A stretch of 64,000 nt of DNA, taken from Bradyrhizobium xenonodulans (GTDB taxonomy: Bacteria > Pseudomonadota > Alphaproteobacteria > Rhizobiales > Xanthobacteraceae). The number at the start of each line of letters is the position of its first letter. The first letter of the stretch is position 1. The notes under the pieces are model-generated. The model saw only the letters and a list, made by a program, of their open reading frames with translations. It was not told the DNA's origin and ran no database searches. The stretch lies in NCBI RefSeq assembly GCF_027594865.1, contig NZ_CP089391.1:6726501-6790500 (forward strand), read 5' to 3'. Positions 1 through 64,000 of this stretch are shown here, piece by piece. The position numbers and the translations under genes were made by a program.

Positions 1-540
1 CGCGCTGGTCGGCTCATCAAACAGCATCAGCATCGGCTTCATGGCGAGCGCGCGGGCAATGGCCACGCGCTGCTGCTGGCCGCCGGAGAGTTGCGCGGGA
101 TACCAGTCTGCCTTCGCTGACAGTCCGACGCGGCGCAGGAGCTCGAGCGCCTCAGTGCGCACCTCGTCAGACTTGCGGCCCTGCACCTGGAGCGGGCCCT
201 CGGTGATGTTCTCCAACGCAGTCTTGTGCGGAAACAGGTTGAAGCGCTGGAACACCATGCCGGTCTTCAGCCGCTGCCGGCCGATCTCCCGCTCGCTGAG
301 GCGATGGAGCCGGCCGCTTTGCTCGCGCACCCCTAACAGCTCGCCGTCGAGCCAGATGCCGCCGGAGTCGATAGTCGCGAGCTGGTTGATACAGCGAAGC
401 AGCGTGGTCTTGCCGGAGCCGGAGGCGCCGATCAGGCACATCACCTCGCCGGGCCAGACGTCGAGCGAGACGTTTTTGAGAGCCTGGAACTCTCCAAAAT
501 GCTTGCTGACCGAGCGGATCGCGACGAGGGGTTTTGTCAT
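1..540 (-). CDS. Polar amino-acid ABC transporter ATP-binding protein (3' end cut by window)
   Basis: This is the nucleotide-binding subunit that powers import of an amino acid across the inner membrane. The start at 540 gives MTKPLVAIRSVSKHFG. Visible motifs are the Walker A loop GASGSGKTT, the Q-loop region VFQRFNLFPH, the ABC signature [15 protein letters not shown] and Walker [12 protein letters not shown], where the window ends, so about 60-70 C-terminal residues are missing. The start codon overlaps the stop of the upstream permease as ATGA, so the two are translationally coupled. The pairing with a HisM/GlnP-type permease and a family 3 binding protein shows polar amino acids as the likely substrate class. 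The exact amino acid cannot be read from sequence. Confidence 0.93.
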   Translation of the reverse strand, partial: MTKPLVAIRSVSKHFGEFQALKNVSLDVWPGEVMCLIGASGSGKTTLLRCINQLATIDSGGIWLDGELLGVREQSGRLHRLSEREIGRQRLKTGMVFQRFNLFPHKTALENITEGPLQVQGRKSDEVRTEALELLRRVGLSAKADWYPAQLSGGQQQRVAIARALAMKPMLMLFDEPTSA

Positions 541-1394
541 CGCGCGAGCCGCAATGTGCCGCGTGCAAATCGGCGTTCGAGCAGCATCTGGAGCGGGGTC
601 AGGATCGAGACCACGAGCAGGTACCAGAGCCCAGCGACGATCAGAAGCTCGATGACGCGGGAGTTGGCGTAGTAGATGTTTTCGGCGTTGTGCAGCAATT
701 CCGGATACTGAATGACGCTGGCAAGCGAGGTCGCCTTCACCATGCCGATGAACTCGTTGCCGAGCGGCGGGATCACGACGCGCATCGCCTGCGGCAGCAC
801 GATCCGCCGCAGCGCGCGCAGCCGCCCCATGCCGATCGCCTGCGCCGCCTCATATTGCCCGATATCGACCGACAGCATGCCGGCGCGCATCACTTCGGAT
901 GTATAGGCGCCCTGGTTGATGCCGAGCCCGAGCAGCGCGGCAAGGAACGGCGTCATGACATCGACGGCGCGCGCGCTCCACAGGCCGGGAATGCCGATGG
1001 TCGGGAACACCAGCGCGAGATTGAACCACAGGAGCAGTTGCAGGATCAGCGGCGTACCGCGAAACAGCCAAGTATAGCCGGCAGCCACCGTCTTCAGCAC
1101 CGGATTGGGCGACAGCCGCATGACCGCGACGACGATGCCGAGGACAATGCCGAGCGCCATCGCCAGCACCGCCATCACCATGGTGTTGACGATGCCTTCG
1201 AGGATGACCTTTGCGGTCAGGAAGCGGCTGACATAGGACCATTCGATCTGGCCATTCGCAAACGCGCGGGCGATCGCCGCCAGCACGAGGACGATCAGCG
1301 CCGCGCTGAGCCAGCGAAACCAGTGCGGCTCGCGCGCGATCCGCATTCCCGATAGATCGGGAAAACCCTCCGCAAGTGCCGCCGCCGGCTTCAT
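537..1394 (-). CDS. Amino-acid ABC transporter permease (HisM/GlnP type)
   Basis: This is the inner-membrane channel subunit of the amino-acid importer. I placed the start at 1394 (MKPAAALAEGFPDLSG) because it overlaps the stop of the binding-protein gene as ATGA. The frame is open further upstream, but that would run into the preceding gene. The protein is 285 residues with several hydrophobic helices and the EAA loop that docks the ATPase (EAAQAIGMGRLRALRRIVLPQA), followed by a conserved LGNEFIGMVKATSLAS segment. The order binding protein, permease, ATPase is transcribed leftwards as one operon. With only one permease visible, it would work as a homodimer, or a second permease lies outside the window. 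Confidence 0.92.
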   Translation of the reverse strand: MKPAAALAEGFPDLSGMRIAREPHWFRWLSAALIVLVLAAIARAFANGQIEWSYVSRFLTAKVILEGIVNTMVMAVLAMALGIVLGIVVAVMRLSPNPVLKTVAAGYTWLFRGTPLILQLLLWFNLALVFPTIGIPGLWSARAVDVMTPFLAALLGLGINQGAYTSEVMRAGMLSVDIGQYEAAQAIGMGRLRALRRIVLPQAMRVVIPPLGNEFIGMVKATSLASVIQYPELLHNAENIYYANSRVIELLIVAGLWYLLVVSILTPLQMLLERRFARGTLRLAR

Positions 1395-2215
1395 TGCGGC
1401 GCCGCGTTCAGCGTGGGCTGCGCGACCGCGTTGGCACCTAAGCCCCATTTATCGAGAACCGCCTTGTAGGCGCCGTCGGCGATCATCGCGGTGAGCTTTT
1501 CCGTCACGACCTCACGCAAGGCCGCATCCTCCTTGCGGAACATGATGCCTTGGAAACCCTTGGCGAAGGGCTCGCCGACGACGCGGTATTTGCCGGGCTC
1601 CTGCGTCTGCGCATAAGGCAGCGTCTCACTGCCCTGCACGGCGGCGTCGATGCGGCCCTGCTTGAGCTGGTTGCGGACGTCGATCGAGTTCTCGCCCGGG
1701 ACGTACTGGATGGCGGGCTTGCCGGCCGGCTCGCAATTCTGCTTGCTCCACTTCTCGATCTCGACCGGGAAGCTGGTGCTGCGTGTGGTGCCGACCTTCT
1801 TGCCGCAAAGATCAATGGCGTCCTTGGCGGCGCTGTCCGCCATCACAAAGAACTGCGGGCCGGTGCCGAGATAGTCGACGAAATCGGCGGTTTCGCGCCG
1901 CGAGGCACGGTCGGAGATGCCGGAGATGATGAAATCGGCGCGTTTGGTCTGGAGCGACGGGATCAGCTCGGCGAACGGCGTCTCACTCCAGACGATTTTG
2001 ACGCCGAGCCGCTTCGCCAGCTCATTCGCCAGATCGATGTCGAGCCCGACAAGCTCATTGGTCGCGGGATCGCGATATTCCATCGGCGCGTAGGTGGAGT
2101 TGACCGTGAGCTTCAGCGTGCCCGCCTGCTTGATCTCCGCCGGCAGCTCGGCCGCCTGCGCCGACGTCACGGCAGCCAGCGCTGCGAAACCGAGAAAGTG
2201 CGAGAGGCGTGTCAT
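1391..2215 (-). CDS. Periplasmic amino-acid-binding protein (family 3)
   Basis: This is the secreted solute receptor of the importer. It is 274 residues and starts with a Sec signal peptide (MTRLSHFLGFAALAAVTSAQAA). The mature part shows the family 3 pattern: AGTLKLTVNSTYAPMEY, then LVGLDIDLANELAKRLG, PSLQTKRADFIISGISDRASR and a C-terminal Y-KAVLDKWGL. These contact the alpha-amino and carboxyl groups in known relatives. It is the first gene of the operon and couples to the permease by an ATGA overlap. The 5' gap of about 55 bp to the next gene leaves room for a short leader. The substrate is unknown. The neighbouring carbamoylase-like enzyme hints at an N-carbamoyl or D-amino acid, but that is inference. 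Confidence 0.93.
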   Translation of the reverse strand: MTRLSHFLGFAALAAVTSAQAAELPAEIKQAGTLKLTVNSTYAPMEYRDPATNELVGLDIDLANELAKRLGVKIVWSETPFAELIPSLQTKRADFIISGISDRASRRETADFVDYLGTGPQFFVMADSAAKDAIDLCGKKVGTTRSTSFPVEIEKWSKQNCEPAGKPAIQYVPGENSIDVRNQLKQGRIDAAVQGSETLPYAQTQEPGKYRVVGEPFAKGFQGIMFRKEDAALREVVTEKLTAMIADGAYKAVLDKWGLGANAVAQPTLNAAPQ

Positions 2216-2270
2216 GTCAGCTCCTTTGCCAACCGTTTGCCGGTCCTGTTGCTAACGCCGTGCCATTTTG

Positions 2271-3239
2271 TCAGTCCGCATCGAGAACGGCCGGCTCGAT
2301 GACGCCGGCGCGTTCGGTGATGACCCTGTATTGCTCCGGCCGCCGGTGGGCGGCGAAATTGAACATCTTGTCCTTGCCCTGGCGGCAGAGATCGAGATCG
2401 ATGTCGGCGACAATCACTTCATCGGCCAGAGTTCCCGCCTGCGCGACGATGCGGCCGTTGGGATCGACGATGCAGGAGCCGCCGATCAGACCGGAGCCGT
2501 CCTCCTCGCCCGCCTTCGCCACCGAGATCGCCCAGGTCGCGTTCATGTAGGCGTTGGCCTGCGTCACCAGCGTGGAATGGAAGGTGCGAAGCGCGCCGTC
2601 TTCGGTGGTGCCGCCATTGGGATCGTAGGCCGCCGAATTGTAGCCGATGCAGACGAGCTCGACGCCTTGCAGGCCGAGCACGCGCCAGGATTCCGGCCAG
2701 CGGCGGTCGTTGCAGATCATCATGCCCATGATGGCGTGGGCCCAGGATGAGCCGGCGCGGAAGGCGGGAAAGCCGAGATCGCCATATTCGAAATAGCGCT
2801 TTTCGAGCTGCTGGTAGCGCGCGCCCTCGCGCGGCTCGACCGAGCCCGGCAGATGCACCTTGCGATAGCGGCCGAGAATCTCGCCGTCGCGATCGACCAG
2901 GATGGCGCAATTGTAGCGCCGGCCATCCGGCGTCAGTTCGGCATAGCCGACGTAGAAGCCGACGCGCAGTGCGCGCGCACGGTCGAACAGCTTTGCCACG
3001 GCGGGATTCGGCATGCCGCGCTCGAAATACTGATCGAGCGCGTCGCCTTCGAGCAGCCAGCGCGGGAAGAACGTGGTGAAGGCAAGCTCGGGAAACACGA
3101 CGAGGCTGGCACCGCGGCTAGCCGCCTCCTCCAGCATGTCGAGCATCCGCTTCAGCGTATGCGCGCGCGTATCGGCTTTTTGCGTCGGCCCCATTTGAGC
3201 TGCGGCGGCGCGAAGGACACGAACCAAGATTGCCTCCAA
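2271..3239 (-). CDS. Nitrilase-superfamily hydrolase, N-carbamoyl-D-amino-acid hydrolase-like
   Basis: Predicted to hydrolyse a carbamoyl or amide C-N bond in the cytoplasm, in the manner of N-carbamoyl-D-amino acid amidohydrolase. The 322-residue protein carries the complete Glu-Lys-Cys triad: Glu51 in VVFPELAFTTFF, Lys127 in YRKVHLPG and Cys176 in MMICNDRRWPESWR. The sequence around the cysteine, and the SAAYDP and FHSTLVTQANAYMNATW blocks, are typical of the carbamoylase branch rather than aliphatic nitrilases. It lies just upstream of an amino-acid importer on the same strand and is divergent from a LysR regulator, which suggests a small catabolic unit. The start is provisional; an internal methionine at residue 16 is an alternative but would cut into the fold. 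Confidence 0.85.
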   Translation of the reverse strand: MEAILVRVLRAAAAQMGPTQKADTRAHTLKRMLDMLEEAASRGASLVVFPELAFTTFFPRWLLEGDALDQYFERGMPNPAVAKLFDRARALRVGFYVGYAELTPDGRRYNCAILVDRDGEILGRYRKVHLPGSVEPREGARYQQLEKRYFEYGDLGFPAFRAGSSWAHAIMGMMICNDRRWPESWRVLGLQGVELVCIGYNSAAYDPNGGTTEDGALRTFHSTLVTQANAYMNATWAISVAKAGEEDGSGLIGGSCIVDPNGRIVAQAGTLADEVIVADIDLDLCRQGKDKMFNFAAHRRPEQYRVITERAGVIEPAVLDAD

Positions 3240-3378
3240 TCTGTGCGCAGTGCTGCCTCAATGGGCGAATGAACCCTTTGATGCGACGTGCAAATCCGCC
3301 GCCATTACGCGGAAGCGGGGCTGCAAAATCAATTCGTTGTGCTATGATGTTTTGGCCCTGAGTATAATTGGCAGTGAT

Positions 3379-4305
3379 ATGAACCTGCGTCAGCTCGAGA
3401 TCCTGCGTGCCGTCATCCGCCATCGCACCACAGTGGCGGCGGCGGACGAACTGGCACTGTCGCAGCCCGCGGTCAGCAACGCGCTGAAGACGATGGAGGC
3501 GCAGGCGGGCTTTGCCCTGTTCGAGCGCGTCAACAACCGGCTGTTTCCGACCGCGGAAGCGATGGCGCTCTACAAGGAGAGCGAGGCCATCTTCGCGCTG
3601 CACGCCAAGCTCGAGAACCGCGTGCGCGATCTGCGCGAGAACCGCTCCGGTCATCTCGCCATCGTGGCGACACCGCCGCTCGCCTACAGCATCATTCCTT
3701 CGGCGCTGTCGGGCTTCTTGCGCCGCCGCCCGGAGACGCGCGTGTTCTTCGACGTGCGGCGCTATGAAGGCATCATCGAAGGCGTGCTGAGCCGCGTCGC
3801 CGAGCTCGGCTTCGCGCTCGGGCTGACGCATCATCCCGGCATCGCGCATGAGGTTGTGCATAGCGGCGAGATGGTCTGCGTGCTGCCGCCGCAGCATCCG
3901 CTCGCAGACAAGCCGGTGATCTCGGCCGCGGATCTGTCCGGCCTGCCCTTCATCGGGCTCGAGCGCGGCACGCGGCTCGGCGAAGCCGTCCGCGACAGCT
4001 TTGCCCGCGCCGGCGCGCCGTTCCGGCCGACCGTCGAGGTGCGCTATTGCAACACCGCCTGCGTGCTCGCAGCCGCCGGTGTCGGCGCCGCCGTGGTCGA
4101 TCCCTACTCGCCGCGGCAGAACGTCGGCAGCGGCCTCGTCGTCCGGCCGTTCACGCCGACGACGCACGCGGTCGCCTATATGCTATGGTCGGAAGCCGAG
4201 CCGCTGTCGCGCCTGGCCAAGGCCTTCCTCAACGAGGTCCGGAAGGAGAGCGCGCTGCTGGAGCGTACAGCGCCGCACCAGCAACATGGGGCAGAAAGCA
4301 ACTAG
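3379..4305 (+). CDS. LysR-type transcriptional regulator
   Basis: This is a 308-residue LTTR. The start MNLRQLEILRAVIRH at 3379 is chosen because it gives the normal LysR N-terminus; the open frame upstream (from 3250) has no family similarity. Residues 1-60 form the winged helix-turn-helix with ADELALSQPAVSNALKTMEAQAGFALFER. The rest is the two-lobed periplasmic-binding-like effector domain (GHLAIVATPPLAYSIIP onward). It is divergent from the nitrilase/ABC operon across about 140 bp, the classic arrangement for an LTTR controlling the neighbouring operon. The ligand is probably a substrate of that pathway. A glutamine amidotransferase follows 43 bp downstream on the same strand and may be co-transcribed. 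Confidence 0.93.
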   Translation: MNLRQLEILRAVIRHRTTVAAADELALSQPAVSNALKTMEAQAGFALFERVNNRLFPTAEAMALYKESEAIFALHAKLENRVRDLRENRSGHLAIVATPPLAYSIIPSALSGFLRRRPETRVFFDVRRYEGIIEGVLSRVAELGFALGLTHHPGIAHEVVHSGEMVCVLPPQHPLADKPVISAADLSGLPFIGLERGTRLGEAVRDSFARAGAPFRPTVEVRYCNTACVLAAAGVGAAVVDPYSPRQNVGSGLVVRPFTPTTHAVAYMLWSEAEPLSRLAKAFLNEVRKESALLERTAPHQQHGAESN

Positions 4306-4348
4306 GCATCGCAACCTTTCGACCTTGTCCTTTTGAACTTGGGGGCAC

Positions 4349-5068
4349 ATGGCACGCATCACCATCATCGAGACCGGACAGGTCCCGCAAAAATATCGCG
4401 AGCAGCACGGCTCGTTTCCGGACATGTTCGAACGCATGGTCCGCACCGAGGACCCGACGGCCACGGTCGATGTGGTCAGCATCCCGAATGGCGACCCGCT
4501 CCCCGATCCGGGCAAGCTCGAGGCCGTGCTGATCACTGGCGCTGCCGCCGGCGTCTATGACGGGCTCGACTGGATCGCGCCGCTGGAAGATTTCGTGCGC
4601 ACGGCTTACGCCAACAAGACGCCGATGGTCGGTGTCTGCTTCGGCCATCAACTGATCGCGCAGGCGCTCGGCGGCACCGTGCGCCAATCGGAGAAGGGCT
4701 GGGGCATTGGGCGGCACGTCTATCAGGTGCTGCCGGAGAATGGCGTCATTGGCGGCGAAGCGGTCGCCATCGCGGCTTCACATCAGGACCAGGTCATCGA
4801 ACCGCCTGATGATGCGCTCACGATCCTCTCGTCCGAGTTCACGCCGCACGCCGGCCTGCTCTACGCCAACGGCGCCACGCTGACGGTGCAGCCGCATCCG
4901 GAGTTCGACGTGGCGTTCGCGCAAGTGTGCTGCGAGCTGCGCGACGGCAAGGCGCCGGACGATGTCGTCGCAACGGCGCGAGCGTCGCTGGCGGAGCCGA
5001 TGGACAACGCGAAGCTCGGTGGGGCGATCACGCGGTTCTTGGCGCGCAGATCTATCCCCTCATCCTGA
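4349..5068 (+). CDS. Class I glutamine amidotransferase
   Basis: This is a 239-residue free-standing GATase1 domain that would release ammonia from glutamine or act as a related gamma-glutamyl hydrolase. The triad is visible: Cys97 in the nucleophile elbow GVCFGHQL, and His183 and Glu185 in QPHPEF. A GLDWI/AGVYDG segment precedes the elbow as in GMP-synthase-like proteins, but no synthetase domain is attached, so the partner or true substrate is unknown. A purine-rich stretch (ttgggggcac) precedes the ATG. The gene follows the LysR regulator and ends just before a large palindromic repeat that probably acts as a transcription or mRNA end. Confidence 0.88.
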   Translation: MARITIIETGQVPQKYREQHGSFPDMFERMVRTEDPTATVDVVSIPNGDPLPDPGKLEAVLITGAAAGVYDGLDWIAPLEDFVRTAYANKTPMVGVCFGHQLIAQALGGTVRQSEKGWGIGRHVYQVLPENGVIGGEAVAIAASHQDQVIEPPDDALTILSSEFTPHAGLLYANGATLTVQPHPEFDVAFAQVCCELRDGKAPDDVVATARASLAEPMDNAKLGGAITRFLARRSIPSS

Positions 5069-5163
5069 GGAGCCGCGAAGCGGCGTCTCGAAGGATCGAG
5101 GCCCCGCTGCAGCGGCAGGGCCTGCATGGTTCGAGACGCCGCTGCGCGGCTCCTCACCATGAG
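5058..5163. repeat. Palindromic intergenic repeat (rhizobial type)
   Basis: There are two inverted arms of about 26 bp (5067-5092 and 5130-5155), built around GAGGAGCCGC and GCGTCTCGAA, separated by a GC-rich loop and flanked by matching CTCAT/ATGAG ends. The element sits between two convergent genes and overlaps the last codons of the amidotransferase. A related element occurs near 61.6 kb. It could fold as a strong hairpin in either transcript. Confidence 0.8.
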
Positions 5164-5173
5164 GGTCGAGAGC

Positions 5174-5641
5174 TCAAAACGGCTCCGTCCCCAGCCCCGG
5201 CACATCCGCCGGCCGCGGCCCGGGCGCTGCCCAGTGAAACCGGCGATCCTTCTCGGCGATCATGATGTCGTTGATCGACGCCTCGCGCCGTTTCATCAAG
5301 CCGTGCTCATCGAACTCCCACTGCTCGTTTCCGTAAGAGCGATTCCACTGGCCGCCCGCATCGTGCCATTCGTACTGGAAGCGCACCGCGATGCGGCTCT
5401 CGTCGAAGGCCCAGAGGTCCTTGATCAGGCGGTAGTCGTGCTCCTTCTCCCATTTGCGGGTGAGAAACGCGACGATGGCTTCGCGGCCCTGGAAGACTTC
5501 GGAGCGGTTACGCCAGCGGCTGTCCTCGGTATAGGCGAGCGAGACGCGCACCGGATCGCGCGAATTCCAGGCGTCCTCGGCCATACGCGCCTTCTGCGCG
5601 GCAGTCTCTCGGGTGAAGGGTGGAAGCGGCGGGCGCGACAT
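5174..5641 (-). CDS. DUF1348 / NTF2-like protein
   Basis: This is a 155-residue cytoplasmic protein of the DUF1348 family, an NTF2/SnoaL-like cone fold. Recognisable blocks are [55 protein letters not shown] and [32 protein letters not shown]. No catalytic role is established for the family. It is convergent with the glutamine amidotransferase and shares the palindromic repeat at their 3' ends. The whole family length is present. It is the last intact ordinary gene before the mosaic region that begins in the next gene. Confidence 0.85.
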
Positions 5642-5718
5642 GATGGCCTCATCGGTTGGCGGGAGCGCAATCTATCGCTGCGCATGGCGGAGTCGAGTGG
5701 CCATCCGCTATCGCTCGA

Positions 5719-6091
5719 TCACGAAATCACATCGGCCTTCATCAACGTGCGGATCGATTTCGGGATCGGCTGGGCGCGGCCGCCGCTGATGAAGGCGACG
5801 CGCACCTCGGCTTTCACCAGCACGTCATCGCCGCGCCGCACCTCCTGCGCCAGCATGATCGAGGCGCCCTTCACCGCAAGCGGCCAGGTCACGACGTCGA
5901 GCACGTCGTCCATCCGCGCCGGCTTGAGGAAATCCAGATGCATCGAACGCACCACGAAGGCAAAGCCGGTGCCTTCCGTCTCGGCCTGCTCGAACAGCGC
6001 CTGCTGCTCGGCTCCCATCAGCCGCAGATGATTGGTGCGCCCGCGCTCCATGTAGCGCAGATAATTGGCGTGATAGACGATGCCGGAGAAC
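5719..6091 (-). pseudogene. ybgC: YbgC-type acyl-CoA thioesterase, 5' end replaced
   Basis: This is a hotdog-fold thioesterase related to the Tol-Pal-associated YbgC. From SGIVYHANYLRYMERGRTNHLRLMG to the C-terminus it matches the family, but the start of the fold, which carries the catalytic Asp region (VRVYYEDTD in the two paralogues here), is missing. At about 6091 the frame passes into unrelated sequence: upstream codons read NEIKRLASCCCDIVKSEFS. The open frame continues to 6342, so a chimeric 207-residue protein is formally possible. The lost region includes the active-site aspartate, so activity is unlikely. The junction is treated here as a boundary of the mosaic region. Two intact paralogues lie at 12577 and 19507. 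Confidence 0.8.
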
Positions 6092-6199
6092 TCTGATTTG
6101 ACGATATCGCAACAGCAGGAGGCTAACCGCTTGATTTCATTGGGGCGTTGGAAGGCTACAGCGTGACGAGAGCTATATTTGCCTATGCTCTTCCATAGC
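6091..6199. repeat. Repeat R, copy 1 (with a paralogous ybgC tail)
   Basis: The sequence around ttgacgatatcgcaacag and ttgatttcattggggcg recurs at 12488, 19419 and, partly, 16459. In this copy the repeat joins the truncated thioesterase directly. Its other end carries about nine codons that match the C-terminus of the paralogous thioesterases (reading AMEEH on the minus strand), followed by unrelated DNA. Confidence 0.65.
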
Positions 6200-6366
6200 G
6201 ATCCGAAATATTTGATCACCGTGCCGGAGGATCTCAGTGCCCCTACCTGAACGCTATCGGCATCAGGTTGCGCTGTGATCGAGACCTTGCCATTCGTTGC
6301 GGTCTTGGCGGCGGTGTCGGCGGTGAATGAACCAACCGCCAACTTGGCGGATGCTCCCGCCCGGCC

Positions 6367-6552
6367 TCACCCGGCCCGGCCTTGCCTAGCGGCAGACGCC
6401 CGATCTCCAACCGCCTGCGCGGGGCCGTGGACCGCCTCATAAGCGGCCTTGCGCTTCGCGATCAGCTTCGCGCGCTGGGCCGGCGTCAGATCGCGGCGGA
6501 TCAGGTTTTCGTCGATTTCGAGCGTCACCAGACCGACGGCTGATCGCTGGGA
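6367..6552 (-). pseudogene. ParB-like protein fragment
   Basis: The minus-strand frame reads LVTLEIDENLIRRDLTPAQR followed by AKLIAKRKAAYEAVHG. This resembles the part of ParB/Spo0J-like DNA-binding proteins just after the nuclease-like domain (the IDENLxRxDLTPAE block). No start, nuclease motif or helix-turn-helix remains, and the frame ends soon after in low-complexity sequence. I treat it as a decayed plasmid- or island-type ParB piece. Confidence 0.4.
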
Positions 6553-6633
6553 AGGCACACCGAATTTTAGGAACACTATCCGGCGGCGCGAGGTTTCTAC
6601 CTCATCAGAGACTAGGAAGCGGAGTTCTCTTCC

Positions 6634-6855
6634 ATGGTTACCCAGATCGTGATGGACCACACAGGCGACAGCAGACATTTTTTTGAGCAAGACGACCCCA
6701 AGCAGCTGGCCGAGGCTGAGCAGCGCTTCAAGAAGCTATCCGGCCAAGGATTTACCGCTGCTACTCGGACAGCGGCCGGCGATCTCAAGGTGATACGGTC
6801 ATTTGATCCAACAGTGGAGGAAACGCTGTTCTATCCGCGCTTGGTCGGTGGCTAG
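6634..6855 (+). CDS. Small conserved hypothetical protein
   Basis: This is a 73-residue protein beginning MVTQIVMDHTGDSRHFFEQDD, with a middle part EAEQRFKKLSGQGFTAATRT and an ending PTVEETLFYPRLVGG. The composition is typical of a real cytoplasmic protein, and I recall similar short proteins in rhizobial accessory DNA, but no function is known to me. A purine-rich stretch (aagcggagttctcttcc) precedes the start. It is divergent from the ParB-like fragment. Confidence 0.6.
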   Translation: MVTQIVMDHTGDSRHFFEQDDPKQLAEAEQRFKKLSGQGFTAATRTAAGDLKVIRSFDPTVEETLFYPRLVGG

Positions 6856-6959
6856 AACCGTCGCAGCACGGAAGATGTTTTTATTCAGACGCAGCGGCGT
6901 CGCCAGTGGTGCACGTTTGCGTGCCCTCCGCGCGCTTTATCGGAGCTTCAACGAGCAAA

Positions 6960-7100
6960 ATGGCCCGGAAGCGCGTGCGCGTCATCTTTTGCGAGAATGG
7001 CTGTCTCCAGATTAGCGCGCTCAATTTGATGCCGAAGGTCATTTCGAAGTCACTGGTTCTCACACTGGCCGACGGTATCGAATTCACCAAGGCACTATGA
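6960..7100 (+). CDS. Small hypothetical protein, first of a coupled pair
   Basis: This 46-residue frame starts MARKRVRVIFCENGCLQISA and ends LADGIEFTKAL. No family is recognised. Its stop overlaps the start of the next frame as ATGA, an arrangement that favours both being genuine. There is no strong ribosome-binding site. Confidence 0.35.
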   Translation: MARKRVRVIFCENGCLQISALNLMPKVISKSLVLTLADGIEFTKAL

Positions 7101-7300
7101 GCAATGTTTTGGAGCTCGATGAAGAAGGGCAGCCTAAGGTCGGGTGGTGTTTCGTTCCAAAACGTCCCTCGGCGGCTGGTGACGTTATGCTTGCCCAGAA
7201 GATCGCGCTCGAAACTGAGGAAATGTCGGTGCTCGCGATTGCCAACAGGATATCGCCGAAACAGCCTCGGTTACATCACGTGGTGCGCCGGGCCTACTAG
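7097..7300 (+). CDS. Small hypothetical protein, second of a coupled pair
   Basis: This is a 67-residue frame starting MSNVLELDEEGQPKVGWCFV, coupled by ATGA to the frame upstream. The acidic start is protein-like, but the C-terminal third (PKQPRLHHVVRRAY) is not distinctive. The function is unknown. Confidence 0.35.
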   Translation: MSNVLELDEEGQPKVGWCFVPKRPSAAGDVMLAQKIALETEEMSVLAIANRISPKQPRLHHVVRRAY

Positions 7301-7475
7301 GCTTGCTGATGGGCTTCTGGGCACCGCGGCTCCTACGCTCGAAGACGCTGGCTACATGATACATCAGCGCGCTCGCCAACTGTATCAAGCATCGAGCTGG
7401 TTGCACGAAGCAGCAACGCAATCTTATTGTTAAAGTTGTCTCGGGAGGTTGCGTCAACGCGCGTGGAAGTGCGGC

Positions 7476-7793
7476 TCAACCAGGTTTAGTCCGTGCACTG
7501 ATCTCTTCGACCTTCATCAGGGTTCTTTCTAATTCCGATCGGAGATATTGCTCGTGCGCAAAGTCTGTTGGCTCCGTCAGAAATGCCACCTTCACAAGAA
7601 AGCGGTTCAAGAGCGACGCAATTACAAGATTGTCCGAGTGTTGCGAACGTAGGGCCGTGAGTTGGCGACGCATCTCAATGAGGTCGAGAGTTTCGCGGTC
7701 TGAATATAATGGCGTGACGGCTTCGCCACTGGGGACCCGGACTAAGGGCAATGTCCGGTCATGAGAAGCTAGCGCTCCGCAGTTTTGCTGCAA
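7476..7793 (-). CDS. Hypothetical protein, helical
   Basis: This is a 105-residue frame with a protein-like composition. An N-terminal part rich in loops is followed by predicted amphipathic helices (DLIEMRRQLTALRSQHSD, and EQYLRSELERTLMKVEEISAR). No catalytic motif, signal peptide or membrane segment is present. No recognised neighbours suggest a role. It could be a regulatory or island-specific protein. Confidence 0.45.
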   Translation of the reverse strand: MQQNCGALASHDRTLPLVRVPSGEAVTPLYSDRETLDLIEMRRQLTALRSQHSDNLVIASLLNRFLVKVAFLTEPTDFAHEQYLRSELERTLMKVEEISARTKPG

Positions 7794-8047
7794 TCAACGT
7801 CTGGAATTAAGCTTGATGTCGCGGTGGCGGGTTAATTCTGGAACAAGCGCTAGCGGCCTCGGCAGCACGGCCATCAAGTTCGGCGCCCTTGTCCATGCGG
7901 TCTAGATCGGCGCCGAGCGCCTTGGCGAGTGTCTAGCGAGGGAGGTTTATGGTGGCCTGATAAACGCTGCCTTGGCACGTCCGTTGCTCTGATCGAAGGC
8001 AAGGGCGGACTTTGGCGAAGGCCTGTTTCAGGATGAGGCAAACGATG

Positions 8048-8293
8048 CAGGAAGTGTCCCACGCCGGTATCACCGGAGAACTACGGCTTAGCGCGCTCAT
8101 CGCCGACCTTTTGTGGCGCGTTGAGCTTATGAATTCCGATATCCTCGAAGAAGAGGCGAAGGCCGGTGTGTTCGACACGCGGCAGCCGACATACCCCTTG
8201 CTCGCAAAAAACCTGCGAGCGCGACGCGACAACCTCCTTTCGACGATCGCCGCTTTGGAGAGGCGCGCGAGTTCGACAAAAATTGCGGCGTAA
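8048..8293 (+). CDS. Small hypothetical coiled protein
   Basis: The region from GITGELRLSALIADLLWRV through DILEEEAKAGVFDTRQPTYP to LRARRDNLLSTIAALERRA has the helix-loop-helix character of a small family I recall in Bradyrhizobium, in which two helices flank an FDxxxPxYPxLAxxLRxRRDNL motif. The start is uncertain. The open frame begins at 8012, and 8048 is the second methionine in frame. The function is unknown. Confidence 0.55.
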   Translation, partial: QEVSHAGITGELRLSALIADLLWRVELMNSDILEEEAKAGVFDTRQPTYPLLAKNLRARRDNLLSTIAALERRASSTKIAA

Positions 8294-8311
8294 AGCCCGG
8301 CGGCGATCCGC

Positions 8312-8536
8312 CTATTCCTGCTCAGGACCGCCGATGTCAAATATCCCGAGGCGATAATCTTCGCCGATTGATTGCTCCGTCGTGGGGATCGCGATCAGAG
8401 TGAATGTGGCCTCGGGGTAGCGTTCCCACACTTCGATGTCGTCTGACGTAACGGTCAGATAGCCGAAAAAGCACCTGTAGCGGCCCGGCTCGGTCACCCG
8501 GCCGATCTTATCCCACGTGATCTTGTTAACGCGCAT
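8312..8536 (-). CDS. Small conserved hypothetical protein
   Basis: This is a 74-residue protein, MRVNKITWDKIGRVTEPGRY onward, with alternating beta-strand-like stretches (CFFGYLTVTSDDIEVWERYP, ATFTLIAIPTT). I recall close relatives as hypothetical proteins in Bradyrhizobium genomes. It has no assigned activity. Its 3' end meets the preceding small gene with a gap of under 20 bp, so the two are convergent. A strong hairpin lies just upstream of its start. Confidence 0.6.
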   Translation of the reverse strand: MRVNKITWDKIGRVTEPGRYRCFFGYLTVTSDDIEVWERYPEATFTLIAIPTTEQSIGEDYRLGIFDIGGPEQE

Positions 8537-8551
8537 CTCTGTCGATCAAAA

Positions 8552-8587
8552 GAGGAAGCCCGCTCACCAACGGGGAGCGGGCTCCTC
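8552..8587. terminator. GC-rich hairpin (terminator or leader element)
   Basis: Nine perfectly paired bases (AGCCCGCTC / GAGCGGGCT) extend by CTC/GAG with one bulged base around a short loop. It lies just upstream of the small gene starting at 8536 on the minus strand. There is no clear T-run, so a classical terminator is not certain. Confidence 0.4.
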
Positions 8588-8961
8588 ATGCCATGCGTAT
8601 CGCGCTTCGAAGCGCTATGACGAGACTAGTCGCGATCAGTTTCAGACGTGTTACCGTTGGCTCCGCACGTTCCCCGGCATCGTACGGGCCGGCGACGCAA
8701 AATCTTGAGGCCAGCCCCGCCGGTAAATGTCGGAAATCATTTCTCAACCGTTCGAGATTATCATCGGAGCATGGATCGCGAGGACACTGCTTGGTCCAGC
8801 CGGCCATCCGGCAAAGCTACCCGGCTAGCCGCGTGGATGACGCGCGGTAATCGTTTGCCTGGGCCCAGCCGATTGCCGGCGCCGGCGCGGGTAGAAACGC
8901 CTCCGCGCATCCCCGATAAGGCCCGGCGGCCGGCGCCGCATCGCCCTTGATAGGCCTTGTG

Positions 8962-9140
8962 ATGACGAACAGCCGCATTTCTAGACCTTGGCTGCCCGAG
9001 GAGGAGGCTCGATTGCTCTCGCTCTTTGGCAGGGGCACCACAGCTGACGAAGTAGGCGAGCAGTTAGGTCGCACGCGCCAAAGCGACAGCTTCAGAGTGC
9101 TGCGCGAAATGTTCGGTCCGTCGCGCCAACATCGCGGTCG
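8962..9140 (+). pseudogene. Myb/SANT-like DNA-binding fragment
   Basis: The frame reads MTNSRISRPWLPEEEARLLS followed by LFGRGTTADEVGEQLGRTRQS, a SANT/Myb-like or homeodomain-like helix-turn-helix of the type found in short rhizobial proteins. After about 9090 the sequence no longer resembles the family, which suggests a frameshift or truncation. Confidence 0.35.
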
Positions 9141-9142
9141 CT

Positions 9143-9412
9143 TTGAATGTCACAAGGTCTTTCCGTTGCGGCGCGCGCTACCTTGCAGCCGGGAAGCGTG
9201 CGGAAGCGGCAATCGCGGCGAACCCGGAGAAGTCGGACCGAGCTATTGCGGCTGAGATCGGGGTCTGTAGCAACACCGTCCGGCGCACACGGAAGACAAC
9301 TGCGCCACATGGCGCAGTTGAAAAGCGCACCGGCCGCGACGGCATGCAACTGAAGGCGCCGGCGGCCACGATCCTGGTCTCATACGAAAGGAACGCGGGG
9401 CCGCAGCGATAG
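9143..9412 (+). CDS. Possible small HTH protein (fragment)
   Basis: The central part (AEAAIAANPEKSDRAIAAEI, then GVCSNTVRRTRK and GAVEKRTGRDG) resembles the DNA-binding tail found in rhizobial phage/island proteins, where a helix-turn-helix is followed by a VEKRxGRDGK motif. The first 25 codons look non-coding, so the real gene is probably a 5'-truncated piece of a longer protein. Confidence 0.35.
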   Translation: MNVTRSFRCGARYLAAGKRAEAAIAANPEKSDRAIAAEIGVCSNTVRRTRKTTAPHGAVEKRTGRDGMQLKAPAATILVSYERNAGPQR

Positions 9413-9498
9413 TTTTGCCTAGGCGCGGTTGGCTCAGAAAGCGACGCGGCCCCGCCCGTCGCCCCGTCACCTAAGCCCATAGAGGTCCTCGGTCTGAG

Positions 9499-9588
9499 AT
9501 GCCGGAACCCATGCATCGAGCGAACGCTAATACCGTCTTGATCGCATTGCTGGTCGCCGCGTGCCTCTATCTCATTCTCACTCACTGA
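9499..9588 (+). CDS. 29-residue single-pass membrane peptide (possible)
   Basis: The frame MPEPMHRANANTVLIALL continues VAACLYLILTH and stops. It is one hydrophobic helix with a short polar N-terminus, in the style of small membrane proteins. An internal ATG at codon 5 is an alternative start. There is no strong ribosome-binding site, so this is tentative. Confidence 0.35.
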   Translation: MPEPMHRANANTVLIALLVAACLYLILTH

Positions 9589-9650
9589 GCGGCCTGTCCC
9601 CAGCCGCCGCCGTTGATGCATTGATCGGTCAGCGGCGCGACCCTTGCGCC

Positions 9651-10013
9651 TTAGGCCGCCCCGCGAAGCGGTAACGTAAGTTGTAGGTCGAACCGCTTGG
9701 TCGCGTTCGCCTCGATGAAAGCGTGCAGTGCAGACGAAATCTCGGCATCCGTGTCAGTTGCACGTTGAGCGACTGCATCGGCCACGTCCGACGTCGCGTC
9801 CCGAGACCATCCTTCGATCGCGTTGAACGCCACGATCCGAACGGGATAGGTGTACTGCCCGGAGAGAAGGTGACGTAGGACCGTTTCAAGGTCAGTATCT
9901 TGTTCATCTGTCTCGCGCCATGCGCACCCGGCCCGCGCACCAAGATCTTCGAGCACAAGATAGACGTCACGGTCCAGCCGGTCGAGCGGCACAATCGACG
10001 GTGATTGACGCAT
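9651..10013 (-). CDS. Conserved hypothetical protein
   Basis: This is a 120-residue protein from MRQSPSIVPLDRLDRDVYLV. Conserved-looking blocks are ETDEQDTDLETVLRHLLSGQY and PVRIVAFNAIEGWSRDATSD. I recall this family as a widespread Bradyrhizobium hypothetical, often in several copies, with no known role. The start at 10013 is preferred over an in-frame upstream codon (10025) because it gives the usual MRxSPSIVP start. No membrane or catalytic signature is present. Confidence 0.65.
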   Translation of the reverse strand: MRQSPSIVPLDRLDRDVYLVLEDLGARAGCAWRETDEQDTDLETVLRHLLSGQYTYPVRIVAFNAIEGWSRDATSDVADAVAQRATDTDAEISSALHAFIEANATKRFDLQLTLPLRGAA

Positions 10014-10128
10014 ACGCAACTCCACGGGAACCGGGACAAAAACTACGATCAGGGCTGAGTTGTTCCACGCTGCGTAAAGAACGGAACGCCTGTCGATCGT
10101 TGCAAGTTACGAAAGGATAGGAGATGCC

Positions 10129-10302
10129 GTGTCCCAATCGGAAGCCGACCGGTTCAAGAGCAAAGCCGAAGAATGCCCTCGTCTAGCAGCCCAAGCTGAG
10201 AGCGACGCAGACAAGGAAGGTTGGTTGCGTCTCGCCGCGGAGTGGGACAAGCTGGCAGAGAGCGCGGCCGGTCAGAGCGGTATCTACGATCGTTACGAGT
10301 GA
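10129..10302 (+). CDS. Small hypothetical protein (57 aa)
   Basis: A GTG start follows a good ribosome-binding site (AGGAG within gaaaggatag gagatgcc). The peptide is VSQSEADRFKSKAEECPRLA followed by AQAESDADKEGWLRLAAEWD and a short tail ending YDRYE, a charged helical protein. I recall similar short helical proteins in Bradyrhizobium. The function is unknown. Confidence 0.55.
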   Translation: MSQSEADRFKSKAEECPRLAAQAESDADKEGWLRLAAEWDKLAESAAGQSGIYDRYE

Positions 10303-10418
10303 GGCGAGTTGGCCGTCCCGCCCGGACTGGCCGGCGCTCCGCGGCGACCCCGCAAGGCATCACACGCAGCCGCTGTCCTCAGTCGCCTCCTAACTGCACA
10401 TCGCTTGCCGATTTCGGA

Positions 10419-10664
10419 TTATTCGTCAGCGAACTTCACGCCCACGCGGTTGCCAGATATCCAAACAAGTTGGCAATCCCTGTAGATCCGATCCCCCTCG
10501 ATCATAAGGTCGAAAGTCGCCCTGATCAGCGCGGGGTCGCGGATTTCAATCGCGCATCCGTGCGAGGAGACATTGATCATTCGGCATCTGATGCTCGCGC
10601 CATCGCCCGTCACGTAGGCTATTTCGTCAACCGCCGTACGCTCGATTTTGCGACGCTCTTCCAT
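10419..10664 (-). CDS. PilZ-domain protein
   Basis: This is an 81-residue single PilZ domain, a putative cyclic-di-GMP sensor. The N-terminal RRKIERTAVDEIAYV resembles the RxxxR c-di-GMP motif but is imperfect. The second motif appears as NVSSHGCAIEI in place of (D/N)xSxxG, so the Asn-x-Ser-x-x-Gly core is present. A terminal VWISGNRVGVKF strand completes the barrel. A second PilZ protein is encoded about 160 bp upstream on the same strand. c-di-GMP could come from the large GGDEF-EAL protein near 58-61 kb, but that link is only speculative. Confidence 0.75.
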   Translation of the reverse strand: MEERRKIERTAVDEIAYVTGDGASIRCRMINVSSHGCAIEIRDPALIRATFDLMIEGDRIYRDCQLVWISGNRVGVKFADE

Positions 10665-10824
10665 GTCTCAAACATTCATTCTCGTCTAGGGGGCGGAGAT
10701 GCTGTCGGCGGTGTGGAGAGTAGAGCGAGGAACGACTGACGATAGATTAATCCGAGACGACAGTTCGGTTGCGTGGTTAAGTAGGCGTGCAGCGTATGCT
10801 CCCATCGACCCGGTTGACGATCTT

Positions 10825-11100
10825 TCATCCAGTAGCACTGATTTGCTGAGTTTGGACAACTGAGGGGCCGAATACGACGCCCAAACGCTTGTTGTCGCGC
10901 CAGACCACAAAACAATTGAAATTGAGCCTGTGAGTTAGCAGGCTGAGCATCAATTCATGCGGCGCGCCTTCCGACGTTGGCAGTTCAATTAGAGCGCCCT
11001 CGCTGGACAGGTTGCGAACGATGCAGTCGACAGTGGTGCCGGCGAATGTCAGCCTGCCCGCCTTGAACACCCTCTGACGTCTTGCAATCCGTCGTTCCAT
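10825..11100 (-). CDS. PilZ-domain protein
   Basis: This is a 91-residue PilZ domain starting MERRIARRQRVFKAGRLTFA, with the RRxxR-type motif at the N-terminus and NLSSEGALIEL as the NxSxxG motif, then VVWRDNKRLGVVFG. The start at 11100 gives the standard rhizobial PilZ beginning; the frame is open to 11130. It is a likely cytoplasmic c-di-GMP receptor without an attached output domain. With its neighbour at 10419 it forms a pair of orphan PilZ proteins. Confidence 0.78.
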   Translation of the reverse strand: MERRIARRQRVFKAGRLTFAGTTVDCIVRNLSSEGALIELPTSEGAPHELMLSLLTHRLNFNCFVVWRDNKRLGVVFGPSVVQTQQISATG

Positions 11101-11685
11101 GGCTCGCCTTGAATAGCATCTCCACATCAAGACGAGCTTAAGCTAGCCGTCTAGCAAATCCCGCCGGAAGTAACGGTTTCTTAACGGTCTGACGACGTTG
11201 ACTATCGCCAGAGCCGACCGCGCGGCGGAGCCGAATGTGCCGGTACTCGGCACGGCGCGAAGTGCTTGCTGCGTCCGTGGCGCCGCGCTCGCGCGCTCGA
11301 TATGCACTGAGGCGCAGACGTTCGACCACCGCGTGAAAGTTCCGCCGCTCTTTCGGCTGGACCGCCCTCGTTGCTTATGGAAGCGCTAAACACGGCCGTA
11401 TACCGCCTGCCGGGCGCGCCCTAGTATCACGGCCTCATCAGGTCCTTGTCGGCACGTTTGCGGACGCGCTCGACGGCATCCTTATGCAGGCCTAGGGCTG
11501 AGCCTCTAGCTTGATTTCGGAGCGGAATGGCCGGCGGCGTCACGGCCGCCGGCCACCACTGGCGCTGCCTTTGGGCTGGGGGTTGATCAGGCGGCGCTTG
11601 ACGGCAAGCCTGCCGACTACCGATTGACAATTCGCTAACCAATTCAGGCGCGCTCTTGACCATTCGCGGGCAACAAGGCGGCGAC
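11101..11685. other. Intergenic stretch with no supported gene
   Basis: Several short frames exist on both strands, but they are arginine-rich and lack family-like motifs. Nothing convincing was found here. Confidence 0.5.
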
Positions 11686-11961
11686 CTATGATGCGGCTCG
11701 TTGTCGGTTGAGCGCGAACAAGCGCGCGAGCGCCTCTTCCTCGGGAATATCAGCCGCCCAGCCGTACGCGGCGGCGATTGCCGCATCCAGATCAGCATGA
11801 CTGCATCGGCCATTGATTGCGCTCCCGACTGGTACAGGACGGGAGCAATCAAACGCCTGTACGGGGTCTGCGGCAATAGCCGCCTTAGTTGCAGATAATC
11901 GTCCCGCAATAGCCGCCAGCGTTGATGTATTGGCCGGGTCGTCGCGCCTCGCGAGCTGCAT
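11686..11961 (-). pseudogene. DNA methyltransferase C-terminal fragment
   Basis: The end of this minus-strand frame, ADLDAAIAAAYGWAADIPEE followed by EALARLFALNRQRAA, matches the closing segment of large bacterial class I DNA methyltransferases (type IIG/BREX-like proteins), where LDAAVAxAYGW and LLxLNxER recur. The catalytic NPPY region is absent. The upstream part of the frame is poorly conserved. It is probably the tail of a lost restriction-modification gene. Confidence 0.45.
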
Positions 11962-12039
11962 CCCATACCGAATTCACTATTGTCATCAATGCCTCGCTCA
12001 GTGCCCAGCGGCGATCGGGATGATCCCACTGTGTCGCCC

Positions 12040-12382
12040 ATTGTCGCACGCGGAGGAAAAGCTAAGAGACTACATAATAAGCTCTAAACACACCCCGAAG
12101 CGACGAATTCGCCGCATAGACGATATGGCTATCGCGGATGTTCTCTCGATTTATTTGGACGCGCAGTTGGACAAGCTTGGCGGCCGTTTCAATGTCGATA
12201 GCGAGCGCGAAGATACCATCCCCGATATCCGCAAGTTCAAGAAGCGGATCGAACGGTTGAACGAGTGGTGGGGGCAAAAATGTTGGGCGAGGTAGATAGG
12301 GAGGCATGTCGCTCGTACGCCAAGAAGCGCGGCAAGAGGGGAGGCGCGCGCCGAGACCTTGAAGACCGGCGATACCTAACGT
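12040..12382 (+). pseudogene. Tyrosine recombinase N-terminal fragment, frameshifted
   Basis: The frame reads LSHAEEKLRDYIISSKHTPK then VADVLSIYL-like sequence (IADVLSIYLDAQLDKLG) and KKRIERLNEWWGQK. This matches the SAM-like DNA-binding N-terminus of a common rhizobial phage-type integrase. A frameshift near 12290 moves the continuation, EACRSYAKKRGKRGGARRDLED, to another frame. The fragment stops at the start of the duplicated module at about 12366. The catalytic domain is missing. Confidence 0.55.
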
Positions 12383-13045
12383 GATACCGCGGCCGACCGA
12401 CTCGGAGCTGCTCGAGGCGGCTTTGCTTCGCGCGTCGGCGAGCGTACATGATCGTGTTCCCGGGTACGGTGTCGTGTGAAAGCGCGAACTCTGGTTTGAC
12501 GATATCGCAACAGGATACTACTGCTTGATTCCGTTGGGGCGTTGGAGGGCGACAGCGTGAACAAGCGTAGATTTTTCTACGCCCCTTCCATGGCGAGCCG
12601 CAGCGCCTTCGGGATACGTTGCGCCTTTCCGCCTGAGATAAAGGCGACGCGCACGCGGGCCGTGACTAAAAGATCGCCTCCACGCCTGCATTCCTGCAGC
12701 AGGATAATCGACGCGCCCCTCACGTCTTCTGGAACCGTGATAACCTCAAGCAGGTCATCCAAGATTGCCGGCTTTAGAAAGTCGATACTCATTGAACGGA
12801 CAACGAAGGCAAAGCCCGGCACATCTCTCCGCGCTTCTTTCAGGAGCTCCTGCTGATTCATCCCGAGCAAACGCAAGTAATTTGTTCTGCCGCGTTCCAT
12901 GAAGCGCAAAAAACGGGCGTGATAAACAATCTGGCCGGAGTCAGTGTCTTCGAAATAAACGCGGACGCGCATTTGATGCCGACCGTCGCGAATCTCGCCA
13001 TCAAGAGAGCCTGTCACAGGAAGATTCCTCCTATCGCACTTCGGG
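12366..13045. repeat. Duplicated module, copy A (pairs with 19296-19985)
   Basis: About 0.7 kb is shared with 19296-19985. The shared stretch opens with ccggcgatacctaacgtga, passes repeat R, and includes a whole thioesterase gene on the minus strand. The two copies differ by many point changes, so the duplication is not recent. Homology fades near the thioesterase start. Confidence 0.75.
12488..12593. repeat. Repeat R, copy 2
   Basis: The sequence ctctggtttgacgatatcg is followed by caacagg and, after a variable spacer, ttgattccgttggggcg. It lies immediately downstream of, and overlapping, the 3' end of the thioesterase gene. It corresponds to copies at 6091, 16459 and 19419. Confidence 0.65.
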
Positions 13046-13050
13046 AGCAT
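12577..13050 (-). CDS. YbgC-like acyl-CoA thioesterase, paralogue A
   Basis: This is a 157-residue hotdog thioesterase. The start at 13050 (MLPKCDRRNLPVTG) is chosen because the paralogue at 19507 has a methionine at the same place. The catalytic aspartate lies in the intact block VRVYFEDTDSGQIVYHARFL, followed by RFMERGRTNYLRLLG, the family hallmark. It would hydrolyse short or medium acyl-CoA thioesters in the cytoplasm. The usual Tol-Pal neighbours of ybgC are absent, so this is an accessory copy. The C-terminus overlaps repeat R. Confidence 0.78.
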   Translation of the reverse strand: MLPKCDRRNLPVTGSLDGEIRDGRHQMRVRVYFEDTDSGQIVYHARFLRFMERGRTNYLRLLGMNQQELLKEARRDVPGFAFVVRSMSIDFLKPAILDDLLEVITVPEDVRGASIILLQECRRGGDLLVTARVRVAFISGGKAQRIPKALRLAMEGA

Positions 13051-13588
13051 GCACCTCGCTCGCGGCAGAAATCGAATGAGGTTCTGAGAGTCAACAAAAA
13101 CAGCTTGAATCTCACGTTGCGTTAGGTTGTAGGCTTGAAAAATGTTGACAAAAGCCACACCCCCGCAGGCGCGTCGATTGCTCATTGGCAACTCACATTT
13201 GAGTGCCACGCCATGTGAGCATTGAGAGATACATGTCTTCGAACGCATGAAGCCCGGGCATCCTCGTGACGCTTTCAGTCAGCGTGCTTTTCGAGAGCCG
13301 CGCCACTTCGCTTGATGGCAGGCCGAAACAGATCGGAGTCAAGGCAGATCGAAGATCTCACAAAGCTAAGAGGGCTCGTAGTGGTGCGCCGTGGTGGTAA
13401 ATCAGTCCGTGGAAGCGCTTGGGGCGGCCGGCCGCCCGTAACGCGGGGGCACCTATGTGGGTGAGGCGTGCGCCGCACTGGGTGGTCGCGTGGCACGTTG
13501 CGGCCCTCTTAGGTCCGCGCACGCGCGCAGCTGATCTTAGCAAGTGGCGACAGCGCCGCCTTCTTTGAAGCGAAGGAGTTGAACTTCT
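13051..13588. other. Intergenic stretch with no supported gene
   Basis: Short frames on both strands are not protein-like. The last 20 bp contain the ribosome-binding site of the glycosyltransferase (cgaaggagttgaac). Confidence 0.5.
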
Positions 13589-14848
13589 GTGATGTCTTAC
13601 CGTTTTCTCCTCGCCTCGTGGGGCACGTTGGGAAACCTCAGTCCGCTGCTCACCGCGGCCCGGCGGTTGCGCGGGCATGGTCACCATGTTCGGATCATTG
13701 CGGACCCCGCCATGCGTGCAGAAGTCGACGCCGCCGATTTCGAGTTCGTGTCATGGCGAAGCGCCCCCATCGGGGAGGCTGCGGATCCAACAGATGTCTC
13801 GAACCTGCGAGATCGGATGCGCAGGGTCGTCTTTGAGCCTTGCTCTGCTTACGCGACAGATATTTGGGACGAAATTGGCCGCTTACCAGCGGATGCCGTC
13901 CTTAGCCTCGATTTTCTGTTCGGAGCGGCACTTGGGGCGGAAGCGTCCGGCGTACCTTTCGCGTTTCTTTCGCCTCACGTCAGCCTTCGGATCCTGCCGG
14001 GAATGCCGCCGGCTACGTCCGGATTGGGCCAGCCGAAAACGCCAGAGGAGCACGCCGAGGTGGCAGCAGCCTGTGCCGCTCTCGATGCCGCGATGAATGC
14101 GTCTCTTCCTATCCTCAATCGGGCCCGCGTTGATTGCGGACTTCCCGTTCTTCCTGACGTTATGGATCTGTTCGACCGGGCTGACCGAGTTCTGCTCGCG
14201 ACCAGTCGGGCCTTTGACTTCGAAGCCACCTCTCTTCCGGACAACTTTCGCTATATTGGACCGTTGCTCGATGTGCCGAATTGGTCCAAGTCGTGGCAGG
14301 CTCCATGGCCCGGGCAGCCTGATCGTTCTCGCGCGCTGATCGCCTGTAGCACGGGTGCGCAGAACCAGCGCGATCTGTTCCAGCGCGTCATCGACGCCGT
14401 CGGAAAGGTTGACATCGACGCTGTGTTTACAACAGGTCCGAGTCTGGACGTGGCCGACTTTCGAGCTCCGCAGAACGTGCATTTGATGCGCGGTGCTCCC
14501 CATGACTCCATCATGAGGGACGTTTCCATGGTCATATCACAAGGCGGCCACGGCACCGTCACCCGTTCACTGATCAACGCTTTGCCGCAACTCATTCTGC
14601 CAATGGCGCGAGACCAGTTGGCCAACGCTGCGCGGGTCGAGGCGAAGGGGGTGGGACTTCGATTGGGGCCGACGGCTTCTGAACCGGATATTGCGGCAGC
14701 CATAAACCGGCTGATCACGGAACCGCAATTCAAAGTCGCGGCCCGGAAGCTTGGCGAGGCTATTAAAGCCGATATCGATACATCTGGCCTTGTCAACGAG
14801 ATGGAGCTTCTCGCCGCTGTCGGACGTCAGCGACGTAGCCACTCATGA
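13589..14848 (+). CDS. Family 1 (UGT/MGT-like) glycosyltransferase
   Basis: This 419-residue GT-B protein would transfer a sugar from a nucleotide sugar to a small lipophilic acceptor. The N-terminal acceptor domain starts MSYRFLLASWGTLGNLSPLL, typical of the family (GTxGHxxP-like loop). The C-terminal donor domain has HLMRGAPHDSIMRDVSMVIS followed by QGGHGTVTRSLINALPQLIL, the UGT signature with the HGGxGT variant QGGHGT, then PMARDQLANAARVEAKGVGL. It is followed with a 4-bp overlap by a broken MFS gene and then a hydrolase, which suggests a small-molecule modification or resistance cluster. The acceptor is unknown. Confidence 0.85.
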   Translation: MMSYRFLLASWGTLGNLSPLLTAARRLRGHGHHVRIIADPAMRAEVDAADFEFVSWRSAPIGEAADPTDVSNLRDRMRRVVFEPCSAYATDIWDEIGRLPADAVLSLDFLFGAALGAEASGVPFAFLSPHVSLRILPGMPPATSGLGQPKTPEEHAEVAAACAALDAAMNASLPILNRARVDCGLPVLPDVMDLFDRADRVLLATSRAFDFEATSLPDNFRYIGPLLDVPNWSKSWQAPWPGQPDRSRALIACSTGAQNQRDLFQRVIDAVGKVDIDAVFTTGPSLDVADFRAPQNVHLMRGAPHDSIMRDVSMVISQGGHGTVTRSLINALPQLILPMARDQLANAARVEAKGVGLRLGPTASEPDIAAAINRLITEPQFKVAARKLGEAIKADIDTSGLVNEMELLAAVGRQRRSHS

Positions 14849-15391
14849 ATTTGGGTCCCGTCTGCGTGGGCAACATCCTTTGCAATGCAGCGGCTATTGG
14901 ATCCATGTTTGCTTATTTCACCGGCTCATCCCTGTTCTTCATCGATGCTCTGTGTCTCAAGCCGTATGAATATGGTGTGATCTTCGGACCAAGTTCGCTG
15001 TCGGTCATGGCCGGCGCTCGGGGCAGCAGGAAACTCAGCGGTTGGGGGCTATCGCCCGCGCAAGTGATTAAGGTGGAGCTCGCACTCTCGACTATCCTGG
15101 CCACATCTCTGCTCCTGATGGGAGGCAAATCGGCTGTTGTCGTGGTGTTGGTGATGGTCGGTGTCGCATTGTGGCTTGATCTCGCCGTATGCCACGAAGG
15201 AGGCACTGCGGCGGATACCGGAAATCGTGGGGTCCATCAGTGCCGCAAGAACTTTCGTGCAAATGATCGGGGCCGCTTCGTCCAGCGCAATCGACGGGCA
15301 TTCCGTATTTTCGATGGCGGTAGTGATGTTTGCTTTCTGCTTGTTGTCGGTTGCCGCTTGCGTGGGCATCGTTCTTCCGGTCGAAGGCTGA
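14845..15391 (+). pseudogene. MFS efflux transporter C-terminal remnant, frameshifted
   Basis: The first frame (MNLGPVCVGNILCNAAAIGS to VVVVLVMVGVALWL) and a second frame from about 15161 (GLISPYATKEALRRIPEIVG, then SISAARTFVQMIGAASSS and MFAFCLLSVAACVGIVLP) read together as the last five or six helices of a Bcr/CflA-type drug efflux protein. An indel near 15170 separates them, and the first half of the transporter is missing. It starts in an ATGA overlap with the glycosyltransferase. It is non-functional unless expressed as fragments. Confidence 0.65.
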
Positions 15392-15430
15392 GCCGAAGTC
15401 CACGGAAGGCAAGTCCAGTTCAGGAGGAAA

Positions 15431-16291
15431 GTGACCGTGATCTCGTATCACAAGTTGAGGCCCATTCTGTTGAGCCGCGACGGTGTGCGTTTGGCACATG
15501 TTGAGGCCGGACCTGTAGCCGCGCAAGTCCCTCCGCTGATCCTTGTCAATGGCTGGACAGGTGACCACGGCATCTTCACGCCCCAGATCGCCCACTTCTC
15601 TCAAAGCCGTCGCGTCGTGGCCGTCAATCTTCGCGGTCACGGCTCCAGCGATGCACCCCAGCAAGACTATACCATGGCAGGATTTGCGGACGACATCGCC
15701 TGGCAATGCGCTCAACTGGAACTGCACAAGCCGGTTGTGATTGGCCACAGCATGGGAGGCCGGATCGCGCTCGAACTGTGCGGCCGCTATCCGGATCTGG
15801 CCTCAGGCATGGTAATGATCGATACGATTATCATGCCGCCCCCGATCTTGCGCGAATCTCCCGGAGTTCGAGCGCTTCTGGAGGGTATCGGCGGGCCCGA
15901 CTATCTGGTGGTCTTAAAGGCGAACGCATGGGAACTTGGCTGCGATTTCGAAGATCCTGCCCGACGAAAGATGATCTACGAAACCTATGTACTTCCGCCT
16001 TGCGAGAGAACGCCACAGCATGTGGCTCATTCAATGATGCGGAACGCTATCCTGAACTATGATCCGGTCCCGGCTGCAGAGGCCTGCTGGATTCCCATGG
16101 CTTATATTTCGGCCGATGTTCCCCTGGTGAACATGGCGCGCGATCTCGATCGGCTCCAGGAGATCTGTCCACAGCTGGTCATAGCGAAGACGATGCTCGC
16201 CGGACATTACAACACGATCGAGGTTGCAGATCAGGTCAATGCCATGCTCGATCGCTTCCTAACCGTCGGCCTCCACCGGTGCAGAGACTGA
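15431..16291 (+). CDS. Alpha/beta-fold hydrolase
   Basis: This is a 286-residue hydrolase with a GTG start behind a strong ribosome-binding site (AGGAGGAAA). The oxyanion region is LILVNGWTGDHGIF, the nucleophile elbow is GHSMGGR, and a late AGHYNTIE supplies the catalytic His; the acid is probably Asp132 in MVMIDTIIM or Asp235 in ARDLDRL. A helical cap lies in between. It resembles haloperoxidase/lipase-type esterases. It is the third gene of the glycosyltransferase-MFS cluster and might act on the same compound. The substrate is unknown. Confidence 0.83.
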   Translation: MTVISYHKLRPILLSRDGVRLAHVEAGPVAAQVPPLILVNGWTGDHGIFTPQIAHFSQSRRVVAVNLRGHGSSDAPQQDYTMAGFADDIAWQCAQLELHKPVVIGHSMGGRIALELCGRYPDLASGMVMIDTIIMPPPILRESPGVRALLEGIGGPDYLVVLKANAWELGCDFEDPARRKMIYETYVLPPCERTPQHVAHSMMRNAILNYDPVPAAEACWIPMAYISADVPLVNMARDLDRLQEICPQLVIAKTMLAGHYNTIEVADQVNAMLDRFLTVGLHRCRD

Positions 16292-16931
16292 CGCGGAAGC
16301 CTTGAGCAGATCCGGCCATGTGAAGCGGTCTTGCCTGGCAACGGAATGACGATCCGTTCCGGTAGATGCGGTGCCCGAGACGCAAAGTTGGCGTCATACA
16401 AGTTCAAGCCGCGCCATCGAAGTTGATGTGAAGTCAAAGCCCGGAGGTAGAGCCTGGATGTCGATGTCGCAACAGAAGTCCAACGGGTTGCTTTCATTGG
16501 GTGTGAATCGGAGCGCAAGATTGACCCCGTCGATACGAAGTTGATCAAGCACTTAGGATGGCCGATCGGCGCTCGGACCCCACGCCGATTTACAGGCCGG
16601 CGGCAAAAGCTGGATTGGCGCGCGCAGGAAATGGCGACCGAACAGGCCGCCGAGCGCATGCGTCGGCGGCGCCGGTTTCGTTATTGCCGAACATCGGCTG
16701 TGTCGGCATCGTCGGCCGGCGGCGATCCGGCAGCGCTATGGCAAGGTTAACAAGACAGGTGCTCTGTAGGTTAGCCCGGCCGCTTTTTTCAGGCGCTTAG
16801 TAGGCGGTGAATATTTTTCACGAAAATATTCTTGAGGGATTGTTTTTCATGAGATAAGATTGAAATTCAATTAGGCGGGGTTTTCGTGAAGGAAATTCGT
16901 GCCTGGAGAACGTTTTTCATAGGATTTTCGA
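16292..16931. other. Intergenic stretch with repeat R copy 4 and the fic control region
   Basis: No gene is supported. At 16459-16520 lies a partial copy of repeat R (gtcgcaacagaagtcc... gctttcattggg). From 16800 onward the base composition turns AT-rich and the fic upstream repeats begin. Confidence 0.55.
16809..16831. promoter_or_regulatory. Perfect inverted repeat upstream of fic
   Basis: The arms GAATATTTT and AAAATATTC pair perfectly around a 5-nt centre (tcacg). The motif TTTTTCAY recurs at 16815, 16843, 16912 and 16962. Two of the copies share the longer gaacgtttttca (16908 and 16958). This spacing looks like an operator array for an autoregulated gene. Confidence 0.55.
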
Positions 16932-18467
16932 GTGAGCATACAGTTTTCAGGCCCGGTGAACGTTTTTCACGACCGAAGGCTCCCCGAAACGGCCGCACCG
17001 GCGGGCTACGCTGCCCTCATCGATGCTTATAAGCTGACTGTTCCGGTTCCCCGTACCCTTTCAGCGATTGGCACCAAGCACCGCATCATCGAGCAAGGCG
17101 GCTGGCGCATCTTTACCCCGCGCCATGCTCCCGAGGACTCCCTTGAAGGGCACCTGACTTTTGCCCTCAAGAACGAGGGACTGGACCTTGCCGTTCTGAA
17201 GCGGCTCTTCCTAGCCGTTAAGGAAGGAGAAATCGCCGAACTCGTCCGCCAGAAGCCCACCGGCCTCTATACCCGCCGCATCTGGTTTTTGTACGAGTGG
17301 CTGCTTGGCCATGAGCTCAAGCTGCCTGCCGCAGACAAGGTTTCATATGTGGATGCCGTCGACACCGAACTTCAGTTCGGAGGAACCGGGGAGAATTCGG
17401 TTCGGCATCGCGTCCGCAACAACCTTCCCGGCACGCCGGAATTTTGTCCGCTTGTCTTTAAGACTCCTGCGCTGAACGAGTTTATCGCACAGGACTGGAA
17501 GGAGCGCGCACGCGCGGTCGTCAGCGAAGTTCCGAAGGACTTGCTCGCGCGCACGGCCGCGTTTCTGCTGCTGAAGGATTCAAAGTCCAGCTACGTGATC
17601 GAAGGCGAAAGGCCACCCCAGGATCGTATCCAGCGATGGGGCCGCGCCATCGGCGAGGCAGGCCGAGCGCCGCTCGACGAGCAGGAGTTCCTTCGCCTGC
17701 AGGGCATCGTGATCGGCGACGAGCGTTTCGTGAAGCTCGGCTTCCGCAAGGAGGGCGGCTTCGTCGGCGAGCATGACCGCGAAACGCAGCGGCCTATTCC
17801 GGACCATATCAGCGCGCGCCACGAGGATATTGCTTCCCTTATGGCGGGGCTAATCGCCTTCGACCATAGCGCAGAGAACGATCTCGACCCTGTTATCGCT
17901 GCAGCGGTGCTTGCGTTCGGGTTTGTCTACATCCACCCGTTCGAAGACGGGAATGGACGTATCCATCGTTATCTTATGCATCATGTTCTGGCGCGGCGCG
18001 GCTTTAATCCAGCCGGACTGCATTTCCCTGTGTCGTCGGCCATCCTCGACAGGATCACCGAGTACAAGAGCGTATTGGAGAGTTATTCCAGCAGGCTGCT
18101 TCCGTGCGTCCAGTGGGAAGCCACGCAGCAAGGCAACGTAAAGGTTCTGAACAATACCGCCGACTTCTATCGGTTCTTCGACGCAACGCCGCACGCAGAG
18201 TTTTTGTACGAATGCGTGCGCCAAACGATTGAGCAAGACCTGCCCAACGAAACCGACTTCCTGCGCAATTTCGACGCGTTCCGCGCGGGCATCGAGAACA
18301 TGATCGATATGCCGGAGCGGACGCTCAACAACCTGTTCGGCTTTCTCAGGCAGAATCAGGGCAGGCTTTCGAAGAGAGCGCGAGAAAACGAGTTCGCTCG
18401 GCTGACCCCAGAAGAAGTCGAACAGATCGAGCAGTTGTACAAAGATTCTTTTCCGAAGACGGAGTAG
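16932..18467 (+). CDS. Fic-domain protein (AMPylase/toxin-like)
   Basis: This is a 511-residue Fic protein that would transfer AMP, or another phosphate-containing group, to a target protein. The Fic core is intact: His335 in HPFEDGNGRIHR matches HPFx(D/E)GNGR. An N-terminal helix carries SSYVIEGE (about 219-226), matching the (S/T)xxxE(G/N) inhibitory motif of class II Fic proteins, so the enzyme is probably self-inhibited. The C-terminal 150 residues form an extra helical domain. The GTG start follows an AT-rich region with repeated TTTTTCA motifs, one of which lies inside the first codons, consistent with autoregulation. A conjugation-protein fragment follows immediately. Confidence 0.88.
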   Translation: MSIQFSGPVNVFHDRRLPETAAPAGYAALIDAYKLTVPVPRTLSAIGTKHRIIEQGGWRIFTPRHAPEDSLEGHLTFALKNEGLDLAVLKRLFLAVKEGEIAELVRQKPTGLYTRRIWFLYEWLLGHELKLPAADKVSYVDAVDTELQFGGTGENSVRHRVRNNLPGTPEFCPLVFKTPALNEFIAQDWKERARAVVSEVPKDLLARTAAFLLLKDSKSSYVIEGERPPQDRIQRWGRAIGEAGRAPLDEQEFLRLQGIVIGDERFVKLGFRKEGGFVGEHDRETQRPIPDHISARHEDIASLMAGLIAFDHSAENDLDPVIAAAVLAFGFVYIHPFEDGNGRIHRYLMHHVLARRGFNPAGLHFPVSSAILDRITEYKSVLESYSSRLLPCVQWEATQQGNVKVLNNTADFYRFFDATPHAEFLYECVRQTIEQDLPNETDFLRNFDAFRAGIENMIDMPERTLNNLFGFLRQNQGRLSKRARENEFARLTPEEVEQIEQLYKDSFPKTE

Positions 18468-18468
18468 C

Positions 18469-18690
18469 ATGGCTATCCAGAACAAGGTCGGGGCGTTTCT
18501 CGCGGACCCTATGCTTAATCGCATCTTGACGGCTCCAGAAAAGAAGCTGCGTGTCCGACAAGCAATGGACGAGGGGAAGGTGCTCGTTGCGAACCTCGCA
18601 AAGGGCCGAATTGGTGACGATAGTTCCTCGCTACTGGGAGGTCTATTAGTTACGACGATTGGCCTTAGCGCACGAACTTTGCCTGCGTCC
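18469..18690 (+). pseudogene. Type IV secretion / conjugation ATPase fragment
   Basis: The frame MAIQNKVGAFLADPMLNRIL, TAPEKKLRVRQAMDEGKVLV, ANLAKGRIGDDSSSLLGGLL, VTTIG is a clear internal piece of the TraG/VirD4- or HerA-like ATPases found on integrative elements (the block ending in LxKGRIGxxxxxLLGxLLxTT). Similarity stops near 18670 and both flanks of the original gene are lost. The start codon next to the fic stop is probably fortuitous. Confidence 0.6.
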
Positions 18691-18784
18691 GAGCTTCAAT
18701 TTTGATAGATCTGCACCTGCTTCGCCACTTCTTGCCCCTCTCGAAGGCTTTCCAGCGGCAACTCGTCGTGATCACAATATAGGT

Positions 18785-19069
18785 TCACTTCAAACCCTTC
18801 ACGAAGGCGTTCACGTCGTCGGCTTCCTGCTCGATCCAGCGGATCATCTGTTGCGCGAATGTTTCGGGGTCTTCCATGAAGTCATGGAACCGTCTGAGTG
18901 ATACCACCATCGGAGATTCGTTCACTTCGATGTACGTCCACGGCTTCCTCACCTCAGTTTTCGACGCACGAATTGCCTGGTTACCTCGCTTGTCGTCTGC
19001 CCCGACACTAATGAACACTGAACTGTCTTTGGGGATATCCACGAAGCTTGCTATCAACGATTCAATCAA
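18785..19069 (-). CDS. Hypothetical protein, possible fragment
   Basis: This is a 94-residue frame from a TTG codon, MIESLIASFVDIPKDSSVFI then SVGADDKRGNQAIRASKTEV. It includes strand-like FISVGAD and helix-rich DPETFAQQMIRWIEQEADDV. The composition is protein-like, but no family is recognised. The weak start and absence of a ribosome-binding site suggest the 5' part may be missing. Confidence 0.4.
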   Translation of the reverse strand: MIESLIASFVDIPKDSSVFISVGADDKRGNQAIRASKTEVRKPWTYIEVNESPMVVSLRRFHDFMEDPETFAQQMIRWIEQEADDVNAFVKGLK

Positions 19070-19295
19070 TGACGGCGCGACCTACAATTGGACGGGTCAA
19101 ATAAAATACAATCAGTTCATGGACGAGCACAACAGACTCAAAAACGAGAACTTCGCAAACCTAAAAACACGCTTCGCTATCCGTAAGGTCTTGTTCGCAG
19201 ATGGTACGACCAAGACTTACCCCTAAACTCCAACTTCAGTTCAGCGCCCCATCTTGGGCAAACATATATAAAGAATTACCATCTGTCCCTGAGCC

Positions 19296-19985
19296 GGCGA
19301 TATCTAACGTGACACCGCGGTCGACCGACTCGGAGCTGCTCGAGGCGGCTTTGCTTCGCGCGTCGGCGAGCGTGCATGATCGTGTCCCCGGGTGCGGTGT
19401 CGTATGAAAGAGCGGGAAACACTGGTTTGACGATTTCGCAACAGAATCCTAGTGGATTGCTTTCATTGGGTCGATGGACGATCAAGGCGTGAACGAGGAG
19501 CAGATTTTATCTATGCGCTTCCATAGCAAGCCGCAGCGTCTTGGGAATGCGCTGCGCTCTTCCGCCTGCGACAAACGCCACACGCACACGCGCCATAACT
19601 AGGAGATCGCTTCCGCGCCTGCACTCCTGTAGCAAGTCAATTGACGCGCCCCTCACCTCTTGTGGGAGCGTGACGACGTCAAGGACGTCGTCCAAGACCG
19701 CCGGCTTTAGAAAATCGATTGTCATCGAACGGACGACGAAGGCAAAGCCGGGCGCATCGTTCCGAGCTTCTTCGAGCAGTGCTTGCTGATTGGTTCCGAG
19801 CAGGCGCAAGTAATTCGTTCTGCCGCGCTCCATGAACCGCAAAAAATTTGCGTGATAAACAATTTGGCCGGAATCTGTATCTTCAAAATAGACCCGGACC
19901 TGCATGTGATGGCGTCCGCCGCGAATTTGGCCGTCAAGAGTGGCTGTCACGGTGCGGTTCCTCTGCTGCGCTTCAGGAAGCATTG
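19296..19985. repeat. Duplicated module, copy B (pairs with 12366-13045)
   Basis: This is the second copy of the 0.7-kb module: ccggcgatatctaacgtga, repeat R (19419-19523) and a minus-strand thioesterase gene. Divergence from copy A is spread evenly across coding and non-coding parts. Confidence 0.75.
19507..19983 (-). CDS. YbgC-like acyl-CoA thioesterase, paralogue B
   Basis: This is a 158-residue hotdog thioesterase starting MLPEAQQRNRTVTATLDGQI, with the active-site block VRVYFEDTDSGQIVYHANFL intact and the hallmark RFMERGRTNYLRLLG. It is closely similar to paralogue A and more distant from the truncated copy at 5719. It would act on acyl-CoA or acyl-ACP thioesters. No tol or pal gene is adjacent. 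A small MHDWKSEL-type gene lies upstream on the same strand. Confidence 0.78.
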   Translation of the reverse strand: MLPEAQQRNRTVTATLDGQIRGGRHHMQVRVYFEDTDSGQIVYHANFLRFMERGRTNYLRLLGTNQQALLEEARNDAPGFAFVVRSMTIDFLKPAVLDDVLDVVTLPQEVRGASIDLLQECRRGSDLLVMARVRVAFVAGGRAQRIPKTLRLAMEAHR

Positions 19986-20106
19986 TCTTGCACAGAGGCG
20001 CTTTTCTGAGCAAGCGGCAAAAATCTCGAGCTTGGCTCCTGCAATCGGAAGCTCAGCGCCGCCACATGAATGCCGGCGTGCACTGCGCGCAGTATCGATG
20101 GCGTCG

Positions 20107-20247
20107 CTAGTCGGGCACGCTGAGGCCAACCTGCTCGTCGACTACTTTTGGCTGCGGCCGGGGCCGCTCGATCTCCACCTTCAGCGAATCGGCGAACGCC
20201 ATTGTTTCAGCGACGAGCGCATCGAGTTCGCTCTTCCAGTCATGCAT
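20107..20247 (-). CDS. Small MHDWKSEL-type protein, short copy
   Basis: This is a 46-residue protein: MHDWKSELDALVAETMAFAD, then SLKVEIERPRPQPKVVDEQV and GLSVPD. It is the N-terminal half of the longer relative encoded at 52841 and stops just where that protein continues. It is either a genuine short version or a truncated duplicate. The function is unknown. Confidence 0.5.
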   Translation of the reverse strand: MHDWKSELDALVAETMAFADSLKVEIERPRPQPKVVDEQVGLSVPD

Positions 20248-20400
20248 TGACGTCCCCCCGCACGGCTCGGCCACGCTAACCGCGGATTGCTTGCAAGACC
20301 CTAGTTCGTTCGAAGCGATATGGGGTTGCCGGAATGGCGGCCACCCTGTAAACGATCGCGGCACGCCGTCCGGCCGCCTTTCAGCGATTGCCCGCGGCGG

Positions 20401-20476
20401 GGGCCTGTAGCTCAATGGTTAGAGCCGGCCGCTCATAACGGTCTGGTTCCTGGTTCGAATCCAGGCGGGCCCACCA
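20401..20476 (+). tRNA. tRNA with CAU anticodon (probably tRNA-Ile2)
   Basis: A full cloverleaf can be drawn: a 7-bp acceptor stem (GGGCCTG with CGGGCCC, one G-U pair), D-arm GCTC/GAGC, anticodon stem GGCCG/CGGTC (one G-U pair) with loop CTCATAA, and T-arm CCTGG/CCAGG with loop TTCGAAT. CCA is encoded. Position 1 is paired, so this is not initiator tRNA. The CTCATAA loop is typical of the tRNA-Ile whose C34 is turned into lysidine by TilS, but elongator tRNA-Met is not excluded. Accessory DNA follows directly on its 3' side. Confidence 0.92.
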
Positions 20477-20641
20477 GCCTCCAGCCGACGACGACGACAT
20501 CAAGATGACTACGTTAACTCGTCGGTTGAAACCGCAGCATGAAAGTCGCGTTCGATCGGAGGACGGTCATTGAGTATGGATGACAAGGAAGTTGCGGAAG
20601 ATTATCGCCGGCAACGCCAGGCGGCGTCGGCAAGGATCGCG

Positions 20642-21403
20642 CTAGAGATCGGCTAGACGCGTCAGTGCTTGGTCGACCGACCGGTCGTCGGCCTCGCTCT
20701 GGGCACACTGCACATCGCAGTCCAACTGGTAGACCAGGTCCGCCAGATCGTGGTCCAGCGACGGGACCAGATCGAACGCTTCGCCTTCGATCACAATAAG
20801 CGGGACGCCTTTTTCTCCGTAGACCTTGAAAGCGTCCGTCGTCTGCTTTGGCAGCTACCGTTTGTAGTGCGAAAGCGGGACGCGGTAAGCGCCGTCGTAT
20901 TTTCGGCTGGACAGACGTTTGGTCAAAAGACCTTGATAGTCCTCGTCCCGCTGGGATCGAATCTTCACTTGGCGAGATCGTTCGTAGATCGCCCGCCTGG
21001 CAGCGCGAAGCGCATCCAACTCCGCCGCCGCCGCGTTGCTGGCGAATGCGATTTCCCGGCTTGCGGTGCGCGCCAAAAATCCCCGCTTCTCGGACAGACG
21101 TCCCTTATAGCCCCTCTTGATCGTACAAGCCTGCCAGACGTCGACGATCGTTCGGGACGACAAGCCTCGAAGAATTTGAGACGGCACCTTCTTCAGGCTC
21201 AACGGATAGTGGTTCAGGATCGAATGCATGCCGGCGGCATGGATAGCGGTCGGCCATGTCCAGTGGACACGCAAAACGTTTCGGTTGAACATCGCGCAAG
21301 CGTCCTTGTGATCCGTGACGACTTGCACGATCCACTTCTGCGCTCTCGGCGGCATCACTTGCCTCACCAAGGTCGCGAGCCTTCCATCCGCCAGTGCCGG
21401 CAT
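20642..21403 (-). pseudogene. Unrecognised gene with an in-frame amber codon
   Basis: A minus-strand frame from 21403 (MPALADGRLATLVRQVMPPR) encodes 182 residues with protein-like blocks such as QKWIVQVVTDHKDACAMFNR. It then meets TAG at 20855-20857. The same frame continues with equally protein-like sequence (KQTTDAFKVYGEKGVPLIVI, EGEAFDLVPSLDHDLADLVY) to a second TAG at 20642. The second part has no good start, so the two parts look like one gene of about 253 codons interrupted by a nonsense codon. A further coding-like stretch lies upstream in another frame (21404-21640). It is downstream of, and in line with, the GTPase operon. Confidence 0.5.
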
Positions 21404-21646
21404 CGGGCGTCCCCTTCGTTAGGGCCGCTCTGCCTTGCTTTACCTTCCAGATCTTTAAGCCGGCCCGCCGACGGCTATCCCGACGGTATACCATTCGACT
21501 CTTCCTGAACGAAACCTTTGGAGTTCGATGCAGCCGACTTTCCAAAGGTAGCGGATTTTTTCCGATGACCGAGTCTGCGACCGCCTCGTCAAAACGCACC
21601 AGAGCGAACTGAGGCGCATTTTGCTGCCTCGGATCTAGTGGCGGTA
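21404..21646. other. Gap between GAP1-like gene and amber-interrupted gene
   Basis: A minus-strand frame here reads QNAPQFALVRFDEAVADSVI, then PLPLESRLHRTPKVSFRKSR and is partly protein-like. It may belong to the next gene through a frameshift near 21390, but the evidence is weak. Confidence 0.35.
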
Positions 21647-23692
21647 TCAGAACCAGATCGCGTGCTTGACGACCCGAAGCCGTTCGCCGCCGATACCCAC
21701 GTCTCCCATGCGATTCCTCATCCACTTCAGGTATCGCTGGCTTCCGTACTTCTCGGACAATGCGCCGATCAGGGCTACGAAGAAGTCATCACGTTCAGTA
21801 ATCCTCACGAAAGCGAGCGCATCGATCCCGCGGTCGAGGTACATGCTGACGACGGTATGTCGGATCCGGACGCACTTGTCCCAGTCCTCCCACCAGTAAG
21901 ATCGGTCGAGCCGGCGATCGAGGATTCTCCAGGCATCGTCCGGCAACGTCCGCTTCTCAGCCGCGTCGTAGACGATGTCGAACGTCGCCTGGACCAGGTC
22001 GACGCTCTGCAACGTGCGCCGACCGAGGGCGCGGATCAGCAGAAACGACGCCAGATATGCATTCTCCAGAGGCGCGGATCGACGCCTGATGGCGACGAGC
22101 CACGGATCGTCTCCGTAGGCGTTCGGGACCGAGTCCGGCGATACCGCGCGAGCGATCGCTTCGAGCGTCTGCGCGTCGTCGAGCCACTCCTCGACGAGAA
22201 CGCGCGCGACCGCATCCGAATCCGACGCGACCGCCGAAAGCCACTCCGATCGATTTCCGCCATCGGCGGCTAGATCGCCCGAGCGCGCAAGCAGTCTCCG
22301 CAAGACCCGATCGCTTCCAAAGACCGTCTGAGCCGCCCGTGCCAGCGATCCGCCAGACACGATCATGGCTTCGATCGTGTCGTCGGCCCGGTCGGAAGAA
22401 CTTCCGACGAGCCGGAGCACGTCCGATCCAGAGGCGCCTTGGAGCGACCAGAACGCTGGCTCGGTCGCAAGGTCGGGTCTCGCTTCCAGCAATTCGAACA
22501 GATGAGTCGGCGTCGAAGACACGCCCTCGATCAGCGACGCCGGCGGCAAGGCCGCGATCGCGCGCTCGGCGATCGCACTCTTCGACGGGTCGGATCGGAT
22601 GTCGAACAGCGTCTTCGGATCACGGCGCCAAATCGCGCTGCCGACGCGTTCGGCGGCGGCGGGGGCTTCGGTCGCGTCGATGAGGGCGAAGTTGCGCACG
22701 ACGAACTCTTGGCCTTCGGCTCCGATCCGGTCGGCCGCAGCCGCAGCAGCCCTGACGATCGACGAACGCGCCGCGTGCCCCTGATCGGTCGCCATCGTCC
22801 GCTCCAACAGCGCAATCGCGCGTTCGACCGCGGTCGGGTCGGAGTCGAACTGCAGCGAAAGCGCGTGCAGCGCCGCCAGAGGCTCGAACGATTCGCGGCC
22901 ACCAACGTCGCTGCCCGCCGCGCGCAGGAAGTTGCGCAGGCTCCCGTGGGCCCCTTGCGCAAGGTCGGACACCGCGTCTTCCAGCCAATCGTTCGCGACG
23001 AAGTCGCGACGGTCGGCGTCGACGGCTCCCTTGAACTGCGTCGGTCTCACCCGTCCGGAAGCCGGCAGGAACTGCAGATCGAACGTCGCGTTCGCGGAGG
23101 ACCTGTCGGCGAACGACAGCGTGCAAAACCGGAACGCACGTCTGAGGCGCGGCCATTGCTGTGCCCAGATCGCCAGAACCAAGGCATCCCGCGTCGGGCC
23201 GTCGGAGGCCGCGGAAACGATCGGCCTGGCGGGTTCGCCATAGATGCCCGACAGGATCCGCTTCGCGAGATCACCGGGCACGCCGAAACCATCCGACCTA
23301 TCGGACGACGAGTGATCGATCGGGCTTCGATAGGAATTCTCGTCGCCCCTCGGTCGTCGGAAGAGATCCAACAGGCCGCCTGCGCTCGATAGCGAGGGGA
23401 TGTCGCTGAAATCGATGAGGATCGTGTGCGTCCATACGCAGCCGGGCCGCGGCAACTCAGGCGCGGGCCACGTGCGGGCCAGCGCGTAGTGTCCGCTCTC
23501 GACCAGCGGAAAGCCGGTGAGATAACCCTCCGCACCGATGGTCGCCGCCGGTCCCGACGCGTCGCTCATCATCAGCAACGTCTTCGCATCCCGGGACGGC
23601 AGGTCGATGGACGACGCCAGCAGGCGATGGCCTTCCGAATAACCGTGGAGCGTCTGCTGCAGCGGTACGCGGCCGCCTACTCCGTGAGCCAT
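21647..23692 (-). CDS. GAP1-like protein of a GTPase conflict system
   Basis: This is a 681-residue protein. The N-terminus, LQQTLHGYSEGHRLLASSID, matches the QTLHGYxxGHRLLA signature of the GTPase-associated protein 1 N-terminal domain; a middle domain (TIGAEGYLTGFPLVESGHYA, CVWTHTILIDF) and a long helical C-terminal part follow, as in the GAP1-N/M/C architecture. GAP1 proteins were predicted by comparative genomics to work with paired TRAFAC GTPases in bacterial conflict systems; a direct activity is not established. The gene overlaps the upstream GTPase gene by 16 bp and is the last of a tightly coupled five-gene operon. No transmembrane segment or nuclease motif is visible. Confidence 0.8.
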   Translation of the reverse strand: MAHGVGGRVPLQQTLHGYSEGHRLLASSIDLPSRDAKTLLMMSDASGPAATIGAEGYLTGFPLVESGHYALARTWPAPELPRPGCVWTHTILIDFSDIPSLSSAGGLLDLFRRPRGDENSYRSPIDHSSSDRSDGFGVPGDLAKRILSGIYGEPARPIVSAASDGPTRDALVLAIWAQQWPRLRRAFRFCTLSFADRSSANATFDLQFLPASGRVRPTQFKGAVDADRRDFVANDWLEDAVSDLAQGAHGSLRNFLRAAGSDVGGRESFEPLAALHALSLQFDSDPTAVERAIALLERTMATDQGHAARSSIVRAAAAAADRIGAEGQEFVVRNFALIDATEAPAAAERVGSAIWRRDPKTLFDIRSDPSKSAIAERAIAALPPASLIEGVSSTPTHLFELLEARPDLATEPAFWSLQGASGSDVLRLVGSSSDRADDTIEAMIVSGGSLARAAQTVFGSDRVLRRLLARSGDLAADGGNRSEWLSAVASDSDAVARVLVEEWLDDAQTLEAIARAVSPDSVPNAYGDDPWLVAIRRRSAPLENAYLASFLLIRALGRRTLQSVDLVQATFDIVYDAAEKRTLPDDAWRILDRRLDRSYWWEDWDKCVRIRHTVVSMYLDRGIDALAFVRITERDDFFVALIGALSEKYGSQRYLKWMRNRMGDVGIGGERLRVVKHAIWF

Positions 23693-24567
23693 GCGATCGG
23701 CTCCGTAAGATCCTTCGATAGCTCGGGCTTCATCAGCCTGATACGATCCGACGCGTCCTCGAGAGCCCGGATCTCGGCGACCTTCTCGTTGCGCTCCTCG
23801 TCGTCCTTGATCTCCTCGGATTCGAACGACCCGCCCTGCGCGCTGAGGCCGTAGACACGCACGTCCCAGCGATCGGGACCGTTACGCAGATATTGATCGA
23901 GCAGCGGCAACTCGCTCGCCAGATACTGTTCGGGCGTGACGTTCTCGGGCTCGACCGTGTCCCATGCCGAAAGGATCAGGGCGAGACGGGTCGCCGGAGC
24001 GTTCAAGGCGCCGCAGCGAAACATCTGCAGCATCTCCACCAGTTTCACGGCCGTCGGAGCATCCTTGGGGTGCCATTCCTTGGGCTTCGCCGGCGTGCCG
24101 GCCGCTGCCGCACCACCCTTCAGTCCCGCGGCCTGCTGCGTCGTCTCGGCCACGCCGATCGGGCGTTTGATCTTGTCGGCATTGACGAACATCATGATGC
24201 CATCGCAATCGCGCAGAAGCTCTGCCAACCGCTGATCGCACTCCCTGGTCTCCCAGATCTCCTGGAACGACTCTCCGGAGAGATCGGGGAACGTCATCCG
24301 GACCTTGCGTGCCGCACCGTCCCTGAGGTTCATCGAGACGATCTTACCCGACGCGACTTCGGTGTGTATCTGCTCCTTGGCCTCGAGCCAGCGGCGCATG
24401 ATCGCATTCAGATGCGAGTGGTCAAGCCCGGTCAGTGTCTCGAAACTCAAGCGTGCGTTAGGATCACGCCTGTCGAACACGACGTACCACAACGCAGCCA
24501 GGAACGTCGTCTTTCCGGACGCCGGCAGGCCGCAGATGACGACCGATCCTCGAGGGGTTTCGATCAT
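23677..24567 (-). CDS. TRAFAC-type GTPase (DO-GTPase 1-like)
   Basis: This is a 296-residue P-loop GTPase. The start at 24567 (MIETPRGSVVICGLPASGKT) is fixed by an ATGA overlap with the upstream GTPase gene. The frame is open to 24717 but that lies inside the neighbour. Walker A is GLPASGKT (13-20). A switch/Walker B-like segment is TFPDLSGESFQEIW. A possible G4 motif is LSAWDTV in place of NKxD, so base specificity may differ. A spacer rich in Ala, Gly and Lys (GLKGGAAAAGTPAKPK) interrupts the domain. It is paired with a second, different GTPase, which is the defining feature of the double-GTPase systems. Confidence 0.8.
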   Translation of the reverse strand: MIETPRGSVVICGLPASGKTTFLAALWYVVFDRRDPNARLSFETLTGLDHSHLNAIMRRWLEAKEQIHTEVASGKIVSMNLRDGAARKVRMTFPDLSGESFQEIWETRECDQRLAELLRDCDGIMMFVNADKIKRPIGVAETTQQAAGLKGGAAAAGTPAKPKEWHPKDAPTAVKLVEMLQMFRCGALNAPATRLALILSAWDTVEPENVTPEQYLASELPLLDQYLRNGPDRWDVRVYGLSAQGGSFESEEIKDDEERNEKVAEIRALEDASDRIRLMKPELSKDLTEPIAWLTE

Positions 24568-25565
24568 TCGGGCGCCCCCTGCAATCGATTCATGAACCTC
24601 GTCGACGACGACACGTGAGAAGCAGCCTTCGGAACTACCAGCGCAACCGGCGCTTCCCAATAGGCCAACAGATCGGCGACGCCGTGCCCAAGCGGCAACG
24701 AAACGTCCGAAGGACATGCCGCGACCTCGAATGACCGGATCTCTCCGAAGAGGCTCGCGTGCAGCGCATGGAATTTCTCGACGATCTTCTCGAAATCGCG
24801 GCGCGAACGCCCCTTGTCGGCGGACCGCGCGATATCGTCGAACTTGGTGAGAACGATGGCGACACGCGGTCGTCCCATGACTCCGCCGCCGTCGACCAGC
24901 GCCTGCGCGATCGCGAGGATGTCGGCCCCGACCCTGCTCCGCGTCACGGGATCCACCAGTTGCCGGCCGTCGACCAGGAATGTGATCGTATCGGCCCGAT
25001 GAATCTCGACGAATTCCCGCACCACGCCCGTATCGTCGGGGGCGGCGCCGTAATCTTCGCCGTTCCGGTCCGCGACGACGAGATCAAGCGTGGCTCCGCC
25101 GGGCCGACACAACGCCGCATGGTAGAACTTGACCGTGGTCAGCAGCGTGCGCTCCGTCTCCGGCCGAGCGTTGCGGGAAACGCTGCGCGAGGGATGGCTC
25201 GCCCGCTCGAACGCGTACATCGTGCGCGATCCGGCGAACTCGAACGGACCAATCGGGCCGCGAAGGAATAGCTCGAAGATGGAGGCGATCAGCGTCGTCT
25301 TGCCGGCTTCCTTGGGCGCGACGACCGCGATGACGCGAGAATCGCCCCTACGCAGCAGCTGCGACGCCTCCTCCTGGTCCAGAAGATCTCCGGACGGAAG
25401 AACGATTCCGTGTCGTTCAGCCGGCGTATCCCCAGCCGTCGCCGTGGCTGCGAGCGGCTTACCGTAGTACGGGCAGGCGTTCTTCTCTAATCCCTCGACG
25501 CAACGGCCGTCGGTCTTCACCTTGCACGCGGGATTCGCGCATTGGATTGCTGCGGTCTCTGCCAA
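24564..25565 (-). CDS. TRAFAC-type GTPase with N-terminal Cys cluster (DO-GTPase 2-like)
   Basis: This is a 333-residue GTPase from a TTG start three bases after the previous stop. The first 35 residues hold four spaced cysteines (CANPACKVKTDGRCVEGLEKN then CPYYG), a likely zinc ribbon. The P-loop is VVAPKEAGKTTLIASIF, with Ala for the first Gly. Further motifs are LDLVVADRNGEDYG (DxxGE-like) and AIVLTKFDDIA (TKxD for NKxD, guanine recognition). The presence of two non-identical GTPases next to GAP1 supports assignment to the predicted double-GTPase conflict systems. Nucleotide hydrolysis has to be inferred. Confidence 0.8.
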   Translation of the reverse strand: MAETAAIQCANPACKVKTDGRCVEGLEKNACPYYGKPLAATATAGDTPAERHGIVLPSGDLLDQEEASQLLRRGDSRVIAVVAPKEAGKTTLIASIFELFLRGPIGPFEFAGSRTMYAFERASHPSRSVSRNARPETERTLLTTVKFYHAALCRPGGATLDLVVADRNGEDYGAAPDDTGVVREFVEIHRADTITFLVDGRQLVDPVTRSRVGADILAIAQALVDGGGVMGRPRVAIVLTKFDDIARSADKGRSRRDFEKIVEKFHALHASLFGEIRSFEVAACPSDVSLPLGHGVADLLAYWEAPVALVVPKAASHVSSSTRFMNRLQGAPE

Positions 25566-25568
25566 CGC

Positions 25569-26672
25569 CTAGCCCCCGAACTTCAGGCCGAGCCGCTCGC
25601 GATAGAAGAGATTGCCGAGCTCGACGCCCGGCAGGCTCGCGTCGGCTTCGATACCGGTCACGGCCGACCAATTTGCGACCCAGGACGTATCGTCGCCAGC
25701 CTCGAGTTTGCGGAGAACGGCGAAATGGAGTGGGCGGACGACAGGCGCCGGCGCGACCCCGTCGACGAGGCTACGAAGCAGCTCGATATCGACCGCGTTG
25801 ATCGCTGCGGCAATACCGGACTTCCTGCGTTCCTTCAGACCGGCCCGCGAAAGGATCGGCTTCGCCGACTCCGGCCCCGGAATGAATCGGACCGAATTGG
25901 CGACCTCGGTCGCGAAGACGATCGGTTGCGCGTCCGGCGGCACGTCGGCGAAGGGAATATCGAGCGACTTGCTGCGCGCGCCGTAAAGCCACCAGAGCAA
26001 CTGCAGTTCCTCATCCTGGATCACGACGTTCCAGTGAAGCGCGTTGATGGTATCGTTGGCCTTCGCCGCGATGTCGCGCGCAACCGCTTGCGCCTGGCCG
26101 GCGATGGCGTTCACTGCCGCGACCATGTGGTCCGGCGTCACGCCGTCCCTTTTGATCTTCTCGACAAGGTCCGCTTCCAGACTGAAGTCCCCGACCTTGT
26201 TCAACCGCCCAATGTCCGGCCGCTTCCGGCGAGCGTCCGAAATCCTCGCGATGGTCGCCTCGGATGCCCCCGCGAAGTCGTGGGGGAAGTCGGTCCGCCG
26301 CGCGCCGGCGAAGAGCGCGGTCAAGGTCGACAGCGCCGCCCAGGCCGCGATGTCTGTCGTGCTGTCGAGAACGGTCGCCAAAGCGGCTCCGCTCAGAACC
26401 TCGAGTTCGCGATCGTTTCCGGACATCTCGAACAGGTCGTCGGCGGCCTTGAAGTGACCGCGCAAGGATGCCAAGGCCTGGTCATTCGGTCGCGACTTGG
26501 TCTTCAGCAGTACGGCAAGCATGGTCTCGACGGCGGTGCGATCGGCGGCCTTCGCCAGCGACCAAACGCCCTTCCATCTCGCTTCCAGCTTCGTGCGATT
26601 CTCGGCGAGGTCGACCGCGCGATACCAGCGCGGGAACTCGTCCCTCATCGGTGGAACGGTCGCCTCGGCCAT
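25569..26672 (-). CDS. GASH-like all-helical protein of the GTPase system
   Basis: This is a 367-residue, almost entirely alpha-helical protein without signal peptide or catalytic motif, matching by context and composition the GTPase-associated system helical (GASH) proteins. Recognisable stretches are PRWYRAVDLAENRTKLEARW near the N-terminus and IQDEELQLLWWLYGARSKSL in the centre. The start shares one base with the stop of the metallophosphoesterase gene. It is probably an adaptor or scaffold in the complex. Confidence 0.7.
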   Translation of the reverse strand: MAEATVPPMRDEFPRWYRAVDLAENRTKLEARWKGVWSLAKAADRTAVETMLAVLLKTKSRPNDQALASLRGHFKAADDLFEMSGNDRELEVLSGAALATVLDSTTDIAAWAALSTLTALFAGARRTDFPHDFAGASEATIARISDARRKRPDIGRLNKVGDFSLEADLVEKIKRDGVTPDHMVAAVNAIAGQAQAVARDIAAKANDTINALHWNVVIQDEELQLLWWLYGARSKSLDIPFADVPPDAQPIVFATEVANSVRFIPGPESAKPILSRAGLKERRKSGIAAAINAVDIELLRSLVDGVAPAPVVRPLHFAVLRKLEAGDDTSWVANWSAVTGIEADASLPGVELGNLFYRERLGLKFGG

Positions 26673-27958
26673 CAGCGCTTCTCCCTCTTCTGGATCTCCC
26701 GATCCAATTCATCGAGCTGGCGGCGCTCGCCAGCCCTCAACAAGGCCCTACCGAACCGTTCGGCGAGCGGCAGATTCGCCTCGGCGGGCTCGATCAGCTT
26801 CAGTTTACGCGAGATGTCGCGCCTGTCGCTCATATCGAGATTCCAGAAGCGAAGTACGATGCTCCGGGCGCGATCTTCGGACATGACGGCCTCCATGCCA
26901 TCCGACGGCCGGTTCGCGACGGGGGGTGCCGCCGCCACCGCCGCAGCAGGCGGAACAGGATGGATATTCCGGAGCCGAACATCCCACAAATGGACGTCCT
27001 TTCCGTAATCGAGAATCGGCCGGAATCCTTCCGGGCTCATCTGCCACTCCAGCAAGTACGCCTCGACCGCCAGCTTCGGCTCTCCGGCGGTCTCCGCCTT
27101 CACGGCGAGCCTGATCAAGTTGTAGCCCGGACTCCAGCCCTTCTCCTGCCGATCCGGATTCACCGCGCCGGCCGAGAACGTCACGTAGTTCGGGTCGCGG
27201 TCGATCCGCTGGCGGTGCTTGTGGCCGAACAGGTGCACGGACGCCCGGTTCTTGACGTCGTCGGTGAAACGGTCTGCGTCGGTCAGCCAGTCCGGGGGAT
27301 GATGGCACATCACGAGATTCACGACATTGTCGACCGGATCGAGCGCCGTCTGGCGCGGCTCGACGTAGAGGTCTCGCTCAACGTCGTTCCGCCCCTCGGG
27401 CATATGCGACCCCGACAGGATGGTCGAGTTCAGGCCGTGGATGCGTAGCGTCACCCCCTCCGCAAGCGGCAGGTCAGCCTTCCAGAAGACGCGCTCGGGC
27501 GCGAAGATTGCGGCCGAGAAGCGGCCCGCGAAATCGTTGTAGGCTCTGATCGGCCTCAGGAGCGCCGGTCCAGTTTCCGCGTGCTGCAGCTGCCGCAGCA
27601 GCTCTCGCTCCTTGTTGGCGGCAATCATGATCGCGCGCTGCGCGTTCTGCACTGAGACATCCTTCTTAATGATGTCCTGGTCCACATCGTGGTTGCCGGG
27701 GATGACGTAGATCCGCGAATGATCGCAGCCGCAAGCGTCCGCCAGTTCGAACAGCCACTTCAGAGCCGCCTGGTACTCCTCGGGCTTGCCAGCGAAGGCG
27801 ATGTCGCCGCCGACCAGGATCGCTTCAACGGGGCCCAGCGTCTTTACCCGCTCCCGGGCATCCTGGATCAGCCTCGTCCGAAACGGTCGGTCTGGATCGC
27901 TTTCGGAATTGCAGACGGGGTGGCGGAAGTGAATGTCCGACAAATGAAGTAAAAGCAT
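26672..27958 (-). CDS. Calcineurin-like metallophosphoesterase of the GTPase system
   Basis: This is a 428-residue protein that would hydrolyse a phosphoester, probably a nucleotide or nucleic acid, with two metal ions. The five metallophosphoesterase motifs are present in order: LLHLSDIHF, GDIAFAGKPEEY, PGNHDVDQD, VMCHHPPDW and LFGHKHRQ. The C-terminal 130 residues are an extra region with a proline/alanine linker (HPVPPAAAVAAAPPV) and a helical tail. I chose the ATG at 27958 because AGGGAG lies about 10 bp upstream; an in-frame GTG at 27979 is possible. As the first gene of the operon it is the best candidate for the effector. Confidence 0.85.
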   Translation of the reverse strand: MLLLHLSDIHFRHPVCNSESDPDRPFRTRLIQDARERVKTLGPVEAILVGGDIAFAGKPEEYQAALKWLFELADACGCDHSRIYVIPGNHDVDQDIIKKDVSVQNAQRAIMIAANKERELLRQLQHAETGPALLRPIRAYNDFAGRFSAAIFAPERVFWKADLPLAEGVTLRIHGLNSTILSGSHMPEGRNDVERDLYVEPRQTALDPVDNVVNLVMCHHPPDWLTDADRFTDDVKNRASVHLFGHKHRQRIDRDPNYVTFSAGAVNPDRQEKGWSPGYNLIRLAVKAETAGEPKLAVEAYLLEWQMSPEGFRPILDYGKDVHLWDVRLRNIHPVPPAAAVAAAPPVANRPSDGMEAVMSEDRARSIVLRFWNLDMSDRRDISRKLKLIEPAEANLPLAERFGRALLRAGERRQLDELDREIQKREKR

Positions 27959-28166
27959 TCCGAAGACGCTCCCTGTCACCGATTACCGAGCAAGTTCTAC
28001 AACTTATTCGGGAATCGACAACATTTTCGGCAAATGGACTTTCTGAAATTCGCTTGGCTCTACAGCATCATAGATGGGCGATAGCGCTGTTCCCGTCAAC
28101 AACAGTCTCGGGAAAAACATCCGCCCATACTCGACTCTCATGTTCTTGATATGTTCTAATCAGGAA

Positions 28167-28571
28167 ATGACCGATCGCCCTGCGAGCTGGCGCATGCCGA
28201 GCCAGGCCCAAATGGAGAAGATGGCCCATGCCGTCGCCAGGAGCGCGCCGCCGGCGCGTTCCCTGGCTCCGGACGGCGACCTGCCGCCCGAATACTGGCA
28301 GGCGCTCCTGGACGACGCGGGGGCCGACGGCGGCCATCCGCCTCCCAAGACGTCCGGACGTCTGCAGCGGCTAAGCCAAATTCCTCAGCACTTACTGAGG
28401 TTGTCATGCCGGCGCTGCAGCAGGACCGTCGAGATGCAGAAGATGGATGCAGTCCGGCTGTACGGTCCGGAGGCGGTCTGGCGGGACGTCGGCCAGCGTC
28501 TGCTGGACGACACGTGCACGAACCGGACTGGGCGCCATGAGGAAGACGGCTGCTGGCCGTCGTTCGATTGA
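28167..28571 (+). CDS. Zinc-ribbon hypothetical protein
   Basis: The last 70 residues, IPQHLLRLSCRRCSRTVEMQ followed by AVRLYGPEAVWRDVGQRLLD and CTNRTGRHEEDGCWPSF, belong to a conserved short family that I recall from rhizobial and methylobacterial accessory DNA. Four cysteines can bind one metal ion. The N-terminal half (MTDRPASWRMPSQAQMEKMA, GDLPPEYWQALLDDAG) is also protein-like. The start is uncertain (28194 is an alternative). The role is unknown. Confidence 0.6.
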   Translation: MTDRPASWRMPSQAQMEKMAHAVARSAPPARSLAPDGDLPPEYWQALLDDAGADGGHPPPKTSGRLQRLSQIPQHLLRLSCRRCSRTVEMQKMDAVRLYGPEAVWRDVGQRLLDDTCTNRTGRHEEDGCWPSFD

Positions 28572-28622
28572 CGGCGACCGGATGGCGCCGAAGCACCATC
28601 CCACCCCGCTTTCTGAGGCGAC

Positions 28623-28831
28623 CGCAAGGCGCTGCAGAAGGAACTCGGCCGGGCCCGGGCGACGACGACCATCCTGGCGGCGCAGTCGGCGGAGGCCCGG
28701 GCCAAGGGCGAAGCTCTGATCCGGACGGCGGACCGGCTCCTGTGCGAATCCTGGAATGAGCGCATGTGGGCCGACGGAGAGCCCATCGACCCATCTCCCA
28801 CGATCGACCAGGCCGTCAACGGCGGTTATTC
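28623..28831 (+). pseudogene. Fragment of the partner small protein
   Basis: The frame reads RKALQKELGRARATTTILAA, QSAEARAKGEALIRTADRLL and MWADGEPIDPSPTIDQAVNG. This matches the middle of a small coiled protein that commonly follows the zinc-ribbon gene in related genomes, as far as I recall. There is no start, and similarity ends at GGY near 28831, where unrelated sequence begins. Confidence 0.5.
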
Positions 28832-28834
28832 GAG

Positions 28835-29260
28835 TTTGATCCTGAGATTCCCATTGAGGAAATACTTGCCGCAACTGATCGACCGGTCATGCGTAACCGA
28901 GGCCGGGCGCTGTTTAGCCGGCTTGCGGACATGACCGAAGAACAACGGGCCGACGAAATCCGCAACTTGAATGCGGCCCTTCGCCGTCATGGCCGTCCCG
29001 CCGGTCTCATATCCCTGGACAATCTGGATACGGGAATCTCGCTGGCGTCTCTTGCCTATGGTTTTATTTACCCGCTGGTTGCTGGATTGCGCACCTTGGG
29101 CGGACAGTTGATCGAGCTGGGCCGAAAACATCCGGTGATCGACAAGCTCTTTGAAGCGATTCAGGCTGATTTATTCCCCGCTGGCGTCAGCAAACGCGAA
29201 CTCGACTTCCTTTCTAGCATCAGCCGCGTCGCTTTTATCAAAACGGTGAAGGTCTCGTAG
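28835..29260 (+). pseudogene. 5'-truncated hypothetical protein
   Basis: From FEFDPEIPIEEILAATDRPV to the stop, this frame is convincingly protein-like (MTEEQRADEIRNLNAALRRH, a hydrophobic stretch SLASLAYGFIYPLVAGLRTL, and KHPVIDKLFEAIQADLF). The upstream 20 codons belong to the neighbouring fragment, so the true start is lost; an ATG at 28889 could serve. No family is recognised. Confidence 0.45.
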
Positions 29261-29843
29261 CCCCGTCGTCCGGACAGGAGGTCATCGTGCGATGGCGCAG
29301 GCGCGATGCCTCGCGGTCACGCCAGCAATAACTGGCGTCAGACAGTGCGAGAAGGCGCGGGAGAGAATGCAACTGAAGACAACGTCGGGAGAACGGATCG
29401 TAAAAAATCGTAGAACGTTCGTGCACAAAAACCGCACGCGACCAACTCGGAGAGGTGGCGATTGCTTGCATCAAGACGACGAGCAGGTTTTGGACTCCCG
29501 CGACCGCAGCAGTAACGATTGGATAAGGACAACAAACGCCAACGAAAAAGAACGAAAACGCAGCAAAATTAACGAACCGTCGATATCCCGTCGCGCCGGG
29601 CCCACCAGCGACGCCGCCGCCGGTAATAATTATAAGAAGAACAAGAGGTAAAAGTTGATGATAAGTGGTTTAGAAGTCACCTACCGTTATTTCGCGCTAC
29701 GCAGTAAGCGCCTCGCTTAAGCGCGAGCCGCATATGGATCGACTGCCAATACAGGTTCTGGAGAGAGGGCCAGACCATTGGCGGCGTTGCCCACGGCTAA
29801 GGCGCCCTCCTACAGTTATCGGAAGGTCACGCAGATCACTGCC
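29261..29843. other. Intergenic stretch between the two defence-like loci
   Basis: It is A-rich around 29520-29650, with no supported gene. A 13-bp match to the end of the tRNA at 20401 (cgggcccaccagc) lies at 29597-29609. Confidence 0.5.
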
Positions 29844-29864
29844 GAGCTAAGCGCGCTTAGCTCG
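29843..29864 (-). terminator. Perfect 22-nt palindrome at the end of the E2-like gene
   Basis: CGAGCTAAGCG and its exact complement meet without a loop and contain the TAA stop (29857-29859). It could fold into a short hairpin at the transcript end or be a protein-binding site. No T-run follows. Confidence 0.4.
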
Positions 29865-30591
29865 ACCGGGCAATTGCTTTTAGCGGGCATTCGAGCATGG
29901 TGCCGCAACATTGCAAACTGGACATCGAGCGCCAGAAGCGGTCGACCGCTGCGCGTCGTTCGAACTCGAGTTCTATCGGGCATCCGAGGCACTGGCACTC
30001 CCGTCGGAGGAGCGGTTTGCCGGTCCGGTGCTTGCGGCCGCAAAGGCAGGGACTCCGACCGTTCCGCAAGCGTCCGGTCGCCTTGTTGATCCTGGAAAGT
30101 CCCGCCGCGATCGGGCCGATACCGAACTCAACGGCGTCGCGATAGGCGGCACTGGCGCCGGTTTCGGCCGCCGCTTGCTCGGCGAGGAACTCGATATCGC
30201 CCGCATCGCCATGGGAGAGCTGGGCGCCGGAAGGCCAAAGTCCGGCCTCCGCAGCGGTCTCTTGGCAAAGCAGGAACGCGTGAAGCTTCGTCCACCAGGT
30301 CGCCGCGGTCGCCGAGTTGATCCCCTGGCCGGCCCGAAGACCTAGGCAGAACGAACCGTCAGCGTTGATGTGGCGCTCAGGACAAAACGTTGGCAGAGTT
30401 TTGCCTCTGACCCGTTCGTACACCGTCACCTCAGCAGCGAGATGCAGGACTTCCAGCTCGAACAACCGGGTGAAAGCCCCGCTGCTTCGCACGAGGACGG
30501 CGTCCACTTCGGCTGCGCGAGTGCCGATCCGGCGGAATTCGGCCCAAGGCGGAACAGTGTCGGCGATCGCGTCGAGGGCCACCGGCGCCAA
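29857..30591 (-). CDS. Prokaryotic E2-like protein with C-terminal SEC-C-like zinc motif
   Basis: This is a predicted ubiquitin-conjugating-like protein of about 244 residues. The E2 core reads LPTFCPERHINADGSFCLG, with the likely catalytic Cys82 preceded by a His-x-Asn-like element, then WWTKLHAFLLCQETAAEAGL. The C-terminus has Cys/His spacing of the SEC-C type (SPCLCGRKHRTGKPLLRREC, CLGC). No ATG is available near the cyclase stop. I used the TTG at 30591; the GTG at 30582 is an alternative. The open frame further upstream lies inside the cyclase gene and is discarded. It directly follows the tandem cyclase and is the third gene of that operon. Confidence 0.7.
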   Translation of the reverse strand: MAPVALDAIADTVPPWAEFRRIGTRAAEVDAVLVRSSGAFTRLFELEVLHLAAEVTVYERVRGKTLPTFCPERHINADGSFCLGLRAGQGINSATAATWWTKLHAFLLCQETAAEAGLWPSGAQLSHGDAGDIEFLAEQAAAETGASAAYRDAVEFGIGPIAAGLSRINKATGRLRNGRSPCLCGRKHRTGKPLLRRECQCLGCPIELEFERRAAVDRFWRSMSSLQCCGTMLECPLKAIARSS

Positions 30592-30599
30592 CCGATCGA

Positions 30600-32081
30600 T
30601 CAGCGCTTCGAACGCGCAGCGTGCGACCGAGCGGCCGGCTCGCTGCGCATGATCTGGACGGCCGGAGACTGAGAAGCGCCGAGAAGATCCGAAGCGGTGT
30701 CGAACGACATTAATCGTCCCGTCGCGATGATCCGTCGGACCGCGGCGTCGGCAACCTGCTGGGCGATGACGCCCAGCCGGATTCCGCTGCCCTCGATGCT
30801 CTGTTGCGTCCGCTCGGCATTGATCGTGGCCCGGCTGGCTGCGCACCGGACGCTGTCGTCGCCGCGATATCCCAGCCGGGTCATCGGCGTCGGACCATAT
30901 TCCACGCCGATAGCCAGGCCGATCGCCGCATCGGAATCCACCGCGTCGAGGCAAAGGTCGAACGACGATCGCATGCCGTTGGCGCAAATCACGGCCTGTC
31001 GCACGGAGCCGGGACCGTCGTCGGTCCGCTCGCCTTGCGCCACGCAGCCCTGGATGCAGTCACCCACGAATCTCACGCGCTTACCGCCGAAGTCGTCGTT
31101 CAGGACCGAGTTGAGCTCCTCGCGGATGACATGGACCGTCCTCACTGCCTTTGTGATTTCGACCGCGCCGCCCTCGATGGCCCGATCAACGAAGTCGGTG
31201 AAGCCGTCGATGTCGGCGAAGATCGACGCCATGCCCATGCGCACGGAGTTCGCCGGCGAGAGATCCGCGAATTTGACGCTGGCGAGCGGCAGCTCCGGTC
31301 GCTTGAAGCGAAAGATCGGCTCGACGGCGTCCTGAGCGACCTCATCGACCCTGCGCTCGAGGCTGTCGAACGCGAAGCTCCCCACCGCGTCGCGGATGTA
31401 GGTCTCGTCGAGCACCATCCGGCCGGCGGACTTGCGGACGGCGCCTGGCCGCGCCCGCTGCTGCGCGGTCTCGGTCAGGAAGATGCCCGCTTCGTCTTCG
31501 GCGGCGGCGAGCTTTGCCGCATGATTGGCAGGACGTCCGAGGAATAGTGTATCCTTCTCGTGCGAGCGGCCGGTCGTCATGGCCAGGCACCTGCCATGAT
31601 CGATTCCAAAGCGGATGCGGGACGGAAAGCCATGCGCTTGGCCGAGCCGTTCGGCGGCTTCCGAGAGCTTGCCCGCGAGAGCGACAGCTCGGGTGATCTG
31701 CGCCGCAGCGTCTCCGGCCGGCGACGTGATAACGGCGTGGAGCCGGGCGCCGTGATAGTCGACCCGGTCGCCGTCATCGTTATCCACGACGGCGTCCCAG
31801 ACACGATAGTGCATATTGAGGAATCGCAAGAGCCTGCGATGCGAGCCCTCCGTTTCGGAGCCGCCCTCAGCGACAAGACCGTCGAAGTCCAGCAACTGGC
31901 CGTAGAGGTGAACGCCCTCGACGAGGAAGGCCTGGCGGATCGGAAGACGACCGATCAGGCCGCTCTTGCGGACCGTGGTCTGGTCTCGCGCGGAATCGAG
32001 CGCGATGTTGCTGTCGACGGCCGGCACGGTCTTCAGATGCTCCCGGATCCTCGTCTTAGCCCGGTCCGCATTCCACGACAT
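30600..32081 (-). CDS. Tandem class III nucleotide cyclase, paralogue B (Pycsar-like)
   Basis: This is a 493-residue cytoplasmic protein with two cyclase-homology modules. The first carries VEGVHLYGQLLDFDGL and IRFGIDHGRCLAMTTG, ending FLGRPANHAAKLA. The second carries SIFADIDGFTDFVD (metal aspartates), RVRFVGDCIQGCVAQG and DDSVRCAASRATINAE. The residue that selects the base in adenylyl cyclases, Lys, is Arg here, and the usual VNxAAR is VRCAASR. This suggests that the product may not be cAMP. It is strongly similar along its length to paralogue A (36974). The gene order is CNB-cyclase, this gene, E2-like gene, all tightly spaced. Pyrimidine cyclases of Pycsar immunity are the closest concept I can name, not a proven match. 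Confidence 0.8.
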   Translation of the reverse strand: MSWNADRAKTRIREHLKTVPAVDSNIALDSARDQTTVRKSGLIGRLPIRQAFLVEGVHLYGQLLDFDGLVAEGGSETEGSHRRLLRFLNMHYRVWDAVVDNDDGDRVDYHGARLHAVITSPAGDAAAQITRAVALAGKLSEAAERLGQAHGFPSRIRFGIDHGRCLAMTTGRSHEKDTLFLGRPANHAAKLAAAEDEAGIFLTETAQQRARPGAVRKSAGRMVLDETYIRDAVGSFAFDSLERRVDEVAQDAVEPIFRFKRPELPLASVKFADLSPANSVRMGMASIFADIDGFTDFVDRAIEGGAVEITKAVRTVHVIREELNSVLNDDFGGKRVRFVGDCIQGCVAQGERTDDGPGSVRQAVICANGMRSSFDLCLDAVDSDAAIGLAIGVEYGPTPMTRLGYRGDDSVRCAASRATINAERTQQSIEGSGIRLGVIAQQVADAAVRRIIATGRLMSFDTASDLLGASQSPAVQIMRSEPAARSHAARSKR

Positions 32082-32093
32082 GAGATAGCCTCC

Positions 32094-33206
32094 TCAGCAC
32101 GAATAGACGTCGAGCTCGACGCCATGCTTCACGTTCGCTTTCACAGGACCCCGGAACGTTTCAGGGGCGATGCCCGCTTCGACGGCAAGTTCCCGAAGAA
32201 CCGGGCTAACGCGGACCTGACCCAGATCAGGTGACTTCGCCTGTTCGTATCTGGCCGCCGTGTTGACGGTCGCGCCGAGCACGGTCACGGCGATCCTCTG
32301 CTCGGCCCCAAAGTCGCCGAACGCGACATCTCCGGCGTGCAAGCCGATGCGGATTCCGATATCGAGGCCATTGTCCGTGACGTAGCGCCCGACCTCTTCG
32401 GCGATCGTCGTCGCGCATCGGATGACGGCGGCGGGCTCGACGCGCTCGCGTTCAGCGGTGTCGATGAACCAATAGGCCATCACGCCGTCGCCCATGAGCT
32501 TGTCGATCTGCCCGCCAGCCTTTCGGATCAGATCGATCTGGAGGGAACAGAGTCGATGAAGGTGAGATGCGACTTCACCGGAGTCCTTGCCGGTTGACCA
32601 GACGCTGAAGTTGGCGATGTCGCTGAAGAACACGATCGCCTTTCGGGGCTGGATCCGCGGAGTCTGTCCAGCCGCAGCGACCTTAACGAGGCCAAGCGCG
32701 TCATCGTCGGAGAACCGACGCAGAAGATGTTCCTGTTCGGCGACCGAGATGCGCAGCTCCGAACGTCCCTGAGTCGCCTGCGCCAACTTCATGTTGACGA
32801 CGTCGGCAAGCGTCAGAACCCAGATGGTTTTCTCGGGATCGGTCAATCGCTCCTGAAAGGCGGCATCGATGAAGAACAGCCGGACCGGGCCGATGGCCTT
32901 GACGTCGGCAGTCCGGGCGCCGTTCTTTCCGGCAAGGACATGCAACAGACCCTGCTCGCCGAACATCTCGCCTTCGCCACGGAAGGTGACGCTCTGATCG
33001 TGGGCCCGGACTTCGACCTGACCACTGAGAACCAGCCAGCAGCCACTCACCCGATCCCCGCGGCGGCAGATCATGTGGTCGGGGTTATAGTCGTCCACCC
33101 GGCAGATTGGCTCGCGCAAGATCGCTGCCCGAATTAGGTCCGGCCTCGGACAATGCTGCTTGAGAAACCGCTCGAGCACTCGATCGACATTAGCGGCAAA
33201 GACCAT
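32094..33206 (-). CDS. Cyclic-nucleotide-binding domain fused to class III cyclase
   Basis: This is a 370-residue protein: a CNB domain (about residues 30-125, WLVLSGQVEVRAHDQSVTFR, GEGEMFGEQGLL) followed by a catalytic cyclase domain. Active-site residues are complete: Asp196 in FFSDIANFS, Asp240 in KLMGDGVMAYW, base-recognition Lys236 and Thr308, and Asn315/Arg319 in VNTAAR, so it is probably an active adenylyl cyclase. It may be tuned by binding a cyclic nucleotide, possibly one made by the tandem cyclases. I chose ATG 33206; ATG 33266 (MVRKRISRR) is an alternative, and the open frame to 33341 would cover the operator-like repeats. It is divergent from the XRE regulator. Confidence 0.82.
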   Translation of the reverse strand: MVFAANVDRVLERFLKQHCPRPDLIRAAILREPICRVDDYNPDHMICRRGDRVSGCWLVLSGQVEVRAHDQSVTFRGEGEMFGEQGLLHVLAGKNGARTADVKAIGPVRLFFIDAAFQERLTDPEKTIWVLTLADVVNMKLAQATQGRSELRISVAEQEHLLRRFSDDDALGLVKVAAAGQTPRIQPRKAIVFFSDIANFSVWSTGKDSGEVASHLHRLCSLQIDLIRKAGGQIDKLMGDGVMAYWFIDTAERERVEPAAVIRCATTIAEEVGRYVTDNGLDIGIRIGLHAGDVAFGDFGAEQRIAVTVLGATVNTAARYEQAKSPDLGQVRVSPVLRELAVEAGIAPETFRGPVKANVKHGVELDVYSC

Positions 33207-33274
33207 GCTTGATTTACCATTCCCGGCGGGCAGACGAGCCCGTCGGCTGATTCGCTTCCGCACCATCTGAAATA

Positions 33275-33341
33275 CTGCTACTCCGAACATAGGAACCTGT
33301 TGCCGCGAGTCAAGGACGGGATATGCTGCTATACCGAACAA
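33275..33341. promoter_or_regulatory. Pair of operator-like direct repeats between divergent genes
   Basis: CTGCTACTCCGAACAT (33275-33290) and CTGCTATACCGAACAA (33326-33341) agree at 13 of 16 positions and are 51 bp apart, about five helical turns. They lie between the CNB-cyclase operon and the XRE gene. The HTH protein encoded next door is the natural candidate to bind them. Confidence 0.55.
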
Positions 33342-33356
33342 GTAAGGGCGAATTGC

Positions 33357-33665
33357 GTGGCTGACACCATCCGCGATCGCATTAAGGCGCTGAGAAAAAA
33401 GGCGAAATTGACCTTGGACCAGCTCGCCGACCGAGCCGGCTTGAGCAAATCCTATTTATGGGAGCTCGAGAACCGGGAGTTGCCCCGCCCGTCCGGGGAG
33501 AAATTGGCCGGGTTAGCAAGGGCCCTTGACGTGACCGTCGACTACTTGCTGGGCAGCGAAAATCTCGAATCGGCGGAGGACAAGGCCTTCTTCCGCGAGT
33601 ACCAGGCGATGTCGCCGGAAGCGCGCGCCCGGCTCCGCAAGCTGGCCAAGGCCCTGGACGAATAG
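33357..33665 (+). CDS. XRE-family HTH regulator
   Basis: This is a 102-residue Cro/C1-type repressor. The GTG at 33357 is chosen because AAGGG lies about 9 bp upstream and VADTIRDRIKALRKKAKLTL is the normal beginning of the domain. The HTH is LDQLADRAGLSKSYLWELEN, then EKLAGLARALDVTVDYLLGS. A helical tail follows. It is co-transcribed with an ImmA/IrrE peptidase 7 bp downstream, a pairing in which the peptidase usually inactivates the repressor after a signal. It probably controls itself and the divergent cyclase operon. Confidence 0.88.
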   Translation: MADTIRDRIKALRKKAKLTLDQLADRAGLSKSYLWELENRELPRPSGEKLAGLARALDVTVDYLLGSENLESAEDKAFFREYQAMSPEARARLRKLAKALDE

Positions 33666-33672
33666 GCCGCTC

Positions 33673-34521
33673 ATGGACTTCGAGGGTTGGGGACCTCGGC
33701 GTTGGGCGAGCCATTTCAACCAGATGCTGAATCTGGCGAACCCGCCTGATCGATACCGTTTCGACATCAGTGCGCTCGCCATGGAGACGTCGTGCTCCCT
33801 TTTCCCGGAAGATCCCATCACCAAGGTCGGTAAAGAAGAGCTCGATGGATTCGCAGGCGCATTAGTGCCGTCCGCGTCGAGGACCAGGTGGGGGATCGTG
33901 TACGGCGCCGGCCAGTCAAGGGGCCGTCGCAGGTTCACCATCGCTCACGAATTCGGCCACTACCTCCTGCACCGGAAGAAGTACCCTGACGGGATCCACT
34001 CCAGCGAAGCCGGCATCGACGGACGGACCAGGCTGCAAATCGAAAGAGAAGCCAACGAGTTTGCCTCCTGGCTTCTGATGCCTCTCGACGATTTCAGGCG
34101 GCAGGTGCCTCCGACCGGCAAGCCGGACTTTGACGTGTTGGGGGATTGCGCCGAGCGGTATGATGTGTCGCTGGTCGCTGCCATCCTTCAGTGGCTCCGC
34201 TATACGGAACGAAGAGCTCTGCTCGTCGTCTCCGTAGACGGTTTCGTCAAGTGGTCGTGGTCGAGCGAGCGGGCGTTGACGACCGGGGCCTTCATCCGCA
34301 CCAGCCGTGGCCCGGTGGAGCTACCGCCGGCATCGGCGGCCGGTCGGGAACTGTTCACGCCGGAGGCCCGGTCCGGTGTCGATCACCCGACCGGCGTCTG
34401 GTTTGACGAGCCGGCGCGCGAACTCTCATTCAAAAGCGAGCGCTACGACGCGGCGTATACACTTCTCCACTTGGGAGACGATCCCGGCTGGAACCGCGTT
34501 GCGCGTCGGCACTCACTCTGA
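33673..34521 (+). CDS. ImmA/IrrE (M78) metallopeptidase
   Basis: This is a 282-residue zinc peptidase. The active site HEFGH lies in RRFTIAHEFGHYLLHRKK, with the third ligand Glu probably in REANEFASWLLMP. The C-terminal half (LLVVSVDGFVKWSWSSERAL, GVWFDEPARELSFKSERYDA) is a sensory-type extension. Such peptidases cleave the partner XRE repressor in ICEBs1 and Deinococcus IrrE/DdrO, leading to derepression of mobile or stress genes. Here it forms an operon with the XRE gene and would provide on-demand induction of the cyclase locus. That last point is inference. Confidence 0.87.
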   Translation: MDFEGWGPRRWASHFNQMLNLANPPDRYRFDISALAMETSCSLFPEDPITKVGKEELDGFAGALVPSASRTRWGIVYGAGQSRGRRRFTIAHEFGHYLLHRKKYPDGIHSSEAGIDGRTRLQIEREANEFASWLLMPLDDFRRQVPPTGKPDFDVLGDCAERYDVSLVAAILQWLRYTERRALLVVSVDGFVKWSWSSERALTTGAFIRTSRGPVELPPASAAGRELFTPEARSGVDHPTGVWFDEPARELSFKSERYDAAYTLLHLGDDPGWNRVARRHSL

Positions 34522-34544
34522 ACAGAAGCTCGACATGCACGGCG

Positions 34545-34760
34545 GTCGAAGCGGTGGATCCAGGACAATGTCATGTTCGAGCTCGGGCTGTTGATGGGAA
34601 AGCTGACCAGACATCGGTCGATCCTGGTCCATCCCAAGGTAAGGTAGATCCCGTCTTCAGGCATTCACCGTCATCCATTTCAGGAGACGATTCCAATCTT
34701 TGTCGATGGGCTAAAGCCGGCGTGCGATCAGCTCCGCCGGATCGTCAAGATGCGGAGCGC
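34545..34760 (+). pseudogene. Remnant of a TIR-like (PF10137-type) effector
   Basis: A plus-strand frame after the peptidase gene reads RWIQDNVMFELGLLMGKLTR, HRSILVHPKVR, stop, then IPSSG and in the same frame ETIPIFVDGLKPACDQLRRI. The DNVxFELGLxxGxL block is the hallmark of predicted nucleotide-binding TIR-like proteins, and the tail resembles their C-terminal helix. The N-terminal two-thirds is missing and a TAG at 34645 interrupts it. If correct, the locus once had a TIR-type effector that has died. Confidence 0.5.
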
Positions 34761-34768
34761 AAGGACGT

Positions 34769-35275
34769 TCACTTTTTGAATAGACTTCGCAGGCGGGAAA
34801 GCAATCCCGGTGTTTTCCGTTCGAGCAAGACCACGACACGCTCCGGAGGTAGACCGGCCCGGAACAACGTCGCCGACATCTTCAATGATCTGCGAAAAAA
34901 CAACCGCACAATGATGAGGACGGCAAAGTTCGCGCCTACTTCTGGATCTTCGACGATCTGGTACATCGCCTGGATATCGTTTCGGCTGGGCACGGGCTCG
35001 AACGTCGGATGCGAATGCCACTCTCCGATATAGTTGAAGCGACGATAGTTGCCGCCCGTTCTAGCAAAGAAATCCGATAAGAAAGCTTTGCTCTGCTTCG
35101 GATCCCGGATGAAATGCATCGTCGTACCGCCCGACCTCTGCACCGAAAGTTCGACTATCCGGAAAGTCTCGCCGCCCACGTGCTCGGCGACGATCACGCC
35201 GCCGATCTCGTTGCGTCGCCCCCGCAGCTCGCGGCGCAGAAGGTCAGTTATCTTGCGCGGTAGGATCAGTTCCAC
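34769..35275 (-). CDS. JAB/JAMM isopeptidase (Cap3-like)
   Basis: This is a 168-residue metalloprotease of the JAMM type that would remove the conjugated partner or process its C-terminus. The ligands fit the EX(n)HSHPX(n)SXXD motif: Glu23 in NEIGG, His87 and His89 in GEWHSHPTFE, Asp100 in PSRND. A GTG start at 35275 overlaps the E2-E1 gene by 32 bp, so it is translationally coupled. In type II CBASS the corresponding protein (Cap3) reverses priming of the signalling enzyme by the E1-E2 protein. The last residues (LSRLRSLFKK) form a basic tail. Confidence 0.85.
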   Translation of the reverse strand: MELILPRKITDLLRRELRGRRNEIGGVIVAEHVGGETFRIVELSVQRSGGTTMHFIRDPKQSKAFLSDFFARTGGNYRRFNYIGEWHSHPTFEPVPSRNDIQAMYQIVEDPEVGANFAVLIIVRLFFRRSLKMSATLFRAGLPPERVVVLLERKTPGLLSRLRSLFKK

Positions 35276-36977
35276 CGATCTTGTCCTTCAGCAACTCAAG
35301 CAACGTGGCGATCTCCGTGACCTTTTCCTGGTCCGACAGCTCGACGACTTCAGGCTCCGGCGGCGGCGGACCGACATCGATCGGATAGGTGTCGAACGGC
35401 TGAGAAAACACCGAATCCGCGCCAAGGCCGATCGCATAGACCGAGTTGGGAAATAGAGACGGGCCACGATCCACCAACAGATCGATGGCGAACCGGGCAG
35501 CGTGGGCCGCGATCACGGAAACGTCCGCGTCGTCGGCGGTCATGGGTACGTCAATGCCGGTGCCAATCGCTTCGTATGGCCGATGCGATCTTCTCGGCAA
35601 CGATCCCCTTTCGCCGAACCAGTTCTCGATGGCGCGCCGCATGAATGACGGTGGTGGCTCGATCCCCGGTCGATACCTGGCGATCAGGCCGCCGAACCCG
35701 CCGCCGAATACTTCCGCCCAGATTACGGGCTTCTTCGCGGACGCGGCCACTGCCGAGAGCAGATTCAGCACATTGGGATCCGCCGTCCCATCCAGCATGA
35801 GGTCGCATTCAGATATTCGTTTCAACATGGCATCGGCACTCTCGTTGGCCTCCTGCCCGCCAAGAGGCACGCGCCATTGCAAGACGTCAATCGACGGGTT
35901 CACGAACTGCAGACGTCGAGCGAGCGCTGGCACCTTGTGCACTCCGGCGTCCCGCCAATCGAGGTCGTTCCGGACCAGGTTATCGGGAAGCAGAATATCG
36001 TCATCGACGAGCACGAAACCGCCGACACCGGATCTCGCGAGCATGGTCGCCGCCTTGCTGCCGAGCGACCCGCACCCGATGATCGCGACCTTCTTTGCCG
36101 CGAGCACCGAATGAGCGGCGTCGAGACGCGTCGCTTCGGGCGGAGGCGATATGACGGCGACATCCACGACCGAGCGCTTTTTTCTGTCGAGGAAAAAGAC
36201 CGACAGCTCGGAGCCGTGCACGATGAAACCATACCTTGCTTCGAGCGTGTTTCCGACGGCAGCAAACCCGCTGTCGAACTCGTCCAGGCTTTCCGTCGTA
36301 GGCGGCGTATCGGTCTCATCCCATCGGCATATCGGCACGCGGCGTTCGGTGTATTCGGGCCCCAACTGCGACGGGACGGTGGGATCCGTCCATTGCGTGC
36401 CGTCGGCCAGCGTCACCTTGTCGACCACATGGACGACGGATTCCTTGTGATAGAGGGACACAAGGTTGGCTTCGAGCGAAGCGCGCAAGGGAAGCTCGCT
36501 AAGCAGGGCGCGAAAGGTGCGCGTCAGAAGATATCGGCTATATCGGATGCGGAGGCCTTGTCCGAGGCTTACGACGTGACGCGAGGGCGCGTCGCCTAAC
36601 TCGTCACCTCCCGGATTCTCGGTCACGAGGAGCTTATGACAACTCTCTATCAGATCTCTGCCGGTGTTGTTGGCGGTCCATGTGTCCGGACCGTATTCAA
36701 GGCAGAGCTCGCCTCCGGCACCGAATTGATGCTCCGACCATCTGGCGGTATCCCCGCGCGGAAACACCGACGGCGGGGTATGCGGAAACATGTCCGGATA
36801 TTGGAGGTAGATCGGGTAAACCCGGCCTCCGGCTCCGATCTCGGCGTCGAGTACTAGACGAAGGCGAGCGTCCAGCCGCCAGGCCGTTACGGCGAACCAG
36901 TCGACCTCCTGAGCGAGAATTTCGATTCCTTGCCGCTCCGCGCGGAACCGAGCGACGTCCGTTAGATACCAGCTCAC
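35244..36977 (-). CDS. E2-E1 fusion protein (ThiF/Cap2-like)
   Basis: This is a 577-residue fusion from a GTG that overlaps the cyclase stop as GTGA. The N-terminal E2 domain has catalytic Cys92 in GAGGELCLEYGPDTW, after YPIYLQYPDMFPHTPPSVFP. The E1 adenylation domain has KKVAIIGCGSLGSKAA (nucleotide loop at 301-306) and VLVDDDILLPDNLVRND, then GGGFGGLIARYRPGIEPP. Only one cysteine (in SECDLMLDG) is found after the nucleotide loop, so a canonical crossover-loop E1 cysteine is not obvious. In CBASS the analogous Cap2 attaches the CD-NTase C-terminus to targets. Here the upstream partner is a tandem cyclase. The open frame beyond the GTG is antisense-like noise and was dropped. Confidence 0.86.
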   Translation of the reverse strand: MSWYLTDVARFRAERQGIEILAQEVDWFAVTAWRLDARLRLVLDAEIGAGGRVYPIYLQYPDMFPHTPPSVFPRGDTARWSEHQFGAGGELCLEYGPDTWTANNTGRDLIESCHKLLVTENPGGDELGDAPSRHVVSLGQGLRIRYSRYLLTRTFRALLSELPLRASLEANLVSLYHKESVVHVVDKVTLADGTQWTDPTVPSQLGPEYTERRVPICRWDETDTPPTTESLDEFDSGFAAVGNTLEARYGFIVHGSELSVFFLDRKKRSVVDVAVISPPPEATRLDAAHSVLAAKKVAIIGCGSLGSKAATMLARSGVGGFVLVDDDILLPDNLVRNDLDWRDAGVHKVPALARRLQFVNPSIDVLQWRVPLGGQEANESADAMLKRISECDLMLDGTADPNVLNLLSAVAASAKKPVIWAEVFGGGFGGLIARYRPGIEPPPSFMRRAIENWFGERGSLPRRSHRPYEAIGTGIDVPMTADDADVSVIAAHAARFAIDLLVDRGPSLFPNSVYAIGLGADSVFSQPFDTYPIDVGPPPPEPEVVELSDQEKVTEIATLLELLKDKIGGTDPTAQDN

Positions 36978-38524
36978 GCAAAGCCGCCCGGCTTCGTCGG
37001 ACCTGCCGGCCGGTCGGGGAAGCTTAGCGGCGCGGCGGGCGACGATGCCGGCTTCAGAAGGCTTGCTCCCGCAGCGGTCTTGACGGCGCGCGCGACCGTG
37101 TCGTTCTTTCCGGCCATCCCGTTGAGCGCCGTTTCGTAGTCCAGGTCGCCGCGAATGCGCATGTCGCCGAAGAGCGCATGCACACCGTGACTCGATTTCG
37201 AGTAGGCGTTCGCCCCTATGGCGGTTTGATTGCCCTTGCAGCGGCCCTGCTCCTGCTCGGAGTTCAGGATTCCGCGACTGACAGCACAACGGACGAGCCC
37301 GCCCTTCATGCCGAGGCGCGTCACCGTGATCGGCCCGTACTCGAAGCCAATCTGAAGCCCGAGGCTGGAAGCGTCGGTTCCCATGTCCTTGAGACGCTTC
37401 AGCGCGATCTTGAAGCTGCTCCGCATCGCGGCCGCGCATAAGGTCATGCTGCTGATGGTCTCAACCGCGTCGGTCGTCTGCGCGGTCCCTTCGGCCAACA
37501 CGCCGTGAATGCAATCCCCGATGAATCTAATCTTTCGGCCCTCGAAGTCCTCGTGCAGCACTGCATCCAGTTCCGATCGCAGGACGTGCAGCGCGCGCAC
37601 GACATGTTTCGCGCCCGCGTCGGTTCCCATGTTGGCTCCGACATAGACAGTGAAGCCATCCAGGTCGCCGTAGATCGAGGCGGCATCCTGCCGCCGCGAA
37701 TTCTTCACCGACAGAGTCTCGATATCCAGGGTGGAGAATGGAGGCGTATGGCCTGAAAATACGAAATCACCGATGGGATTGTTCTTCAGATCCTCAGCCC
37801 AGTCCTTGACGATACCGTCGACCGTCACGTCGAGGCGGGCGGCCTGCTCGCTCTTCGCGATTTCTTCGGCGTTCAGCGGCGTCTTGTCGACATCCTGCGC
37901 TTCGGCAAGGCCGATCGCCTTCCGCGCTTCGTTGGTCAAGAAGATGCCCTGCGCGGAACCGCCGCCCGCGCGCTTGGCGGCATGGTTGGCCGGCCGTCCG
38001 AGAAAGAGCGGCTCGCGGTGACCTCTCCTTCCGTTGTTGACTGCGAGCGCCTTGCCCGTGTCGATACCGACCCGGACCTTGGCCGCAGGATGATCGGCGT
38101 CCTCGCCGGTGCGCGCCAGGACGTTGATGATCAACTGTGCGGTCGCCACGGCACGATGAACGCGCTTCGCCTCGTCGTCGTATGGCTTAGTGAAAACGGT
38201 GTGAAGCCGCTGATTGTGGAAGTCGACGAATATCGATTCGACGGCGCCGATGATACGGTGCGCCGCGCGATAGTGCATGTTCAGGAAGCGGAGCGTGCGC
38301 TTATGGCAGGTCTCTCCCTCGACCGTTGTGACGTTCAAAATGTCCTTCAGGTTCAGGATATCGGCATACAGGTGGACGCCATCGACGCGGTACGCCGTGT
38401 TGCCTGACAACCCCGACAGGTCGGTTTCGCGGACGTATTCCTTGATCTCGATATCCTTGAGAGGCAACGAATCGATCTTCGCGTCGATCCGTTTGGTCGC
38501 GCGGCCACTATTCCAAGTACCCAT
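36974..38524 (-). CDS. Tandem class III nucleotide cyclase, paralogue A (Pycsar-like)
   Basis: This is a 516-residue protein, first gene of the cyclase/E2-E1/JAB operon. The start at 38524 (MGTWNSGRATKR) aligns with paralogue B (MSWNADRAKTR). Module 1: VDGVHLYADILNLKD, RVGIDTGKALAVNNG, LFLGRPANHAAK. Module 2: Asp287/Asp289 in SIYGDLDGFTVYV, Arg333 and Asp337 in RFIGDCIHG, then GGLVRCAVSRGILNSE. The base-selecting Lys of adenylyl cyclases is Arg. The C-terminus ends in a flexible proline-rich tail (PASSPAAPLSFPDRPAGPTK, PGGFA). A Gly-Gly-Phe-Ala end is of interest because Cap2-type enzymes act on the partner's C-terminus. No cyclic product can be deduced with certainty. Confidence 0.83.
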   Translation of the reverse strand: MGTWNSGRATKRIDAKIDSLPLKDIEIKEYVRETDLSGLSGNTAYRVDGVHLYADILNLKDILNVTTVEGETCHKRTLRFLNMHYRAAHRIIGAVESIFVDFHNQRLHTVFTKPYDDEAKRVHRAVATAQLIINVLARTGEDADHPAAKVRVGIDTGKALAVNNGRRGHREPLFLGRPANHAAKRAGGGSAQGIFLTNEARKAIGLAEAQDVDKTPLNAEEIAKSEQAARLDVTVDGIVKDWAEDLKNNPIGDFVFSGHTPPFSTLDIETLSVKNSRRQDAASIYGDLDGFTVYVGANMGTDAGAKHVVRALHVLRSELDAVLHEDFEGRKIRFIGDCIHGVLAEGTAQTTDAVETISSMTLCAAAMRSSFKIALKRLKDMGTDASSLGLQIGFEYGPITVTRLGMKGGLVRCAVSRGILNSEQEQGRCKGNQTAIGANAYSKSSHGVHALFGDMRIRGDLDYETALNGMAGKNDTVARAVKTAAGASLLKPASSPAAPLSFPDRPAGPTKPGGFA

Positions 38525-38836
38525 GGCTATTCGGTATCCCCCTGAAAATATCACCCGCACCCGAAGCCGGTGCGAAACGGTCAATTGCGATCATGTAGGT
38601 ATCGCTCGGCGAATTGCCAAGCGCTGTTGCGCGTTCTCGGCCGGCGGCCTCATGTGCAAGCTTGATGCCGCCCATTCGCTTGATCTGCGCGGGTCGGTGT
38701 GCGACGAGACCACCCGCCGTTCGTCCGATTCGTACGCCACGGTATCCAGCAGCCACACCTGCGCTCTAGATTTCTTTTTTGCTGGAGAGACTTGCGATCG
38801 TATTGCCCAAAACCGATCGAGGTTCGGTGCGGAGGC

Positions 38837-39154
38837 ATGGGCAAGGACGAAAGGACTCGGATCGAGGCGTTGGGGTCGCCAGATCGCACGGAAACGCCGC
38901 GGGCCACGAAGCGCCGTCGCAAGAACCGTGGCATGCCGCCGCCCGCGCCGTTCGATATCGATACGCTTCCGGGCAGCTCTAATTTGACGGCATTGGAGGC
39001 GGCTGCCGTTATCCGGCGCACGCCCGGTGCGCTGGAGCAGTGGCGGCGGGATCCGAACCATTCGCTGAAATGGCGCTACGTCGATGGCCGGCCGCTCTAT
39101 CGTGTCGACGCGGTGCGCGACTATCTGGCCAAGTGCGACAAGACCACTACCTAA
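38837..39154 (+). CDS. Small excisionase/AlpA-like DNA-binding protein
   Basis: This is a 105-residue protein with a basic start (MGKDERTRIEALGSPDRTET, TKRRRKNRG) followed by a winged-helix-like segment, NLTALEAAAVIRRTPGALEQ, WRYVDGRPLYRVDAVRDYLA. This domain order is common in MerR/AlpA/excisionase-like proteins next to P4-type integrases. GGAGG lies very close to the chosen ATG, so a slightly different start is possible. It ends just before, and is convergent with, the integrase gene. Confidence 0.7.
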   Translation: MGKDERTRIEALGSPDRTETPRATKRRRKNRGMPPPAPFDIDTLPGSSNLTALEAAAVIRRTPGALEQWRRDPNHSLKWRYVDGRPLYRVDAVRDYLAKCDKTTT

Positions 39155-40482
39155 GACGCCTCAGCCGCATAATGCTCACGGAGGCGGCCGAGGAGCTCGG
39201 CCTTGATTGGGTCAAGCGGATTCGTCCGCTGAAGGCGCACGATTTTGCCGACCCGTTTCGCGCCAATCAACTCCGCAATGTAGTCGTGAGCCGCTTCGAA
39301 CGCCATCTTGCGGATGATCCACTGTTCGTCGTGATTGTAGACCTGATCGATTCCGCTAGGCTTTTGCCCAACACACAGCCGCTGGATTTCGTTGTCGTAG
39401 CCACAGCGTGACATGATGGTGCGCAAGCTGCGCCTTAAGTCATGCATGGTGAACTTGGCGACGCTCGCTTCCTTGACCAGACGGTTGACCATCTTGGTGA
39501 AGCCGGACATCTGACCGCCGGTCTTTGGTGATGGGAAGACATAGTCGGAGGTTGCTCGCTGGAAATGTTTCGCGGCCGTGAGGACCTCGTCAACCAGGTG
39601 AGTGCGCGGCACATCGTGGTGCAGCCCCATCTTGGTCCACGCCGCATCGAAGGTGATCCGATCGTCCATGATGTGCTTTCGCCACTCGATCATGGTAGGC
39701 TCGCTGCGGCGCGGGCCGCCGAGCAGGCACATGCGTGCCAGGAGACCGAAAGCGCCGAGCTTGCCGGATGCATCCCAGACCTTGATGATTTCCTCATCGG
39801 TCAGCGCGCGGCCCTTCGTTCGGCGTCCGACCCTTTGCGCCCGGGTTTCCTTGGGCGCGCGATAGCCGGCGAGCACGTTGTGCTCGACATAGCCCTCGCC
39901 GACACACCATTCGAGCAAGGTATGCACGTGCTTGCGCAAGTCCTTGGCTGCACCGCGCTTGCCGGTCTTGGCAATCTTGTCGACCGCGGCCATGATCTAC
40001 CGTCGCGTCAGGTCCCCTACGCCGCTCTCGGCGTGATCCTTGAGCCCGCGCCGCAGTGCCGACATTGCTGGCTTCCAGTTGACGACTTGACGTTCGGTCA
40101 AGGACATCTGGTAGGGACCATCTTCAACAATGAGGGCCGCGAGCGTGGTGCGCTGCTTCTCGGCTGCTTGTTGCCGCCTCGCCTCGCGCTTCGGGTCGTT
40201 CGGGTCCAAGCCCTTGACGACCTCGCCTGCGGCGATGGTGGCGGCCTTGCGCGCGGCCTTCTCACTATATTTGGGCCACGCGCCGAGGGTCTTGCGCTGG
40301 GTCCCCCTCACCCCCGGCTTGGTGAAGAGGTAGACCCAGGTCCGGCCGCCGGTGGCGCGCATGCGCAAGGCCAAGCCGGGCAGCTTGTCGTCGTGGAGAT
40401 AATGCTGCGCCTTACCCGGCGGCAGCGTTGCGTTGCGGATCACCGTATCAGTGAGTGTCAGCTGGTTGGCCGGCTCCGTCAT
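39151..40482 (-). pseudogene. P4-type tyrosine integrase interrupted by an amber codon
   Basis: The frame from MTEPANQLTLTDTVIRNATL runs through the DUF4102-type arm-binding domain (LPGLALRMRATGGRTWVYLF) to LTRR, meets TAG at 39997-39999 and continues in the same frame with IMAAVDKIAKTGKRGAAKDL and the catalytic domain. Catalytic residues are present: Arg in GGPRRSEP, His-x-x-Arg in MHDLRRSLRTIMSRCG, and the Tyr probably in DQVYNHDEQ. A single change would restore the 443-codon gene. A re-start at ATG 39991-39993 would make only the core and catalytic domains. The gene reads away from the tRNA-Val fragment at 40803. Confidence 0.85.
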
Positions 40483-40538
40483 GATTCATTCCCTCTCTCT
40501 GTGCCCGGTGTGCCCCGCAAGAAGGCGGTCAGCCCTCG

Positions 40539-40624
40539 AACAGAACCGGGCCTCAAACCTTCTTCTTGTTGTGTGCCGGCGCAGGGAGGATCTACAGACC
40601 CAAACAGAACCGGGTCTCAGACCT
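40539..40624. repeat. Direct repeats upstream of the integrase gene
   Basis: aacagaaccgggcctcaaacct (40539-40560) and aacagaaccgggtctcagacct (40603-40624) match at 20 of 22 positions, 64 bp apart. Each is followed by a T/G-rich run ending tgtgcc. They could be arm-type integrase sites or operators. Confidence 0.55.
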
Positions 40625-40802
40625 CCCCCGTTTTTTGTGCCCCAAGGGAAAATCCCCGGCGGGCACAACAGGGGCATACAAAATGTAGTAAGGACACCTA
40701 AGGGCTCTTATGGCCGAACAAGGCCATAACTCACATCAATCAAAGGGGTTTTTACATTTCAACTATGGCCGGATTTGGTTGAATCGGGTCTACAGATTGT
40801 GG

Positions 40803-40847
40803 TTCACACGGGAGAGGTCCAAGGTTCGATCCCTTGTGCGCCCACCA
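40803..40847 (+). repeat. tRNA-Val(CAC)-like 3' half, putative attachment site
   Basis: This 45-bp stretch begins with an anticodon loop reading TTCACAC, runs through a correct T-arm (CAAGG/CCTTG with loop TTCGATC) and an acceptor strand, and ends in CCA. The 5' half of a tRNA is not present. Such 3' halves are left when an element integrates at a tRNA anticodon loop, and the integrase gene starts 320 bp away. I recall that the symbiosis island of B. japonicum is inserted in a tRNA-Val gene. Confidence 0.75.
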
Positions 40848-40892
40848 TTTAGCCCCTTTAATCAGTAAGTTAGAGATCTTGTTCCCTCGAAG

Positions 40893-40917
40893 TGTGCCCC
40901 GAAAAAGTAGGGGCACA
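40893..40917. promoter_or_regulatory. GC-rich hairpin beyond the attachment site
   Basis: TGTGCCCC and GGGGCACA pair perfectly around a 9-nt loop. Similar gtgcccc/ggggcac runs lie upstream of the integrase (40630-40680), so it may be the trace of another integrase promoter. Confidence 0.35.
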
Positions 40918-40946
40918 GCGGGGGCACAACGCGCCTTGGGCAAAAA

Positions 40947-41089
40947 TCGCTCAGTCTGTATTCCGGATATCTTCTATTGAGGGCCAAATCGCCGCGCTTC
41001 GAGACGAGATCGAAAAGCTCGCCGACGCGGTAAGTCGTTCCCAGGCTGCACTTGCATCCGCTCGCGAAATTGAGCGGTCAGACGCGTGA
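40947..41089 (+). pseudogene. Coiled-coil fragment
   Basis: The frame reads SVFRISSIEGQIAALRDEIE followed by KLADAVSRSQAALASAREIE, a heptad-like helix. There is no reliable start and no family assignment. It may be part of the ATPase remnant downstream. Confidence 0.3.
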
Positions 41090-41129
41090 GCGCAGAGATC
41101 ATCGATAAGAGGCTAGTCCAAATCAGCCC

Positions 41130-41365
41130 TACTCAACGAGCTGCATCAGCGCCTGCGCCCGCATGCCAACTGGAAAACCATCGACTACAGCATCCGCGGG
41201 GACGTTCGCCGGTTCCTGAGCCTAAGAGTTGGAGATTGGCTTAATCCGCAATTCGTTTTCAGCAGTGGACAGCGCCGAGCCGCGGGCCTGGCATTCCTAC
41301 TTATCTGTGCATCTTGCTCGCGCGTGGACGCCTTGGCACTCGCTTCTCCTCGATGATCCCGTTAC
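41130..41365 (+). pseudogene. SMC/ABC-type ATPase C-terminal remnant, frameshifted
   Basis: The frame LNELHQRLRPHANWKTIDYS, IRGDVRRFLSLRVGDWLNPQ, FVFSSGQRRAAGLAFLL matches the end of SMC/RecN/SbcC-like ATPases, with the signature SSGQRR. The continuation with Walker B (LARAWTPWHSLLLDDPV) lies in another frame after an indel near 41305. The N-terminal ATPase half and the rest are lost. Confidence 0.6.
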
Positions 41366-41449
41366 CCGCGCGGGTTTTGCCGTTCAGCTTCACGCCGTAG
41401 CGCGCGGCGACGTCGTCCGCGAACGGGTCGACTGCCAGCCTGTCGGGAA

Positions 41450-41553
41450 GCCCCTTGCGGCCCCGCGATCTCCGGCACCAATTCGCGGTGACCAGGCTCA
41501 GGCTTTGGCACCAACAGCGCGCAGATGTTCAAGCGCTGCCGCCTTTTACACGC
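41450..41553 (+). pseudogene. Tyrosine recombinase fragment
   Basis: The frame reads RDLRHQFAVTRLRLWHQQRA followed by DVQALPPF. This matches the box with HxLRHxFA and the next helix in phage-type integrases of the RitA/XerC kind. There is no start, no catalytic Tyr and no stop in context. Confidence 0.5.
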
Positions 41554-41554
41554 C

Positions 41555-43126
41555 CTACTTCATCATCGCTTCGACCTCGGCACGAAAGGCCTGGCGCGAG
41601 GCGTCGCGTGAATAGAACATGTGCCCGCCCGGATAGACCGCGAATTTGACCCGCGGCGCCGACCCAAAGGGCGGCAACTGATCGAGCGCCAGCTTCGAGC
41701 CGAAATAGGGCGTAACAATATCGAACAGGCCGTGCCCGACCATCACGTTCATCGTCGCGTCCGTGGCAAGGATCTCGCGCAGCTCTGAACGCGACTCCGG
41801 TAGGCTCTGGTGGCCGAAATCCCAGGCTCGTGTGACCGCGCGATTGAGCAGTTCATACGAGCCGTCCGGCCGCCAGTTGAGCTTGCGCGTCAGGACATCG
41901 ACGGCGGCACTGCTCAACGGCGCCGCGAGCGCATCGCCCGAGGGATCGCCGAAGCGGGAGCTATCCAAGTCCGGATAGGGATCGAGGCCGCGCACCGAGG
42001 CGTCATAACCGCCGGTCACCTTGCCGCTCTTGCGGTCGAACTCGCGGCGGAATTCGCCGCGGTCAAAGCGCCCGGCGAGCCGTCGGCTTACGGCCTTGTC
42101 AATGCCGGTCAAAGCGGCGACCTTGTCGGCGAGACGGTTGGTGGCCTCCTTGTCTGCTTGGCCCTTGATGAGGTCGGCCAAAAATTCGCCACGCGCGTAA
42201 GCTTCGACATCGGCGAGATCGGCGCGTTTGACCGCCCCCCTGTCCTCGCCCTTGGCTTCGCGGGCCACCGCGACATAGCTTGGCAGCGATGCGACAAGTC
42301 CCAGAAGGCTCGTGCTTGTGAACTCTCGGTAGTCGAACAGCGGCGAGAGCAGGATCAGGCCCTTCACGCCGACGCCCTGCTCCATCTGCAGATTGCGCAC
42401 AACCTTCGGTCCGCGAATGCCGCCATAGCTTTCGCCCGCGACGTATTTCGGCGAGGAGAGCCGCTCGTGCTTCTCGAGCCAGCGGCGGATCACAAGCGCG
42501 ATTGAACTGGCGTCACCATCGACCGAATAGAACCGCCTGCGCACATCTTCGCCCGTCGCCACGAAACGGCTATAGCCGGTACCGACAGGATCGATGAACA
42601 CGAGGTCGGTGAAATCGAGCCACGTCTCGGCGTTGGGCCTGACCTCGGGCGAGGCGGACGCTGTGACGGTTTCCGCATCGATCGGCAGCCGCCATGGCCC
42701 GGCATTGCCGAACTGCAGCCAAGCAGAGGATGACCCGGGGCCGCCGTTGAAGAGGAACGTCACCGGACGCGTGGCGCGATCTGTGCCGTCGAGCTGATAG
42801 GAGGTGTAGGCGATGTCGGCCTGCGGCTCGCCCTTGTGGTCGAACAGGTGGATCGAGCCCGCAGTCGCGATGAAACGAAGCGTCCGCCCGGGCAGCTCCA
42901 GCGTCTGTTTGGTGGTGGAATCCGGCGGCAGGCGATGCTGCTCGGCCCCCGATGGGGAAGTCGGCGCGCTGGCGCTGCGCGCGCCGGACCCGCCCTTCTG
43001 GCCGACCGGCGTCGGGGCGTCGGGACGCGGCGGCGGATCGTCGGCGCGGGCGCTCCCCATCACGGTGCACGCAAGTAGGGCCAGCGCGAGAGGGATGTGG
43101 CGCAGCGCGCTTAAATCGAACAGCAT
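41555..43126 (-). CDS. Secreted serine carboxypeptidase-like protein (S10)
   Basis: This is a 523-residue exported protease. The start MLFDLSALRHIPLALALLAC at 43126 gives a clean signal peptide and has GGGGAG upstream; the frame is open to 43240. A Pro/Ser-rich linker follows the cleavage site. The S10 hallmarks are TFLFNGGPGSSSAWLQFGNA (oxyanion region), VAGESYGGIRG (catalytic Ser), FDIVTPY (Asp) and YPGGHMFYSR (His). It should trim peptides from their C-termini in the periplasm. It is a complete gene between two tRNA 3' halves. It has no co-transcribed partner. Confidence 0.88.
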   Translation of the reverse strand: MLFDLSALRHIPLALALLACTVMGSARADDPPPRPDAPTPVGQKGGSGARSASAPTSPSGAEQHRLPPDSTTKQTLELPGRTLRFIATAGSIHLFDHKGEPQADIAYTSYQLDGTDRATRPVTFLFNGGPGSSSAWLQFGNAGPWRLPIDAETVTASASPEVRPNAETWLDFTDLVFIDPVGTGYSRFVATGEDVRRRFYSVDGDASSIALVIRRWLEKHERLSSPKYVAGESYGGIRGPKVVRNLQMEQGVGVKGLILLSPLFDYREFTSTSLLGLVASLPSYVAVAREAKGEDRGAVKRADLADVEAYARGEFLADLIKGQADKEATNRLADKVAALTGIDKAVSRRLAGRFDRGEFRREFDRKSGKVTGGYDASVRGLDPYPDLDSSRFGDPSGDALAAPLSSAAVDVLTRKLNWRPDGSYELLNRAVTRAWDFGHQSLPESRSELREILATDATMNVMVGHGLFDIVTPYFGSKLALDQLPPFGSAPRVKFAVYPGGHMFYSRDASRQAFRAEVEAMMK

Positions 43127-43518
43127 AGAGTTTTCTCCCCGGTCCGGCCGCACCTTTCTGTCAGGGGCCGATTGCGATGGTTTAAGGTTGCGGGACAGGC
43201 CGGACTGTCGTGGTTCTGGCTTATGGTGCACTAGGCGCATCTGCCTAACGGCTCTCTTCAGTTAGCTAAGAGTCGGGAACAACGAACCTGCTAAGTCTAG
43301 TAGTGACCTCTGTTCCTGAGGGCACGGGCCGCCTGCGCAATGGCACAAAGCCTACCCCATTCGGCTTCCGGCATTTCAACGAGTTCGCGCGCCGTCACCG
43401 GCCGATCTCCCCGTCAAACATACCGGCTTCGATTATCCGTCGCAGTCTTTCGCTGCAGGTCAAAATGTGGCCCCACTTGATTGCACCTCACCGCAACTTG
43501 ACTGAAGCCGAGGCGACA
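43127..43518. other. Intergenic stretch upstream of the carboxypeptidase
   Basis: No supported gene was seen. A weak hairpin with arms ctctt/aagag is present near 43255-43275. Confidence 0.4.
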
Positions 43519-43760
43519 TCATTCGAGGACGACCTTGAAGGAGGGATACGGCCGTTGGAAAGCGGCAAGCACACGATCGCGCGCCCGGTCCATCTCGCGA
43601 GCTGCTGCGTCGGTGGGCATGAAAGTTGGACAAGCAGGATTGCCGCAGCCGCAGGGCCCTGTTTCGCCGGAGGACAGTAGCGTTTTGAATCGGCGGCGAA
43701 GCTGGCCCAGCTCACGGACCGTCAATTCCAGCGCGCTGCGGATGCCGGCATCGCGGTTGT
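43519..43760 (-). pseudogene. Cys-rich hypothetical fragment
   Basis: The C-terminal part of a longer open frame, NRDAGIRSALELTVRELGQL followed by RRRFKTLLSSGETGPCGCGN and PACPTFMPTD, is protein-like with a CxCxxxxC cluster. The frame further upstream crosses the tRNA-Arg fragment and is not convincing, so only the tail is listed. No function is recognised. Confidence 0.35.
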
Positions 43761-43802
43761 GGTAAGCGAGGGAAGTCGGTGTATTTCGGCGCCTTCTCGC
43801 GT

Positions 43803-43848
43803 CCTCCGAGGGCGAAGGCCACACGTCCGAATCGTGTCGGGTGCGCCA
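43803..43848 (+). repeat. tRNA-Arg-like 3' half, putative attachment-site scar
   Basis: This is a 46-bp stretch beginning in an anticodon loop (CTCCGAG) with a variable region, a T-arm (ACACG/CGTGT with loop TCCGAAT) and an acceptor strand ending GCCA. It resembles the 3' half of tRNA-Arg(CCG). A change in the T-loop suggests that it is no longer part of a working tRNA. Confidence 0.65.
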
Positions 43849-44210
43849 ACTACGCCGATGCACGATCTCGATTGTCCGCTGACAATCAAATCGAGGTTCA
43901 TCATAGATCGCCAGGAATCGGACAACGCAGACGCGAGGTTGACGGCTTAGACGCCTCTCATGCGCTCTACGCTTCATGACGAGATCGGCTAGCGAAGGGA
44001 TCAGTTGCACGTCGCAATCTGATCATTATAGGGGCGAGGCATCGACCGCTCGACGTGCCCCCCTCACAGATCCGGACGGTCAGCTTTCTCCCATCCGGCT
44101 CCTCTGACGAGTAATGCTCAGGTCAATTGGTGACGCTGGCCGTGCACATATCATTCGGCATGCAATATTTTCGAGTCGGTTGACAAAATGCCCCGCATCT
44201 ATGTCGGCGT
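43849..44210. other. Intergenic stretch with no supported gene
   Basis: No protein-like frame longer than a few dozen codons and no clear structure was found. Confidence 0.5.
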
Positions 44211-45566
44211 TCACGGACGTGCGGCATCCTCTCGATACTCTTTCCGAAAGAAACGACGTGCGTTGCCGCGCATGATCTGCTCAATCAGGTCACGGGTGTC
44301 CTCAAGCGCGATCCAGCCCTCGGCGACCAATTGCGAGAGCGCCTGCGCGATTCCACGGCGCGCTACGAACGCATGGCCATAAATTGGCTCGACAGCGACA
44401 TAGTCGCCACCGAAGGTGAAGATCTTGTTGGACGGGACCGCCATCAGAAACTCTTTCAGAAAACGAACGCCCGCCACCGGATTGATAATCCATGCCCAGC
44501 ACATGTCGATCGCGGCGTTAGGGTAATGTTTGGCCAGCGCGATAAATTCGTGCTCGTATGGATAGCCGATGTGCATTAGAACGAATCGGGTTTCTGGAAA
44601 GTCCTGCAACAGACGGCAGACGTCTGCGGCATTGCTGTGGGTACGACCGAGTTGCATCACGCCGAAACCAGCCAAAACGCCGGTATGCAGTTTGACCGGC
44701 AAGCCGCACTCGCCAGCCTTGCCGACGCAATAGCGGAATAGATAATCTTGCAGCGCCTTGAGATCCTCAGGACCGAGGGCGTGCAACGCGCCGACTCTGT
44801 CGGCATGGTGGGGAAATAACCTTGACGCATGGGCTTTGGTGACCGGCTCGAAATCGAGAGCGCGCGAATAGGCAATTTGCGATTTTACAGCCACGGCTTT
44901 GGCGCCGTATGTTGCGAAATAGAAGTCGATGACCTCAAGCCACTCATCGAGCGTCGTCGGGCGTTTGCCTGTCTCGGCTTCCACCCACGCAAAGTCAGCA
45001 GCGCTACACCGGCACAACTGAAGAATGCTTATATCGTGGTCGAGTAGCCCTGGCTGCTCGGTCTCCATAAAGATGCGCTGCAGCGAATTGACGTGGCAGC
45101 CCTCGATGTTCGCGAGGCCCAGAATGCGTGCGTAAAAGCCGGGCTGAACGGTTTCACGATATTTCTCGGCGATGCGAGGCAGGCTCTCGGCTGTCAGATC
45201 ATCTTCGCCGTAAACGCCGCGAAATGTATGGCGCAGAGCCTGGGCGTAACCCGTGTGGCGGATGCGGTCCCAATAGGGGGCGATCAGCCGATATTTTTCC
45301 TGGCTCGCGAGATCCGGCCCGAGAAACCTTCGCAGGTCGGCTGGTGGCAGACCTGCAACCACCAGGTCCTCGGCAGCATAGGACCTGAATAGATAGGCCC
45401 AGTCGTCGCATGGCAATGTTCGCGGATGAATCGCGCCGGAAAGACGCTGACTTTCCTCGATCAGATGCTCATGGGTGTCCACAAATGGCGTCTCCTCGAC
45501 CCATTGTGCGATTTGTCGATCGGAGTCCGTCATTGCGTCCCAGCCAACCGCAGTTCTACCTCTCAT
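44211..45566 (-). CDS. Amidohydrolase-superfamily enzyme
   Basis: This is a metal-dependent hydrolase of about 450 residues with a TIM-barrel fold. Barrel-end ligands are visible: FVDTHEHLIEES (His-x-His), LPVKLHTGVLAG, FVLMHIGYPYEHEF and a late FGGDYVAVEPIY (Asp). The pattern resembles the uronate-isomerase/AmidoH2 branch. The first methionine (45608) gives an extra 25 residues; I prefer a start near 45566 (MRGRTAVGWDAMTDSD), with ATG 45533 also possible. It is the last gene of a leftward run behind a complete amino-acid ABC transporter, so it probably acts on the imported compound. The substrate is unknown. Confidence 0.78.
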   Translation of the reverse strand: MRGRTAVGWDAMTDSDRQIAQWVEETPFVDTHEHLIEESQRLSGAIHPRTLPCDDWAYLFRSYAAEDLVVAGLPPADLRRFLGPDLASQEKYRLIAPYWDRIRHTGYAQALRHTFRGVYGEDDLTAESLPRIAEKYRETVQPGFYARILGLANIEGCHVNSLQRIFMETEQPGLLDHDISILQLCRCSAADFAWVEAETGKRPTTLDEWLEVIDFYFATYGAKAVAVKSQIAYSRALDFEPVTKAHASRLFPHHADRVGALHALGPEDLKALQDYLFRYCVGKAGECGLPVKLHTGVLAGFGVMQLGRTHSNAADVCRLLQDFPETRFVLMHIGYPYEHEFIALAKHYPNAAIDMCWAWIINPVAGVRFLKEFLMAVPSNKIFTFGGDYVAVEPIYGHAFVARRGIAQALSQLVAEGWIALEDTRDLIEQIMRGNARRFFRKEYREDAARP

Positions 45567-45689
45567 TTTGGGCTCCTTTTGGGTAAAGCCAGCTGCCTGC
45601 GTCCGCATTGGCGATCACGAGCAAGCACATGCTGTAAGTCTAGTGTTGACATCCTATCGCGGCGGGGCCTTCAGCCGCCGCTGGCAGGA

Positions 45690-46583
45690 TCAATAATTGA
45701 CGACATCACTAGGATGGGCAACGCGCTCTTTTAGCGCATCGGTCATTGGGAAGTTGAGATTGATGTTTTTCGGCGGGATCGGAGCCATGAACCATTTGTC
45801 GTAGATCTTTGTGAACTCGCCGGAAGCCATGAGTTTGGAAAGAACGTCGTCGACTATCTTTTTGAAGTCGGGATCACCCTTCGAGAACATCAGACCGTAA
45901 TAATAAATGGTACCGTAGTTAGCTTTCAGAAAGATGAGGTCGGCCGGGTTCGAATAATCGGCCTTCATACCGGCCAAGAGAATGTCAGCTTCCACCCACG
46001 CCGCTGCACGGCCGGTCGCGAGTAGCAGTAACGATTCCGCATGGTCTTTGGCTTGAGCGATAGTAAGATTGAGACCGTCATCTTGCGAAATGCCCTTGAC
46101 AATGCCGAGAGCATCGGAACCCTGCGTTACGACAACAGTCTTTCCCTTCAGATCTTTCGGCGTCTTGAACCCGCTCGCCGCCTTTGCGAGCCAAGCCGTT
46201 TGACTGGCGAAAGTTGAAACACTGAAGGAAACCTGTTCCAGACGCTGCTTGCTGCTGGCAGTGCCGCCACATTCGATGTCGATGGTACCGTTCTGAATAA
46301 GCGGGATTCGGTTCGATGAGTTGACCGGCGCAAGCTTTGTCTGAAGGTCTGGAGTGCCGAGATCAGATTTCAGACGATCGACGACATGCGCGCACAGGTC
46401 CAGGGAGAAACCAACAGGCTTCTGGTCAGCGCCGAGATACGAGAAGGGTATCGAAGCCTCGCGATAGCCAATGGTGATCACTCTTTTCGATTTGATTGTG
46501 TCGAGTGTTGGACCCGCATGGGCCGCGGAGACCAAAAACACGGTGATCGCGGTCGCGGAAAACAGTGCAAACATTTTAGACAT
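45690..46583 (-). CDS. Glutamate/aspartate-type periplasmic binding protein (GltI-like)
   Basis: This is a 297-residue family 3 solute-binding protein. Its signal peptide is MSKMFALFSATAITVFLVSAAHA. Recognisable blocks are KRVITIGYREASIPFSYLGA, PVGFSLDLCAHVVDRLKSDL, IPLIQNGTIDIECGGTASSK (GltI-type rather than HisJ-type) and YYYGLMFSKGDPDFKKIVDD. It should deliver a dicarboxylic or related amino acid to the permease pair. A degraded second copy of its C-terminus lies at 49038-49133. Confidence 0.9.
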   Translation of the reverse strand: MSKMFALFSATAITVFLVSAAHAGPTLDTIKSKRVITIGYREASIPFSYLGADQKPVGFSLDLCAHVVDRLKSDLGTPDLQTKLAPVNSSNRIPLIQNGTIDIECGGTASSKQRLEQVSFSVSTFASQTAWLAKAASGFKTPKDLKGKTVVVTQGSDALGIVKGISQDDGLNLTIAQAKDHAESLLLLATGRAAAWVEADILLAGMKADYSNPADLIFLKANYGTIYYYGLMFSKGDPDFKKIVDDVLSKLMASGEFTKIYDKWFMAPIPPKNINLNFPMTDALKERVAHPSDVVNY

Positions 46584-46663
46584 GGAAATGCCTCTCGTTC
46601 GAGTGAGACGCGCCTTTTGCGCCTTATTGGTTTTAGGGCGACTCGGACCTCGCAGCGGCGACC

Positions 46664-47431
46664 TCAGTGAATGATCTGATTGAGGAAGACCTTCGCACGT
46701 TGCGTGTTCGGCGCGCGAAAGAAGGTGGTCGGATCGCCCTCTTCCACGATTGAGCCGCGATCCATGAAGACCACACGATCCGCAACTTCCCGCGCAAAGC
46801 CCATTTCGTGCGTAACGCAGACCATCGTCATCCCGTCCTGCGCGAGCTCAACCATGGTTTCGAGCACCTCCTTGACCATTTCCGGGTCGAGGGCAGAAGT
46901 CGGCTCGTCGAACAGCATGATCTTGGGCTGCATGCACAGGGCGCGAGCTATAGCGACACGCTGCTGCTGACCGCCCGATAATTGCGCGGGATACTTCTTG
47001 GCCTGATCGTGAATCCGGACCTTCCTCAGCAACACCATAGCCCGCTCACGTGCTTCAGACTGAGCAAGACCCCTGACTTTCATCGGAGCCAACATGCAAT
47101 TTTCGACTACCGAGAGATGCGGAAACAGGTTGAAGCTCTGAAAGACCATGCCGACTTCACAGCGAATGCTGTTGATATCGCGGATCCGATCCGTCAGTTC
47201 GATCCCATCGACGACTATTCGGCCGGAATCGTGCTTTTCGATATGAATGATGCAGCGGATCAGGGTCGACTTACCCGACCCCGACGGCCCGCAGAGCACG
47301 ATCTTTTCTCCTTTTGCGACGTTGAGGTTGATGTCGCTTAGGGCATTGAAGCTGCCGAACCGCTTGACGAGGCGCTCGACGACAACCATCGGAAATTGGT
47401 CGGCTGGGCTAACTGCGCGCTCTTGCTGCAT
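46664..47431 (-). CDS. Amino-acid ABC transporter ATP-binding protein
   Basis: This is a 255-residue ATPase subunit. Walker A is GPSGSGKST, signature [15 protein letters not shown] and Walker [15 protein letters not shown], followed by the H-loop [10 protein letters not shown]. It lies between the permease genes and the binding-protein gene in a leftward operon and is complete, including a polar-amino-acid-type C-terminus ([19 protein letters not shown]). Confidence 0.94.
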
Positions 47432-47479
47432 GCTGGTCTCCAGGTTGTAGACCCAAAGGAATGACGGGCCATCGATTGA

Positions 47480-48175
47480 TTATCGGTCGGTGCCCGCGAT
47501 CGCGTACCTCTTGCGGAGCGAGGCGACCAATTGGGACGCGGCGGAGCTTATGATGAGATAAACAACAGCCACTGCGAGGTACATCTCGACGAGGCGACCA
47601 TTGAGCTGTGCAAGCTTCGATGCCGCACCAAGGAGATCGGTGAGCGATAGGACGTAAACGAGGGACGTATCCTGAAACAGAATGATGGTCTGGCTCAGTA
47701 TGATCGGACTGGCGACCCGAAACACCTGCGGAAGGACGACGTGGCGATACGTATCGAATGTCGACAAGGCGAGAGCCTGGCAGGCCTCGAATTGTCCTTT
47801 GTTCACCGCGCGCAACCCGACGCGGATGATTTCCGAATAGTAGGCGGCCTCGAACAAGCCGAAGGTGATGAACGCCGTATAGGTGGCACCGACTGGAATC
47901 GGACGACCATTGCCTGACAGGTGCCCCAGAACGATGGGCACCAAGAAGAAGAACCAAAACAGCACGAGAATGAGCGGAATCGATCGCATCAGGGCGACGT
48001 AGCTACGGACAAGTTGGCTCAGAATGCGGAGCTCAAAGTGCTGCAGGAGAGCGAAGAGCGTTCCAAGAAACATTCCAACCAGGAAGGCGGCTGCTGTCAA
48101 GGAAAGCGAGAACAGCAATCCTGGCCATAGATAGGGCCATGCCTGCGCGACAATGGAGAAATCGAGACTGTTCAT
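47480..48175 (-). CDS. Amino-acid ABC transporter permease (GltK-like)
   Basis: This is a 231-residue inner-membrane permease with about five helices and the EAA motif FEACQALALSTFDTYRHVVL. Its start overlaps the stop of the other permease by ATGA. It pairs with the 48172 gene product as a heterodimeric channel, as in Glt systems. Confidence 0.92.
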   Translation of the reverse strand: MNSLDFSIVAQAWPYLWPGLLFSLSLTAAAFLVGMFLGTLFALLQHFELRILSQLVRSYVALMRSIPLILVLFWFFFLVPIVLGHLSGNGRPIPVGATYTAFITFGLFEAAYYSEIIRVGLRAVNKGQFEACQALALSTFDTYRHVVLPQVFRVASPIILSQTIILFQDTSLVYVLSLTDLLGAASKLAQLNGRLVEMYLAVAVVYLIISSAASQLVASLRKRYAIAGTDR

Positions 48176-49008
48176 TTCACGACCTCCATACTGTCAGGCA
48201 GAGGGCTTTTCAGCTTCACATCGTCAAAATCTGACCCCACGGCTTCCTTGCCCAGTGCGGTACCGGGAATGCGCACCGATTTGTCGATGAGCATCATCGT
48301 CTGGTAGGCGATCAGAGCCAAAGCAAGATAGATGAGCGTGGCGGCACCGAATGCAGTGAAGGTTTGGAACGTAGCGTCGCTAATTTGGCGCGCCTGAGCG
48401 GTCAGTTCCATCAAGCCGATTGTCAAAGCAACGGACGTGTTCTTGTAGATGCCCATCACCTCGCTTGTCAGGCTTGGCACGATGAGGCGCAGAGCCTGCG
48501 GCAGAATGATATGGCGATAGGTCAGATATCCGCTTAGGCCAAGTGCGGCACCCGCTTCGGCTTGGCCCTTAGGCAAGGCTTCAATGCCTGCCCGAACCTG
48601 TTCTGCGATGCGCGCAGCGGTGTACAGGCTCAGACACCACAAGGCCGGAAAGAAAGATCCCCAGGGCGGAGGTATTTGCTTTATCCAGTCACCCATAGCA
48701 CTCGGAAGAAGCTCGGGCAGGACGAAGTACCAGAGAAACATTTGGACGAGAACGGGAATGTTCCGGAAGATCTCCACGTACAATCGAGCTAAGGCCCCTA
48801 AGAAGGGGTTCCGCACGGTTCGACCTATGCCGACGACGATTCCGACTGCGAACGCAATCCACCAACCGAAGAAGGCAAGCGCCAACGTCCAACCAAGACC
48901 CGAAAGAAGCCAGTCAATGTACCGCTGGCCGTCCATGGTCTTTTCAAGAAGAACTCCGAACATCGCGAGCCTCACGATTGCGGTGTGCACGACGACCATG
49001 CCCCGCAT
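48172..49008 (-). CDS. Amino-acid ABC transporter permease (GltJ-like)
   Basis: This is a permease of 278 residues from the first start, or about 254 from ATG 48936 (MDGQRYIDWLLSGLGWTLAL), which fits the family better. The EAA loop is AEAGAALGLSGYLTYRHIIL. A C-terminal cytoplasmic tail (DFDDVKLKSPLPDSMEVVK) is longer than in the partner. The stop overlaps the next start by four bases. Confidence 0.9.
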   Translation of the reverse strand: MRGMVVVHTAIVRLAMFGVLLEKTMDGQRYIDWLLSGLGWTLALAFFGWWIAFAVGIVVGIGRTVRNPFLGALARLYVEIFRNIPVLVQMFLWYFVLPELLPSAMGDWIKQIPPPWGSFFPALWCLSLYTAARIAEQVRAGIEALPKGQAEAGAALGLSGYLTYRHIILPQALRLIVPSLTSEVMGIYKNTSVALTIGLMELTAQARQISDATFQTFTAFGAATLIYLALALIAYQTMMLIDKSVRIPGTALGKEAVGSDFDDVKLKSPLPDSMEVVK

Positions 49009-49037
49009 GGTCGGTCGTCGTGCGCGTTGTGCCGGTA

Positions 49038-49133
49038 CTAATCGACCGCGTCACTTGAATGCGCGATCCTCTCCTTCAGCACGCCGGTGAGCAGAATGGC
49101 GTGATGCTCGCCCTTGGGCGGGATCGGGCTGCT
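49038..49133 (-). pseudogene. Fragment of a second GltI-like binding protein
   Basis: The frame ends SPIPPKGEHHAILLTGVLKE followed by RIAHSSDAVD, plainly related to the C-terminus APIPPKNINLNFPMTDALKE, RVAHPSDVVNY of the intact gene at 45690. The remainder is gone. It sits between the aminotransferase and permease genes, where a binding-protein gene would be expected in a Glt operon. Confidence 0.6.
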
Positions 49134-49177
49134 GTCTGCTTCGCGTGCGTTTTCTCGAACCGCTCCCATGCCAAATC

Positions 49178-50338
49178 CTAAGCGGCCCTGAATGACTTGT
49201 TTGACTCGCGTCCGCGGATGAGATGCACCAGACGATCCACATCGGCGACGGTGTTGAACATGCCGAACGATACACGGATGCCGTCGCGCTCGGGGGAAAC
49301 ACGCACCCCATTCTCTTCGAAGTAGCTGAGCCACTCTGTCGCGGGCAGACCAACGACGTAGATGTGGGGCGAGCGATGTTGCCGCTGACGCGGACCGACG
49401 AGACCGAGGTCGAGTTCGTCCAGTTGGGCGATGAGATGATCGCCCAGATCGAAGCAATGGTTCTGAATGTTCTTCACGCCGATCTGCTCGATCATATCGA
49501 GCGAGGCTCCGAGCGCGTGAATTGCAGGAAGGTTGAAGTTTCCCAGCTCGAAGCGTCGCGCGCTGGGCGATGGCGTCAGGCGGTCGGGACGAGCGACAAG
49601 GTCGTGAGGAATCTCCGCCAAACTCGCAGCGGCAAGATAGGCAGGCTCCAGTTCCTTCAGGGTCTTGTCCCAGTAGAGCAATCCGAGACCTTGAGGGACG
49701 AGCAATCCCTTGTGACTCCCGGAGCCAACGAAGCTTGCCCGGATGGCCTTCGCATCGATTGGAACAACCCCAATTGCCTGCATGACGTCTACGACGAAGT
49801 AGAGCTTCTTCTCCGCGCAAAGAGCGCCGATGCTCTCGATGTCGAAGCGATGTCCGGCGTGGAAGGTGACGTGCGAGAGCGAGATCGCGCGGGTCTTCTC
49901 GTCGATGTGCGGAAGGACAGTGTCGGCGTTTACGACGTCCGTCATCGGAAGGAAGTCGACCTCGACGCCCTTCTTCTTCAAATTGAGGAATGCATATGCG
50001 TTGTTTGGATGATCCCCATGGATCATCAAAACGCTGTCGCCGGCTCGCAGAGGCAGCGCGTTCGCCGCGATGTTCATGCTTTCCGACGTGTTCTTCGTGA
50101 AGGCAATTTCGTCGGCCGACACCCCAAGGAAACGGGCGACCTTGGCACGTGTTTGCTCGACCCGATCGAGCCATACGCTTTTCGGTCCGGCCGTCTCCAA
50201 GCCCTCACGAAGAAAGGTTTCGATCGCCGCCATTACGGGACGCGCGAGGGGCGCCTGAAAACCGGAGTCGAGGTAGACCATCCTTTCGGCTACCGGGAAC
50301 TCCCTGCGCACAGCCTCCACGTCGTAATGACGAGACAT
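49178..50338 (-). CDS. Class V aminotransferase (cysteine desulfurase-like fold)
   Basis: This is a PLP enzyme of about 386 residues. I prefer the start near 50338 (MSRHYDVEAVRREFPVAERM); an upstream in-frame start at 50383 is possible. Landmarks are VYLDSGFQAPLARPVMAAIE, FTKNTSESMNIAANALPLRA, SLSHVTFHAGHRFDIESIGA, VVDVMQAIGVVPID and the Schiff-base Lys in GSGSHKGLLVPQGLG. A small Arg-containing RVSFGMFNT near the end binds the substrate carboxylate in relatives. It is the first gene of the leftward catabolic operon and is divergent from an IclR regulator. The reaction could be transamination, lyase or desulfuration. Confidence 0.85.
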   Translation of the reverse strand: MSRHYDVEAVRREFPVAERMVYLDSGFQAPLARPVMAAIETFLREGLETAGPKSVWLDRVEQTRAKVARFLGVSADEIAFTKNTSESMNIAANALPLRAGDSVLMIHGDHPNNAYAFLNLKKKGVEVDFLPMTDVVNADTVLPHIDEKTRAISLSHVTFHAGHRFDIESIGALCAEKKLYFVVDVMQAIGVVPIDAKAIRASFVGSGSHKGLLVPQGLGLLYWDKTLKELEPAYLAAASLAEIPHDLVARPDRLTPSPSARRFELGNFNLPAIHALGASLDMIEQIGVKNIQNHCFDLGDHLIAQLDELDLGLVGPRQRQHRSPHIYVVGLPATEWLSYFEENGVRVSPERDGIRVSFGMFNTVADVDRLVHLIRGRESNKSFRAA

Positions 50339-50477
50339 CCCCATCTCCCTTTCGAGCACTTCGCCAGCACCGCTCCAATTCACGGCTCAGCCGCCGCCCA
50401 AACTCAGCCTGTGCAATGCACAAATTCCGATCAGAACGCGGCAACGCCAACGTTATGGGCAATTGCGCGACACGTCC

Positions 50478-50526
50478 AAATTATTTTTCATATTTCAGTA
50501 GCATTTACTCCGAAAATTGATAATTT
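50478..50526. promoter_or_regulatory. AT-rich inverted repeat, candidate IclR operator
   Basis: AAATTATTTTTC (50478-50489) and GAAAATTGATAATTT (50512-50526) form an imperfect palindrome between the divergent aminotransferase and iclR genes. The region is sharply AT-rich against its surroundings and should contain both promoters. Confidence 0.45.
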
Positions 50527-50544
50527 GTACTAAGGGAGATTTTT

Positions 50545-51348
50545 ATGACGGAGCAAGAAAAGACGGTTGGGCCTCTCGACCGGGCATTCGCCATCGTGGG
50601 TTACGTTGCCAATCAGACGAAGGCTGTTTCGGTCGCGGAGATCGCTAACGCTCTTTCGTTGCCGATTCCGACGGCCCATCGGCTTGTCGGAAATTTGGAA
50701 GAACGCGGCCTCCTTCAGAAGGCTCTCGGATCGAAGCGCTACGTGGTGGGAAATCAGTTGGTCACGCTGTCCGCCAAAGTGATCGGCGCGGCCTTTCGCA
50801 CGGCGCGGCGGCACGCGGTACTCCGCGCGGTTGCCGGCGAGATCGGCGAACAGTGCGAAATCGGGGTCGTGCGCGACAACGTCGTTGCTTACGTCGACAG
50901 CGTACGTGTCTCCCAACCACAAGGGCTTCAATTCAATCCTGGCGAGGCTGCTCCACTTCACTGCACCTCGACTGGAAAAATTTACATGAGCCGGTTACCC
51001 GAGAGAGCACGTGAGAAGTTATGTCGCTCACTCGCTCTGACACAGTACACTGATAACACGGTCGTGGATTGCGACACGCTCCTGAGACTTCTCGAGGAAA
51101 CACGCCGACACGGTTGGGCCAAGAGCAATGAGGAGTACGTGAAGGGTGTCGTCGGCTGCGCGGTACCCATCGTTTCCCCGGACCGAGAGCTGATAGCCTG
51201 CCTTGGCGTATCGGTGCCTGTGGCGCGAGTCAGCTTCGCAGAGCTTGATCGCTTCATTCCTCTACTTCAAAAAGCCTCCGTACTCCTGTCGCAAACCATC
51301 CTTCAGACGGACAGTGAGGAAGAAACACTCGAGGATACATTCCCCTAA
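50545..51348 (+). CDS. IclR-family transcriptional regulator
   Basis: This is a 267-residue regulator. The winged HTH is VSVAEIANALSLPIPTAHRL, VGNLEERGLLQKA. The effector domain shows EIGEQCEIGVVRDNVVAYVD, GEAAPLHCTSTGKIYMSRLP and WAKSNEEYVKGVVGCAVPIV. A good ribosome-binding site (AGGGAG) precedes ATG. It is divergent from the aminotransferase-transporter-amidohydrolase operon and is its likely regulator, probably responding to a pathway intermediate. Confidence 0.93.
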   Translation: MTEQEKTVGPLDRAFAIVGYVANQTKAVSVAEIANALSLPIPTAHRLVGNLEERGLLQKALGSKRYVVGNQLVTLSAKVIGAAFRTARRHAVLRAVAGEIGEQCEIGVVRDNVVAYVDSVRVSQPQGLQFNPGEAAPLHCTSTGKIYMSRLPERAREKLCRSLALTQYTDNTVVDCDTLLRLLEETRRHGWAKSNEEYVKGVVGCAVPIVSPDRELIACLGVSVPVARVSFAELDRFIPLLQKASVLLSQTILQTDSEEETLEDTFP

Positions 51349-51497
51349 AACGACTTCTCTTGCGAATCGCTTCATCACAGGAGCTTCGATCGTTTATCCG
51401 AAATGATAACAGCAACGATAACGCAAGAGAAGTTTGGACTCGCGTTTAGCGAGCAATCGGCCCACGCGGTGCAAGGAGCCGCGACTTCTCCTGCCCA

Positions 51498-51960
51498 GCG
51501 GACCGCTACCCGCCGCCTTCGTAAAACAGCTCCAGCGGTAGGCCGACCAGCGCCTTGCCGATCCAGTCCCGCGCGATCACGTTGGATGGCCCCATTGCGA
51601 TGGCCGCGCGCGTCCCGGTAGGAGCGCTCGATCGGACCGCGATGGTAGCCATAACCGCCGGTCACGGTCAGCGCCGTGGCCGCGAGCTTGTTGGCAACCT
51701 CGGCGGCGTGCACCTTGAACTCGGTCAGCGGAATCGGGATCTCGCTCTGCAGCTTGCCGGCGCGCCACAAGCGCGTCGAGCCGGCCCGCGAGTTCGTTGC
51801 GCCAGGCCGCAGCGTCTCGACCAGCACCTTGGCGGCGCCGGAGTTCCTGCCGGATCGCCTGGCAATCGGAAAGGCTCTTGTTCCGGTCCTTATGCACGAA
51901 GCTCGTGGTGTGCGCGACCGCCGCGCTCAAGGCGCCGCGGGCCACGCCTTCCCGCCTGCG
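51498..51960 (-). pseudogene. Acyl-CoA dehydrogenase C-terminal remnant, frameshifted
   Basis: One frame reads IPIPLTEFKVHAAEVANKLA, ATALTVTGGYGYHRGPIERS, YRDARG. Another continues AAIAMGPSNVIARDWIGKAL, VGLPLELFYEGG to the end. Together they are the C-terminal helical domain of an acyl-CoA dehydrogenase, with a frameshift near 51613. Upstream sequence keeps a few related stretches in a third frame. No active product is possible. Confidence 0.7.
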
Positions 51961-52075
51961 CCTGACGCCGATGAGCCACTGCGTCCCATTCGTTGTTGCT
52001 TAGTGTTTTGATGCACCTGAAGAGATAGCATCGCGATGGCGGTCGCACGGGGACGTCCAATCAGCCCAACGTCCG

Positions 52076-52417
52076 TCAACCTTGCACGGAACCTCCATCT
52101 ATATGAACAATACTCAGAGGAATGTCTCGATCATGCTTGACGATCGCACATGAGCGCAATTGTCCTGCCTGTCGCTGGAACGCGTAGATCGGATTCATAC
52201 CGCAATAGGCGTAGGTGCCGGATGCAGTGGCCATGCACTGGTCATAGGTCGAGAACTGGCAATTGCCCGGATAGCCCCAGGTACGCCCCTGCAGGCAATA
52301 AATGTCCTGCCGAGCCGGGGGGACGTACGACCGCCCCCGCTGAGCGGCAATTGAAGGCGATCCCAAGCCGACAAGGATGGGAAGTGCAAGCACGCCGATA
52401 AACAGAAGGTTGCACAT
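52076..52417 (-). CDS. DUF3551 small secreted protein
   Basis: This is a 113-residue protein with a signal peptide (MCNLLFIGVLALPILVGLGS) and four conserved cysteines in YCLQGRTWGYPGNCQFSTYD, QCMATASGTYAYCGMNP, the pattern of DUF3551, a family abundant in Bradyrhizobium. The C-terminal part after YAFQRQAG is longer than usual and may be read-through from an older stop. The role is unknown. It is probably periplasmic with disulfides. Confidence 0.78.
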   Translation of the reverse strand: MCNLLFIGVLALPILVGLGSPSIAAQRGRSYVPPARQDIYCLQGRTWGYPGNCQFSTYDQCMATASGTYAYCGMNPIYAFQRQAGQLRSCAIVKHDRDIPLSIVHIDGGSVQG

Positions 52418-52840
52418 GAGACCATTAGCCTCCGTTAAGTCTTGCTGAAGGATAGAGGATTCTCATTTGATGTTTTGATCTTAGTCAATGGCAAATGGCC
52501 GGTCGCAGCCCGTCCGGCGAATGCCTGCGAAAGAAGCTCGAGCGTGACGGCGCTCCCTGGAGCAGCATTCCTGCTATTTGTAGAAGAGGAACGCATCTTT
52601 CCAGCGCGGTGAGGGGTGCATGCGCGGCAGAAAAATCCCTGGGGCAAAGGATCACTCGAGCTTGAGAACTCTCGCGCTCCGGAATGAGCCGGTTCGGATC
52701 GGCGGCAAGCCCTACCGTGAGCTTATCAAATGACCGAAGCGGAAATTCACCGTCTCTCAGGCCTGCCGTAGATCGCGTAGCGCTAGAGCTGCACGACCCA
52801 AGGGACCTGGCGGGGCTCATGAAAGGTTGAACGAGCTCTT

Positions 52841-53107
52841 CTAGGTGATCGGCCTGATCCGGCGCAGCAGCGAATCGGCATATTCCTCGCGCTCGCGCAT
52901 AAAGCGCTTTTGATGCGCTTTGAAACTCTCGATCCGCTTCCTGATCTCATCACGTTCGCTGCTGCCATAGCCGGGGACGCCGGGGGCACCCTGCTCGACG
53001 ACCTCCTTCGGCTGACGCCGCGGCCGTTCGATCTCCACCTTCAGCGATCTGGCCAACGCCGTGGTTTCCTCGACAAGCGCATCGAGCTCGCTCTTCCAGT
53101 CATGCAT
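52841..53107 (-). CDS. Small MHDWKSEL-type protein, full copy
   Basis: This is an 88-residue charged helical protein: MHDWKSELDALVEETTALAR, SLKVEIERPRRQPKEVVEQG and SERDEIRKRIESFKAHQKRF, MREREEYADSLLRRI. It has the same N-terminus as the short protein at 20107. It lies 27 bp downstream of a 26-residue membrane peptide on the same strand. The start at 53107 is preferred over 53125 because the two copies agree from there. The function is unknown. Confidence 0.65.
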   Translation of the reverse strand: MHDWKSELDALVEETTALARSLKVEIERPRRQPKEVVEQGAPGVPGYGSSERDEIRKRIESFKAHQKRFMREREEYADSLLRRIRPIT

Positions 53108-53134
53108 TGACGCCCCCTTGCGCACTTCAGCCCG

Positions 53135-53215
53135 CTAGATGAGCCAGTTCATCACAAGCCAACCTGCAACAATGACGCAGACGCCAATCGCCAGATAGGG
53201 AACCCCAACCAGCAT
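53135..53215 (-). CDS. 26-residue membrane peptide
   Basis: The frame MLVGVPYLAIGVCVIVAGWL, VMNWLI is one membrane helix. AAGGAG lies about 10 bp before the ATG, a strong ribosome-binding site. The gene directly precedes the MHDWKSEL-type gene, so they probably form a two-gene unit. Confidence 0.5.
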   Translation of the reverse strand: MLVGVPYLAIGVCVIVAGWLVMNWLI

Positions 53216-53513
53216 CCGCCGCTTCTCCTTGAAAAGCCTGTCGACAACAATTATTGCCGGTGGCCCTCGGGTACAAAGCGCTCATCGTGAAACAATGCAG
53301 TCCGGCCCCGGTGGCAACAATCCTAGACCAAAAACACGTTGTTTCCTAGGTTTGCCGTTCAAGAAGCTTAACGCAAGCCGATGGTGTTTCCGCCAAGAAC
53401 GGGGCGCGACGTCCGGGAGAGATTTCCACCTGTCTTACAGTCTTGTGCCCTTGCTTCGAGGCTCGTAATCCGCGATCGCAGCAAACGCCGAAGATTCGCC
53501 GTATCGGAAGGAA

Positions 53514-53790
53514 TTGAAGCGGGGCGACCTAACCGGAACGAACATTGAGGTGATCACGAGCATTAGTGAGGTAAAGCCCGGAGAGACGGCAACGCTGCAC
53601 ATCCATCATGGTGATGAATCTTACTACTATCTTGAGGGGGGGCACGATCGAACTGCCCGATGGAAAGCAGGTGTCGATTCCTACAGGTGCAGTCGGCTTG
53701 AATGTTCGCAATGTACCGCATGGGGCTTACAAGGTCTTCGGTGATAAGACGCAAAGCCGTCGGACGCGGGAGCCATAAGCTCGCCCGATG
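53514..53790 (+). pseudogene. Cupin-domain protein remnant, frameshifted
   Basis: The frame KRGDLTGTNIEVITSISEVK, PGETATLHIHHGDESYYYLE, GG contains the first cupin motif (G(X)5HXH...E). After a frameshift near 53640 the continuation TIELPDGKQVSIPTGAVGLN, VRNVPHGAYKVFGDKT appears in another frame and holds the second motif (PxGxxHxxxN-like). It is a single-domain cupin in origin and is now broken. Confidence 0.6.
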
Positions 53791-53880
53791 CAGGCAGAGT
53801 GAATTTCACTTACTCATCGTCGCGCATATCCCCTTACATTTTGTGTTGGTCTTCGCTCGCCCATGGGAGACGGACCAGGA

Positions 53881-54573
53881 TGTTGGAAGTCGGCAATCGG
53901 ATCGTCATGGCCTCAGGGGCTTCGCGCGGCATCGGACGCGCCGCCGTCGACCAGCTCCTGGCCTCGGGCTTCCGCGTATCGGCGGGGCTTCGCGACCCGC
54001 GGGCGCCTCGCCGAGAGCGCGAGGCTCATGACGCACCGCTATGATGCCGAAGGCGCCAAAAGTCCTATCTCCTGGGTCAACGCAACGGTCGCGCGCAGGG
54101 GCGGAATCGACGCCATCGTCAACGCAGCTGGTATCAATCCGAAGGTCCGAGTCTCCGACGAGGGCGAGAACGAGCTGGATGAAATGTGGCGCGTAAACGT
54201 CAAGGGTCCCCTGCGCCCCGTCTGAGCCGCCCTCCCTCATTTGGCCGTCTGCGGTCATGGCCGGGTGATCAATCTGGGATCCCTCGCCGGAAAGCGCGTG
54301 GGAAGCAACGTCGGCTGCGCCATGACCAAGTTCGCCGCGGTTGCACTCACCCACGGCATTCAACGGGAAGGACGCGCGGCCGGCATTCGGGCGACGGTGA
54401 TCTGCCCGGGCTACGTCGCCACTGACATGACGCTGAACGACGACGAGATCCCTCGCCATGAGATGAGCCAGCCGGCCGACATCGCCCGCCTGGTGGAAAC
54501 CGCGCTCATGCCGCCGAACAATGCCTCGGTCTCCGAAATGCTCGTGCACTGCCAATTCGAACCGATGCTTTAA
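53881..54573 (+). pseudogene. Short-chain dehydrogenase (SDR) pseudogene
   Basis: The start MLEVGNRIVMASGASRGIGR carries the Rossmann GxxxGxG motif. After a frameshift near 54000 the sequence goes on with GGIDAIVNAAGINPKVRV (NAAG), meets an in-frame TGA near 54223 and resumes with HGRVINLGSLAGKRVG, and CAMTKFAAVALTHGIQREGR in place of the usual YxxxK. The catalytic Tyr is therefore Cys-Ala-Met shifted. ICPGYVATDMT closes the fold. It has at least two inactivating lesions. Confidence 0.7.
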
Positions 54574-55499
54574 GGCTGGGGCGAGACGACGACATTCGTC
54601 GTGGGGGAAAGAATCCCCGCCGACCCGACAGTCTGGTTCTGCAACAGGCGGTACCTGCCACGACGGCACAGCAGAATGTCCGTTTTGCTCGCTTTAGGAT
54701 CCGGAGCTGCGCGCTTCTGCGTCCTGGATCGAGGACGGCGAGAAATACGCCGTGATCGTCTTAAAGCGTGACACTCGACTAATGTAGTATGGATCAGCCG
54801 ATCGGCGTCGGGACGCCGCGCCGATACACAAGCGAGTCGCGCAAAATCCGGCAAGCCAATTCGACGGAGATTGGCTCTCAGCCTCATGGCGACAGACGGA
54901 TCCAAGGTTCCGCGACCGCACTCGAGCAATACGTCCGATGACTCGAGTTGTCGGCCGCATCTGTGATCCGCCGCTATTTGGTCGATCACTCACAACGATC
55001 GCCACGTATCTGCCTCCCTGCGACAATCGGTCGAGCCGCGACGCTCGTGCTGCTCCGAGTGTCGCTTCAAAGACGAGGACGGCGAGCGCTCTGCGTGCGT
55101 GATCCAGGCGAGCTCGCTCGATGTGACGTTATGAGCCCATCGCTAAGCCTTGCCCCGCGGGTCCGGGCGCGGTCACCCTCCGGCCTCTGGATCGACAAAT
55201 CCGACCTTAGCGTGGCCGCTGAGACAATGGCAGCGGCCGGCGAGGCAACATCTTGCGGAACAGGCAATTCCCTGTGGCCTGCCTCACGTACGCATTTTGT
55301 CAGAATACAACCGCGCTTCATGTCTGAAACCCGCCTCCGACTGTCTTCGAAAACCACATTGCGCCAAAAAAGACGCGCGCGAGGCCCTTCAACAGTGCTG
55401 GCCCAGATTCTGCACCGGCTCTCCGCGCCAGGAAGTTAGGCGGCAGCAACAAGATGGAGTCGCGCTTGGGCATCGATCTGTCAATCGATAATGCGGTTG
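54574..55499. other. Long stretch with no supported gene
   Basis: Frames are arginine/proline-rich and unlike known families. A short piece near 54790-54850 (PIGVGTPRRYTSESRKIRQA on the plus strand) recalls a common Bradyrhizobium hypothetical, and a related sequence occurs near 16560. It is treated as decayed DNA. Confidence 0.45.
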
Positions 55500-55930
55500 C
55501 CGCACCGGAGGTCGCCTGTCTGCACCGCGCTGGGAGAACGGAAGACGCTCCTGCTTGCCACGGCCTCGCGCGGCATCGGTCATGCCACCGGAAACCTGTT
55601 TTCAGAAGATGGCCGGCGTATCTTCGCTTGCACGCGGCAATCCTTCGGTGGCGGGCGATGTCCATGGGTTTCGGAGGCAGACAACCATGCCCACGTCGAT
55701 CTAGGCATTCGTCGGACGGTGTCGCACGCCACCCCCAAGGTCGGGGAACGGCTTGCTGGCGTACCGCTAGAAGCATTGATCCACAATACCGGCATTTCGC
55801 CCTAGACGCCGGACCGTACCCCGCAGACGTCTTTGACGGCGTCAGTCGAAAGCGGGATCAGGCTGTTCCGGCTCAATCTGCTCGGCCTGATCCTGCTCCC
55901 GCAAGATCTCTTTGTCGAGCCGAAGGCGAC
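55500..55930 (+). pseudogene. Second SDR remnant
   Basis: The frame reads LLLATASRGIGHATGNLFSE (GxxxGxG-like) and ends VPLEALIHNTGISP, reminiscent of NNAGIxP. A stop at 55803 is followed in the next frame by FRLNLLGLILLPQDLF and SIVNVT. There is no catalytic Ser-Tyr-Lys. It is a strongly decayed oxidoreductase. Confidence 0.5.
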
Positions 55931-56054
55931 CTCGGTATCGATCGTCAACGTGACTTGATCGGCGCCTTGCCGCGCACCCGTTTTCCAGCACCGCCAATGC
56001 CTCGAGCGTCAAGGCTGACGGTTGCTTGCTCACTCTGAAGCGAGTCGTGAATAC

Positions 56055-57380
56055 ATGATCGATGAACTTGATCTGCGAACCTTCAACCCCCATCCGCAAC
56101 GCGACGCTGTGCTCGACGAAGTGCACGCGCGCCCTTTCACGCGCCTTGTTTCGCCATTCAGCGTGATTCACTTCGCTTTTCTTGCGCAGGGCGAGGCGGC
56201 CGTAAGCGATCGCTGTCGTTTTATCGATTTCTGCCTGGACCGCAATCTTCCGCCGCCTGGGCAATCGGCGAAACATCATCAGATTGTCATCGGGCCTGCT
56301 ACGCTACGCTGGGAGCAGCATTCGGAATTTACAACATTCACCTGGTTCTGGCCTAACGCAAATGGTCCTGCCGCTCACCAATTCGACAAAGTTGATGATG
56401 CCGTCCGATCGCTGATCCGCGCGTTGCGGCAGTCCGGACAATTGCTGGTCGCGATCAGGTTAGAAGTGGAGCAGGACCCCTCGCCGACTAAGCGCGCCGA
56501 ACAGATTTTTGACAAGAATAGCCTGGCCATGGTTGCCACAAGGAATGGTGCAGGCGTTGCCGCCTCAGACTTCCGCGTGGACGAAAAAGGCTTCACGAAA
56601 ATCCTCGTCTGCGACCTCGGGTTGACGTCGCACGATCTCGGAGCGCTGGTGCAACGGCTCCTGGAAATCGAAACCTACCGCCCGTTGGCGCTGCTTGGTC
56701 TGTCGGCGGCCCTCGAGCTTGCGCCGTCTGTCGATCGTATCGATCGGCGTCTTGTTGAGACGCTCGAAGAAATGCAAGGCGCAGAGGGACTGAAATTCAA
56801 CAACCACCTGCTTGCCGAACTGACGGCGTTGGCCGCCTCCTTCGAAAGAGGTGCGACCGGTAGCCTGTTTCGCTTCGGCGCCAGCAGGGCCTATAACGAG
56901 CTTGTCCAATCGCGGCTGTCCATCATTGAAGGCAACGATGTGGCGGGCTATCCGACCTGGTCGTCGTTTCTGGCGCGCCGGATGGCGCCTGCGATGCGCA
57001 CCTGCGCGACCGTGGAGGATCGTCAGGCAAGTCTGTCGGTCAAGCTGGCGCGTGTCGCCGATCTGTTGCGAACACGTGTCGACGTCGAAATTGAACGACA
57101 GCATCGTGACCTCTTGCACGCTATCAACGAGCGCGCGAGGCAGCAACTTCGGCTGCAGTGCACGGTCGAAGGATTATCGGTCGGGGCGATCGGATATTAC
57201 GTGGTCAGCCTGTTTAGCTATCTGGCGAAGGGCGCGCACGATGTCGGACTGCGTGTAGAGCCCTCGTTCCTAACCGCAGCCTTCGTGCCGATCGCGGTCG
57301 GCGTGATCTGGCTGGTGAGTTACAACATCCGGAAGCGACACCTCAAGCACGACAACGCGCCCTCGGTGGCTTGCGACTAA
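56055..57380 (+). CDS. DUF3422 membrane-anchored protein
   Basis: This is a 441-residue protein of DUF3422. The start at 56055 (MIDELDLRTFNPHPQRDAVL) is preferred over an in-frame start 33 bp upstream because HPxRxxVxxExHARPF is the family N-terminus. A long soluble part (LRWEQHSEFTTFTWFWPNAN, NSLAMVATRNGAGVAASDFR) is followed by coiled regions and two C-terminal membrane helices (AIGYYVVSLFSYLAKG and FLTAAFVPIAVGVIWLVSY). The role is not established. It appears intact, and its position marks the return to standard chromosome. Confidence 0.87.
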   Translation: MIDELDLRTFNPHPQRDAVLDEVHARPFTRLVSPFSVIHFAFLAQGEAAVSDRCRFIDFCLDRNLPPPGQSAKHHQIVIGPATLRWEQHSEFTTFTWFWPNANGPAAHQFDKVDDAVRSLIRALRQSGQLLVAIRLEVEQDPSPTKRAEQIFDKNSLAMVATRNGAGVAASDFRVDEKGFTKILVCDLGLTSHDLGALVQRLLEIETYRPLALLGLSAALELAPSVDRIDRRLVETLEEMQGAEGLKFNNHLLAELTALAASFERGATGSLFRFGASRAYNELVQSRLSIIEGNDVAGYPTWSSFLARRMAPAMRTCATVEDRQASLSVKLARVADLLRTRVDVEIERQHRDLLHAINERARQQLRLQCTVEGLSVGAIGYYVVSLFSYLAKGAHDVGLRVEPSFLTAAFVPIAVGVIWLVSYNIRKRHLKHDNAPSVACD

Positions 57381-57939
57381 AGCTCCTTGAGGAAAGCAGT
57401 GCGTTAGCTCGCATAGTCGTGGTGCGACGCTGCCGCAAAAGCTCCCACTGGTTAGCCCGCAATTTGTGCTTTGATTGACCGGGATAGGGGACGTCTCGCG
57501 ATGCCCGCCTTCCCACACCACTTGGCATACACGAATCCGTACCGCGGCGGTTCGACTGAGTTAAGCTAGCCCAGAAACCACTATTCGGAAGAGACTCGAG
57601 CGTCAAAGAAGTGGTTGCGCAGGGCGTGCAGGACCGCCGGTGCCCGGACATTCGCCAGAGCCCCGCCGGCGAACTGGCCGCAATCGATGCGGCGAACTTC
57701 GCGAAGCCGAGGCGGACCGGCTCGGGAAGCGCTTCGATCGCCGCAAAGACTGCAGTTTCGAGGTTGGCCAATGTCTTGCCACCGGAACTGACCGATTTTC
57801 CGGACCAGGTGAGGACAACAAGGTTTTCGATGAAGCTTCATCAAGAACAGCAACTAGCGGCCATGGCCGCTGACGAACCAGATTCGAGCGGGATCTTCCT
57901 CTCGGACTTCCCCGCGCGCGCGGAGCGGAGCGCCGGTGG
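57381..57939. other. Intergenic stretch, possible small minus-strand remnant
   Basis: A minus-strand frame starting near 57771 reads MANLETAVFAAIEALPEPVR, LGFAKFAASIAAS and then becomes unconvincing. No other gene is supported. Confidence 0.4.
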
Positions 57940-60900
57940 TCAAGAAGCCGCTCGAATAGGAACCCTGTTACTTTGCGGGGCAGACTCGAGGCTCCGTGGC
58001 CGCCCTATCAAGTACCCCTGCATCTCGTCGCACCCCTCCTGGAGTAGCAGCGACATCTGAGCATCGGTCTCGATACCCTCGGCAAGCACCGGCACGCCAA
58101 GCCCGTGGGCCAGGCCGATCACGGCTCGAACGATGGCCAGCGACCGCTCGCTCTCGCCAAGCGCCGCGACGAAGGAGCGGTCGATCTTGATGCGGTCGAG
58201 GGGAAACGCCTCCAAATAGGACAACGACGAGTATCCAGTTCCGAAATCGTCGAGCGCGATATGGATCCCGAGAGCCTTGAGCGACTGCATCGTCCTTTTG
58301 GCGCGCGCAATGTCCTCGATCAGTACGCCTTCAGTAATCTCTAGCTCAAGGCGCGAAGCCGGTAGCCCGCTCTCGCGCAGTGCTTTGCGAACGTGGGCAT
58401 CCAGATTTTCTCGGCGGAACTGTGCGGCCGAGACGTTGACCGCCACCCTCAAGGGCTGGTGCCACGACGCCGCTTCCATGCAGGCCTCCATGAGAACCCA
58501 GTCATCGATCTGCGCGATCGAGCCGCTCTTCTCCGCGACCGGAATGAACTCCCCCGGGGCAATGATTCCGCGCACCGGATGGCGCCAGCGTACGAGGGCC
58601 TCATAGGCCTTGAGGATACCGTGGCGGTCCTGTTGCGGCTGGTACTCCAGATAGAGCTCGCCGCGCTCCACAGCCACCCGCAAATCGTGCTCCAGGGCGC
58701 GGCGGTCCCGCAACTGCTGGTCCATGGCGCTCGTGAACAGGCGGATCGCTCCCCTGCCTTCGTGCTTCGCGCGATAGAGCGCGGCATCGGCGTTCGCCAG
58801 CAGGAAGACGGCATTGTCAGCGTCTCTCGGATACAGGGCCACTCCGACGCAGAGATCTATCTGCAGGGCGTGGCCGTCGACTTCGATTGGATGTTCGAAT
58901 TGGGCACGCATCCTGGTGGCGAGCAGTTCCGCGCTTGCCGGCAACGGCAATTCATCAGTGATGCCGATGAACTCGTCGCCGCCGACACGGGCAACGTAGG
59001 ATCCTTGCGCGGCTTCCTGCAGGCGCCTTGAGGCCTCCCGCAGCACGGCGTCGCCGACGGCATGGCCGAACAGATCGTTGATCTCCTTGAAGTGATCGAG
59101 GTCGATACAGAGCACCGCAAACCCATCGTCACTGGCGCGCGCCCGCTCGATCGCGTCGATGAGGTGCTGATCCAGCGCCGCCCTGTTCGGCAATTCGGTG
59201 AGCGCGTCGTGGCAAGCGAGATAGCTGATCTTCTCTTGCGTCCGATTCCGATCGGTCACGTCGAATGCGACCGAAACGTGCGCGGCGCGGCCTTCGTAGA
59301 TGAGCGGCCGAGACTCGATCACGACCTGGATCACCTCGCCGTTGGCCGTCCGGTGCAGCTCGAAATCACGACTTTCGCTCTCGGGATCTCCGCACTCAAG
59401 CTGCGGCTCGAACATGCTGAGGAGAGCTTTGCGGGAAAAGCCGTAGTGGCGGCACATCGCCCCGTTCACCGCGATCACTTGCCGCGTCTTCGCCTCCGAC
59501 ACCCACATCGGAAGCGGATTTTCTTCGAAAAGAAGCCGGAACGACGCCTCACGCCGCTTGAGGTCGGTGATATCGATCCGAACGCCTATGCTACCCCCAT
59601 CCGCCGTCCGTCTTTCCTCGACGCGCACCCATCGATCGCCGGCGAGATGCTGCTCATGAGAGTGCCGGGGCAATGCATGTCGGGCCATGCGCTCTGCGAG
59701 CCACTCTTCCTCGCGTCCCGCAGCTTCGGGGTACTGTCCGGCGGCCAAACCGGCGCGGAGGATGCCTTCGAACGGAGCTCCCGCCGCGAGGGCGTCCCGG
59801 CTGGCAGCGTAGAATTCCGTGTACTGCCTATTCCAAAGAACCAGCCGATCGTCCTTGCCGAAAATGGCGAGGCCTTCAGGCACGACGTCGAGCGCTTCCC
59901 TCAGGTGAGTGTGGGCGGCCCGCGCGGTCGCTTCGGCCTGCTCGGCCGCGGCCTTGGCTTCCGCAAGAGCCATTTCGGTCCGGTGTCGCTCCGTGATGTC
60001 TTCGTGGGTGGCGACCCAGCCGTTGCCCTGCATCGGCCTATGCCGGATGCGCACGATGCGCCCGTTCGTCAGCTCGACGGTCGTATCCGAATTCTTGGCA
60101 ATCACCGCGGCGCTGTTGCGCCAGACCAGATATTCCTGCTTGGACATCTTCGGTGCGCTGCCGACCGAATATCGGAGATCGACAATATCGTTCAACTTCA
60201 TGCCTGGCCGGACGATTTCCGGATCGAGGTCGTAGACTTCCAGATACTGCCGATTGCAGACGATCAGGCACTGATCGTCGTCAAAGAAGCAAAGGCCCTG
60301 AGACATGTTGTTGAGCGCTCTGTCGAACCGCTCGGCGAGAGCTGTGGCGGTCTGCTCTGCAACCCTTGCACGATCGCCTTCTTCGGTCAGTCGGCTATGG
60401 GTCTCCACCAGTTGAACGAAGGACCGGAAGTTCGTGCTGATCATCCGACCGAGCAGGACGAGCAACAGCAGCAGATTGATCCCGAGCGAGATCATCATCC
60501 CGTCTCCGGAGAAGAGCAGCACGGTCGCGATCGGCGCACCGGCGATGATCATCGTCAGCCGCGACGCCGGCGGGAAGCTGCCGAGGCAGTAAGCGGTGCC
60601 GATACATCCCATGAACACGAGCAACGCGACAGGCGCGCGCAGGCTCGGCTCGACAACTCCAAACAGCGCCAGGATCCAGAACACGAAGCCCGCGTTGAGC
60701 ACCACCGCCACCAAGCGGGTTCTGACGAGCTCACGGTACGCCTCCTCCGGCGTGAAATCGCTCCGCCTCAGGCGTATCCACTGAACCAGCCGGACGAGAC
60801 AGATCGCAAGGAGAGCGGCCGGCAACGCGAATCGCAGCCATGGCGACACCGTGGTCGGGAGGACCAGCCCTACGCTGATACTGTCGACGAGCAGCACGGC

Positions 60901-61020
60901 GTAGAGAACCGGCACCTGCTGTCGGAGCACACGGAACTGCTCCACGAGGAGAGAACGACCCAGCGGGTCGGTCAGATCGCCCACGGAGAAGGCGGTACGG
61001 AATCGCGCGAATATGCCCAT
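57940..61020 (-). CDS. Membrane PAS-GGDEF-EAL protein (c-di-GMP metabolism)
   Basis: This is a 1026-residue inner-membrane signalling protein. Residues 1-200 hold five to six helices (VLYAVLLVDSISVGLVLPTT, LLLLLVLLGRMIS). Three PAS-type segments follow (LCFFDDDQCLIVCNRQYLEV, LAIFGKDDRLVLWNRQYTEF, LFEENPLPMWVSEAKTRQVI). The diguanylate cyclase domain has an intact ARVGGDEFIGI active site. The phosphodiesterase domain has YEALVRWRHP (EAL) and DDFGTGYSSLSYLEAFPLDR. Both activities look intact. The gene stands alone, with a short upstream region. Its c-di-GMP could act on the PilZ proteins at 10.4-11.1 kb, if both are expressed. Confidence 0.93.
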   Translation of the reverse strand: MGIFARFRTAFSVGDLTDPLGRSLLVEQFRVLRQQVPVLYAVLLVDSISVGLVLPTTVSPWLRFALPAALLAICLVRLVQWIRLRRSDFTPEEAYRELVRTRLVAVVLNAGFVFWILALFGVVEPSLRAPVALLVFMGCIGTAYCLGSFPPASRLTMIIAGAPIATVLLFSGDGMMISLGINLLLLLVLLGRMISTNFRSFVQLVETHSRLTEEGDRARVAEQTATALAERFDRALNNMSQGLCFFDDDQCLIVCNRQYLEVYDLDPEIVRPGMKLNDIVDLRYSVGSAPKMSKQEYLVWRNSAAVIAKNSDTTVELTNGRIVRIRHRPMQGNGWVATHEDITERHRTEMALAEAKAAAEQAEATARAAHTHLREALDVVPEGLAIFGKDDRLVLWNRQYTEFYAASRDALAAGAPFEGILRAGLAAGQYPEAAGREEEWLAERMARHALPRHSHEQHLAGDRWVRVEERRTADGGSIGVRIDITDLKRREASFRLLFEENPLPMWVSEAKTRQVIAVNGAMCRHYGFSRKALLSMFEPQLECGDPESESRDFELHRTANGEVIQVVIESRPLIYEGRAAHVSVAFDVTDRNRTQEKISYLACHDALTELPNRAALDQHLIDAIERARASDDGFAVLCIDLDHFKEINDLFGHAVGDAVLREASRRLQEAAQGSYVARVGGDEFIGITDELPLPASAELLATRMRAQFEHPIEVDGHALQIDLCVGVALYPRDADNAVFLLANADAALYRAKHEGRGAIRLFTSAMDQQLRDRRALEHDLRVAVERGELYLEYQPQQDRHGILKAYEALVRWRHPVRGIIAPGEFIPVAEKSGSIAQIDDWVLMEACMEAASWHQPLRVAVNVSAAQFRRENLDAHVRKALRESGLPASRLELEITEGVLIEDIARAKRTMQSLKALGIHIALDDFGTGYSSLSYLEAFPLDRIKIDRSFVAALGESERSLAIVRAVIGLAHGLGVPVLAEGIETDAQMSLLLQEGCDEMQGYLIGRPRSLESAPQSNRVPIRAAS

Positions 61021-61239
61021 TTAGATTGCCCCAGCCGTTCCAAAGCTAGGACAGAGAGGCGAAGGACACGTAAAGGTGCTTGGTGTCTCGGGCATTAACG
61101 GCGCTGCTGCAATTGCGAAGAATTAACCTTCAGGCGCCGCCGGTCGCCAACCGCTTCCGCCACCGCACTGCTCTCTCAGTGACATGGCTTAAAGCGACGG
61201 GCTCGGTCTACTTCGCGCGAGGCATGCTGACGGCGCGAC

Positions 61240-61500
61240 GCGCGACTGGTCGAAACCGGCGTCCTCGAACAGATCCCGGCCTCCGACGGCAGCGCCTATC
61301 AGGAACATGTGCTGACCAGACGGGACCACGGCTTGTTCCTGGTCGTGGTCTCCTTAAGGCAATGGGGCGAGGCACATCTCTATGCGCGCGGCGAGACGCA
61401 TTCGGTGCTGCTGGACCAGACGGGCAGGCGGTCGGACAACTCGTGCTGCCGTCGAAGAGCGGCAAGCCGCTGGGGTGGTCGGACACCAAAGTGAGGAAAG
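61240..61500 (+). pseudogene. HxlR-family regulator remnant
   Basis: The frame LVETGVLEQIPASDGSAYQE, HVLTRRDHGLFLVVVSLRQW, GEAHLYARGE is the wing and dimerisation part of an HxlR regulator. A frameshift near 61425 moves the end, KSGKPLGWSDTKVRKVA, to another frame. The DNA-binding half is missing. Confidence 0.65.
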
Positions 61501-61583
61501 TCGCCGCGCGCAGGCGGCGAGCGGTGCCGAGTTTGTCGCCGCAGCTGCGTAGGGAGGGATTAGTCTTATTGCGTCAGAAAGAC

Positions 61584-61683
61584 CTCATGATGAGGACCGC
61601 GAAGCGCGTCTCGAACCAAGAAGCCCGCTGGTGGCCTCGTCCTTCGAGACGCTTGCTGCGCAAGCTCCTGAGGATCAGGAGAT
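61584..61683. repeat. Palindromic intergenic repeat (same type as 5058)
   Basis: There is a left arm with GCGCGTCTCGAA and a right arm with TTCGAGACGC, with outer CCTCATGATGAGG/CTCCTGAGGATCAGG elements. It is related to the element at 5058-5163 in both sequence and layout. Confidence 0.65.
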
Positions 61684-61936
61684 AAACGGTATGACGGAGT
61701 AAGATTAGTGCAGCCTGCCGTTTCCACGTTACGGCAAACTGCTGCCGCCCACAACTCGCCGCTGCCCCGATCACTGCCAGTCCGCCGCCGGGAAGCACCA
61801 GCCAAATCGGCATCGTACTTCGCAGAACCGGACGCCGCGGGACCTCTGGTCTGCACGATGGATTCAGTCGTCATTACTCACGTCCGCAGTTCAGATGATT
61901 GCGATCGTGCTTCGCGTCGCGACGATATCTGCACGC

Positions 61937-62812
61937 TCATGCCGTCACCGGCGCCCTCCACCGCATGAAGCGCCGCTCCAGCGCCTCGAGGACAGCATTG
62001 CACGCGAGCCCGATGACCGTGATGCTGAGGATGCCGAAATACATCTGCGGGATCAGGAAGCTGTACTGGCTGTTGATGATGAGATAGCCGAGACCAGCCT
62101 TGGCGCCCACCATCTCGGACGCGACCAGCACGAGCATGGCGGATGCGCTGGCGAGGCGAATACCGACGAAGATGGTCGGAAGCGCAGCCGGCAGAATCAC
62201 CTTGCGAAACAATTGCTGCGGTGTCGCGCCCATGGTCCGCGCCGATTTGATCAGGAGCGGATCGACTTGCTTCACCGCGGCGATGGTGTTCAGCAGGAGT
62301 GGCCAGGCGCAGCTGTAGATCACCATCGTGATCTTCGACATCTCGCCGATCCCGAGCAGCAGGATGAACACCGGCAGCAGCGCGAGCGGCGCGGTGTTGC
62401 GGCAGATCTCGATGAACTGGTTCAGGAGATTACCGAGCCGGGCTGACCTGCCGACCGCCAGGCCAAGCGGCACAATCAGTGCGACCGATATCAGAAACCC
62501 GCTCAGCGCGCGCAGCAAGCTGGCGGAGACATCATCATAGAGCTCGCCGCTTTGCGCGAGCTGCCAGCCGGCGGCAATCACCTCCGAGAACGGCGGCAGG
62601 AACACCGCATCGATCAGGCCGAGCCTGGGAGCCGCTTCCCATAGCAACAACAGGGCAATCAGTAGCAGGGAGCGGTGTCCAAGGACAGTCAACTGGCGGA
62701 TCGCGGCACGGGCCCCACTCACCGCCGGCGACGGTTGAGGTTGCACGCCAGTGAGCGCCTCTCGGCGTCCGTGCGCGAGCTCCAGCAGTATCAGCGTCTC
62801 CAGACTAGACAT
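61937..62812 (-). CDS. ABC transporter permease (SsuC/TauC/NrtB type)
   Basis: This is a 291-residue permease with about six helices. The EAA loop reads IKSARTMGATPQQLFRKVIL, followed by PAALPTIFVGIRLASASAML. Such permeases serve sulfonates, taurine, nitrate or pyrimidine precursors. The start overlaps the ATPase gene stop by 8 bp. It is transcribed leftwards as the last gene of the operon. Confidence 0.9.
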   Translation of the reverse strand: MSSLETLILLELAHGRREALTGVQPQPSPAVSGARAAIRQLTVLGHRSLLLIALLLLWEAAPRLGLIDAVFLPPFSEVIAAGWQLAQSGELYDDVSASLLRALSGFLISVALIVPLGLAVGRSARLGNLLNQFIEICRNTAPLALLPVFILLLGIGEMSKITMVIYSCAWPLLLNTIAAVKQVDPLLIKSARTMGATPQQLFRKVILPAALPTIFVGIRLASASAMLVLVASEMVGAKAGLGYLIINSQYSFLIPQMYFGILSITVIGLACNAVLEALERRFMRWRAPVTA

Positions 62813-63671
62813 GGGCGATCTCCTTCACCTCGTGGTCCACATGTCGCGCACCGACACCTCCGTTCAACTGGCCCCGCTGGGCCTTCTGAACCTCGTCGCG
62901 CAACAGGCTCCAGACCTCATGGCGTACATGGCCGAACTCCGGCAGTGAGCGCACATCGTCTACCTCGTCGCGCAGTACCTCGGGGAGGTCGATGACTTGC
63001 TTGATCCGCCCCGGACGCGACGTCATGACGGCTACGCGCTCGCCGAGCACGACGGCTTCGTCGATGCCATGGGTGATGAAGACGATGGTCTTGCCGGTGG
63101 CGCGCCAGATCCGCAGTAATTCACCCTGGAGCGTCTCGCGAGTCTGAGCGTCCAGCGCCGCGAACGGTTCATCCATCAGCAGCACCTCCGGATCGTAGGC
63201 GAGGCTTCGGGCGAGCGCGACGCGCTGCTTCATGCCGCCGGACAGCTCGTGCGGATACCGATTGGCAAAGCCGGACAAGCCGACCAGGTCGAGGAAATGC
63301 CGCGCGATCTCAAGCCGCTGCCTGGCCTTGAATCCGGCGATCTCGAGCCCGAATTCGACGTTCTCCGCGGCGGTCCGCCAAGGAAACAGGGCGTACTGCT
63401 GAAATACGATTCCGCGGTCGCGTCCGGGTCCGGCGATGGGGCGCCCGTCGAGCAGGATGCGGCCGCTGGTTGGCATCGTCAGTCCGCCCAGCAAATCGAG
63501 CAAGGTCGATTTCCCGCAGCCGCTTGGGCCGACCAAGACCAGGAACTCGCCGGTGCGAACGTCGAGCGTGATGCCGTCAAGGGCCGTGAAGCGGCCTGCA
63601 GGGCGGCCGCCCTCATCTCGCGTGATGAATTCCTTGCGGACCTGCTCGAAGCTGATCTTGACCGGAGTCAT
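62805..63671 (-). CDS. ABC transporter ATP-binding protein (SsuB/TauB type)
   Basis: This is a 288-residue ATPase. The start at 63671 (MTPVKISFEQVRKEFITRDE) overlaps the upstream stop as ATGA; a longer open frame to 63845 would run inside the binding-protein gene. Motifs: Walker A GPSGCGKST, signature LSGGMKQRVALARSL, Walker B VLLMDEPFAALDAQT. A C-terminal extension of about 40 residues ends GARHVDHEVKEIAHV. Confidence 0.92.
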   Translation of the reverse strand: MTPVKISFEQVRKEFITRDEGGRPAGRFTALDGITLDVRTGEFLVLVGPSGCGKSTLLDLLGGLTMPTSGRILLDGRPIAGPGRDRGIVFQQYALFPWRTAAENVEFGLEIAGFKARQRLEIARHFLDLVGLSGFANRYPHELSGGMKQRVALARSLAYDPEVLLMDEPFAALDAQTRETLQGELLRIWRATGKTIVFITHGIDEAVVLGERVAVMTSRPGRIKQVIDLPEVLRDEVDDVRSLPEFGHVRHEVWSLLRDEVQKAQRGQLNGGVGARHVDHEVKEIAHV

Positions 63672-64000
63672 TGCACCTCCGCCGTCTTTCCCGGACGGAA
63701 ATAGTTGAACGCGTTGGTGTAGGTGTCGGAGGCCTTGATCTGACCGGGCCTGAACAGGCCATCCTTCTCGAGCCAGTCGATCCACACCTGGATTTCGCGG
63801 TCCGAGATCACGCCGCCCTTGGATGCGACGCCGGTGCTCTTCCAATACTTGATCGAAGAGGCATCCTCGTTGCGCTTGCGCTCGGCGATGATCCGGTCGA
63901 ACCGGGCCCGCACCTCTTCGGCGGGCGTCGTCTGCGCCCAGTCAATCGCGCGCGAAATGCCCTCGACCAGCCTGCGGGCGGCATCAGGATTATCCTTGAT
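63668..64000 (-). CDS. Periplasmic binding protein of the same transporter (5' end cut by window)
   Basis: This is the C-terminal 110 residues of an NMT1/THI5- or SsuA-like solute-binding protein: IKDNPDAARRLVEGISRAID, WAQTTPAEEVRARFDRIIAE and SDREIQVWIDWLEKDGLFRP, TNAFNYF. The signal peptide and main binding lobes lie beyond the window. An ATGA overlap couples it to the ATPase gene. Confidence 0.85.
   Translation of the reverse strand: MKDNPDAARRLVEGISRAIDWAQTTPAEEVRARFDRIIAERKRNEDASSIKYWKSTGVASKGGVISDREIQVWIDWLEKDGLFRPGQIKASDTYTNAFNYFRPGKTAEVQ

What the first reader, a model, noticed from the sequence alone, without database searches (positions are those of the whole stretch)
34769..38524. 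Cyclase - E2/E1 - JAB operon: a CBASS type II layout with a class III cyclase in place of the CD-NTase
Three overlapping minus-strand genes (GTGA and 32-bp overlaps) encode a tandem class III cyclase, an E2-E1 fusion and a JAMM protease. In described type II CBASS, Cap2 (E1-E2) and Cap3 (JAB) regulate a cGAS-like CD-NTase. Here no CD-NTase motif (GS..D.D) is seen and the partner is a cyclase of the kind linked to Pycsar. The cyclase ends in a flexible Pro-rich tail with terminal GGFA, a plausible conjugation end. I do not know a named system with this exact composition.
Basis: partly seen in the sequence, partly recalled or inferred. Interest (0 to 1): 0.88.

Follow-up and report, generated by a model that had tools for sequence, protein, structure and literature searches.

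The report
Pycsar cyclase with CBASS-type conjugation tail
Next to a bacterial alarm-signal enzyme lies a ubiquitin-like tagging and untagging pair, and the enzyme ends in the same kind of tag-attachment tail as an unrelated anti-virus enzyme, which suggests that this control cassette can move between different alarm systems; in this strain the killing effector has been lost.

Summary
The three genes are real and overlap as described. The cyclase (36974-38524) is a two-domain cyclase of Pycsar clade A; the next gene (35244-36977) is an E2-E1 fusion of the type II CBASS Cap2 kind; the third (34769-35275) is a JAMM protease. The arrangement is not unique to this genome: of 53 clade-A cyclase genes collected, the 52 whose 3' side could be read are followed by an E2 gene, long (E2-E1; 13) or short (E2 only; 39). 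The cyclase tail (SLLK...LSFPDRP..P.KPGGFA) matches tails of structurally unrelated CD-NTases beside the same E2-E1/JAB family. In published B. cereus CBASS work a tail KPGGFA is conjugated through its terminal Ala. Short-form relatives lack this tail. Best reading: a Pycsar variant whose cyclase is conjugated and released as in type II CBASS, gained as a tail-Cap2-Cap3 cassette. The usual CNB-TIR effector survives here only as a C-terminal stump (34558-34776), so this copy is effector-less. A second, short module (CNB-cyclase, cyclase, E2) and a capH/capP pair adjoin it. Conjugation, cUMP production and phage defence are inferred, not shown.

The parts
36974..38524 (-). tandem class III cyclase, PycC clade A type (PycC1)
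   Evidence: Pfam Guanylate_cyc; PADLOC PycC PDLC00762 E 2e-211; 6yii E 6e-168; D287, D337, N180, K184 present in 48 of 48 aligned rows
36977..37063 (-). 29-residue C-terminal tail SLLKPASSPAAPLSFPDRPAGPTKPGGFA, proposed conjugation tail
35244..36977 (-). E2-E1 fusion (Cap2-like); E2 Cys92, E1 glycine loop, candidate E1 Cys391
   Evidence: ThiF; PADLOC E1-E2 PDLC00855 E 4e-189; Cap2 is the best PDB match, over the E1 part only; E2 Cys in 19 of 19 aligned homologues, three near-duplicates left out
34769..35275 (-). JAB/JAMM isopeptidase (Cap3-like)
   Evidence: Prok-JAB; E, HSH and S..D motif residues invariant in the 12 sequences aligned, two near-duplicates left out
34558..34776 (+). stump of a CNB-TIR effector (matches the last 78 residues; has an in-frame stop)
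   Evidence: 50% identity to residues 267-344 of the gene in L001; the L001 gene has CAP12-PCTIR_TIR and cNMP_binding
33300..33665 (+). XRE repressor, CapH-like
   Evidence: PADLOC capH E 1.8e-27
33673..34521 (+). ImmA/IrrE protease, CapP-like
   Evidence: Peptidase_M78; PADLOC capP E 1.6e-64
32094..33206 (-). cyclic-nucleotide-binding domain fused to a single class III cyclase (CNB-cyclase); start inferred, ORF open to 33341
   Evidence: cNMP_binding and Guanylate_cyc; PADLOC PycC PDLC00734; metal Asps and Asn/Arg kept
30600..32081 (-). second tandem cyclase (PycC2) of the short module
   Evidence: Guanylate_cyc; PADLOC PycC PDLC00762 E 2e-156
29857..30609 (-). stand-alone E2 with Cys-rich C-terminal domain (short form); exact start not fixed
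   Evidence: E2-ntca E 3.5e-19 and E2-Crich E 2.8e-9

Best explanation
This is a long-form Pycsar module regulated like type II CBASS. The tandem cyclase, by homology a uridylate cyclase, is the conjugated protein. The E1 half of the E2-E1 enzyme would adenylate its C-terminal Ala, the chain would pass to E2 Cys92 and then to a lysine of a partner, which primes or localises the cyclase; the JAB protease would cut it free. On infection cUMP would be made and, in intact relatives, would bind a CNB-TIR effector that destroys NAD+. Tail, E2-E1 and JAB were probably acquired as one contiguous stretch from a type II CBASS operon, replacing an older E2-only partner. In this genome the TIR effector is reduced to a stump, so the module is either decaying or now signals to another reader, most plausibly the CNB-cyclase of the adjoining short module. 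Shown: gene order, domains, catalytic residues, tail match, effector stump. Inferred: conjugation, its target, cUMP, NAD+ loss, defence, direction of the exchange.
For: Linkage: 52 of 53 clade-A cyclase genes have an E2 gene immediately downstream, the 53rd being at a contig end. Tail: 13 of 15 long-form tails score above all of 3594 other ORF C-termini against six CD-NTase tails, the lowest only just (52 against 51), and 0 of 34 short-form tails do; the window tail scores 99 against a shuffled mean of 33.6, maximum 50. Pfam confirmed the CD-NTase nature of the four of the six that were scanned. Published: the B. cereus type II CBASS cyclase ends KPGGFA, its terminal Ala is bound to PspA lysines, and changes at C91 (E2), C403 (E1) and A331 abolish immunity (PMC11153139, passages). 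The last residue of cGAS, Gly or Ala, is conserved in operons with full Cap2 and Cap3 and not in the other architectures examined there (PMC10097602, passages). Clades A-D PycC make cUMP (PMC11224242, passages). Tree: 13 long cyclases form a clade (99/97) within a 25-row group that also holds 12 short ones. Effector: CNB-TIR gene in 8 of 13 long loci, remnants in the window, L084 and L002.
Against: No experiment. The link of tail type to E2-E1 rests on two changes of label on the tree, one of them the divergent L055. Two of 15 long tails fail the test, L075 and L055, and L055/L106 have a divergent E2-E1 and no JAB; L091 also lacks a detected JAB. 9 of 34 short tails also end in G, A or S. The candidate E1 cysteine is not invariant (15 of 19) and does not line up with a Cys in the solved Cap2. 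The NCBIfam Cap3 model is far below its cut-off (35.3 of 200 bits), and no NCBIfam model matched the cyclase at E 0.01. The window copy has no intact effector. The E2-E1 model was poor (mean pLDDT 60), so the E2 half is not confirmed by fold.
Confidence: 0.78

Rival explanations
1. The E2-E1/JAB pair modifies something other than the cyclase (for example the CNB-TIR effector or a phage protein) and the cyclase merely shares the operon.
For: No conjugation target is known here; in Bil systems a ubiquitin-like protein is attached to the phage central tail fibre (review, passage, PMC12948488).
Against: No ubiquitin-like gene was found and the overlapping operon leaves no room for one; the tail type goes with the E2-E1 in two unrelated cyclase folds.
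Confidence: 0.12
2. The locus is decaying: with the effector gone, cyclase, E2-E1 and JAB are drifting leftovers.
For: TIR stump with stop in the window, also only pieces in L084 and L002; the integrase beside it carries an in-frame stop; dN/dS 0.46 for E2-E1 and for the stand-alone E2 between the window and L084.
Against: All eight genes are open; dN/dS between the two effector-less loci is 0.18 for PycC1, 0.27 for JAB and 0.08-0.17 for capH, capP, CNB-cyclase and PycC2, though from few substitutions.
Confidence: 0.3
3. The CNB-cyclase of the short module is the working output: it binds the cyclic nucleotide made by the tandem cyclases and either amplifies it or burns NTPs.
For: In the 12 loci with a CNB-cyclase in the set no intact CNB-TIR or PycTM gene was detected in the stretch fetched; its catalytic residues are kept.
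Against: L001 has both a CNB-cyclase and an intact-looking CNB-TIR gene; in L081 a Tle1-like hydrolase directly follows the E2, and in L115 a DUF2235 protein lies two genes on, pointing to another effector.
Confidence: 0.25

Closest known systems
Pycsar, clade A (PycC with PycTIR; P. aeruginosa, structure 6yii)
   Same: Tandem cyclase of the same family (6yii E 6e-168); many relatives carry CNB-TIR or PycTM genes; the P. aeruginosa plasmid locus L053 itself has an E2 gene after pycC, not listed in the PLSDB gene table.
   Different: Here the partner is E2-E1 plus JAB instead of E2 alone, the tail is of CD-NTase type, and the effector is a stump.
Type II CBASS (CD-NTase, Cap2, Cap3)
   Same: E2-E1 and JAB of the same family as those beside CD-NTases in L072, L073, L116, L118-L120; same tail type, and an E2-E1 start that overlaps or abuts the cyclase stop in all 19 pairs compared.
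   Different: The cyclase is class III, not a CD-NTase; the effector of relatives has a cyclic-nucleotide-binding domain (CNB).
Short type II CBASS (E2 only)
   Same: Layout of the adjoining short module: cyclase then E2.
   Different: Class III cyclase; tails with an R-x-H/Y motif in 29 of 34. The published short system is known to me only through a mention in PMC11153139 (passage).
Bil and Bub systems
   Same: Bacterial ubiquitin-like conjugation machinery in (putative) defence operons (passages).
   Different: No ubiquitin-like protein gene found in this locus.

Membership tests
Pycsar | PycC-type class III cyclase | tested here: met
   PDLC00762 E 2e-211; 6yii; catalytic residues
Pycsar | intact cyclic-nucleotide-gated effector (PycTIR or PycTM) in the locus | tested here: not met
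   only a TIR stump at 34558-34776; no PycTM match in the genome. Seen in relatives, e.g. L052, L087-L091
Pycsar | synthesis of cUMP or cCMP | not testable with these tools
   inferred from homology to clade A PycC
Pycsar | protection against phage | not testable with these tools
type II CBASS | CD-NTase | tested here: not met
   Pfam finds Guanylate_cyc, no SMODS or DncV-like family in the ten proteins scanned
type II CBASS | Cap2 (E1 and E2 in one protein) | tested here: met
   ThiF plus invariant E2 Cys; full-length PADLOC E1-E2 match; Cap2 is the best PDB match over the E1 part; fold of the E2 half not confirmed
type II CBASS | Cap3 JAB isopeptidase | tested here: inconclusive
   Prok-JAB and JAMM residues met, but NCBIfam Cap3 model 35.3 bits against a cut-off of 200
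type II CBASS | cyclase C-terminal Gly or Ala used for conjugation | tested here: inconclusive
   terminal Ala and matching tail met by sequence; the reaction itself is untested
Bil/Bub | ubiquitin-like modifier protein | tested here: not met
   genes overlap by 4 and 32 nt; no further gene in the operon. Whether the genome has one elsewhere was not searched

The most novel reading that the evidence does not exclude
The C-terminal tail, Cap2 and Cap3 form a mobile control cassette that does not depend on the fold of the cyclase: recombination in the last part of a cyclase gene moves tail, E2-E1 and JAB together from a CD-NTase (CBASS) to a class III cyclase (Pycsar), converting an E2-only Pycsar into an E1-dependent, reversible one. 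In the composite locus of the window the two forms, long and short, then work as a pair, with the CNB-cyclase taking over as reader after loss of the TIR effector.
Probability: 0.35. Interest if true: 0.85.

Novelty: new variant of a known kind. Interest (0 to 1): 0.72.

Why it matters
How conjugation of the cyclase serves type II CBASS is still discussed (PMC11153139, passages). A second, structurally unrelated cyclase with the same tail and the same enzymes would suggest that the enzymes recognise the tail alone, and would give an independent system in which to look for the common target and purpose. It would also extend ubiquitin-like control to Pycsar, which the papers I saw describe as a cyclase plus a receptor.

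Tried and rejected
Adjacent by chance: rejected, the order recurs. CBASS proper: rejected, no CD-NTase. PADLOC's strong E1-E2 hit as proof that the combination was catalogued: rejected, because the same model scores two CD-NTase-partnered relatives higher (703 and 702 bits) than the window's (628). The E1 catalytic Cys: not resolved. Viral contigs: no E2-E1 relative, one cyclase contig, L121. An att repeat of the tRNA-Met 3' end: no exact match of 14 nt or more in 21000-64000. A fold match for E2-E1: the model is weak and the search machine was busy. A model of the cyclase was never accepted.

Literature: the Pycsar paper of Tal 2021, Ledvina 2023, Yan (2024 paper and preprint) and two Burroughs-Aravind papers (2015, 2020) are not held (their identities and the DOIs used are recalled, except Ledvina and the Yan preprint, which come). 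Paper searches gave listings (title and start of abstract); I read passages of eight papers only, among them four of the 17 listed that hold both Pycsar and ubiquitin. In none of those passages is Pycsar tied to E1, E2 or JAB, and the 2006 survey of bacterial E1/E2/JAB operons does not hold the word cyclase in its held text. I recall, from no call, that Tal 2021 may mention ubiquitin-like ancillary genes, and the Pfam name E2-ntca may mean nucleotide-cyclase-associated; so the E2 link itself may already be known. I saw no mention of the shared tail.
Full report
What is there. The window lies in one 8.28-Mb contig; a genome labelled same genus (G760) has a contig of the same length as that of Bradyrhizobium sp. 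CSA207 (L002), so the host is probably a Bradyrhizobium. On the minus strand a tandem class III cyclase (36974-38524), an E2-E1 fusion (35244-36977) and a JAB protease (34769-35275) overlap by 4 and 32 nt. The cyclase matches PADLOC PycC and the PDB chain 6yii, which PMC11224242 names as clade A PycC of P. aeruginosa, the clade with two consecutive cyclase domains (passages). The P. aeruginosa protein of L053 matches 6yii over all 514 residues. Two metal-binding aspartates in domain 2 (D287, D337) and N180/K184 from domain 1 are kept in 48 of 48 aligned rows, consistent with one composite active site; their roles are recalled from class III cyclases in general.

What surrounds it. Downstream lie capH and capP on the plus strand (33300-34521) and, divergent from them, a short module: CNB-cyclase (32094-33206), second tandem cyclase (30600-32081) and a stand-alone E2 with Cys-rich domain. 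CapH plus CapP is a known DNA-damage-responsive control pair of immune operons; that passage names Pycsar among the operons under such regulators (PMC13373217, passages). The same composite order, [cyclase, E2-E1, JAB], capP/capH, [CNB-cyclase, cyclase, E2], is found in L084 (G655), L002 and L001 (a Bradyrhizobiaceae MAG).

Effector. In L001 a CNB-TIR gene (cNMP_binding and CAP12-PCTIR_TIR) sits between JAB and capP. In the window only a match to its last 78 residues remains (34558-34776, 50% identity, with an in-frame stop); L084 and L002 also keep only pieces. The own genome has no other good CNB-TIR match, only two weak matches over the CNB part, and no PycTM match. Between the window and L084, which both lack it, dN/dS is 0.18 (PycC1), 0.46 (E2-E1), 0.27 (JAB), 0.12 (capP), 0.08 (capH), 0.16 (CNB-cyclase), 0.17 (PycC2) and 0.46 (E2), from few substitutions.

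Is the linkage general? Searches with the cyclase model gave matches of E below 1e-100 in 4 of 398 genomes of the phylum sample (176 of 398 have some match at E 0.001, but the next best after these four is only 3.5e-12), in 15 of 391 of the family (E 1e-60) and in 6 of 367 of the order (E 1e-30); the own genome is in each count. A plasmid search listed 28 records, of which 26 were fetched (H5 and H7, apparent duplicates, were not). With one viral contig these gave 54 ORFs, that is 53 genes, one being split by an IS; the 53 ORFs without the viral contig fall into 44 clusters at 90% identity. Of the 53 genes, 52 are followed within 100 nt by an E2 gene: 13 long (E2-E1) and 39 short (E2 only). 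One of the short is known as E2 only from its annotation, as two genes (L079), and one long gene runs across a record start (L113/L117). The 53rd ends at a contig end. JAB is present in 10 of the 13 long loci and an intact-looking CNB-TIR gene in 8 of 13. Loci L001, L003 and L004, found with E2-E1, are not in these counts (L004's contig came again as L087). The P. aeruginosa locus L053 has an E2 gene that the PLSDB gene table, which is incomplete, does not list.

The reverse view. The E1-E2 model matched in 10 of 382 genomes of the family at E 1e-40; 8 of these also have the clade-A cyclase, and the two others, G415 and G445, have a CD-NTase-type gene before it. In the class sample it matched in 2 of 385 genomes, the own one and G1342, again with a CD-NTase. 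On plasmids E2-E1 relatives at E 1e-20 lie in 128 records, 92 of them Klebsiella; in most of the 60 listed rows a nucleotidyltransferase gene is named under or beside the match.

The tail. All 15 long-form cyclase rows end in Ala or Ser (13 and 2; two near-duplicate pairs among them). In the tree set, 13 of 14 long rows end in GF[AS] and 0 of 34 short rows do; 29 of 34 short rows carry R-x-H/Y in the last 30 residues and 0 of 14 long rows do. Short-form plasmid homologues with 55% identity align only to about residue 483 of 516, while the long-form Mesorhizobium protein aligns to the end. Six E2-E1 loci have a CD-NTase (L072, L073, L116, L118-L120): SMODS or DncV-like domains were confirmed in the four scanned, L118 is annotated as a nucleotidyltransferase, and L073 rests on its place and sequence. 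Their tails match: Sporosarcina SLLKNAVEPSLSFPDRPVKPNKPGGFA against window SLLKPASSPAAPLSFPDRPAGPTKPGGFA. Against the C-termini of 3594 other ORFs, taken mechanically (best score 51), 13 of 15 long tails score higher, the lowest at 52, and 0 of 34 short tails do; L075 and L055 are the two that fail. In both cyclase families the E2-E1 start overlaps or abuts the cyclase stop, with the tail codons directly before it (19 pairs), so tail, E2-E1 and JAB form one contiguous stretch of DNA.

What this means. In B. cereus type II CBASS the cyclase ends in KPGGFA, the same six residues, and mass spectrometry placed its terminal Ala on lysines of PspA; changes at that Ala, at E2 C91 or at E1 C403 abolished immunity (PMC11153139, passages). 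The window has the E2 Cys at 92 (19 of 19 homologues). In the Sporosarcina enzyme the only Cys of the E1 half is C394; its column holds Cys in 15 of 19, window C391 included, so it may correspond to C403 (inference; it does not line up with a Cys of the solved Cap2). The cyclase tree places 13 long forms in one clade (99/97) within a larger group that holds 12 short forms, which suggests a single switch from E2 only to E2-E1 plus JAB, with L055 as a separate, long-branched case. The E2-E1 tree separates cyclase- from CD-NTase-linked rows by one change, weakly supported (75/86; L055 left out), and is unrooted, so the direction of exchange is an inference.

Limits. Conjugation, product and defence are untested. 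The association of tail and E2-E1 amounts to one or two evolutionary events. The E2-E1 model is poor. Key papers, including the original Pycsar paper, were not held, so I cannot say that the E2 link is unpublished; only that the passages I could read do not mention it.

Noticed in passing
window 21647-27979 (-): A predicted GTPase-associated system (GAP1-N1, DO-GTPase1, GASH, GAAD-metallophosphoesterase families) directly beside the cyclase locus; that such systems are thought to be conflict systems is recalled.
   Followed up: partly
window 39151-40482 (-): Tyrosine integrase interrupted by an in-frame stop near 39995; may mark the edge of an island.
   Followed up: partly
L053 9488-10303 (+): The P. 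aeruginosa pycTIR-pycC plasmid locus has an E2 gene (E2-ntca, E2-Crich) after pycC that the incomplete PLSDB gene table does not list.
   Followed up: yes
L081 3039-4325; L115 9056-10327: A Tle1-like (L081) or DUF2235 (L115) protein follows the cyclase-E2 pair, directly in L081 and two genes on in L115; a possible effector where no TIR or PycTM was detected.
   Followed up: no
L075, L077, L080, L082, L083, L085, L090, L097, L100, L107, L111, L113: A separate single-domain class III cyclase, with both metal aspartates in the 11 rows aligned (L111 left out), lies in these loci, near the effector gene, so they hold two cyclases.
   Followed up: partly
L083, L099, L102, L109-L112: A WYL-domain gene stands beside the CNB effector gene in these loci, where capH/capP was not detected.
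   Followed up: no
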